From Nitrospirae bacterium RBG_16_64_22 (GTDB taxonomy: Bacteria; Nitrospirota; RBG-16-64-22), in the NCBI GenBank assembly GCA_001803795.1, contig MHEK01000033.1, forward strand, positions 204 through 41,869: 41,666 nucleotides of DNA. Reading direction: 5' to 3'. This document shows, one piece after another, positions 1 through 41,666 of this stretch; within the stretch, counting starts at the first letter, position 1, and each line of letters begins with the position of its first letter. Below the pieces are notes generated by a model. That model did not search any database and was not told where the DNA came from. It saw only the letters and a list, made by a program, of their open reading frames with translations. A program made the translations under genes and the position numbers.

Positions 1-1
1 G

Positions 2-1135
2 TGGAAGGATCTGGACCCGATCTCCCGTCGCGTGAACCTCTCCCGCCTCTGGATGGTCACGCAGGACCGCCCCTTCTTCGATCTGCGCGGGATGCTGGGC
101 GAGCACCTTAACGAGACGTACAACATCACGGGCAATTTCTACCGCCTGCTCAACAGCTCTTTTGCCCACATGCAGGTCGAGCTTGCCACGCTGACGCAGG
201 ACGGAAGGCTGCCGGATCTCTCGGGACTCAGAAAGGTTCTCATCGCCGTCCGGCACGGCCAGTCCATCGTCAAGAAGGCGGCGATCTCCCGGATCCAGGG
301 ACACTCGGAGATCGCCTTTCTCTCCGACGTCGGCATCCTTCAGGCGATGTTCGCTGGGGAGTACGTCAAGCGTCTCCTCCACCTGGGCCAGCTCCGCGTC
401 CACACGTTCTGGGGGAGCTACATCCAGAGGGCGCAGGAGACGCTCTCCATCGTCAAGGACATGATCGGGACGTTCGCCCCAATCCGTCTGGAGGACGGCG
501 CCCTCGAAATCGACAAGTACGGCCCCGAGAACTGGGGACAGGATAAGGACGCCCTCCCCGCCGAAAAGCTCGCCGAGTTCACCGAGCGCCGCTTCCAGCA
601 ATCGTTCGCTTTCAGCGCCACGTCCGAGACGTTCGGGGACGTGATCCGGCGGACGACCCCGCTCATCGAGGCGATTCACGCCGTCCCCGACGGGTTCGTC
701 GAGGGCCGCACGCCCGTCGAGGTCCTTGTCGCCCACGGCGGCATCATCAAGTTCCTCTGCTTCCTCCTGCTCCAGCGGAAGAAGGGCGTGCTCCCACAGC
801 AGGAGGACTGGCGCCTCTTCATGGAGACGACGAAGATCCGCAACGCCTCGGTGACGATCCTCGGCCAGACGGCGGAGGAAGAGTGGCGCGTCTTCATGCT
901 CAACAACGCCGAGTTCATGCCCCGCCTCCCCGTCGATCTCAAGAGCCCACGCGGCATCGAGAGCGAGACGATCCTTTCGGAGACGAAAGACGGATCTTCG
1001 GCCGATATCTCGGAGATCATGTCATGGGTCCGCCGCCAGCACGAGGAAGCGGACGCGCGGTGGCTTCCGCGGCTCGACGCGATCCTCCCCGAAGGCGGCG
1101 GCTTTCGCCTGATCAGCCAGCGCCTCCCCGCGTAG
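2..1135 (+). CDS. Histidine phosphatase superfamily protein, 5' end truncated by the window
   Basis: Frame is open from base 2 (WKDLDPISRRVNLSRLW...); motif VLIAVRHGQSIVKK with downstream VLVAHGGIIKF typical of the RHG/phosphoglycerate-mutase-like fold. Confidence 0.75.
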   Translation, partial: WKDLDPISRRVNLSRLWMVTQDRPFFDLRGMLGEHLNETYNITGNFYRLLNSSFAHMQVELATLTQDGRLPDLSGLRKVLIAVRHGQSIVKKAAISRIQGHSEIAFLSDVGILQAMFAGEYVKRLLHLGQLRVHTFWGSYIQRAQETLSIVKDMIGTFAPIRLEDGALEIDKYGPENWGQDKDALPAEKLAEFTERRFQQSFAFSATSETFGDVIRRTTPLIEAIHAVPDGFVEGRTPVEVLVAHGGIIKFLCFLLLQRKKGVLPQQEDWRLFMETTKIRNASVTILGQTAEEEWRVFMLNNAEFMPRLPVDLKSPRGIESETILSETKDGSSADISEIMSWVRRQHEEADARWLPRLDAILPEGGGFRLISQRLPA

Positions 1136-1147
1136 ATCCGGCCGAAG

Positions 1148-1175
1148 TTTACCGTCAATTTACTCCCTGTTGAAC
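1148..1175 (+). promoter_or_regulatory. Candidate PhoB box upstream of the phoB-like gene
   Basis: TTTACC (1148), TTTACT (1159), TTGAAC (1170): three half-sites at exact 11-bp spacing, about 35 bp before the start codon. Confidence 0.65.
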
Positions 1176-1207
1176 TCTCGGCGAGGCCGCCGCGGTAGTC
1201 TCCCCGC

Positions 1208-1966
1208 ATGGCGAACGCGGAGACTCCACCGCTCATCATGGTCGTCGAGGACGACGGCGACATCCGGGCCCTCATCTGCCACGACCTCGTCAACGAAGGG
1301 TACGAAACGGTTCCCGTGGCCGACGGGCTCGAGACGCTCGGCATCCTGAAACAGCGGACACCGTCGCTGATCCTCCTTGACGTCAAGCTCCCGGGCCTGG
1401 ACGGTTTGGAGGTCTGCAGAAAGATCCGGATGGACCCCCGGACCCGAGAGGTCCCGATCGTGTTCCTCACGGCCCTCGCCGACGTCGGCTCCCGCGTCCG
1501 CGGCCTCGTCGTGGGCGGAGACGACTACGTCACCAAGCCGTTCTCGCGGCGGGAACTCATCGCCCGCGTGCGGGCCGTTCTCCGCCGGGCCGACCGCGAA
1601 TCCCGCCCCCCGCGGATCGCGGCGGGAGATCTCCGGATCGACCGGGACCGCTTCGAAGTGTCGTTCAAGGGACGGCCGGTCGTCCTCACGCCGATCGAGT
1701 TCTCGCTCCTGGCCGTCCTCGCGGAATCCCCCGGCCGCGTATTCTCCCGCGATGAGCTGATCGACCGCCTCTGGGGCGTCGAGGCCGAGATCCAGGAGCA
1801 CAACCTGGACGTGCACGTTCACGCCCTCAGGGCCAAGATCCAAGACTCATCCCGGGACCCCCGGTACATCGTCACGGTCCGCGGAACCGGATACAAATTC
1901 CGGGACCTCCCGGCCGGGGATGAGAGTTTACAGTCTCTTGAGGATTCGGGTGGCGCCGCTCTTTAA
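1208..1966 (+). CDS. phoB: OmpR/PhoB-family winged-helix response regulator
   Basis: REC domain (VVEDDGDIRALI, LLDVKLPGLDGLEV, GGDDYVTKPF) plus trans_reg_C (ELIDRLWG...VHVHALRAKI...TVRGTGYKF). Confidence 0.88.
   Translation: MANAETPPLIMVVEDDGDIRALICHDLVNEGYETVPVADGLETLGILKQRTPSLILLDVKLPGLDGLEVCRKIRMDPRTREVPIVFLTALADVGSRVRGLVVGGDDYVTKPFSRRELIARVRAVLRRADRESRPPRIAAGDLRIDRDRFEVSFKGRPVVLTPIEFSLLAVLAESPGRVFSRDELIDRLWGVEAEIQEHNLDVHVHALRAKIQDSSRDPRYIVTVRGTGYKFRDLPAGDESLQSLEDSGGAAL
1927..1943 (+). promoter_or_regulatory. Weak candidate PhoB box in the 3' end of phoB, just upstream of the amphi-Trp genes
   Basis: AGTTTACA (TTTACA 1927) and TTGAGG (1938) at 11-bp spacing; second half-site degenerate. 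Confidence 0.35.
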
Positions 1967-1967
1967 G

Positions 1968-2273
1968 ATGGCCGGGGTCATGGTCGGCACGCCGGCCGCC
2001 GGAACCCACCCCCCACTCCGTTCGACCTGGGACGTCGTGACGCCCTCCGGCGCCGCCGAGGTGCTTGAGCACATGGCCCAGGTCCTCAGGACGGGCCGGG
2101 GGCGGATCAGGTTCGACGACGAGGTCTCGGCCGTCCAGTTCCACCGCGCTCTCTTCTTCAGGGCCCGGATCGCCGTCGGGTCGCGGCGCGCGCGTCTTCG
2201 CATCGATCTCTCCTGGCGCACGTCGGAGCCGCTCCCGCTCAGGATCCGGGCCGGGGAGAGCGCATCACCGTAA
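1968..2273 (+). CDS. Divergent amphi-Trp-domain-like small protein
   Basis: AAEVLEHMAQVLRTGRGRIRF...RARLRIDLSW aligns collinearly with the downstream amphi-Trp protein AAGYMEAIAKGLREGRINIA...KLELEISW. Confidence 0.6.
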   Translation: MAGVMVGTPAAGTHPPLRSTWDVVTPSGAAEVLEHMAQVLRTGRGRIRFDDEVSAVQFHRALFFRARIAVGSRRARLRIDLSWRTSEPLPLRIRAGESASP

Positions 2274-2307
2274 CCGGGGCATGCCCCACAACCGAGGAGG
2301 ACGTCTC

Positions 2308-2604
2308 ATGGGCAAGGACAAGCAGGAGTTCGAGTTCGCGGCGATCACGGACTGCAAGGACGCCGCCGGGTACATGGAAGCGATCGCGAAGGGGCTGAGG
2401 GAAGGACGGATCAACATCGCCGCCGGCGACCAGCAGATCGAACTCGTCCCCGCCGGAGACATCGATGTCGAGATCCTCGCGAAGCGGAAGGACGACAAGT
2501 CCAAGCTCGAGCTCGAGATCTCGTGGAAAAAAGGGGTGGGCGCCGGGATCGGCGAGCTGGTCGTCTCCACGCCGGCCGCCGCCAAGACCGCCAAGACCGT
2601 CTGA
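2308..2604 (+). CDS. Amphi-Trp domain-containing protein
   Basis: LREGRINIAAGDQQIELVPAGDIDVEILAKRKDDKSKLELEISWKK matches the amphi-Trp pattern; strong RBS GAGGAGG. Confidence 0.8.
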   Translation: MGKDKQEFEFAAITDCKDAAGYMEAIAKGLREGRINIAAGDQQIELVPAGDIDVEILAKRKDDKSKLELEISWKKGVGAGIGELVVSTPAAAKTAKTV

Positions 2605-2622
2605 CGCGGGCCGGCCGTTCCG

Positions 2623-4272
2623 ATGCGTTCCCCCCGGCGCCTCGAGCCCGAAATCGCGAAGATGGTGAAGGCCGTCCGCTTCCAGCTCTCGGAGGCGCTC
2701 GCGGCGGCGATGGAGGGAGACGACTCGAAAGCGCGGAAAGTTGTCGAGCGCGATGACGCGCTCGACAACCTTAGGGCCCTCGTGGAGAGCCGGGTCCACG
2801 AGGCGCTCGCCGAGGTCTCGTTGGGCGAGAACAACCGTCGGTGGCTCCGCGGGATCCTTCGCGTCGCCGGGAACCTGGAGAAGATCGGCGACTACGCCGA
2901 GAACATCGCCCGGCAGGCCGCACACAGGCCGGAAGACCCGGCCCTGTGGCGCGCCACGGTCGCCGATCTCGGCGTGGCCGAGGCGGGGGACAAGGCCGTC
3001 GAGACGGTCGATCGGGCCATCGGCTCGTTCCTCGATCTGGACCTCGCCGCGGCGCGCGGCGTGGCCTTGCTCGAAACCGCGCTCGACGACTGCTACGGCT
3101 CCGGTGTCGCCGCGGCGATATCTCTTCTGCAAAGAGAGCCGGAGCGCGCGTCCGCGGTCATCACGGCCCTGGCCATCCTCAAGTACCTCGAGCGGGTCGG
3201 CGACGCGGCGCTCAACATGGCGGAGAGCATAATCGTGATCGTCACGGGAGAAAGGCTGAAACTCGGCCAGTACGTTCAGCTGACCTCTTTGCTGGAGTCG
3301 TGCGGAACCGACGGCGACGTCGTCCATTTCGAGAGCATCTGGGAGGGAATCAGCGGCGCCCGCCTGGGGCGCGTGACCCTCAAGACGGGAGAGACGATGG
3401 TCTTCAAGGAGGGAAGCTCCCGGAAGATCGAGGAGGAGATGGCCAAGCACAACTCCTGGAGGGAGATCGCGCCGGACCTTCTCGTTCCAATCCGGGCCCG
3501 GCATGCCGAGGGGGAACGGGCCGCCTTCCTCGACCTCTTCGTGGGAGACACGCTCGTCCGCCGCCTCCAGCGTCCCGGAGACGCGTCCACGAAGATCCTC
3601 CTGATCGAACGGTTTCTGGCCCGGCTCGCCGACCTCTGGGACCGGACATCCGAGCCGCGAGAGACCCCGACCTCCTACGTCCGACAGGTCCGCGATCGTC
3701 TTCCGGAGGTCTGGGCCGCCCACCCCGACCTCAAGGCGCTTCGCGGCCAACCCATCCGGGTTGCGGGCTCGCGGATCCCCTCCCTCGACGAGATCCTCGA
3801 CCGGCTCTGCCCCCTGGAGCCCGGATGGGCCCCTCCCTTTTCGGTCTGGCTCCACGGAGACCTCAACATCGACAACATCCTCATCGACGAAGAGCCGCGC
3901 TCGTTCCGCCTGATCGACGTTCACCGGGCCGGCCCCGGCGACTACTTGCAGGACCTCTCCGTCCTCGCCATGTCGTTCATCCGCCACCCGGCTCTCCACG
4001 AGAACCCCGGTCTGCCGGCCTGCGTCTCGACCGTCCGCAGCTTCGCGGCGGAACAGGCGGCCCGGCGGGCCGATTCGCGGGCGGCGTCCCGATGGAGTCT
4101 CGCCCTGGCCCGTTCGTTCATCACGTCCAGCCGGCTCGTCCTGGACGATCGTCTGGCGCGCCGATGGTTCCTGAAGGGCGTGTCCCTGCTCGAAGCCTTG
4201 ACCGAGGCTTCGTCCCTCCGGTCCGACGAGGAACCGGCCCTCTTCGCCTCGTCAAAGGGGGCGATCCCATGA
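2623..4272 (+). CDS. PhoU-like domain fused to an APH/choline-kinase-like phosphotransferase
   Basis: N-terminus with two PhoU-like helical repeats (LRVAGNLEKIGDYAENIARQ; LKYLERVGDAALNMAE); C-terminus with kinase catalytic motif VWLHGDLNIDNILID...FRLIDVHRAGPGDYLQDLS. Confidence 0.8.
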   Translation: MRSPRRLEPEIAKMVKAVRFQLSEALAAAMEGDDSKARKVVERDDALDNLRALVESRVHEALAEVSLGENNRRWLRGILRVAGNLEKIGDYAENIARQAAHRPEDPALWRATVADLGVAEAGDKAVETVDRAIGSFLDLDLAAARGVALLETALDDCYGSGVAAAISLLQREPERASAVITALAILKYLERVGDAALNMAESIIVIVTGERLKLGQYVQLTSLLESCGTDGDVVHFESIWEGISGARLGRVTLKTGETMVFKEGSSRKIEEEMAKHNSWREIAPDLLVPIRARHAEGERAAFLDLFVGDTLVRRLQRPGDASTKILLIERFLARLADLWDRTSEPRETPTSYVRQVRDRLPEVWAAHPDLKALRGQPIRVAGSRIPSLDEILDRLCPLEPGWAPPFSVWLHGDLNIDNILIDEEPRSFRLIDVHRAGPGDYLQDLSVLAMSFIRHPALHENPGLPACVSTVRSFAAEQAARRADSRAASRWSLALARSFITSSRLVLDDRLARRWFLKGVSLLEALTEASSLRSDEEPALFASSKGAIP

Positions 4273-5201
4273 CGACCGCCCCGTCCGGTCCCGCGAAGAT
4301 CGCCGTGGTCGGGAACCCCGGGGCCTGGTCCACGGAGCGGCTCGCCGAATCCGTCCGGAACGAGGGGCTGGATCCCCTCATCGTCCAGGCGGGAGAGCTG
4401 TCCGTCTGCCTGTCGACCGGTCAGGCGAGCTGGCGGGGACGTCCCCTCCCGGACGTTGCCGGCGTCATCGTCAAGAAGCTGGGCCTGTCCACGGACGAGC
4501 AATCCGCCATCCGCCTTCTTCCCCTCGCGGCCTGGGCCCGGCGGGGGGTCCCGGTCTTGAGCGAGCCCGACCGGATCGGCCGTGTGCTCGACCGCTGCCG
4601 GATGACGCTCGACCTCGCCCAGGCGGACATCCCCCTCCCCCGGACGCTCCTCACCGAGTCGCCCGACGAAGCGGCCGAATTTGTCGATGTCTGCGGCCGG
4701 GCGGTGATCAAACCCCGCTACACATCCAAAGGACAAGGGATGCTGTCCGTCGACGCCCCGTCCGACGTGCGGAGCCTCGTCGCGAACAGCGCGGCCCTGG
4801 GACGGGGCGCGGTCTACCTTCAGGAATTCGTCCAATCCCCGGGCCGGGATATCGGCGTCGTCGTCGTTGGAAACGGCATCGCCGGGGCCTATGCGCGGGT
4901 GGCCGCGCCGGACGAGTGGAAAACCACCACGGCCGCCGGCGGACGGTACGCGCCGGTCGAGATCGATTCCGCAATTGAGAGCCTCGCCCTCCGGGTGAGC
5001 CGGGTCTTCGGCCTCGATTTCACGACGGTGGACGTCGTGGAAACCGAGCGCGGCCCGCTCGTCTACGAGGCGAGCGCCCTCGGGGGCTTCCGCGGTCTCT
5101 TCGAGGCGACTGGAATCGACGCCGCCCGTCTCGCCGTCCGCTGGGCCCTCAAGCGGTTTCAGCAAACCGACGCACCCGCGCCGGCCGGCCCGCGAGCCTG
5201 A
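4269..5201 (+). CDS. ATP-grasp enzyme (GAK-system-like, RimK-like fold)
   Basis: KIAVVGNPGAW...RCRMTLDLAQADIPLPRTLLTES...AVIKPRYTSKGQGML...YLQEFVQSPGRDIGVVVVGN; ATGA overlap with the preceding gene. Confidence 0.82.
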   Translation: MTTAPSGPAKIAVVGNPGAWSTERLAESVRNEGLDPLIVQAGELSVCLSTGQASWRGRPLPDVAGVIVKKLGLSTDEQSAIRLLPLAAWARRGVPVLSEPDRIGRVLDRCRMTLDLAQADIPLPRTLLTESPDEAAEFVDVCGRAVIKPRYTSKGQGMLSVDAPSDVRSLVANSAALGRGAVYLQEFVQSPGRDIGVVVVGNGIAGAYARVAAPDEWKTTTAAGGRYAPVEIDSAIESLALRVSRVFGLDFTTVDVVETERGPLVYEASALGGFRGLFEATGIDAARLAVRWALKRFQQTDAPAPAGPRA

Positions 5202-5202
5202 A

Positions 5203-6342
5203 ATGGCGGCCCACATCGACGACCTGATCGGAAGGATCCGGGAACGGCACCCGGCACCGTGGCCCGTCCGGTTCCACGTGGCGGGCGTGACGCTCGATAT
5301 TTTCGCCGGCACCGAGAAGATCGCCGAAGAGATCGCGGCCTACTACCTCCCCTTCGAGGACGAGCCGGGGGCCTCCGCCGTCCGGGAATCGGCCCTGACG
5401 ATCTCCGTTATCGAGGCCGAGCCCGAGCGGATTCGCGGGACGGGCCGGATCCGCCGGGGACGCGCCGGGGCGGGACGAGTCAAGGAAATCGTGCATGAAG
5501 TCCCGGGAGGCCGGATCATCGAGAAGGTTGCTTCCGGACTGACCGTCTTCGTGGGAAGCCGGGAATGGATCGTCCTGGGCCGCGCGGCCGAGCAAATCAA
5601 CCCGGTCGTCAACGTCATCAACGCCGCCTACATGACAGCCTGGCGCCGCCAGGGGCTCTCCGTCCTTCACGCCGCGGCCGTCTCGTGGGGCGGATCCGCC
5701 GTGGCCATCATGGGGGCGCCGGGCGCGGGGAAGTCCACGGCCGCGCTCTGGTGCATGGAAGAGGGCGCCGAATACGTCACGAACGACCGCCTTCTCGTCG
5801 GCCCCTTGCCCGAGGCCAAGGTTCTCGGTGTTCCGAAACACCCGAGGGTCAATCCCGGAACGCGGCTCACCCATCCGCGGCTCTTCATGAACCTGACGCC
5901 CGAAGAGCGGAACTCGCTCGGAAGACTCCCGCTGAAGGATCTGGTCGAGCTCGAAGAGAAGCAGGACGTCGTAATCGAAAGCTGTTACGGCCCGGGACGG
6001 CTCAAGATCCCGACGCGCCTTGCCGGCTGGGTCTTCTTGGATTGGCGGGTCGGAACCGGGGCATGGACGGCGTCCGTGATCCCGTTCGCGGCCCTCCGTC
6101 CCTGGGCGGGCGACATCGTCCGCGGGATCGACCCTTACGACTCTTCGGAAGCGGAAGCCGGTCCAGACGACCTGTTCAACGAGATGACCTCGCGCCTGTC
6201 CCGGGTCCCCGGCTTGCGGATCAGCGGAAAAGCCGACTTCCCGGCGCTCGCGCGCGCCCTCCGCGCCTGGATTGTCGATGGGGAACTTCCGGCGATCGGG
6301 GTGATCAATCCGGCCGAGGAGCTTCCTCGGGCGCTTGGGTGA
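5203..6342 (+). CDS. HprK-related kinase (type B-like)
   Basis: Walker A GAPGAGKST in the context LSVLHAAAVSWGGSAVAIMGAPGAGKSTAALWCMEEGAEYVTNDRLLV, typical of HPr-kinase-related proteins. Confidence 0.8.
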   Translation: MAAHIDDLIGRIRERHPAPWPVRFHVAGVTLDIFAGTEKIAEEIAAYYLPFEDEPGASAVRESALTISVIEAEPERIRGTGRIRRGRAGAGRVKEIVHEVPGGRIIEKVASGLTVFVGSREWIVLGRAAEQINPVVNVINAAYMTAWRRQGLSVLHAAAVSWGGSAVAIMGAPGAGKSTAALWCMEEGAEYVTNDRLLVGPLPEAKVLGVPKHPRVNPGTRLTHPRLFMNLTPEERNSLGRLPLKDLVELEEKQDVVIESCYGPGRLKIPTRLAGWVFLDWRVGTGAWTASVIPFAALRPWAGDIVRGIDPYDSSEAEAGPDDLFNEMTSRLSRVPGLRISGKADFPALARALRAWIVDGELPAIGVINPAEELPRALG

Positions 6343-6399
6343 GGGTTGCGGCCCGGCGGACGTTTTCCTGCAAGATCCTGATCGCTGTGGAGGAGTTCG

Positions 6400-6630
6400 A
6401 TGACCGTCTGTTGCCCCATGTGCAAGGATTTCTTGAAATGCAAGAAGCGGGAGATGCGCCGAGCCGGATCCGGATGGGAGGCCTGCTGCGACCGGTGCGG
6501 CCTCTTCTACACGGCGTGTCCCGACGTCCCGATTCTTAGGCGTCGAGGATGGTTCCGGATCAACCGCGAGGCGTGGCGGACCAACCGCCCCGGGCCGCCG
6601 CTTCCGCCGGCTGTATCGATCACGGGATGA
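6400..6630 (+). CDS. Small Cys-rich (zinc-ribbon-like) protein
   Basis: CCPMCKDFLKC...ACCDRCGLFYTACPDVPIL with paired CxxC motifs; ends in ATGA overlap with the next gene. Confidence 0.6.
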   Translation: MTVCCPMCKDFLKCKKREMRRAGSGWEACCDRCGLFYTACPDVPILRRRGWFRINREAWRTNRPGPPLPPAVSITG

Positions 6631-8075
6631 AGCCCATCGTCTTCGGGACATCCGGATGGCGCGGTCCCGTCGGCCGCGAGGTGACGCCGGCGCGCATGGA
6701 AGCCCTCGCGCGCGCCATCGTGCGCTGGCTCTGGAGGCGGACCGGGCAGGCGAACGCCCCCGGCGGGTCGATCCGCGTCCTCGTCGGGCGCGACACGCGT
6801 CTCCATTCGGAATGGCTCGAGAAAACGCTTATACGCGCTCTCCTGTCGCACGAAGGCGTATCGGTCGCGAGAGGGATCGGCGAAACGCCCACGCCGGGCG
6901 TGGCCTGGGGGGTGAGCCGCCTGCCGCTCCGCGCGGACTTGGGCCTCGTCGTGACGGCGAGCCACAATCCTCCTTCGGACAACGGTCTTAAAATCCTCAT
7001 GCCCGACGGCCGTCTCTGCCCCGACCCTGCCGCCGCGGAAATCCTCGGGCTTGTCGACGAGACCCCGCCGCGGACCCGCCGCCCCCATCCGGCGATACGG
7101 GAGGTCGACGTCGCCTCCGCCTACGCCGAGGCTCTTCGAAAGCTCGTCCCTCCGCCTGGCCACAGCCTGGACCTGGTCGTCGACCCGATGCACGGGGCCG
7201 CGCGGAAGGTTCTCCCAGCGGTTTTCGAAGGATGGGGACGCGTGACGGCTATTCGAACCGCCCTCGATCCCGCGTTCGGGGGAGTCTCTCCCGACCCCCG
7301 TCCCGAGACGCTCCGCGATCTCGCCCGATGTGTCGTGGAAACGAACGCGGACCTCGGACTCGCCGTCGACGGCGACGGCGATCGGTTCGGCGTCGTCGAC
7401 GCGGCGGGCGCCTGCGTCCCCCCGCACCGTCTCATGCCCCTCCTGATCGAGGACCTCCTCCTGCGCGGACCGCGCGGACCCGTCGCCCGCTCCGTCGCCA
7501 CGACCCACATCGTCGACGATGTGGCCCGCGCGCACCGGACGCCGGTCGTCGAAACAGCCGTCGGTTTCAAGCACCTCGGAGCGGCGATGGCGGAGGACGG
7601 CGCCGTGATCGCGTGCGAAGAATCGGGCGGGTTCGCCTGGGCGCCCCATGTCCCCACGAAGGACGGATTGCTCGCCTGCCTCCTCGTCGGCGATCTGGTC
7701 GCCCGCCGCGGGGTTCCGCTCCACGAGCTGATCGCGGACTTCGAGAGGCGCTTCCCCCCCCGGCCGTTCGCCCGCCTCGACCGGCCGATGGACTCGGCCC
7801 TGCTCGCCCGCCTCGAGGAGGATCCGCCGACCGAGATCGCGGGCCGCCGCGTGGAAAGCATCGGCCGGCGGGACGGCCTCAAGTTCCATCTCTCCGACGG
7901 CTCGTGGATCCTCGTCCGGAAGGCGGGAACCGAGCGGATTCTCCGGTGGTACGCCGAATCGCGCCGGCCGAAGGACCTCCCGCTCATTCTCGGGGCCGTG
8001 GACCGGATCGAGGCGGAGAGATCGGGCGGCGGAAAGACCCGGTCCTCGGTCTCCGTCCCCGCTATGACGCAATGA
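6627..8075 (+). CDS. Phosphoglucomutase/phosphomannomutase-family phosphohexomutase
   Basis: FGTSGWRG, catalytic TASHNPPSDNGLK, metal-binding DGDGDRFG, EESGGFAW, RKAGTERILR. Confidence 0.9.
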   Translation: MKPIVFGTSGWRGPVGREVTPARMEALARAIVRWLWRRTGQANAPGGSIRVLVGRDTRLHSEWLEKTLIRALLSHEGVSVARGIGETPTPGVAWGVSRLPLRADLGLVVTASHNPPSDNGLKILMPDGRLCPDPAAAEILGLVDETPPRTRRPHPAIREVDVASAYAEALRKLVPPPGHSLDLVVDPMHGAARKVLPAVFEGWGRVTAIRTALDPAFGGVSPDPRPETLRDLARCVVETNADLGLAVDGDGDRFGVVDAAGACVPPHRLMPLLIEDLLLRGPRGPVARSVATTHIVDDVARAHRTPVVETAVGFKHLGAAMAEDGAVIACEESGGFAWAPHVPTKDGLLACLLVGDLVARRGVPLHELIADFERRFPPRPFARLDRPMDSALLARLEEDPPTEIAGRRVESIGRRDGLKFHLSDGSWILVRKAGTERILRWYAESRRPKDLPLILGAVDRIEAERSGGGKTRSSVSVPAMTQ

Positions 8076-8923
8076 TCCTCCCTTCCATCCCCGTGATCGG
8101 CGCTTCGTGCTTTGCGGAGTACGACGGTTCGTTTCTCGACTTTTCGCGCTCTGCCGTCGAGGCCGGCTTCCGCCTCGTCGAGTTGAAGATGGAGCCCGCC
8201 CCGCGGCGGGCGTCCGGCCCGGAGGAGGAGGCGCTTCGCGATCTCGCGCGGAAGGAGGGGATCGCGTTCACCGTCCACGCGCCCTACCTCTCCGTCAACA
8301 TCGGCGACCTGGACGACGAACGCTTCGGGGAGGCGAGGCGAGCGTACGCGGACGCGCTCTCGTTCGCGGCGCGGATCGAGGCCCGGACGATCACATTCCA
8401 CGCGGGGAAGATCTCCCGGGATGCCTGGCTCCCGAAGACATGGGACATCTGCCGAAAGCGCTCCACCCAGGGAATCGCCGAGGTCATCGAGAACGCGCCT
8501 CCGTCCGCGCCTCAAGTCGCGGTGGAAAACCTCGGCCAGTTCACGCTGGAATACGTGAAGTACGGCGTCACGGTCCCCGAACTGCTCGACATCCGCCGGG
8601 CGCTCGGCGGCCGGGTCGGCGCCACGCTGGACCTGGGGCACCTTCGATCGTGCCGGGTCACTCCCCTCCAGGCGGTCCGCGCGCTGGGACCCGAAACGAT
8701 CTTTCAGACGCACCTCCACTCGAACGGGGGCGACAGGGACGATCACGGCCCGCTCTCCGGGCGGGACGGAGACCTCACGGCTTTTCTCGACGCTTACGCC
8801 CGCAACGGCTGGTCTTTTCCCCTGACGGTCGAAGTCCGGAACTTTTCGGACCTCCTCGCAAGCCGCGACCTCCTCTGGTCGGTTTTTCGGCGCGGCCGTA
8901 CGTTCTCGATTCCGGGCGAATAG
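8072..8923 (+). CDS. Sugar phosphate isomerase/epimerase (AP endonuclease 2-like TIM barrel)
   Basis: IAFTVHAPYLSVNIGDLD, ARTITFHAGKI, VAVENLGQFT, GATLDLGHLRS, FQTHLHSNGGDRDDHGPL; ATGA coupling to the mutase gene. Confidence 0.8.
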   Translation: MILPSIPVIGASCFAEYDGSFLDFSRSAVEAGFRLVELKMEPAPRRASGPEEEALRDLARKEGIAFTVHAPYLSVNIGDLDDERFGEARRAYADALSFAARIEARTITFHAGKISRDAWLPKTWDICRKRSTQGIAEVIENAPPSAPQVAVENLGQFTLEYVKYGVTVPELLDIRRALGGRVGATLDLGHLRSCRVTPLQAVRALGPETIFQTHLHSNGGDRDDHGPLSGRDGDLTAFLDAYARNGWSFPLTVEVRNFSDLLASRDLLWSVFRRGRTFSIPGE

Positions 8924-8954
8924 CCCCCTGACAGGAAACGACGGGACACGCCGG

Positions 8955-10208
8955 ATGCCGGAAGATCTTCTTCCAGAATGGATCGCGCGGCTCGGAATCG
9001 CGCTGGCCATCGGCCTCCTGATCGGCCTCCAGCGGGAGTCGGTCCGGGCGGACGGGCCCCGCCGGCTCGGCGGCGTCCGCACCTACGCCCTCGCCTCCAT
9101 CGCCGGTTTTGCCGCCGCCCACGGCTGGCCCCATCCGTCCGTCTTCCTCGCGGGCCTCGCCGTCCTGGGACTCATCCTGACGGCCGGCATCGTTCGCGCA
9201 GGCATGGCGGGCGACGCCGGGGGAATCACCGCCGAGCTGGCGGCGCTTCTCACGTTTCTCCTCGGGGGGATGGCCGCGACCGGCCCCTTTCTCCCCCCCG
9301 TCGCGATCGCCGTCCTCGTCACGCTTCTCCTTGCCTCGAAACAGCCGCTCCACACCTTCATCCGGGAGTACGTCGGGACGGAGGAGATGATGGCCGTGGC
9401 CAAGTTCGCCCTGGTGGCCCTCGTCGTCTACCCCCTTCTTCCCGACCAGGGGTTCACGCCTCTCCGGATCAACCCGCGCCAGATCTGGTTCATGGTCGTC
9501 CTCGTCACCGCCATCTCCTTCTTCGGATACTTCGGCGTGAGAATCGCCGGGCCCAAACGGGGCATACTGATCACGGCCCTCTTCGGCGGCATGGTCAGCT
9601 CTACGGCCGTGACGCTCGCCTTCGCCCGCTTGAGCCGCGAACGGCCGGAGATCTCCCCGCCCCTCGCCGGCGGGATTGTCCTGGCGGGAACGGTCATGTT
9701 CCTGCGCCAACTGGTCGAAGTCGCCGTCGTCCACCCGTCCCTCCTGCCCGCCGTCGGCGCCCTGATGCTTCCCGTCGGCCTGGTCGGAGCCTGGTTCCTC
9801 CGGCGAAACGACTGGGCACCCGCCGCCGTGGATCTCCCTCTCGCCAATCCGTTCGAGATCGCCACGGCCCTCAAGTTCGGCGCCCTCTACGGCGCCGTCC
9901 TGGCGATCGTCCAGTTCGCCATGCTCACCTTCGGGACGGCGGGCGTCTACGCCGTGGCGCTCCTGTCCGGACTGGCCGAAGTCGACGCCCCGACGCTCTC
10001 GCTCCTCGGACTGAGCCGTGACGCGGTCGTCCCGGCCGGTGTCGCCGCGGTGGGTATCCTGGCGGCGGGGCTGGGGAATACCGCCGCCAAGCTCGGGTCG
10101 GTGCTGGTCCTCGGGTCCCGCCCCCTGGCCCGGGCCGCGATCTGGCCGATGGGATCCATGCTCCTTGCCGGCGCCGCCGCCATCGCCGTCTACCTGCTCC
10201 TGATCTAA
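8955..10208 (+). CDS. MgtC/SapB and DUF4010-type integral membrane protein
   Basis: LGIALAIGLLIGLQRES...RRLGGVRTYALASIAG then multiple TM segments through the C-terminus. Confidence 0.8.
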   Translation: MPEDLLPEWIARLGIALAIGLLIGLQRESVRADGPRRLGGVRTYALASIAGFAAAHGWPHPSVFLAGLAVLGLILTAGIVRAGMAGDAGGITAELAALLTFLLGGMAATGPFLPPVAIAVLVTLLLASKQPLHTFIREYVGTEEMMAVAKFALVALVVYPLLPDQGFTPLRINPRQIWFMVVLVTAISFFGYFGVRIAGPKRGILITALFGGMVSSTAVTLAFARLSRERPEISPPLAGGIVLAGTVMFLRQLVEVAVVHPSLLPAVGALMLPVGLVGAWFLRRNDWAPAAVDLPLANPFEIATALKFGALYGAVLAIVQFAMLTFGTAGVYAVALLSGLAEVDAPTLSLLGLSRDAVVPAGVAAVGILAAGLGNTAAKLGSVLVLGSRPLARAAIWPMGSMLLAGAAAIAVYLLLI

Positions 10209-10234
10209 CAGGATTGCCCCGCTCCCTCGCTGAG

Positions 10235-10262
10235 TTTACACACCGTTAACCTGCCCTTGAGT
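10235..10262 (+). promoter_or_regulatory. Candidate PhoB box upstream of the glycosyltransferase operon
   Basis: TTTACA (10235), TTAACC (10246), TTGAGT (10257) at 11-bp spacing in a 143-bp intergenic gap. Confidence 0.55.
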
Positions 10263-10351
10263 CCGTTTTCCGCGCCGTTCCGTTACGATCCGCGTCAGAA
10301 GATCGGGGAGACGGCCCGGTTACCCGGCGAAACCCAGAAGAGGAGGGCTCG

Positions 10352-12727
10352 ATGGCGTCCCCGCCCGAAGCGCGTGTCGATCTGCACGTCCACTCACATC
10401 ATTCAAACCGCCCGTCCGAATGGATCCTCAAGAAGATCGGCAGTCCGGAATGCTACACGAAGCCGCGGGACCTCTACCGGATCGCGAAAGCGCGCAGTAT
10501 GACGTTCGTCACGGTGACGGACCACAACGTCATCGACGGCGGCCTCGAGATTGCACACCACCCCGACGTCTTCCTCTCCGAGGAGGTGGACGTCTCGTTC
10601 CCCGAGGACGGCTGCAATATCCACGTCGTCACGCTGGGAATCACGGAAACACAGCACGCCGAGATCCAGCGCCTCCGGCGGAACGTCTACGATCTGACGC
10701 GCTATCTCAACGCCGAGGGAATCGCCCACTTTGTCGCGCATCCCCTCTACAACCAGAACGGGCGCCTCACGGTCGAGACGTTCGAGAAGATGCTCGTCCT
10801 CTTCCCCGCGTTCGAGGTCCGGAACGGCGCCCGCAACCGCCTGCTGAACGACCTGACGGATCGGATCATCACGGGGATTACGGGAGACGATATCGCCCGC
10901 CTCGCCGACAAGCACGGGATCGCTCCCGCCGGAGAATACCCGTTCCGCCGCGGCATCGTAGGCGGGTCGGACGACCACGGCCAGATCCACGTTGCCACGG
11001 CGTACACCTGGACCCTCGGAGCCCGGACGATTCCGGAGTTCCTGGACGCCGTGCGGCACGGGCGGACCCACCCCGCGGGCGCCAGCGGTTCGGCCGTCGT
11101 CCTGGCTCACTCGATCTACAGCGTCGCATTCCGTTACTACATGGACCGGCTTGGGGTCCGCCCCGAGAGATCCTCGAACCCGCTCATCGCGAGCCTTCCC
11201 CGTCTCCTCTACAACGACACGGAGGCGCGGCTCAACCCATGGGCGAAGATCTCCCACCTGGCCCGCCGGCTCAAGCCTCGAAAGAAGCTCAAGCCGGATG
11301 AGGAGGACCTCCTCGTCCTCTTGCGGGAGGAGCTTCGCGCCGTCTTCGGCCGGCCGGGGGAATACAAAGACTGGCTCGCGAACGGCTCCGCCTCCGTCGA
11401 GGAGCACAACGCCAGGATCTTCGGGCTCGCCAGCCGCATGTCCAGCCGGATACTGTTCGTCTCCCTCGAGAAGATCGTCAAGAGTTTCTCATCGGAGAAC
11501 CCGCTCAAGGGGATCCAGGCCGCCTCCGGGATCGCGGGGATCTACGGCCTCCTGTCCCCCTACTTCTTTTCCTTCTCTCACCAGTACAGGGACCGCCGCC
11601 TTCTCGCTGAAGTCCAAACCAGGTTCAACGCCGGACGCGAGACCGGAGAATCCGTTCTCTTCTGCGACAACGACGCGCTCTGGGACTCGTCCGGTCTCAC
11701 GCCGGCCCGCCTTCTCAAGGCGCGGGAGGAAGGCGTCCCGATCTCGATCTTCACCTGCTCGGAGATGCCGGCCTTCGACGAAGCCGGCCTCAAGAATTTC
11801 CCGGCCCCGGGGAGTCTCGCCGTGGCGGAGAACAGGATCTGCTTCCCTCCCGTGTTGGACGTCCTGGCCGAGCTTGAGACGCGGAATCCGGACCGGCTGG
11901 CCGCCTGGACGGCCGGACCGATGGGGCTCGCGGCCCTGCTGGCCGCGCGGCTCCTCGGCCTCCCGCTCACGACCTACTTTCACACCGACCTCCCGGCACT
12001 CGCGCGCTTCCTCACGCGGGACGCCGACATCGAAGAGCTCGTCTGGAAGTACGTCGCATGGTTCCATGGAAAAGCGGACACGGTCATCGTCCCCACGGTC
12101 GCGGCGAAGACGGCCCTGACGGCTCGGGGCCTCGACCCCCGCCGGATCGAGGTCCGGGCGTGGGCCTCGCCCTGGAGCGCGAACGGGACGCTGTTCGAGC
12201 GCGGCGAAGACGAGCCGCTCCGGCTGGTCTGCGTAGGCCCCATCGACAGGGACCGGGGGACGATCGAGATGATTTCCGCCTGGGACTCGGTCCGGGGCGC
12301 TCTCCCCGGTGCGACGCTTGTTCTCTGCGGCGACGGGCCGATGGCGGCCGAGGCGCAGGGACTGCCGGGCGTGGAAGTCGTACCGCCCCGATCCAGCGCC
12401 GGGCTTGCCGCGCTTCTTGCCCGCGCGGACCTCTTCCTGACCAACGACCGGATCGACCTCACGGGCCTTGAGACGCTCCGCGCCCTCTCGGCGGGGCTCC
12501 CGGCCCTGGTTCCCCACGGGTCCGCCGCCGCCGAGCACGTTCAACCGGTCCGCACCGGCCTCCTCCACGACGGGACCGCGCCGTCCATCGCCGCCGCCCT
12601 CCAAGCCCTGCTCGCCGATTCCCGCCGCCCCGAGATGGGCGATCTGGCTCGCCGACGGGCGCGCGAAGTCACCGTGGGAACGATGCTCGCCGCCGATCGC
12701 GTTTCCCGCGAGTCGATACCGGCATGA
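10352..12727 (+). CDS. PHP-domain phosphoesterase fused to a GT4-like glycosyltransferase
   Basis: PHP motifs VDLHVHSHHS, VTVTDHN, FVAHPLYN, GGSDDHGQ; C-terminus LLGLPLTTYFHTDLPALARFLT, RLVCVGPIDRDRGTIEMISAW, GLETLRALSAGLPALVPHGSAAAEHV. Confidence 0.8.
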   Translation: MASPPEARVDLHVHSHHSNRPSEWILKKIGSPECYTKPRDLYRIAKARSMTFVTVTDHNVIDGGLEIAHHPDVFLSEEVDVSFPEDGCNIHVVTLGITETQHAEIQRLRRNVYDLTRYLNAEGIAHFVAHPLYNQNGRLTVETFEKMLVLFPAFEVRNGARNRLLNDLTDRIITGITGDDIARLADKHGIAPAGEYPFRRGIVGGSDDHGQIHVATAYTWTLGARTIPEFLDAVRHGRTHPAGASGSAVVLAHSIYSVAFRYYMDRLGVRPERSSNPLIASLPRLLYNDTEARLNPWAKISHLARRLKPRKKLKPDEEDLLVLLREELRAVFGRPGEYKDWLANGSASVEEHNARIFGLASRMSSRILFVSLEKIVKSFSSENPLKGIQAASGIAGIYGLLSPYFFSFSHQYRDRRLLAEVQTRFNAGRETGESVLFCDNDALWDSSGLTPARLLKAREEGVPISIFTCSEMPAFDEAGLKNFPAPGSLAVAENRICFPPVLDVLAELETRNPDRLAAWTAGPMGLAALLAARLLGLPLTTYFHTDLPALARFLTRDADIEELVWKYVAWFHGKADTVIVPTVAAKTALTARGLDPRRIEVRAWASPWSANGTLFERGEDEPLRLVCVGPIDRDRGTIEMISAWDSVRGALPGATLVLCGDGPMAAEAQGLPGVEVVPPRSSAGLAALLARADLFLTNDRIDLTGLETLRALSAGLPALVPHGSAAAEHVQPVRTGLLHDGTAPSIAAALQALLADSRRPEMGDLARRRAREVTVGTMLAADRVSRESIPA

Positions 12728-13947
12728 GCGGCTGCGCCGCGGCGACGGCCGTGACAACCTTGCCGCTCTCCGGTCACAACCCCTTGGATTCCTCCCTCCT
12801 CGCCGTCTACGTCTCGTGCGGGTCGGGACACCGCCGCGCCGCCCAGGCGGTCGCGGCCGCGGCGCGGGAGCGCGGGCTCGTTGCGGACAGCGTGAACCTC
12901 CTCGACCACGTCCACCCCCTGTTCCGGCGCGCCTATCAGAACGGCTACGAATGGATCGTCCGCCACGCCCCGGCCATTTGGGCCGGGCTCTACGCCTCGG
13001 CGGCGCATCCCCGGTCGGAGGCGGCCCTGCGGCGCGTCCAGGGGTTCCTCTCGAGGCCCGCGGCCCGTCCCTTCTTCGATCTGATCGAAACCTCGCGGCC
13101 TTCCACGGTCGTGGCCACGCATTTCCTCGCCGTCCACCTGCTGGGCCCCTTGCGGGCGCGCTGCGGCTTTCGCCTCGCCGCCACGATCACCGACTTCGAG
13201 GCGCATCCGTTCTGGATCGACGGCGCCGTCGACACGTACACCGTAGCCCACGAGGACGTCGCCCGCGAGCTTTCGGCCCTCGGCGTCCCCCGCGACAGGA
13301 TCGAAGTAACCGGAATCCCCATCCAGCCGGACCTGGACAAGCGCGACTCCGCCGCCTGCCGCAAGGTCCTGGGGATTCCGGACGATGAGCGGGTCATCCT
13401 GGTCCTCTCGGGCGGCATCGGCGTCGGGCGGATCGAGCAGGTGGTCGTCGACCTCGCCCGGAGGCGCGTGGCCGCCTCCGTCTGGGTCTCGGCCGGAAAC
13501 GACGCCGGGAGACTGAGGCGGCTCGAAGCCTTGGCCTCGTCTCTTCCGCTCCGCGTCCGCCCGTTCGGGTTCGTCGAGAACATCGAGGACTACCTGGGCG
13601 CGGCCGACGTCCTCGTGACGAAGCCCGGCGGGCTCACGGTTTCGGAAGCCCTCGCCCGCCGCCTCCCGACCGTCCTCATCGATCCGATCCCCGGCCAGGA
13701 GAAGGCGAACGCCCGCTTCCTGACCTCGCGGGGCGCGGCCCTGGAGGGAGGAAGCGCTGTGGAAGCTGTCGACGCCGTCGAGCGTCTCCTGTGCGACCCG
13801 GCTCTGCGGAGCGACCTTCGCCGGCGGATGGAATCGCTCGCCCGGCCGGACGCCGCGCGGGACGCGGCGAGGAGGCTCTTCCCGAACGGACCGCTCCTGA
13901 TCGAAAACGCGCGCTTGGAACGGAACACCAACCATAGCGGAGGATGA
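12724..13947 (+). CDS. MGDG-synthase/diacylglycerol glucosyltransferase-like GT28
   Basis: [25 protein letters not shown]...[68 protein letters not shown] overlap with upstream gene. Confidence 0.85.
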
Positions 13948-13948
13948 C

Positions 13949-14407
13949 GTGCACACCGACAACCGAACGTTTCGAGGGAAGAAAAAGATCGCCCTGGTCG
14001 CGCACGACAACAAGAAGCGCGATCTGCTGGAATGGATCAAGTTCAATCGGGATCTCCTGTCACAACACGAGCTCTGGGCCACGGGCACGACCGGCAGACT
14101 CCTGGAGGGGGAGCTCGGGCTTGACGTCATCCGCCTGCAAAGCGGCCCTCTCGGCGGCGACCTCCAGATCGGGTCAAAGATCGTCGAAGGAGAAATCGAC
14201 TTCATGATCTTCTTCTGGGACCCGCTCGAGCCGCTCCCGCACGATCCCGACGTCAAAGCCCTTCTGCGGATCGCGGTCGTCTGGAACATCCCGGTCGCGT
14301 GCAATCGCGCATCGGCCGATTACATCATTTCGTCGCCCTTGATGACCCAGCCGTACGAACGCACCCTGCCGGACTACGCCGTGCATCTCGAACGCGAGCT
14401 TCGTTGA
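13949..14407 (+). CDS. mgsA: Methylglyoxal synthase
   Basis: [42 protein letters not shown]...[72 protein letters not shown]. Confidence 0.95.
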
Positions 14408-14412
14408 AGAAC

Positions 14413-14428
14413 CCCGTAAAGGCGGGGA
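14413..14428. repeat. Short hairpin CCCCG-TAAAGG-CGGGG
   Basis: Inverted repeat just after mgsA, followed by ATTCTCC. Confidence 0.45.
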
Positions 14429-14477
14429 TTCTCCGACCTCTAAGGTACTCTTCGTCATTTACATTCGCGCGCCTTGA

Positions 14478-14497
14478 CCCCGCCCCAAGGGGCGGGG
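14478..14497. repeat. Perfect GC-rich inverted repeat CCCCGCCCC-AA-GGGGCGGGG
   Basis: 9-bp perfect arms; shares GGCGGGGATT with the hairpin 50 bp upstream. Confidence 0.6.
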
Positions 14498-14569
14498 ATT
14501 GCGGCGCACTTTGCGGTTCAACCGCCGGATGAGAGACCGCCGATGCTTCGCCGCGAAAGGAGACCTTCG

Positions 14570-15493
14570 ATGAGAATCGCCGTGATCGGAGATCCCGCCT
14601 CCTGGGAAACCGACCGACTGTCCGAAACCATCCGTTCGCTCGCCCACGAGGCCGTCGTGATTCCCCCGGAGGAATGCTCCCTCTGTCTCCACAAGGGGCA
14701 GGTCACGCATCGCGGGCAGGATCTCTCCCTGTTCGACGCCGTTCTCGCGCAGAGTCTCGGGGACGTCGCCCGGCCGGCCACAAGATTCCGGGTCCACATT
14801 CTCCGCCACCTCGAGCGCCAGGGCGTCCGCGTCTTCCCCAGACCGGACGCCATCGAGAGCACGATGGACCGGTATCGGATGACGCTCGATCTGTCCCAGG
14901 CGGGCCTCCCCGTCCCGCCGACGCTCGTGACGGAGCAGATCGAGCACGCCCTCCTCTTTCTCGAGGCGTTCGGGCCGTCCGTCTTCAAACCTCTCTTCAC
15001 GTCGGGCGGCCGGGGGATGGCCGTCCTCGCCGATCCGGCGGAGGCCCGTGGGTTCCTCCGCGCCCAGGCGGACACGGGCGGCCTCCCGTTCTACCTTCAG
15101 CAGTTCATCGAGAATCCCACGAACCACATGAGCGTCGTCATCGTCGGCGGGCGGTTCCTCTGCGCCTACACCCGCCCCTGGGCCGCGCCGGGGCGCGAGG
15201 AATCGGCTTCGCCTTCGCCCCATCGGCTTATCCAACCCTCCGCCGAGGAGATCGCCATCGCGCGTTGCGCCGCCCGTCTCTTCGGCCTGGGCTTCGCGAC
15301 CGTCGAGATGGTCGATCAGGGCTCCGGCCTCACGATCTACGACGTGTCCCCCTGGGGAAACCTCCGGGGCCCCTGGGAGATCGGCGCGATCGACGCCGCC
15401 GGCGCCCTCGTCACGCACGTACTGGAGCAGATTCCCGCCGTGTCCATCGCCTCCGGGGACGAGACGGGTCGTCTCGCCCGGGTTTCCCATTGA
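14570..15493 (+). CDS. Second ATP-grasp enzyme, paralogous to 4269-5201
   Basis: MRIAVIGDPASWETDRLSETI...DRYRMTLDLSQAGLPVPPTLVTEQ...SVFKPLFTSGGRGMAVL...YLQQFIENP; AAGGAG RBS. Confidence 0.8.
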   Translation: MRIAVIGDPASWETDRLSETIRSLAHEAVVIPPEECSLCLHKGQVTHRGQDLSLFDAVLAQSLGDVARPATRFRVHILRHLERQGVRVFPRPDAIESTMDRYRMTLDLSQAGLPVPPTLVTEQIEHALLFLEAFGPSVFKPLFTSGGRGMAVLADPAEARGFLRAQADTGGLPFYLQQFIENPTNHMSVVIVGGRFLCAYTRPWAAPGREESASPSPHRLIQPSAEEIAIARCAARLFGLGFATVEMVDQGSGLTIYDVSPWGNLRGPWEIGAIDAAGALVTHVLEQIPAVSIASGDETGRLARVSH

Positions 15494-15504
15494 AGGAGCG
15501 CTCC

Positions 15505-16329
15505 ATGAACACAATCCTTGTGGCTGACGACCAACCGGCCCTCGTCGAGACGATGTCGAGCGGGGAGTGCCGGGATGAAATCTCCTTTCTCTTCGACACC
15601 CTCGTCCACGAACTCAACAACGTCGTGCTCGCGATCGACGGATGCGCGGGTCTCCTCCGGCGAGACGCGGCCCTTGCCGAACTCAGCCGGACGTACGTGG
15701 GCATGATCCTGACGGGAACAAACCGGCTCACCCGCCGCCTCGAAGATTTGCGGGTCCTGACACGGGACGGGAGCGAGACCGCCCCCGGGGCCGCGGATCT
15801 CTCCGCCATCCTCCGGGAGGTCGTCTCCGAATCGGAGGCGGGGGCCCGGGAGCGGGAGATCGAGGTCTCCGCCTCGGTGCCCTCCGATCCGGTCCCCCTT
15901 GCCGCCCCGGCCGCCGTCACGCGCACGATTCTCCGGAACATCGTCAAAAACGCGGTCAAGTACAACGTCCGCCGCGGGCGCGTGGACATCGCCGTCTCCC
16001 GGGATGAGACGCGGGGGACCGTGTCCGTCGCCGACACGGGGATCGGGATCCCGGCGGAAGCCCGGGAAGCGGTCTTCTCCCGCGGCATCCGCCTCGACCG
16101 CTCCGGGACGCCGGGAATGGGGCTCGGCCTCTACATCGTCCGGCGCCTGACCGAGCGCTTCGGAATCGACGTGGAATTGGACAGCGTGGAGGGAAAGGGA
16201 TCGGCCTTCATTCTCCGGTTCCCTCTTTCCGTCTCCGCGTGGTCCCAGCCCCAGCCCGCCCCGCTCGCTTGGCCAACCTTGCCAACCGTGCCAACCCGTC
16301 CAACTCTGAAAGGAGAGAAAATCGGATGA
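15505..16329 (+). CDS. Cytoplasmic sensor histidine kinase (candidate PhoR partner)
   Basis: H-box LVHELNNVVLAIDG, N-box ILRNIVKNAVKYN, G-boxes VADTGIGIP and GMGLGLYIVRRLTERFG; no TM or periplasmic segment. Confidence 0.82.
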   Translation: MNTILVADDQPALVETMSSGECRDEISFLFDTLVHELNNVVLAIDGCAGLLRRDAALAELSRTYVGMILTGTNRLTRRLEDLRVLTRDGSETAPGAADLSAILREVVSESEAGAREREIEVSASVPSDPVPLAAPAAVTRTILRNIVKNAVKYNVRRGRVDIAVSRDETRGTVSVADTGIGIPAEAREAVFSRGIRLDRSGTPGMGLGLYIVRRLTERFGIDVELDSVEGKGSAFILRFPLSVSAWSQPQPAPLAWPTLPTVPTRPTLKGEKIG

Positions 16330-18296
16330 CAAGACATTCAGTCCTCACGGCCGCGCTCTCGATCTTCTGTCTCCCGTCCTTCGTCCTTCAAGCCCACGCC
16401 GAGCCACGAACCGCCAACCGGATCGCCAAAGTCGAATTCACATCGACCCCGGCCCCGGCGACGGCCGAGGAGATGGCCGTCGGCTACACGCGTTCCGACG
16501 CCGTCGTCACGTATGCCGACGGCCGCCGGAAGGTTTTCCCCCTCTCATACAACGTGCTCTACCGTCCCGGCAACGTCGTCGGCGGCAGGCAGGCCGCTTT
16601 GATCGTGGATCGGGAAGGGAAACCGATCATGCGGTCCTCGCCCGACGAGAAAGGCGACGCGGCCAAGGGGCCGTTCTTCGCGTTTGCCCCCGACGCCAAC
16701 TCCCTGATCCGGCTGGGAGAGAAGGGACGGGAGCGCCTCTACCTCGTCACCCAGTTCGAGTACCACACGGAAGCGCCCAGCGCCGTCGACGGGAATCCTC
16801 CCCTCCAGATGTACGCCCAACTCCCGATGGCGATGAATCTGGCCGCGCTTCGGCAGAACGGGAAGACCGGCAGGCTCCAGGCGGTCAAGCTCTCGAACAT
16901 CGACATGGGCCCGATCAACGGCCTCTGGATCCCCTGCGCCGCCTCGCTCACGCCGTGGAACACGCACCTGGCCGGAGAGGAGTACGAGCCGTACGCCAGG
17001 CTCTTCGAGAACGCCCCCCTCGAGCCGATGAACCTCTTCCTGAAGACTCCCGGGAAAACAGCCCGGGAAGGAGGAGCGAAGGCTTACGACTACGGCCATC
17101 CCGTGGAGGTATCGGTGGACGCGGGGGGCCGGACGAGCGTGGTCAGGCGCTACGCCATGGGACGCCTCGCGGCCGAGCTTGCCCACGTGATGCCGGACGA
17201 GCGGACGGTCTACATGGGGGACGACGGCCGGGACGTGGTCTTCTTCATGTTCATCGCCGACAAGCCGCGCGACCTCTCGGCCGGAACGCTTTACGCCGCG
17301 AGATGGGAGCAGACCGAAGCGGCGAACGGAGGAAAGGCCGTCCTCCGCTGGATCCGCCTCGGCCACGCGGCGGAATCGGAGATCAAGGCGCTCGTGGACA
17401 ACGGGATTTCCTTCTCCGACATCTTCGAGTCCGTGGATGCCGAAGCCTACAAGGGCAACCCGGCCGCGCATGCGGGTTTCCAACCTGTCTACGTCTATGG
17501 AGGTTCCGCCGCGTCGAGCAAACCCGGCTCCGGGGTCAAGCCGGGCACGGTGTATCTGAGAGTCCGGCCCGGGATGGAGAAGGCCGCCGCGTTCCTCGAG
17601 AGCCGCCGGTACGCGGCCCTGAGGGGAGCGACGACCGAGTTCACGAAGATGGAGGGCGTGGCGCACAACGGGAGGGACAAGAAGCTCTACATCGCCATGT
17701 CGTACGTCGAGGCCGGGATGATCGGCGGGAAGAACGACGACCGGCCGCGTGATGACATCCGCCTGACGGGAGACGCGAAAGATCTGGCGTGCGGCGCGGT
17801 CTACGAGAGCCGCTTGGGCGGAGGGCAGTCGGATACGGACGGGAGCCCCATCCCGAGCGATTGGGTCGCCGCGACGATGGAGGCGCTCGTGACAGGCGGG
17901 AGAAAGTCCTTCGGCCAGACGGCTTACGGAAAACACGACGCGTGCGACACGGATCGGATGGCAAACCCCGACAACCTCAAATACTCGGAGGAAATGCGGA
18001 CCCTCTTCATCGGCGAGGACAGCGGGAACCACCTGAACAATTTCCTCTGGACGTACAACGTGGATACAAGCCGGCTCACGCGAATCATGAGCGCCCCGGC
18101 TGGTGCGGAACATACCGGTCTCCAGATCGTGCCCAACGTGAACGGACACACGTACATCATGTCCAACATCCAGCATCCGGGCGCGGCCCAGGACCTCAAG
18201 AAGTATCCCGACGAAGTCAAGGTCCAGCTCCGGTCACGGGTCGATCCCAGGGGATCCGTGGGGTACATCTCGGGCCTTCCTGCTTTGAAGCGGTAG
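16326..18296 (+). CDS. phoX: PhoX-like (DUF839) alkaline phosphatase
   Basis: Signal peptide followed by DUF839-like sequence incl. YNVLYRPG, FAPDANSLIRLGEKG, HVMPDERTVYMGDDGRDVVFFMFIAD, LSAGTLYAARWEQ, ADNGISF-like and C-terminal NPDNLKYSEEMRTLFIGEDSG. Confidence 0.75.
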   Translation: MTRHSVLTAALSIFCLPSFVLQAHAEPRTANRIAKVEFTSTPAPATAEEMAVGYTRSDAVVTYADGRRKVFPLSYNVLYRPGNVVGGRQAALIVDREGKPIMRSSPDEKGDAAKGPFFAFAPDANSLIRLGEKGRERLYLVTQFEYHTEAPSAVDGNPPLQMYAQLPMAMNLAALRQNGKTGRLQAVKLSNIDMGPINGLWIPCAASLTPWNTHLAGEEYEPYARLFENAPLEPMNLFLKTPGKTAREGGAKAYDYGHPVEVSVDAGGRTSVVRRYAMGRLAAELAHVMPDERTVYMGDDGRDVVFFMFIADKPRDLSAGTLYAARWEQTEAANGGKAVLRWIRLGHAAESEIKALVDNGISFSDIFESVDAEAYKGNPAAHAGFQPVYVYGGSAASSKPGSGVKPGTVYLRVRPGMEKAAAFLESRRYAALRGATTEFTKMEGVAHNGRDKKLYIAMSYVEAGMIGGKNDDRPRDDIRLTGDAKDLACGAVYESRLGGGQSDTDGSPIPSDWVAATMEALVTGGRKSFGQTAYGKHDACDTDRMANPDNLKYSEEMRTLFIGEDSGNHLNNFLWTYNVDTSRLTRIMSAPAGAEHTGLQIVPNVNGHTYIMSNIQHPGAAQDLKKYPDEVKVQLRSRVDPRGSVGYISGLPALKR

Positions 18297-18369
18297 GAAG
18301 TCGCTGAACCCGCCGGCCCTCCGCGGGGCAACGCGGATTCGGCGCCTGGACGGGCAAAAGAAGAAAGAG

Positions 18370-18386
18370 TTTACCGTCCGTTTACC
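18370..18386 (+). promoter_or_regulatory. Candidate PhoB box upstream of pstS
   Basis: Perfect tandem TTTACC (18370) and TTTACC (18381) at 11-bp spacing; TAAAAT -10-like hexamer at 18418. Confidence 0.7.
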
Positions 18387-18452
18387 AAACGGACATTGGG
18401 CGCAAACAGGCGGAAGGTAAAATTCTGCCAACACTCAAGGGAGGAAAAGAAG

Positions 18453-19433
18453 ATGAAAAAGAAAACGTTCGTCATCGCGGCCGCTCTGGCGGCCACACTC
18501 TCCGCGGCCGGGCCCCTGCTCGCGGCCGACTCGGTCAAGGTGGACCCCAAGCTCACGGCCTACAAGGCCGTCGCCGGCGTCTCGGGAAACATCTCGAGCA
18601 TCGGGTCCGATACGCTCAACAACCTGATGACGCTCTGGGCCGAGGGGTTCAACAAGTTCTACCCGAACGTGAAGATCCAGATCGAGGGGAAGGGCTCGAC
18701 CACGGCTCCGCCGGCCTTGATCTCGGGAACGGCCCAGCTCGGGCCGATGTCCAGGCCGATGAAGGGAACCGAGATCGACGCCTTCGAGAAGAAGTACGGC
18801 TACAAACCGACGCCGGTCCGGACGTCCGTGGACGCGCTCGCCGTCTTCGTCAACAAGGACAACCCGATCAAGTGCTTGACGATGGCCCAGGTGGACGCGG
18901 TCTTCTCCAAGTCCCGCCGCAGGGGCCACAAGGAGGAGATCAAGACCTGGGGCCAGCTCGGGCTCAAGGGCGACTGGGCCAACCGGCCGGTCTCCCTCTA
19001 CGGCCGCAACTCGGCCTCCGGGACGTACGGATTCTTCAAGGAGCACTCCTTGAAGAACGGCGACTACAAGGACGCCGTCAAGGAACAGCCCGGCTCGGCT
19101 TCCGTCGTCCAAGGCGTCACCGTGGACCGTTACGCTATCGGGTACAGCGGGATCGGCTACGCGACGCCCGGCGTCCGGGCGGTCCCCCTCGCAGAGAAAG
19201 AGGGCGGTAAGTGCGTCGAGGCCAATGCCGAGAACGCCTACGCCGGGACCTACCCGCTCTCGAGGTTCCTCTATGTCTACGTGAACAAAGCTCCGGGCAA
19301 GGGACTCGATCCCTTGACTCGCGAGTTCGCCAGGCTCATCCTCTCCAAGGAGGGACAGGAGGTTGTCGTGAAGGACGGGTACTTCCCGATCACCTCCAAG
19401 ATCGCCCAGGAAGAGACGAAAAAACTCCAATAA
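18453..19433 (+). CDS. pstS: Phosphate ABC transporter substrate-binding protein PstS
   Basis: Signal peptide, [21 protein letters not shown]...[44 protein letters not shown]. Confidence 0.93.
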
Positions 19434-21731
19434 ATGGATCCTGTCCTCGAACAGCAGGTTGAAGTCCCGCCCCGCGGGCCGCAAAAAGCGGCCCGCGGGG
19501 CTGTTTCATCACGTTCGTCCGTCAAGCGCCGCATCCTCGTCGACCGGATCGCGCGACGTCTCGTGACGCTCGGCGGCGTTGTGATCATCGCGTCGATCCT
19601 CGCCATCCTGATCGTTATCGGAATCGAGGTCTATCCCTTGGCCGGACAGCCGGCCGTGACGAGCGGGGCGACGAGCACGGCCGCGGGCGGCGGGACTCCT
19701 CTAGCCATCGGCGTCGACGAGTACGTGGAGACGGCCTTCATCGCGGACGGCGGCGGAATCACTCTCATCTCCTTCAAGTCCGGCTCGGTGCTTCCCTCCC
19801 CCTCTCTTGCCGGCCTGGGCTCCGCCCGGATCGTTTCGGCCTCGCCCGCGGGGCGGGGGGTCTTCGCCCTCGGCCTCTCCGACGGGCGCGCCATCCCCGT
19901 CGAGGTAAGGTTCAACGTCTCTTACATCGAGAGCGGGCGCAAGGTGGAGCCGGAGGTTGTGGCCGCCGCGCCTCTCGCCGTGGATCCGTCGAAGCGGCCG
20001 ATCGAGCGGCTTGCGCACATCGTCGGACCGGACGGGGCGGTGACCGCAGCCCAACTCGGCGCCCGGGAGATCATCCTCCTCTCCGTCAAGGAGACGAAGG
20101 CCCTCGTCGGCGAGGCGAAACGGGAGGAATCCCGAAAGACTCTTTCGCTTCCCTCGCAAGGCGAGATCACGGCGCTCGCCATCGACGCCCGGGGAGACAA
20201 CCTCTTCGCCGGAACGTCCATGGGCGAGATCGTCTCGCTCGGCCTGCGCGAAGAAACCGAGCCCGAAGTGACGCGCCTCGGCCGCGAGCAGGATGAAACC
20301 GCTCCTTCGATCACGGCCCTCGGCTTCTTGAACGGAGACCGGACGCTCGTCGTCGGAGACGCCGCGGGAGGCGTGACGTCCTGGCAGGTCCTCCAGGACG
20401 CGGGCGGTGACCGCCGCCTTACGAGGATCTACAAATTCGTCTCCCACGAAGGACCGGTGATCGCATTCGCCCCCTCCCGCCGCGACAAGGGATTTCTCAC
20501 GGCGGACGGCTCCGGCGCAATCAAGCTCCATTACGCGACAACGGGAAAGACCCTGCTCGACGTCCCCGCCGGAGGCGCGGAGGATTCGGCCGCGGCAAGC
20601 CTGGCGGCCCTTTCGTTCGCGCCCAAGGCCGACGGCTTCGTCACGGCCGACGCCGCGGGGCGCCTCTCGCACTTCCGGCTGGACAACCCCCATCCGGAGG
20701 TCACGTGGCAATCGCTCTTCGGAAAGATCTGGTACGAAGGGTACGAAAAGCCCGAGCAGGTCTGGCAGTCGACGGGCGGAACGGACGACTTCGAAGCGAA
20801 GCTCAGCCTCACGCCGCTCATCTACGGGACGCTCAAGGGGACGTTCTACGCCCTTCTCTTCGCCGTCCCCCTGGCCCTGCTCGGCGCCCTCTACACCTCG
20901 CAGTTTATGCACCCGGCGATCAAGGGGACCGTGAAGCCGGTCGTCGAGATCATGGCCGCCCTTCCGAGCGTCGTCCTGGGATTCATCGCCGGCTTGTGGC
21001 TCGCCCCGATGATGGAGAAGGTCGTTCCCGGCCTCTTCCTCATCCCGGTCGTCGTCCCGGTCCTCGTCCTTCTCTCGCTCGCCCTCTGGCGCCTTCTGCC
21101 GACCCCCGCCCGGACTTGGGTCAGGCCCGGGTATGAGGTCGTCCTCCTCGTCCCGGTCGTGACCCTCGGGATCTGGATCTCGCTCGGATTGGGCGGGCTG
21201 CTTGAAGCGGCTCTCCTATCCGGCGACTACCGCGGCTGGCTGTTGCGCGCGCTCGGGCTCACGTACGATCAGCGGAACTCCCTCGTCGTCGGCTTCGCCA
21301 TGGGGTTCGCCGTGATCCCGATCATCTTCACGATCGCCGAGGACTCCCTCTCGAACGTCCCCCAGCACCTCGTCGCGGGGTCCCTCGCCCTGGGAGCGAC
21401 GCGCTGGCAGACGGCGGTGAGGATCGTCCTTCCGACGGCCTCCCCCGGGATCTTCTCCGCCGTGATGATCGGGTTCGGCCGGGCCGTCGGCGAAACGATG
21501 ATCGTCCTCATGGCCACGGGGAACACGCCGATCATGGACTGGTCGATCTTCAACGGCTTCCGCGCCCTCTCGGCCAACATCGCCGTCGAGCTCCCGGAGG
21601 CCCCGGAGGGCGGAACGCTCTTCCGCGTCCTCTTCCTCGCGGCCCTGCTCCTGTTCATGATGACGTTCGTCGTCAACACCGTCGCGGAGCTTGTCCGCCT
21701 CAAGCTCAGAAAGAAGTACCGGTACCTATGA
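19434..21731 (+). CDS. pstC: Phosphate ABC transporter permease PstC with large N-terminal/periplasmic beta-propeller-like insertion
   Basis: C-terminal permease motifs (EIMAALPSVVLGFIAG, SLALGATRWQTAVRIVLPTASPGIFSAVMIGFGRAVGETMIVLMATGN); ~420-aa insertion with repeated blades (ITALAIDARGDNLFAGTSMGEIVSL). Confidence 0.9.
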   Translation: MDPVLEQQVEVPPRGPQKAARGAVSSRSSVKRRILVDRIARRLVTLGGVVIIASILAILIVIGIEVYPLAGQPAVTSGATSTAAGGGTPLAIGVDEYVETAFIADGGGITLISFKSGSVLPSPSLAGLGSARIVSASPAGRGVFALGLSDGRAIPVEVRFNVSYIESGRKVEPEVVAAAPLAVDPSKRPIERLAHIVGPDGAVTAAQLGAREIILLSVKETKALVGEAKREESRKTLSLPSQGEITALAIDARGDNLFAGTSMGEIVSLGLREETEPEVTRLGREQDETAPSITALGFLNGDRTLVVGDAAGGVTSWQVLQDAGGDRRLTRIYKFVSHEGPVIAFAPSRRDKGFLTADGSGAIKLHYATTGKTLLDVPAGGAEDSAAASLAALSFAPKADGFVTADAAGRLSHFRLDNPHPEVTWQSLFGKIWYEGYEKPEQVWQSTGGTDDFEAKLSLTPLIYGTLKGTFYALLFAVPLALLGALYTSQFMHPAIKGTVKPVVEIMAALPSVVLGFIAGLWLAPMMEKVVPGLFLIPVVVPVLVLLSLALWRLLPTPARTWVRPGYEVVLLVPVVTLGIWISLGLGGLLEAALLSGDYRGWLLRALGLTYDQRNSLVVGFAMGFAVIPIIFTIAEDSLSNVPQHLVAGSLALGATRWQTAVRIVLPTASPGIFSAVMIGFGRAVGETMIVLMATGNTPIMDWSIFNGFRALSANIAVELPEAPEGGTLFRVLFLAALLLFMMTFVVNTVAELVRLKLRKKYRYL
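19469..19501. repeat. Strong stem-loop at the 5' end of pstC
   Basis: Perfect 14-bp arms GCCCCGCGGGCCGC-AAAAA-GCGGCCCGCGGGGC followed by TGTTTC. Confidence 0.8.
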
Positions 21732-23347
21732 GCAGGTTCTGGAAGAGCGGCGATCCGTTCATCTGGCTCACGGCGGGAGGGCTCGCCTTCTCCCTCCTCA
21801 TGGTGGCGGGGCTCATCCTGTTGATCCTCGCGAACGGCCTCGGGTTCTTCTGGCCGAAGGACGTCGTCCTCCTCGTCATGGACGACAAGACCGCCGTCAT
21901 GGGACAGGTCATGGACCGGGAGGAGATCCCCCAGCCGGGCGCCCCTCCCGAGACGCCGAAGAAATACCGGATCCAGGTCAAGCAGGGGAACCGAGACATC
22001 TATGGGCAGGACTTCACGTGGGTGGATGAATCGAGGATCGCCCGCCGCGAGAGACCGGACGACGCGATCGTAATCGAGCGGCGCGAGTGGGGAAACTTCG
22101 TCGGAACGTTGAGGGAAGTCCGCGAGGACGGGCGGCCCGTCGCTGGGGGCGGTGACGACGGCTGGAACGCCCTTGAGGCGCGTCTTCCGCAAGCCGCCCG
22201 GCTCCTGGCCGAAATCCGGCGGATCGAGAAGACGGAGATCGGCGCGGTCAACCACGCCCAGGAGAAGATCCGCCTCAACCTCAAGAAGCTCTCCGCCCAG
22301 GGAAGAGGAGAGGGGCCCGAAGCCGCCCGTCTCAAGGCGGAGCTGGGCGCCTTGCAGACCGGGTACGCGGAGATGGAAACCGCCTTGGGCGCCGCCAAGA
22401 AGAAGGACACAACCAGCGTGGTCGCCGCCGCCGTGGGGGGGCAGGAAAAGGAGCTCCCGCTCACGCAGGTCGTCCGGGCCTACCGTCCGAACGCCATGGG
22501 GTCTGGGGCCAAGGCCGCCTTCTACGCCGCAAAGGTCTGGGAGTTCGTCGCGGACGCCCCGCGGGAATCGAACACCGAAGGGGGCGTCTTCCCTGCGATC
22601 TTCGGGACGGTCATGATGGTCATGATCATGAGCCTCGTCGCGACGCCCCTGGGCGTCCTCGCCGCGTTCTACCTCAGGGAGTACGCCCAGCAGGGACCGT
22701 TCGTCAGCGCCGTGCGGATCGCCGTGAACAATCTGGCCGGTGTGCCGTCGATCGTCTTCGGCGTCTTCGGCGTGGGGTTCTTCGTCTACTTCGTCGGCGG
22801 ATCGCTCGACCGCCTCTTCTATCCCGAATCGCTCCCGACGCCGACCTTCGGCACGGGAGGAATCCTCTGGGCCTCGCTCACGCTGGCCCTCCTCACGCTC
22901 CCCGTCGTGATCGTCGCCACGGAGGAAGGACTGGCCGCCATCCCCGGCGGGCTCAGGGAGGCGTCGCTCGCCCTCGGCGCCACGAAGTTCGAGACGACCT
23001 GGCGGATCGTCCTCCCGGCCGTCATGCCGTCGATTCTGACGGGGCTGATTCTCGCGATGGCCCGGGCGGCCGGGGAGGTCGCCCCGCTCATGATCACGGG
23101 CGTCGTCAAGCTGGCCCCCGCCCTTCCCCTCGATTCTTTCTGGCCCTTCCTCCACATGGACCGGAAGTTCATGCACCTCGGGTTCCACATCTACGACGTC
23201 GGGTTCCAGTCGCCCAACGTGGACGCGGCCCGGCCGATGGTCTTCACGACGACGCTTCTTCTTCTCGGCATCGTCCTCGTCCTCAACCTCGCGGCCATCG
23301 TCCTTAGAAACCGCTTGAGGAAGAAGTATGCCCTTGGAACATTGTAG
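21728..23347 (+). CDS. pstA: Phosphate ABC transporter permease PstA with coiled-coil insertion
   Basis: [101 protein letters not shown] overlap. Confidence 0.92.
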
Positions 23348-23367
23348 GGGCGTATGGCCATGCGCCC
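23348..23367. repeat. Palindromic (REP-like) element in the pstA-pstB gap
   Basis: GGGCGTATGGCCATGCGCCC directly after the pstA stop; near-perfect inverted repeat with G-T-compatible mismatches. Confidence 0.55.
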
Positions 23368-23403
23368 TCGCAACTGATAGGATGCCGCCCATGGGAGACC
23401 CTT

Positions 23404-24219
23404 ATGCCGATTGAGACGCGCCTGTCGCCGGATCTGCACGCGAACGCCTCGACGGAGGCTTTGGAATCGGCAATGGTCGAAATCCGAAACCTGTCCCTCT
23501 GGTACGGCGAAAAGCAGGCCCTCAAGAACATCTCGATGGACGTCCCAAAGAACCGGATCACCGCCTACATCGGGCCGTCCGGATGCGGCAAGACAACGCT
23601 TTTGAGGTGTCTCAACCGGATGAACGACCTCGTGGACGGCGTCCGGACATCCGGAACGATCCGAATCGGCGGAACGGACATCCAAGACTCCGCGCTCGAC
23701 GTGACGGAGCTTCGGAAGCGCGTCGGCATGGTCTTCCAGAAGTCGAACCCGTTCCCCAAATCGATCTACGAGAACGCGGCCTACGGACCGCGAATCCTCG
23801 GCGCGAGCGACCGGCGGGAGCTGGACCAAATTGTGGAGCGCTCCCTCAGGGGAGCGGCCCTCTGGGACGAGGTGAAGGACAGGCTGAACGACAGCGCCCT
23901 GGGCCTCTCCGGCGGCCAACAGCAGAGGCTCTGCATCGCCCGGGCGATCGCCGTCGAACCGGACGTCCTCCTGATGGACGAACCGTGCTCGGCCCTCGAT
24001 CCGATCGCCACGGCGAAGATCGAGGAGCTGATGATCGGCCTCAAGAGGCGCTACACGATCGTCATCGTCACGCACAACATGCAGCAGGCCGCGCGCGTCT
24101 CCGACATCACGGGGTTCATGCTGATGGGCGAGTTGGTGGAGATCGGCGCGACGCGCGACCTCTTCACGAATCCCAAGGACCGGCGGACGGAAGACTACAT
24201 CACGGGGAGGTTCGGCTGA
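23404..24219 (+). CDS. pstB: Phosphate ABC transporter ATP-binding protein PstB
   Basis: Walker [52 protein letters not shown]. Confidence 0.96.
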
Positions 24220-24875
24220 TGGAGCGGATTTTCGACGAAGAACTGAAGGCCCTCAAGGGGCGCATCCTCGCCTTGGGCGGATTGGTCGAAGAGCAGGTCC
24301 AGCGCTCGATCAAGGCCCTCGTCGATCGCGATTCGGACCTCGCGCGAACGACGATCGAGGAGGACCACCGCGTGAACCGCATGGAGGTGGAGGTCGACGA
24401 GGAATGCGTGCGCCTCATCGCCCTGCGCCAGCCCGCCGCCGGCGACCTGCGCTTCCTCACCACGGCGATGAAGATCGTGACCGACCTCGAGCGGATGGGA
24501 GACCTGGCGGTGGACACCTGCGAGCGGGCGCTGGAGCTGAACGAAGAACCGCCGCTCAAGCCGTACATCGACATCCCTCGGATGGCCGACGCCGCCCAGC
24601 GGATGCTGAAGGAAGCGCTCGACGCCTTCGTGAACCGCGACGCGGCGCTGGCCCGCAAGGTCTGCCGGGACGACGACTTCGTGGACGACCTGAACAAGCA
24701 GGTCTTCCGCGAGCTCGTCTCGTTCATGGTCGAGGACCCGCACACGATCACCCGGGCGATCCGGATCTCGTTCATCTCCAAGTACCTGGAGCGGGTCGCC
24801 GACCACGCCACGAACATCGCCGAGATGGTCGTCTACATGGTCGAAGGCAGGATCATCCGCCACATGGTCCCGTGA
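24219..24875 (+). CDS. phoU: Phosphate signalling protein PhoU
   Basis: FLTTAMKIVTDLERMGDLAVDTCERA and ISKYLERVADHATNIAEMVVYMVEGRIIRH; overlaps pstB stop. Confidence 0.95.
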   Translation: MERIFDEELKALKGRILALGGLVEEQVQRSIKALVDRDSDLARTTIEEDHRVNRMEVEVDEECVRLIALRQPAAGDLRFLTTAMKIVTDLERMGDLAVDTCERALELNEEPPLKPYIDIPRMADAAQRMLKEALDAFVNRDAALARKVCRDDDFVDDLNKQVFRELVSFMVEDPHTITRAIRISFISKYLERVADHATNIAEMVVYMVEGRIIRHMVP

Positions 24876-24882
24876 CGGGCCG

Positions 24883-25563
24883 ATGAAGCGCAGGCTGACC
24901 GCGGAAATGATGGGGACCTTCTCGCTCGTCTTCGCCGGGACCGGCGCGATCACGGTCAACGATCTGACCGGCGGGATGGTCTCCCACGTCGGCGTCGCGC
25001 TGACGTTCGGCCTTGTCGTAATGGCGATGATCTATGCCGTCGGCGACGTCTCCGGCGCGCACATCAATCCAGCCGTCACCCTCGGGTTCTGGGCCGCCCG
25101 GCGCATTCCGACCCGCGAGGCCGCCGCGTACATCGCCGCCCAGTGCGCCGGAGCTATCGGCGCGAGCCTGACTCTGCGGGCGCTGTTCCCAGCCCATCCA
25201 GGTCTCGGCGGCACCCTGCCGAGCGGTTCCGTGGCGCAGTCCTTCGCGCTGGAGCTGGTCCTCACGCTGGTCCTGATGTTCGTCATCCTGAGCGTATCCA
25301 CCGGGTCGAAGGAGCGGGGGATCATGGCCGGGGCGGCCGTCGGCGCGGTAGTGGGTCTGGAGGCGCTCTTCGCGGGGCCGATCTCAGGCGCCTCGATGAA
25401 CCCGGCGCGTTCCCTGGGTCCCGCCGTTGTCGCCTTCCGCCTTGACGCGCTCTGGATCTACTGGACCGCTCCGGTCATCGGCGCTCTGGCGGCCGTACCG
25501 CTCTGCCGGCAGATTCGCGGGGCGGCCTGCTGTCGTGACGCCCCCGGAGAAATCCGCCCGTGA
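24883..25563 (+). CDS. MIP/aquaporin family channel (AqpS-like context)
   Basis: Both NPA boxes: GAHINPAVTLGF and GASMNPARSLGP; six-TM pattern. Confidence 0.92.
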   Translation: MKRRLTAEMMGTFSLVFAGTGAITVNDLTGGMVSHVGVALTFGLVVMAMIYAVGDVSGAHINPAVTLGFWAARRIPTREAAAYIAAQCAGAIGASLTLRALFPAHPGLGGTLPSGSVAQSFALELVLTLVLMFVILSVSTGSKERGIMAGAAVGAVVGLEALFAGPISGASMNPARSLGPAVVAFRLDALWIYWTAPVIGALAAVPLCRQIRGAACCRDAPGEIRP

Positions 25564-25979
25564 ATCAGCCGGCCGCCCGAGGCCGTACGCGCCTCCTCTT
25601 CGTCTGCATCGAAAACTCGAACCGCAGCCAGATGGCGGAGGCCTTCGCCCGAATGATCGGCGGAGACCGGGTGGAGGCGTACAGCGCCGGCTCCCGCCCC
25701 TCGGGCAAGGTCAACCCGCGCGCCGCCCTGAGCATGAAGGAGGTCGGCTATGACCTCGCCGCCCATCGTTCGAAGTCGCTCGCGGAGATTCCCCAAGTGG
25801 AGTACGACGTGGTCGTCTCGATGGGCTGCGGGGACGCCTGCCCGTCCGTCCCGGCACGGCTCCGCGAGGAGTGGGACATCCCCGACCCGCGGGACATGGC
25901 TCCGGAGAAGTTCCGCGAGGTGCGGGACACGATCCGGGCCAAGGTCGAGAAGCTTCTCAAAAGGCTCCTGAAGAAATAG
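25560..25979 (+). CDS. arsC: Low-MW-phosphatase-type arsenate reductase
   Basis: LLFVCIENSNRSQMAEAFAR, AYSAGSRPSG, VVVSMGCGDACP, WDIPDPRDM. Confidence 0.85.
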   Translation: MNQPAARGRTRLLFVCIENSNRSQMAEAFARMIGGDRVEAYSAGSRPSGKVNPRAALSMKEVGYDLAAHRSKSLAEIPQVEYDVVVSMGCGDACPSVPARLREEWDIPDPRDMAPEKFREVRDTIRAKVEKLLKRLLKK

Positions 25980-26048
25980 CCGGCGGCGCTAAGATGGTTG
26001 CCTGTGTGGTGGAGGAAAAGATCATCCGCCGAATGGCGGTATAGACGA

Positions 26049-26306
26049 TTATCCAGTAGTCTTGGCAAGCAGGCATGGATGCTTCGCGCCAATCAGTCCG
26101 TCGATGGAAAGGTCTTCATCAAGGTCCGGCCAGTGAATGCCGTAGCCGGTCGGGGAGATCTCGAAGTTCTCCCGTTGCTCCCGGGTGGCCTTCGCAAGCC
26201 GGTCCGACTCCTTTGCGATGTCGATCTGGTACTCCTTGCCATCAACGCGCAACATCATCGTCGTCCCCGAAAACGCGACCCTCTCGACATCGTGTGCCTT
26301 ATCCAT
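26049..26306 (-). CDS. DUF2442-like small protein
   Basis: Short protein RVDGKEYQIDIAKESDRLAKATREQRENFEISPTGYGIHWPDLDEDLSIDGLIG matching the DUF2442 pattern. Confidence 0.7.
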   Translation of the reverse strand: MDKAHDVERVAFSGTTMMLRVDGKEYQIDIAKESDRLAKATREQRENFEISPTGYGIHWPDLDEDLSIDGLIGAKHPCLLAKTTG

Positions 26307-26344
26307 CTCTCCCAGTTTCCCGCTACACCCCCGAGCCACGCGCG

Positions 26345-26698
26345 CTATAACCTCCTTGGCTCAACCAACAGATTGACGCCATCGACGATCTGTCTGATCC
26401 GCGAAGGAGAAAGAGCCCCGATCTTCTCAACGAGGTCTCTCTTGTCCACTGTCACGAGTTGGGTAACGTTTACAACGCTGTCCTTCCCAAGATTCGCCTC
26501 GCCCTTCCTTAGGAGGACGTTTCCTGGGGCCTCGGCCCGTTTGAGGTTGGACGTGAGTCCGCAGACGACCACCGTGTTGATCCGGCTTTGATTGAACAGG
26601 TCGTTCTGGATGACCACGTGCGGACGCCGAAACCCCGGCCCCGATCCGGACGGCGCGCCAAGGTCGAGCCAGAACACGTCTCCCTGCCGGATTACCAT
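26345..26698 (-). CDS. MazF/PemK-family mRNA interferase toxin
   Basis: IRQGDVFWLDLGAPSGSGPGFRRPHVVIQNDLFNQSRINTVVVCGLTSN...VNVTQLVTVDKRDL. Confidence 0.9.
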   Translation of the reverse strand: MVIRQGDVFWLDLGAPSGSGPGFRRPHVVIQNDLFNQSRINTVVVCGLTSNLKRAEAPGNVLLRKGEANLGKDSVVNVTQLVTVDKRDLVEKIGALSPSRIRQIVDGVNLLVEPRRL

Positions 26699-26940
26699 CG
26701 GACGGCCCCGGTCGCTTTCGCGTACCGCTTCCGAGCGGACCGCCTCCAGGCGGTCTCATCATCCGTCTCCGGCTCCGAATACGCCCTGTTGAGGGCATCG
26801 AGCATCCTCTCGTTCCGGTACTTCTCAAGGTACTCCCTCACTGCGTCCGAGAAGATCCGGCTCCGGGAGCAATGGGTATCCTTCGCAAGTCTTTCAACGG
26901 CTTTGAAGATATCGTCTGGAATGGAGATGGCAGTCTTCAT
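26692..26940 (-). CDS. Ribbon-helix-helix antitoxin
   Basis: MKTAISIPDDIFKAVERLAKDTHCSRSRIFSDAVREYLEKYR; overlaps the toxin start. Confidence 0.85.
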   Translation of the reverse strand: MKTAISIPDDIFKAVERLAKDTHCSRSRIFSDAVREYLEKYRNERMLDALNRAYSEPETDDETAWRRSARKRYAKATGAVRW

Positions 26941-26962
26941 CACGCCCCCTTGGAATACCACA

Positions 26963-26991
26963 AGTATAACTATAGCTCCTACCCGTGTCAA
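26963..26991 (-). promoter_or_regulatory. Sigma-70-like promoter of the MazF module
   Basis: Reverse strand TTGACA - 17 bp - TATACT, immediately upstream of the antitoxin. Confidence 0.75.
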
Positions 26992-27037
26992 TACCCCACG
27001 CCCGCGATCAAATCGAGCGGATCGGACGGATGAGACC

Positions 27038-30000
27038 TCACGCCGACCCCTCCAGCGCTTCCGCCACCGCCGCGAGCAGGTCGTCCATCTTGTACGGCTT
27101 CACCACGACGCCGCGGAAACCGTGCGCCTTGAAGTCGGCCATGGCCGCGTCCTCCGAATAGCCGCTTGAGACGATGATGCGGGCGGCCGGGTCGATCTCC
27201 AGGAGTCTCCGCGCGGCCTCGCGCCCTCCCACTCCCCCGGGAATCGTCAGGTCGGTGATGACCAGGTCGAACGGCCTGCCGGACGCGCGCGCGGACCGGT
27301 AGAGTTCGACGGCTCCGGCGCCTTCCGACGCCGAAGAGACGGCGTACCCGGCGTGCTCAAGGATCCGGACGGCCATGTTCCTGATGAGGTCCTCGTCGTC
27401 CACGACGAGGATCCGCCCAGACCCAGCCGGGGCCGGACGGAGCCCGCCGCCCTCCTTTGGCGGGGGCGCTATCCCCTCGGAAGCCGGAAGGTAAACGCGG
27501 AACGTCGTCCCGCGGCCGAGAGTGGATTCCACGGCGATCTTCCCCCCGTGGTTCCGGATGATGGAATAAGTGGCGGCAAGCCCCAGGCCTGTTCCCTTGC
27601 GCTTGGTCGTGAAATACGGCTCGAAGATCCTGTCCAGGTCCGCCGGCGTGATACCCACGCCGTGGTCCTGGACGGAGATCCTTACGTACTTTCCGGGGGA
27701 AAGAACGACGGCCGGCTCCCGCTCCTCCCCATCCAGCCGGACGTTCCCGCAACGGACGTCGATCACGCCGCCGCCGGACATGGCCTGGGAAGCGTTGAGG
27801 ACGAGGTTCTGGATCACGCGGCTCATCTGCCCCTCGTCCACGTCCGCCGGCCAGAGGTCCGGCGGGATATCGAAGTCGGCGCGCGTGCCGGAACCGGAGA
27901 GCGCAAACGAGACGGACTCCCGGACAAGGTCCCCGATCGAGGCGGCCTTCTTCACGGGCGCCCCGCCCCGGGAGAAAGTGAGGAGCTGGTGCGTGAGGTC
28001 CCTGGCCCGCACGCAGGCCTTTTCGGCCTCTTCGAGCTGATCGTGGATCTCGCTTTCCGGCTCGACCATCGCCCTGCTGAGCGAGACGTTCCCGGTGATC
28101 GCCGTCAGGAGGTTGTTGAAGTCATGGGCAATTCCGCCGGCCAGGACGCCCACGTACTCCAGCTTGCTTGCGCGCAGGCGCTCCTCCTCGATCCGCTTCC
28201 GATCGGAGACGTCCCGGATGATCGCCAGGGAGGCCGGCCGTCCCTCCCAGACGGTTGCCGACGCCGTGATCTCGATGGGGATCCGGCGGCCGTCCTTCCG
28301 GACCCCGGCGACCTCGTACTGCCGCGGGGCGGACCTGCCTGCGAGCCTGTCCGTCATGTGACTCATGATCCGGGCAAGGTCCTCGGGCGGAACGAGGTCC
28401 ATGATGGGCCGGCCCACGATCTCCTCGACCGCGCCTCCCATGATCTCGGCTAGACGCCCGTTTGCATACGCCAGGCGGCCATCCGCCGTCGCAATCACGA
28501 TTCCGTCCTGGGCGTTCTCCGCCAGGGCCCGGAAGTTCTCCTCCCTCTCGCGGAGCGCCGCCTCAGCCTCGCGCCTCTCCGTCACGTCCCGGCCGTAAAG
28601 GTTCACGTAGCCGGCCTCCATGACCGGCCCCAAGACGAAGGAGACGATCCGGCCCCCGACCGGGACCTCGACCTCCGATCTCTCGCCCGCCGCCAAAGCG
28701 GCTGTCACGCCCCCGGTCGAATCCACGGGAACACGGTCTCCCACGCGACAGCGCCAAGCCTCCAGAAGATGGCGGCTGGCGGGATTGGCGTACAGGATGA
28801 CGCCCTCGCGCGAGACCCGGAGGACCGGATTGGGATTCTCGTCCGGGAAGCGCGCCAGGACGGCGACCTGTTCCTCGGCCCGTTGCCGCTCGATGACCCC
28901 CGCCAGCGTGCCGGCGACGGTCGCGAGGAGCGCCTCCTCCTCGGCTGTCCGGCCGTGGCCCTCTTCGACGTAAAGGTTCAGAACGCCAAGGACCCGGTCC
29001 CCGGAGAGGATCGGGACGCAGATGTGGCCATGGGGATCCATTCCGTCGAACGTCAATTCGTGGGCGCCGTTCACCATGGAGGCAAAGACTACGCGTCGTT
29101 CCTGCGCGGCCTTCCCGCAGAGACACCGGCCGAACGGGACGCGCGCGCACGTGGAGAGGAGGGGCTCCCCCAGGCCCCGTTGGGCGGTCATGGAGAGCAC
29201 GCCGGACCCGTCCTCCGCCAGGAAGATGCACCCCTTGCGCTGGACGTTCAGGCTCGGAACGGAAAAGACGAGATCCAGAACGTTTCCGAGCCTGGCCTCG
29301 AAGGGGATCACCTCTTGCGCGGCTTCGAGAACAGCGGCCACGACCCTCTGGGCATGGTAGTCACGTTCGATCTTCTCCTGAGCCTCCATCCGCTCCAGCT
29401 CGCCCGCGGCGCGGACGGCAAAGAGCTTGAAGATCGAATCGGCCAGGTCCGTGTTTTCCAGCGGCTTGCCGTCCAGGACGGCCATGAGGCCCATCACCCG
29501 GCCGGACGGGTCGCGGAGCGGCGCTCCCATGTAGGATTCCGCCATCATATCCACGAGGATCCGGTCCGAGGGGAAGAGACGCCGGACGCCATCGGGATAG
29601 GCGCAGGAGTCCTGGCGGACAACGTTCTCACAAGGCGTCCCCTGCAGGACGTATTCCACGTTGTCCTGCGCTTCGCCACGACAGCAGACCGCAAGCGTCC
29701 GGACGCTCTCGGGCGCCTTCCCCGTCAGCCGACCGACCAGCGCGTAGTCCACGCCGAGCGTCTCGGTGAGATGTTGAACGAGGGAGCGGAAGAACGCCTC
29801 CCCCGTCTGGGAGGCCGGCTCCTGGGCCACAGCTCTGAGGGCCCGGAACGTCCGGGCCTGAACATCCTCCGCGGACCTGACCGTCTTGAAGTAGGTGCCG
29901 ATCCGGACGACGCCTGCAAGCATCAGGACGGAAACGCCGACGGCGATCCACTCGGCGGAATCGAAGCGGACCGAGCCCGCGCTCAGCATCGAGGCGAACG

Positions 30001-30157
30001 TCACCGTCCGGCGGACGGCGATCATGAGCATGGCCAGGGAGATGAGGATCCAGGCGCCCTTCCGCCCCGTGATCCGGATGAGGCGCAGGGCCAGGAGGGC
30101 CGCCTCGAGCTGAAGCCCGATGGAGAGCAGAAAGAGGAAAGCCGGTCCCGTCAGCAT
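27038..30157 (-). CDS. Hybrid sensor histidine kinase (TM, GAF, GAF, PAS, PAS, HisKA, HATPase, REC)
   Basis: PAS (DGIVIATADGRLAYANGRLAEIMG), H-box GGIAHDFNNLLTAI, GTGLGLAATYSIIRNHGG, C-terminal REC ILVVDDEDLIRNM...VITDLTIPG...VVVKPY; start may be 30205. Confidence 0.9.
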   Translation of the reverse strand: MLTGPAFLFLLSIGLQLEAALLALRLIRITGRKGAWILISLAMLMIAVRRTVTFASMLSAGSVRFDSAEWIAVGVSVLMLAGVVRIGTYFKTVRSAEDVQARTFRALRAVAQEPASQTGEAFFRSLVQHLTETLGVDYALVGRLTGKAPESVRTLAVCCRGEAQDNVEYVLQGTPCENVVRQDSCAYPDGVRRLFPSDRILVDMMAESYMGAPLRDPSGRVMGLMAVLDGKPLENTDLADSIFKLFAVRAAGELERMEAQEKIERDYHAQRVVAAVLEAAQEVIPFEARLGNVLDLVFSVPSLNVQRKGCIFLAEDGSGVLSMTAQRGLGEPLLSTCARVPFGRCLCGKAAQERRVVFASMVNGAHELTFDGMDPHGHICVPILSGDRVLGVLNLYVEEGHGRTAEEEALLATVAGTLAGVIERQRAEEQVAVLARFPDENPNPVLRVSREGVILYANPASRHLLEAWRCRVGDRVPVDSTGGVTAALAAGERSEVEVPVGGRIVSFVLGPVMEAGYVNLYGRDVTERREAEAALREREENFRALAENAQDGIVIATADGRLAYANGRLAEIMGGAVEEIVGRPIMDLVPPEDLARIMSHMTDRLAGRSAPRQYEVAGVRKDGRRIPIEITASATVWEGRPASLAIIRDVSDRKRIEEERLRASKLEYVGVLAGGIAHDFNNLLTAITGNVSLSRAMVEPESEIHDQLEEAEKACVRARDLTHQLLTFSRGGAPVKKAASIGDLVRESVSFALSGSGTRADFDIPPDLWPADVDEGQMSRVIQNLVLNASQAMSGGGVIDVRCGNVRLDGEEREPAVVLSPGKYVRISVQDHGVGITPADLDRIFEPYFTTKRKGTGLGLAATYSIIRNHGGKIAVESTLGRGTTFRVYLPASEGIAPPPKEGGGLRPAPAGSGRILVVDDEDLIRNMAVRILEHAGYAVSSASEGAGAVELYRSARASGRPFDLVITDLTIPGGVGGREAARRLLEIDPAARIIVSSGYSEDAAMADFKAHGFRGVVVKPYKMDDLLAAVAEALEGSA

Positions 30158-30342
30158 CTTCGTCGATCCGCGTTTCCGGTTGGCCCGCCCCAGGGCGGGT
30201 AACACACGAGCTTATACCACAACAGACCCAGCGCCTCAATACGGGGTCGGCGGCCGCGCCACGAACATCGCCGAGAGCGAGCCCGAACCGAATCCAGGGA
30301 ACATTCAAGCCCCGCCGTGCATCATTTTAATCCTGTCGACCC

Positions 30343-30375
30343 TTGACAGGCTTTACATTCTGGAATAATGTAAAG
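30343..30375 (+). promoter_or_regulatory. TTGACA-containing promoter with palindromic operator upstream of vapBC
   Basis: TTGACA at 30343; perfect 9-bp inverted repeat CTTTACATT (30351) - 7 - AATGTAAAG (30367). Confidence 0.65.
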
Positions 30376-30393
30376 TTGTGCAGGAGGAACCCG

Positions 30394-30627
30394 ATGCCCG
30401 TTCTCAGGCTCAGCTCCAAGAACCAGATCGTGATCCCGAAGGAAGCCCGGGAGGCCATGCAGCTGAAGGGACGCGATGAGCTTCTCGTTGTCGTCAAGGA
30501 AGGGCTCACCGTCATCATGCCAAAACCGAGGAGCTACCGCAAAGCTCTCTCGGGTCTCGGTAAGGGGCTCTACCCGGAGAGCTATCTCAAGAAGGAACGG
30601 CGGTCTTGGACGAAGCGCACAACCTGA
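30394..30627 (+). CDS. AbrB/SpoVT-type (VapB-like) antitoxin
   Basis: LRLSSKNQIVIPKEAREAMQLKGRDELLVVVKEG; overlaps the downstream PIN gene. Confidence 0.85.
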   Translation: MPVLRLSSKNQIVIPKEAREAMQLKGRDELLVVVKEGLTVIMPKPRSYRKALSGLGKGLYPESYLKKERRSWTKRTT

Positions 30628-31067
30628 GAGGCTTTCTACGAAGGCACCGTCATATCTTCCTTGATACGAGCATCTTCATCTATTTCGTTGAGCAACACCC
30701 CCGATACCACCTTCTGTGTGATCACATCTTCGAGGCCGTTGAGGCCGGAAGCGTGCGGGCTTCCACCTCGACTCTTACTCTGCTGGAAATACTCGTCCAG
30801 CCATATCGGAGAAAAGCCGATGACCTCGTCTTGAGGTTCTACTCTCTCCTGCAGACCTACCCCAACCTGGGATGGGTTCCGCTCACGCTGGAAATCGCCG
30901 ATCTGGCCGCCAGGCTCCGCGCCGAATGCCTCCTGGAGACTCCCGATTCCGTTCAGGCGGCTTCGGCAATCTGCGCCGGGGCAACCGGGTTCGTATGCAA
31001 TGACGCTGACTTCAGAAGAGTGGAAGAAATCGAATGCCTCGTCCTGGAGGAATGTTTCGGGGCATGA
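30606..31067 (+). CDS. PIN-domain (VapC-like) toxin
   Basis: IFLDTSIFIYFVEQHPRY...STLTLLEILVQP...TPDSVQAASAICAGATGFVCNDADFRRV; likely TTG start. Confidence 0.87.
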   Translation: MDEAHNLRGFLRRHRHIFLDTSIFIYFVEQHPRYHLLCDHIFEAVEAGSVRASTSTLTLLEILVQPYRRKADDLVLRFYSLLQTYPNLGWVPLTLEIADLAARLRAECLLETPDSVQAASAICAGATGFVCNDADFRRVEEIECLVLEECFGA

Positions 31068-31125
31068 TCCCCGGCCCCTTCCTCCGCAGTTAGATCCAGA
31101 GATCCTGTCGCGGACGGTTCCGGAG

Positions 31126-32226
31126 CTATCGCTGAACCCGGAACCCCTGCGATTCCAGCTCGGCCAGATAGCGGTTGGGATCCATCCATTCCCCGAAGAG
31201 AAAGACGCCCGCCTTCCCGATCTCGCCCCGCGCAAGCGCGCAGGCGCCCAGCGCCGCGGGCATCGCGGGGATCCGCTGGCCCTCGCGGTCGGCCATGACC
31301 GTCACCGTCCGGCGGATCTGCTTCTCGGCGGAGTTTTTCCCCAAGACGCTCACCTGAATCGCGCCGCCGTCATAACCCGTGAGCGCGAATATGCCCCCCA
31401 ACCGCACCAGGGCTGAAGCCGTCCGAGGCCCCGACGGAACGAGCCCGGCCCGCCTCAATCGGCCCGCGAACTGAATGAGCCGGTTCATCATGCGGCTCTC
31501 GAACCCCACGAAGAACCGGACGGTCCTTGCTCCAAGGAGACGGGGGATCTGTTCGTAGTCCGCAATGTTCGAAACGAACAGCTCCCGCTCGCCCACCGGC
31601 TCGGGGAAGGAGAAGAGGCGGCTCCGATGCCAACCCACGAGAGGAAAACCCCTTCCGTCCTCCCATCCCATGAACTCCTCTCCCAGGCTGTGGAGAAGCG
31701 CGCCGACTCCTCCCCTCCCCCGCTCGTTCTTGTTCCCGAGGAACAAACCGATGGTGATCTCCTCGACTTGCGGCATTCCCTGCGAGGCCATCTTGGCCAG
31801 GAGGGACGACGTGCCGGGAAGGCTGGAGTGGCCGGTGAGGGCGGCGATCCCGGCGTCCTTGATCCGGTCGCCCAAGGCGAGGACACGCCCGACGTACTCC
31901 CGGTTCTCGGCGATATCTACGTAGTGGACCCGCTCGGATATGCAGGCATCGAGGATCGTTGTGTCGAGGCGGTCAAAGGGACCGATACAGCAGACCGCGG
32001 CGCACGCGCCGCGGATAGATTCCCGAACAAATTCCCGATTAGATGCGTCACCCAAACGGAGAGCGATCCGTCCCGGGTCGAGTCCGGAAAGCGCCCTCTC
32101 CGCCCGCCCCGGGTCCCGGGCGACAACCGTGACCGGCGCCTCACAGAGCCGCAGGATCTCCCGCACGACCCGCTTCCCGAAAACCCCGCTCCCGCCGAAG
32201 ACGACGATCCGCCCGGTCAGGCTCAT
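31126..32226 (-). CDS. Saccharopine dehydrogenase-like NAD(P)-binding protein
   Basis: RIVVFGGSGVFGKRVVREI...CIGPFDRLDTTILDACISERVHYVDIAEN. Confidence 0.8.
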   Translation of the reverse strand: MSLTGRIVVFGGSGVFGKRVVREILRLCEAPVTVVARDPGRAERALSGLDPGRIALRLGDASNREFVRESIRGACAAVCCIGPFDRLDTTILDACISERVHYVDIAENREYVGRVLALGDRIKDAGIAALTGHSSLPGTSSLLAKMASQGMPQVEEITIGLFLGNKNERGRGGVGALLHSLGEEFMGWEDGRGFPLVGWHRSRLFSFPEPVGERELFVSNIADYEQIPRLLGARTVRFFVGFESRMMNRLIQFAGRLRRAGLVPSGPRTASALVRLGGIFALTGYDGGAIQVSVLGKNSAEKQIRRTVTVMADREGQRIPAMPAALGACALARGEIGKAGVFLFGEWMDPNRYLAELESQGFRVQR

Positions 32227-32282
32227 TCCGGCCCCTTCCCCGGCGCCGTGCGGCCGCAGGGCAGACGGCACAACCGTTCTCT

Positions 32283-34454
32283 TCACGCCAGCTTGAGGTC
32301 CACGCGGCGGTCTTCGACGTTTACGCGGGAGACGGCGACGCGGACGGGATCGCCCAGTCGGAAGACGCGGCCCCGCCGGGCGCCGACGAGGGCGTGCGCG
32401 GCCTCTTCGTAGCGGTAGTAGTCGTCCTCGACCGACGAAACGTGGACGAGCCCTTCCACGAAGATCCCGTCGAGCTGGACGAACAGCCCGAACGCCGTCA
32501 CGCCCGTGATGACGCCCCCGAACTCCTGCCCCACCTTGTCGCGCATGAAGGCGGCCTTCTTCGCGTCCACGACGTCCCGCTCCGCCTCCATGGCGATCCT
32601 CTCCCGCCGGGACGAATGATCCGCGATGCCCGGCAGACGATCCGCCAGGGGCGCGAGCTGGGCGACGGCCCTGTTTCCCAGGGCGAGCGTGTCCGCGAGG
32701 ATCCGGTGGACGACGAGATCGGGGTATCGCCGGATGGGAGACGTGAAGTGCGTGTACGTCGTGGACGCCAGGCCGAAGTGGTCCAGGTGTTCCTCGGAGT
32801 ACCGGGCCTGTTTGAGCGAGCGAAGGGCGGCCTGGTGGATGAGCCGTTCTTCCGGCTTCCCCTCGGACGCCGACAACAGCCTTTGCAGGGCTTTGGGCTT
32901 GAACGTCCCGATAATCGCCAGTTTGTATCCGAACGGCCGGACCAGCTCGGCGAGGGCCTCGATCTTCTCGGGAGCGGGCGGCTCGTGAATCCGGTAGAGC
33001 ATCGGGATCCGCCGCTCCGTGAGGTGCCGAGCGACCGTCTCGTTCGCCGCCAGCATGAACTCCTCGATAATCCGGTGGGCGACGGAACGCTCGGCGGCGA
33101 CGATGGCCGTCGTCTCCCCCCGAAGATCGAGGAGGATCTCCGGCTCGGGGAGGTCGAAGTCGAGCGATCCACGCGCCACCCGGAGGGCCAGGAGAGACCG
33201 GGCCAGGAGTTCCATCTCCTTGAACGCGGGAACGAAGTCGGCGTACTTCCGGGTCAGGTCCGGGTCGCCGTCGACGAGGATCTGCCGGACGGCTTTGTAC
33301 GTCATCCGGTGGTCGCTCCGGATCGTGCTCTTGTAAACCGACGCGCCGCGGCGCCGCCCCTTCCCATCGAACAGCATTTCCGCCGTGAACGCGAGCCGGT
33401 CCACCCGGGGGTTGAGCGAGCAGATCCCGTTGGAGAGGTCCTCGGGGAGCATCGGGACCACGCGGTCGGGGAAGTAAACGGACGTCGCCCGCTCGAACGC
33501 CTCCCGGTCGAGAGGGCATCCCCAGGGGACATAGTGGCCCACGTCGGCCACGTGGACCCAGAGACGCCACCCGTCCCCTTCGCGCCGGATCGAGACGGCG
33601 TCGTCAAAGTCCCGCGCGTTTTCGCCGTCGATCGTCACGGTGGGAAGGCCGCGAAGGTCCTTGCGCCCCGCGATGTCCGAGGGCCGGACGTCCTTCGGGA
33701 CGCCCCGCGCCTGGCGAACGACCGGCTCGGGAAACTCCGAGGGAAGATCGTACTCGGCGATGATCGCGTCCGTGTCGAGCGCGGGATCCCCCGCCTTGCC
33801 CAGGACGCGGGCGATCTTTCCCTCGGGGTTCCGCTGGGCCTGGGGATAGGCCGTAATCTCGGCCACGACGAGATCGCCCGTCCGGGCGCGGCCCGCCTCT
33901 CCCTTCTCCACGAAGAGGTCCTGCCCGAGCCGCCGGTTCCGGGGCACGACGAACCCGTGTTGCCCGGCCTGCTCAAACCGGCCGACGATCCGGGTGCGCG
34001 CCCGTTCGAGGACGCGCACGATCCTTCCTTCCGGTCCCCGTTCGCCCCTGGCCGACTCGACCCGGACGACCACCTTGTCGCCATGCATCGCCCCGCCCAT
34101 CGCCTTGGCGTTCACGTAGACGTCCGGCTTCTTCTCCTTCTCCTCCTCCAGGACGACGAATCCGTACCCGTCCCGGTGGGCCATGAGGCGGCCAGTCGCA
34201 AGCGACATCTTCGCCGCGAGACCGAAGCGCCCCTCCCGAGTCTTGACGATCCGCCCCTCCCGCTGGAGTTCTTCCAGAAGACGACGAAGCGTGCGCTCGG
34301 CCGTCGCGGCGACGCGGAGGGAACGCTTGATCTCGTCGAACCTGAGGGGGCGGTCCTCCCGGCGTGAGAGGATTTCCAGGATTTGGTCCTTCCCCGGGAC
34401 GGATGGGGGCTGGGATGGGGCGCCCTTGCGGGATTTCCGGCGCCGGTCAACCAT
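32283..34454 (-). CDS. rnr: Ribonuclease R
   Basis: RNB domain TVTIDGENARDFDDAVSI...WVHVADVGHYV, FTSPIRRYPDLVVHRIL, C-terminal S1 domain; start chosen at MVDRRRKSRKG. Confidence 0.92.
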   Translation of the reverse strand: MVDRRRKSRKGAPSQPPSVPGKDQILEILSRREDRPLRFDEIKRSLRVAATAERTLRRLLEELQREGRIVKTREGRFGLAAKMSLATGRLMAHRDGYGFVVLEEEKEKKPDVYVNAKAMGGAMHGDKVVVRVESARGERGPEGRIVRVLERARTRIVGRFEQAGQHGFVVPRNRRLGQDLFVEKGEAGRARTGDLVVAEITAYPQAQRNPEGKIARVLGKAGDPALDTDAIIAEYDLPSEFPEPVVRQARGVPKDVRPSDIAGRKDLRGLPTVTIDGENARDFDDAVSIRREGDGWRLWVHVADVGHYVPWGCPLDREAFERATSVYFPDRVVPMLPEDLSNGICSLNPRVDRLAFTAEMLFDGKGRRRGASVYKSTIRSDHRMTYKAVRQILVDGDPDLTRKYADFVPAFKEMELLARSLLALRVARGSLDFDLPEPEILLDLRGETTAIVAAERSVAHRIIEEFMLAANETVARHLTERRIPMLYRIHEPPAPEKIEALAELVRPFGYKLAIIGTFKPKALQRLLSASEGKPEERLIHQAALRSLKQARYSEEHLDHFGLASTTYTHFTSPIRRYPDLVVHRILADTLALGNRAVAQLAPLADRLPGIADHSSRRERIAMEAERDVVDAKKAAFMRDKVGQEFGGVITGVTAFGLFVQLDGIFVEGLVHVSSVEDDYYRYEEAAHALVGARRGRVFRLGDPVRVAVSRVNVEDRRVDLKLA

Positions 34455-34875
34455 GGCGGACAAGGGACCCTTCGGCTTGGGCCACAAGGCGGCCACCGAC
34501 AGCATGGATCGTCGCCGCGGCCCGAGCCAGGCGTCCCCGCCGCTCGACGACCCTGCCGCGGATGACAAGGGGCTCTCCCACGCGGCCCGGCGAGCGGAAC
34601 CGGACGGAGAGGGAGGCCGTCGCGAAGGCCCGGCCGGAGGCGTTGGCCGCCTTGACCATCGCCTCGTCGAGCAGGGCGGCGATGATGCCGCCGTGGACGA
34701 CTCCGTCATACCCTTGCGTCTCTCGCCCGGGCGCGTAGGAAGCCTCGGCCGCGGACGCCTTGGGCTCGACGCGAAAGGAAACGCACAGCGAGCGCGGGTT
34801 GGCCGGACCGCAGACGAAGCACGACTCGTCGGAGGGAGCGCGGAGCTGGGACGGCCGCTTGACAGGCGTGGGCAT
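34447..34875 (-). CDS. PaaI-like hotdog-fold thioesterase
   Basis: CFVCGPANPRSLCVSF...YDGVVHGGIIAALLDEAMVKA. Confidence 0.82.
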   Translation of the reverse strand: MPTPVKRPSQLRAPSDESCFVCGPANPRSLCVSFRVEPKASAAEASYAPGRETQGYDGVVHGGIIAALLDEAMVKAANASGRAFATASLSVRFRSPGRVGEPLVIRGRVVERRGRLARAAATIHAVGGRLVAQAEGSLVRHG

Positions 34876-34924
34876 CGACCGTACTATACGGCCCGAGTCG
34901 ATTCCCTTCAACCTCGAAAAACCG

Positions 34925-35082
34925 TTATCCGCAGATGGCCGCAGATTGGCGCAGATTCTCAAAGGCTTACCTCCGAAATCCAGGGCCACCGAGAAGGCGA
35001 TTCACATCTATTTCGCAAGCACCCAAATCGCCGCGGTTTGTTCTGTATTCATCTGCGCAATCGGCGTAATCTGCGGATTCTA
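34925..35082. repeat. MITE-like element with GCAGAT-repeat termini in inverted orientation
   Basis: Left TTATCCGCAGATGGCCGCAGATTGGCGCAGATT; right ATCTGCGCAATCGGCGTAATCTGCGGATTCTA. Confidence 0.6.
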
Positions 35083-35106
35083 GGCTCAACGCATTTCCCG
35101 ATTCCC

Positions 35107-36366
35107 ATGCCGAAAAATCAAATCCCACCCTTACCCGCCGTGGCAATCGTCGGCTTGGGCGCCGTCACGCCAGTCGGCAATTCGGCCCCCGAAGCGTGGT
35201 CGGCGCTCGCGTCCGGCCGGTCGGGCGTCGGGCCGATCACGCGCTTCGACCCGTCTCCCTTCCCCGCGCGGATCGCGGGAGAGGTGAAGAACTTCGATCC
35301 CCGCGTGTGCCTCTCCGCCAAGGAAGCCGGCCGGCTGGACCGCTTCGTCCAATACGCCGCGGCGGCGGCGGATGAAGCCCTTGCGGAAAGCGGGATCAGG
35401 CTCACGCCCCGCCTCGCCCGCCGGACGGCCATCGTCATCGGGTCGAGCCGCGGAGGGATCGGGACCTGGGAGGAGAACGTCTCCGGCCTTCTCGCGCGCG
35501 GGTTCAAGGGGGTCTCGCCCTTCGCCGCCCCCATGTCGCTCGTCAACATGGCCGCGGGGTTCATCGCCCTGAAGCACGGGATTACGGGGCCGACGCTCGC
35601 CCTCTCGACGGCGTGCGCCTCGGGCGCCCACGCCGTCGGCGAAGCCACTCGGATGATCCGCGACGGGATCGTGGACGTCGCGATCGCGGGCGGCGCCGAG
35701 GCGCCGATCGTCCCTTCGATGCTGGCCGCCTTCGCCGCCGCGCGGGCCCTTTCGCGCCGCAACGACGACCCGAAGTCCGCCTCCCGCCCCTTCGACCGGA
35801 CGCGCGACGGGTTCGTTCTCTCCGAGGGAGCGGGGATCGTCGTCCTGGAATCGGCTGAGCATGCCCGGCGCCGGAGAGCGAAGCCCCTGGCCTTCGTCGC
35901 CGGGTACGGCGCCTCGAACGACGCTTACCACTACACGCGCCCCGCCCCGGCCGGAACGGGCGCGGCGTCAGCGATCCGCTCCGCCCTGGCCGACGCGGGC
36001 GCGAGTCCCCGCGAGGTCGATTGCGTGATTGCGCACGGGACCTCGTCGCGGGAGAATGACCGCATGGAGACGGCGGCCGTCAAGTCTGCCCTGGGTTCCC
36101 GCGCGCGGAAGATCCCGGTCGTCTCGCTCAAGTCGATGACGGGGCACCTCCTCGGCGCCTCGTCGGCCGTGGAGGCGGTTGCCGCCGCGATGATCATCCG
36201 TCACGGGCTCATTCCCCCGACGATCAATCTGAGGAATCCCGATCCAGAATGCGACTTGGACTACGCCGCCGAAGGCCCTCGCCGGGTCGGCGTCCGGACT
36301 ATCCTGACGAACGCCTTCGGCTTCGGCGGCGTGAATGCCTGCCTGGTGATCCGGCGGGACGGATAG
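35107..36366 (+). CDS. fabF: Beta-ketoacyl-ACP synthase II
   Basis: VAIVGLGAVTPVG, LSTACASGAHAVGEA, IAHGTSSRENDRMET, SLKSMTGHLLGASSAVEAV, NAFGFGGVNACLV. Confidence 0.9.
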   Translation: MPKNQIPPLPAVAIVGLGAVTPVGNSAPEAWSALASGRSGVGPITRFDPSPFPARIAGEVKNFDPRVCLSAKEAGRLDRFVQYAAAAADEALAESGIRLTPRLARRTAIVIGSSRGGIGTWEENVSGLLARGFKGVSPFAAPMSLVNMAAGFIALKHGITGPTLALSTACASGAHAVGEATRMIRDGIVDVAIAGGAEAPIVPSMLAAFAAARALSRRNDDPKSASRPFDRTRDGFVLSEGAGIVVLESAEHARRRRAKPLAFVAGYGASNDAYHYTRPAPAGTGAASAIRSALADAGASPREVDCVIAHGTSSRENDRMETAAVKSALGSRARKIPVVSLKSMTGHLLGASSAVEAVAAAMIIRHGLIPPTINLRNPDPECDLDYAAEGPRRVGVRTILTNAFGFGGVNACLVIRRDG

Positions 36367-36375
36367 GAAGAAACG

Positions 36376-36993
36376 ATGCTCATCGTCGGCCTCACGGGAG
36401 GGATCGCCACGGGGAAGAGCCTCGTGGCGGAGAAGCTCGCGTCCCTCGGCGCTGTCGTCGTGGACGCCGACGATGCGGCGCGATCCGCCGTCGCCCCCGG
36501 CCGGCCGGCCCTGGAAGAGATTCGCGCGCGCTTCGGCGACAAGATCATCAGACCGGACGGAACGCTCGACCGGCCCGCTCTTGCCCGGCTCGTATTCCAT
36601 GACGGATCGGCCCGGCGCGATCTGGAGAAGATCGTCCACCCGCGCGTCTTCGAGCGCATGGCCGAGGCCGTCTCCCGCGCCCGCCAGACGAACCCGGAGG
36701 GAGTCGTCGTCCTGGTCGTCCCCCTCCTCTTCGAAACGGGGTACGAGAGGAGCGTGGACCGGACGGCCGTCGTCGTCTGCCGGCCCGACCAGCAGATGGA
36801 AAGGGTCATGAGGCGGGACGGCCTCCCCCGCGAGGAGGCCCTGGCCCGCCTCTCCGCCCAATGGCCGATTGAGGAGAAGCGGCGGAAGGCGGATGACGTG
36901 ATCGAGAACACGGCTTCCCCCGAGGAAGCCTTGAAGCAGGTGGAAGTCCTTTTTCCTCAATGGGTTCTGCTCGCCCGACGCCAGTTGACTTAA
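36376..36993 (+). CDS. coaE: Dephospho-CoA kinase
   Basis: MLIVGLTGGIATGKSLVAEKLASLGAVVVDADDAAR, VHPRVF, VVPLLFETG. Confidence 0.95.
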   Translation: MLIVGLTGGIATGKSLVAEKLASLGAVVVDADDAARSAVAPGRPALEEIRARFGDKIIRPDGTLDRPALARLVFHDGSARRDLEKIVHPRVFERMAEAVSRARQTNPEGVVVLVVPLLFETGYERSVDRTAVVVCRPDQQMERVMRRDGLPREEALARLSAQWPIEEKRRKADDVIENTASPEEALKQVEVLFPQWVLLARRQLT

Positions 36994-37074
36994 CGCCTCC
37001 GGATCAACGATAATTGGGCGGTTTGGATGTCCGGTTGGTCCCCCCATTTGGAACGACGGAAGGAGACGAAAGCA

Positions 37075-37947
37075 GTGTCCGTGACCCATATCCGCAAGGC
37101 CGTCTTCCCGGCCGCGGGACTCGGAACGCGGTTCCTTCCGGCGACGAAAGCCTCTCCGAAGGAGATGCTCCCGCTCGTCGACAAGCCGATGATCCAGTAC
37201 GTCGTCGAAGAGGCGGTCGCGTCGGGCATCGAGCAGGTCATCATCGTCACGGGCCGGGGAAAGCGGGCGATCGAGGACCACTTCGACGTCGCCTACGAGC
37301 TGGAAAACAACCTCAAGGAGAAGGGGAAGACGCGCCTCCTCGACGAGATGCAGAAGATCGCCAATATGGTGGACTTCTGCTACGTCCGTCAGCGGGAAGC
37401 GCTGGGGCTGGGCCACGCGATCCTCTGCGCCAAGAACATCGTCGGGAACGAACCGTTCGCCGTCCTCCTGGGAGACGACATCGTCGACAGCCGCGTCCCG
37501 GCGCTCAAGCAGTTGGTCGGCGTATTCAAGCGGCATCAGGCGTCCGTCCTCGCCGTCGAGCGGGTCCCTCGGTCGCAGGTCAGCCGGTACGGCATCATCA
37601 AGACCGAACCGATGGACGACGGCCTTCACCGGATCCTGGACCTCGTCGAGAAGCCGAAGCCGGAAAGCGCCCCCTCCGACCTGGCCGTCATCGGCCGGTA
37701 CATCCTGACGCCGGAGATCTTCGAAGAGCTGGAACGGACCAAGCCGGGGAAGCTGGGCGAGATCCAGCTCACGGACGCGCTGAAGAGCCTCTTGGGGCGG
37801 CAGGCGATTTATGGTTACGAGTTCGAAGGAAAGCGGTACGATGCCGGCGACAAGCTGGGTTTCCTGGAGGCGACGGTCGAGTTCGCCTTGAAGAACCCCG
37901 AGCTGGGTCCGCCGTTCCGGTCGTACCTGCGGACGCTCAAACCCTGA
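37075..37947 (+). CDS. galU: UTP-glucose-1-phosphate uridylyltransferase
   Basis: [61 protein letters not shown] start chosen. Confidence 0.93.
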
Positions 37948-37958
37948 GGAGAAAAGAC

Positions 37959-40496
<2,538 letters not shown>

Positions 40497-40504
40497 GATC
40501 TCCC

Positions 40505-41581
40505 CTGGTTACTCTTCGCTCTCTGGGTGAATTCGGGCTCATCGAACGGATCCGCCGCCGCGCGGTCGATCTTTCGCGCGGCGGACGGCTCGTGCTCGGA
40601 GTCGGAGACGACGCCGCGGTCCTCCGCCCCCGGCCTGGGTTCGATCTTCTCGCGACAACCGACCTGCTCTCGGAAGGCGTCCACTTCAACCTCTCGTGGA
40701 CGTCCTTCTACGATCTGGGCGTCAAGGCCGTCGCCGCGAACATTTCGGACATCGCGGCCATGGGAGGGACGCCGACGGCCCTGCTGATCGCGCTGTCTCT
40801 TCCGCCATCGACTCCCGCCGGGCGGGTGGATCTGTTCTACCGGGGCGTTCTCGACGCGGCAAAACCGTTCAGTGCCCGGCTCGCCGGCGGGGATACGACG
40901 GCTTCGCCGGCGGGAGCCGGCGTCACCATCTGCGTCACGGCACTGGGGGAGATCGAGCGGGGCCGGGCGCTCACGCGGAGCGGAGCCAGGCCGGGCGACT
41001 TGATCTTCGTCTCTGGCACGCTTGGCGGCTCAGCAGGCGGGCTAGAACTCCTCACGCACGGGACCCGCTTCACGCCAGGGCGATATCGAACCGACCCCGT
41101 GGAAGAGAAACCGGAGCGGTCGCTCATCCGGGCCCATCTGCACCCCGTCCCACTCGTCGTCCTTGGGAGGGCGCTTGCGCAAGGGCGGCTCGCCACGGCG
41201 GCGATCGACGTCTCGGACGGTCTCCTGGCGGACCTCGGCCACATCGCCGACGAGAGCGGCGTCGCCGCGGTCGTGGAAATCGCGAGGATTCCCGTTTCTC
41301 CGGCGCTTCGAGGCGTCCCTCGCCTCGGAGCCAAAGTGGAGTCGCTCGCGGCCGCGGGCGGGGAGGACTACGAACTGCTGTTTACAGCCCGTCCCGAACA
41401 TGCCGGGAAGATCGAGCGGCTCGCGCGGAAGTGCCGCTTCCCCGTCGCGCCGATCGGAAGAGTCGGCCCGCGCCGGTCCGGAACGCCCCGCGTCCAGACT
41501 GTCGACGCCCGAGGGCGGACGATTCGATTCGAGGACCTCGGATACGAGCATTTCCGGACGGCCGTCCGCAAGAGGGGCTAG
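40505..41581 (+). CDS. thiL: Thiamine-monophosphate kinase
   Basis: LGEFGLIERI, GVGDDAAVLRP, TTDLLSEGVHF, KAVAANISDIAAMGGTP, AGGDTTAS, IDVSDGLLADLGHI; start codon uncertain (non-ATG). Confidence 0.92.
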   Translation: MVTLRSLGEFGLIERIRRRAVDLSRGGRLVLGVGDDAAVLRPRPGFDLLATTDLLSEGVHFNLSWTSFYDLGVKAVAANISDIAAMGGTPTALLIALSLPPSTPAGRVDLFYRGVLDAAKPFSARLAGGDTTASPAGAGVTICVTALGEIERGRALTRSGARPGDLIFVSGTLGGSAGGLELLTHGTRFTPGRYRTDPVEEKPERSLIRAHLHPVPLVVLGRALAQGRLATAAIDVSDGLLADLGHIADESGVAAVVEIARIPVSPALRGVPRLGAKVESLAAAGGEDYELLFTARPEHAGKIERLARKCRFPVAPIGRVGPRRSGTPRVQTVDARGRTIRFEDLGYEHFRTAVRKRG

Positions 41582-41582
41582 G

Positions 41583-41666
41583 ATGGGGTTCCAGGTTCGA
41601 GAGAGACTCCGCCAGATCGCCGGTTTCCACGACACGCCCCACCGAATCGCCCTGGCCGTCGCCCTG
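41583..41666 (+). CDS. N-terminus of a DUF2062-like protein, truncated by window end
   Basis: MGFQVRERLRQIAGFHDTPHRIALAVAL resembles the DUF2062 'TPHRIALAVALGVFIGF' pattern. Confidence 0.5.
   Translation, partial: MGFQVRERLRQIAGFHDTPHRIALAVAL

Follow-up and report, generated by a model that had tools for sequence, protein, structure and literature searches.

A PhoU-kinase fusion in GAK-type operons and its genomic linkage to phosphate genes

The GAK system is already known, as NCBI family models only: NCBIfam TIGR04354–TIGR04357 describe an amphi-Trp protein, an HprK-related kinase B (HprK-B), an ATP-grasp protein, and a CofD-like protein. In the literature that we searched, we found nothing relevant on the GAK system, on amphi-Trp or HprK-related kinase B, or on fusions of PhoU to kinases, and no enzyme activity or substrate for any GAK component. 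The way in which PhoU signals phosphate status remains a matter of debate. Lipid remodelling is known as well: during phosphate starvation, glycolipids replace phospholipids, and the phospholipase and glycosyltransferase genes are adjacent and have PhoB boxes (PMC4796936).

Here, we describe a protein from Nitrospirae bacterium RBG_16_64_22 that joins a PhoU domain to an APH-fold kinase. We call the entire 41,666-nucleotide stretch that we analyzed the window. Within the limits of the literature searched, the recognition of the PhoU half, the near-obligate role of the fusion in GAK, and its linkage to Pho genes appear to be new. RefSeq names the fusion “phosphotransferase” or “aminoglycoside phosphotransferase family protein,” and we found no fusion-specific family among the models that we searched. 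The central protein of GAK is currently concealed by the name “phosphotransferase.”

The fusion protein and its two domains

The features of the fusion gene are:

2623–4272, + strand: PhoU-APH fusion gene, 549 aa (from the ORF, Pfam, the structure model, and 84 relatives)
2638–3255, + strand: PhoU domain, aa ~6–211, two three-helix bundles (Pfam, NCBIfam, the model, Foldseek, and a PDB profile search)
2878–2892, + strand: ExxxD motif of PhoU repeat 1, E86–D90; both positions are acidic in 76/84 relatives
3190–3204, + strand: ExxxD motif of PhoU repeat 2, E190–D194; both positions are acidic in 70/84 relatives
3325–4212, + strand: APH-fold kinase domain, aa ~235–530, with invariant K262, E272, H411, D413, N418, and D432 (Pfam, the model, and the alignment)
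3853–3876, + strand: catalytic loop HGDLNIDN, aa 411–418

The fusion of PhoU and an APH-fold kinase in one protein is real. The ORF starts with ATG, has zero internal stops, and encodes all 549 amino acids in a single frame, with the PhoU domain preceding the kinase. We scanned one genome per species, obtained 361 relatives, and took the best 80 of these; with three plasmid relatives and the window, they make up a set of 84 loci (relatives' loci have L-numbers such as L041). This set is weighted towards loci that resemble the window, our counts ignore kinship among the loci, and many of the contigs are short. The full-length fusion (532–653 aa) is present in 83 of the 84 loci (best 80 of 361, plus four), including that of a genus-mate, which rules out a frameshift or misassembly as its origin. 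The sole short copy (L115) reaches the end of its contig. The genus-mate is a Nitrospiria bacterium from Hainich groundwater; its fusion is 63–64% identical to the window's, and its gene order is the same.

A sequence-only reading of this DNA had proposed PhoU-type repeats followed by a kinase. Both repeats (LEKIGD at aa 85–90 and LERVGD at aa 189–194) and both kinase motifs (HGDLNIDN at aa 411–418 and IDVHRAGPGDYLQDL at aa 431–445) are indeed there, and Pfam matched PhoU (PF01895) and APH (PF01636) within the same ORF. The match to PF01895 is in two stretches (E = 9e-27, 93.7 bits versus a cutoff of 23.5). An AlphaFold2 model, built with 68 sequences, had a pLDDT of 91.8 and a pTM of 0.84. 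The N-terminus was modelled as a PhoU fold, so the possibility that no such fold would be predicted there was ruled out by structure comparison: in Foldseek, aa ~6–211 matched most solved PhoU structures with TM scores (to the target) of 0.85–0.89 and rmsd of 1.7–2.6. The C-terminal half matched APH(3'), and a profile search against PDB sequences concurs for both halves.

Because the fusion scores 109 bits against the PhoU equivalog TIGR02135, under the cutoff of 130, we consider it a PhoU-domain protein and not a PhoU. The stand-alone phoU that had been noted at 24219 does encode a canonical PhoU (24219–24875; 246.5 bits for TIGR02135), and the fusion contains a second PhoU unit, distinct from the Pst-associated PhoU and joined to an intact APH-fold kinase. 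In 47 of the 52 genomes that we tested, another PhoU that exceeds the family cutoff is encoded elsewhere. All four acids of the ExxxD motifs (E86, D90, E190, and D194) are present in the window's protein. These metal motifs are incomplete in 15/84 proteins, chiefly from Rhodobacterales and Thiodiazotropha-type loci, so metal-based sensing is not universal.

In the kinase half, Pfam's APH model matches aa 330–456 (E = 1.4e-9). K262, E272, H411, D413, N415, N418, and D432 are identical in 84/84 sequences (best 80 of 361, plus four). The C-lobe residues R359, R435, R454, R490, R497, R504, and H367 are invariant as well (84/84). This conservation suggests that the substrate lobe forms a basic pocket, which in turn suggests an anionic substrate. 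“Choline-kinase-like” was not the best label for this domain, as APH(3') enzymes are the nearest solved kinases. We rejected the identification of the fusion as an aminoglycoside resistance enzyme: it scores 28 bits against the APH(3') family model, far under the cutoff of 205.

The GAK operon and its distribution

The other genes of the operon are:

1968–2273, + strand: possible second amphi-Trp protein, which has diverged (only 13 bits)
2308–2604, + strand: amphi-Trp domain protein (TIGR04354, 73 bits; cutoff 31)
4269–4272, + strand: ATGA stop/start overlap between the fusion and the ATP-grasp gene (from the sequence)
4269–5201, + strand: RimK-like ATP-grasp of the GAK type (TIGR04356, 262 bits; cutoff 300; the best family by far)
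5203–6342, + strand: HprK-related kinase B (TIGR04355, 196 bits; cutoff 200)

The gene order in the window is amphi-Trp protein, fusion, RimK-like ATP-grasp, and HprK-B, and the last three share one operon, as in the relatives. The ATGA overlap bears out the proposed translational coupling of the fusion to the ATP-grasp gene, and these two genes overlap or are separated by at most 50 nt in 76/80 relatives. Since the window's ATP-grasp and HprK-B fall just under the NCBI cutoffs, we term this a divergent GAK-type operon. We did not find the GAK-type CofD (TIGR04357) in the window's genome, which is 89% complete; there is a partial match of 72 bits elsewhere (cutoff 340). Nor was CofD detected in roughly half of the 84 loci.

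The fusion had been treated as an isolated oddity; instead, it belongs to the GAK system as a nearly constant part. Across the 84 loci (best 80 of 361, plus four), the ATP-grasp is near the fusion in 80, HprK-B in 70, and amphi-Trp in 67. Among 116 genomes from the order that includes Gilvimarinus, the fusion is found in 8/8 genomes with HprK-B above the cutoff and in 1/108 genomes without it (Fisher p = 1.4e-11). The core of the GAK system comprises the fusion, the RimK-like ATP-grasp, HprK-B, and the amphi-Trp protein.

The hosts of the best 80 of the 361 relatives include Nitrospirota, Rokubacteria, Nitrospinota, Zixibacteria, Planctomycetota, Alpha- and Gammaproteobacteria, SAR324, Lambdaproteobacteria, FCPU426, and others. 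Within the window's own phylum, the distribution is patchy: among a sample of 296 genomes, just two (the window's genome and its genus-mate) have the full fusion, and a third genus member lacks it. Three relatives are on plasmids, and relatives carried by Rhodobacterales plasmids bear the GAK annotation beside the same fusion.

GAK loci contain either of two unrelated phosphoesterases. Among the 57 loci with enough flanking sequence, 20 have a ~395-aa protein with PHP-type metal motifs (C11), 31 have a calcineurin-type phosphoesterase, and none have both. The structure model of C11 matches PHP phosphoesterases, including RNase AM. This mutual exclusion indicates that GAK systems use one or the other, and the two possibly serve the same step; clade effects contribute to the exclusion too. 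C11 did not turn up in the window's own genome, which is a weak result. As for annotation of the C11 family (L042 4706–5881, L047 8496–9662, and 31 other loci), all Pfam and NCBIfam models are under their cutoffs.

Some other features of these loci are worth recording. The window has a second GAK-type ATP-grasp (14474–15493, + strand, 212 bits), apart from the GAK operon and beside the methylglyoxal synthase gene. In many proteobacterial GAK operons, a SixA-type histidine phosphatase is fused to a NUDIX domain (L101 5313–6278 and 18 other loci). We also considered whether amphi-Trp could be a LysW-like carrier for the ATP-grasp, which we ruled out as its C-terminus is not conserved.

Linkage to phosphate genes

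The other genes that we annotated in the window are:

32–1135, + strand: histidine phosphatase (branch 1) with an N-terminal extension (ORF, Pfam, and the genus-mate); the ORF runs off the window's edge, and translation may therefore begin further upstream
1208–1966, + strand: PhoB-like response regulator (best NCBIfam match is PhoB, 225 bits; cutoff 296)
6573–8075, + strand: enzyme of the phosphoglucomutase/phosphomannomutase/GlmM family (NCBIfam)
10352–12727, + strand: protein with a weak PHP-like part and a GT4 glycosyltransferase
12724–13947, + strand: glycosyltransferase of the MGDG/diglucosyl-DAG-synthase type
13949–14407, + strand: methylglyoxal synthase
16239–18296, + strand: PhoX-type alkaline phosphatase
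18396–24219, + strand: phosphate transporter PstS, PstC, PstA, and PstB
24219–24875, + strand: canonical stand-alone PhoU, the last gene of the PstS-C-A-B-PhoU operon (18396–24875)

The window is a phosphate-stress island: the PhoB-like regulator, PhoX, the MGDG-synthase-like enzyme, methylglyoxal synthase, and Pst-PhoU are all on one strand.

PstC (765 aa, 19434–21731) and PstA (539 aa, 21728–23347) are far above the usual length and have extra N-terminal regions; the Pst proteins in L041 are of similar length. Relatives of the 10352–12727 protein (~800–950 aa, weakly PHP-like at the N-terminus, with a GT4 glycosyltransferase at the C-terminus) are near the GAK operon in six other loci (L040, L051, L060, L061, L075, and L103).

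Repeated linkage of the operon, in other phyla, to genes for Pst, PhoU, and PhoB/PhoR-type proteins backs the fusion's connection to phosphate. In seven loci from several phyla, Pst or PhoU genes are no more than 10 kb away from the fusion. In L041, a PhoB-like gene and PstSCAB-PhoU come directly after the GAK operon; in L075 and L103, it is followed by genes for a PhoB-like protein, a PnpS/PhoR-like kinase, and PstS. In the remaining four, PstS and PhoU are near the fusion (L096), PstB and PhoU are upstream of it (L055 and L118), or PstA is nearby (L115). In most relatives, Pst genes were not seen within 10 kb, a test that is limited by fragmented contigs. In a whole-genome search that covered 52 other genomes, 6 had a canonical PhoU no more than 20 kb from the fusion, versus ~0.6 expected (Poisson p ~ 4e-5), where the expectation presumes 1.3 copies of PhoU per 4.5-Mb genome and the loci are not phylogenetically independent.

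A gene of the phosphohexomutase family is beside the operon in 12/84 loci, including the window. Pho-box-like sites are found upstream in 7/79 cases versus 2.7% expected, which is a mild enrichment that involves few clades. Because the fusion's operon is recurrently beside phosphate-uptake genes, we suggest that the GAK gene set is part of the bacterial response to phosphate shortage. Separately, L105 (6795–8601) and other Thiodiazotropha-type loci have adjacent genes for a GT4 glycosyltransferase and a calcineurin-type phosphoesterase ~2 kb from the fusion, which is a PlcP-Agt-like arrangement by gene type.

Possible functions and comparison with known systems

We propose that, in the fusion, this divergent GAK-type operon encodes a PhoU-gated kinase whose substrate during phosphate limitation is an anionic metabolite, probably one that resembles a phosphosugar; we would give this proposal about an even chance of being correct. 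The C-terminal APH-fold domain would use a nucleotide to phosphorylate a negatively charged metabolite, probably similar to a sugar phosphate. The N-terminal PhoU module would report on phosphate status and tune the kinase; for this, it would either use its ExxxD metal sites or contact PstB, PhoR, or a PhoB-type partner. The same pathway would involve the ATP-grasp ligase and the HprK-like kinase, and histidine, calcineurin-type, or PHP-type phosphoesterases may undo or trim its phosphate esters. Our analysis shows the fusion itself, the intact catalytic residues and mostly intact metal-motif residues, the conserved operon, the near-obligate co-occurrence, and the linkage to Pst, PhoU, PhoB, and PhoX. 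We infer catalysis, the anionic substrate, gating by phosphate, and the direction of control.

A rather unlikely alternative, in our view, is that the PhoU half does not sense phosphate and is instead a structural, oligomerization, or docking module by which the kinase is kept within a multi-enzyme GAK complex. The incomplete metal motifs in 15/84 proteins, the tight gene order with the ATP-grasp, and the presence in most tested genomes of another above-cutoff PhoU that could do the sensing are consistent with docking, but the ExxxD acids are retained in most relatives and the linkage to Pst, PhoB, and PhoR genes is recurrent. It is more doubtful still that the kinase targets a protein, such as amphi-Trp or a GAK partner, in a signalling relay instead of a metabolic pathway: the solved kinases closest to it are APH enzymes that act on small molecules, the partners look metabolic (ATP-grasp, phosphoesterase, NUDIX, and phosphosugar mutase), and the amphi-Trp tails lack a conserved C-terminal acceptor. 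HprK-B's kinship to HPr kinase/phosphorylase, which is a protein kinase, and the small amphi-Trp proteins alongside the fusion in most loci would favor a relay. Finally, the Pfam match and the RefSeq names might suggest an aminoglycoside phosphotransferase family kinase that modifies an antibiotic or a toxin. Given the very low APH(3') score, the invariant arginines in place of an acidic pocket, and the near-obligate GAK operon, we consider this very improbable.

If the fusion is a PhoU-gated kinase, then GAK might be an undescribed phosphate-starvation pathway that spans multiple phyla, in which the kinase's product (a signal, a store, or a lipid or sugar intermediate) is ligated and trimmed by the operon partners. 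We put this broader idea forward tentatively, with somewhat less than even confidence. Phosphate limitation is the first functional lead for this widespread and unstudied gene set. If the broader idea is true, PhoU would control an enzyme within the same chain, not a transporter or a histidine kinase. And if the enzyme's activity can be measured, the covalent tie to PhoU would allow a direct test of what a PhoU module senses.

Among the closest known systems is GAK, whose partners and their order are the same. The differences are that the NCBIfam models that we found leave out the PhoU-APH protein, that the window's genome lacks the GAK-type CofD, and that two of the window's partners are slightly under the cutoffs. 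Like PhoU (PF01895, TIGR02135), the fusion has the two-bundle fold and ExxxD motifs, but it falls below the equivalog cutoff, carries a kinase domain of ~300 aa, and coexists with a canonical PhoU. It shares the kinase fold and the catalytic HxDxxxxN...D residues with APH(3') (PF01636), but has invariant arginines in the substrate lobe, scores far below the cutoff, and has an attached PhoU half. As in PlcP/Agt lipid remodelling (PMC4796936), comparable glycosyltransferases and phosphoesterases are near the operon in the window and in some relatives; this likeness by type of enzyme is just a clue from the neighborhood.
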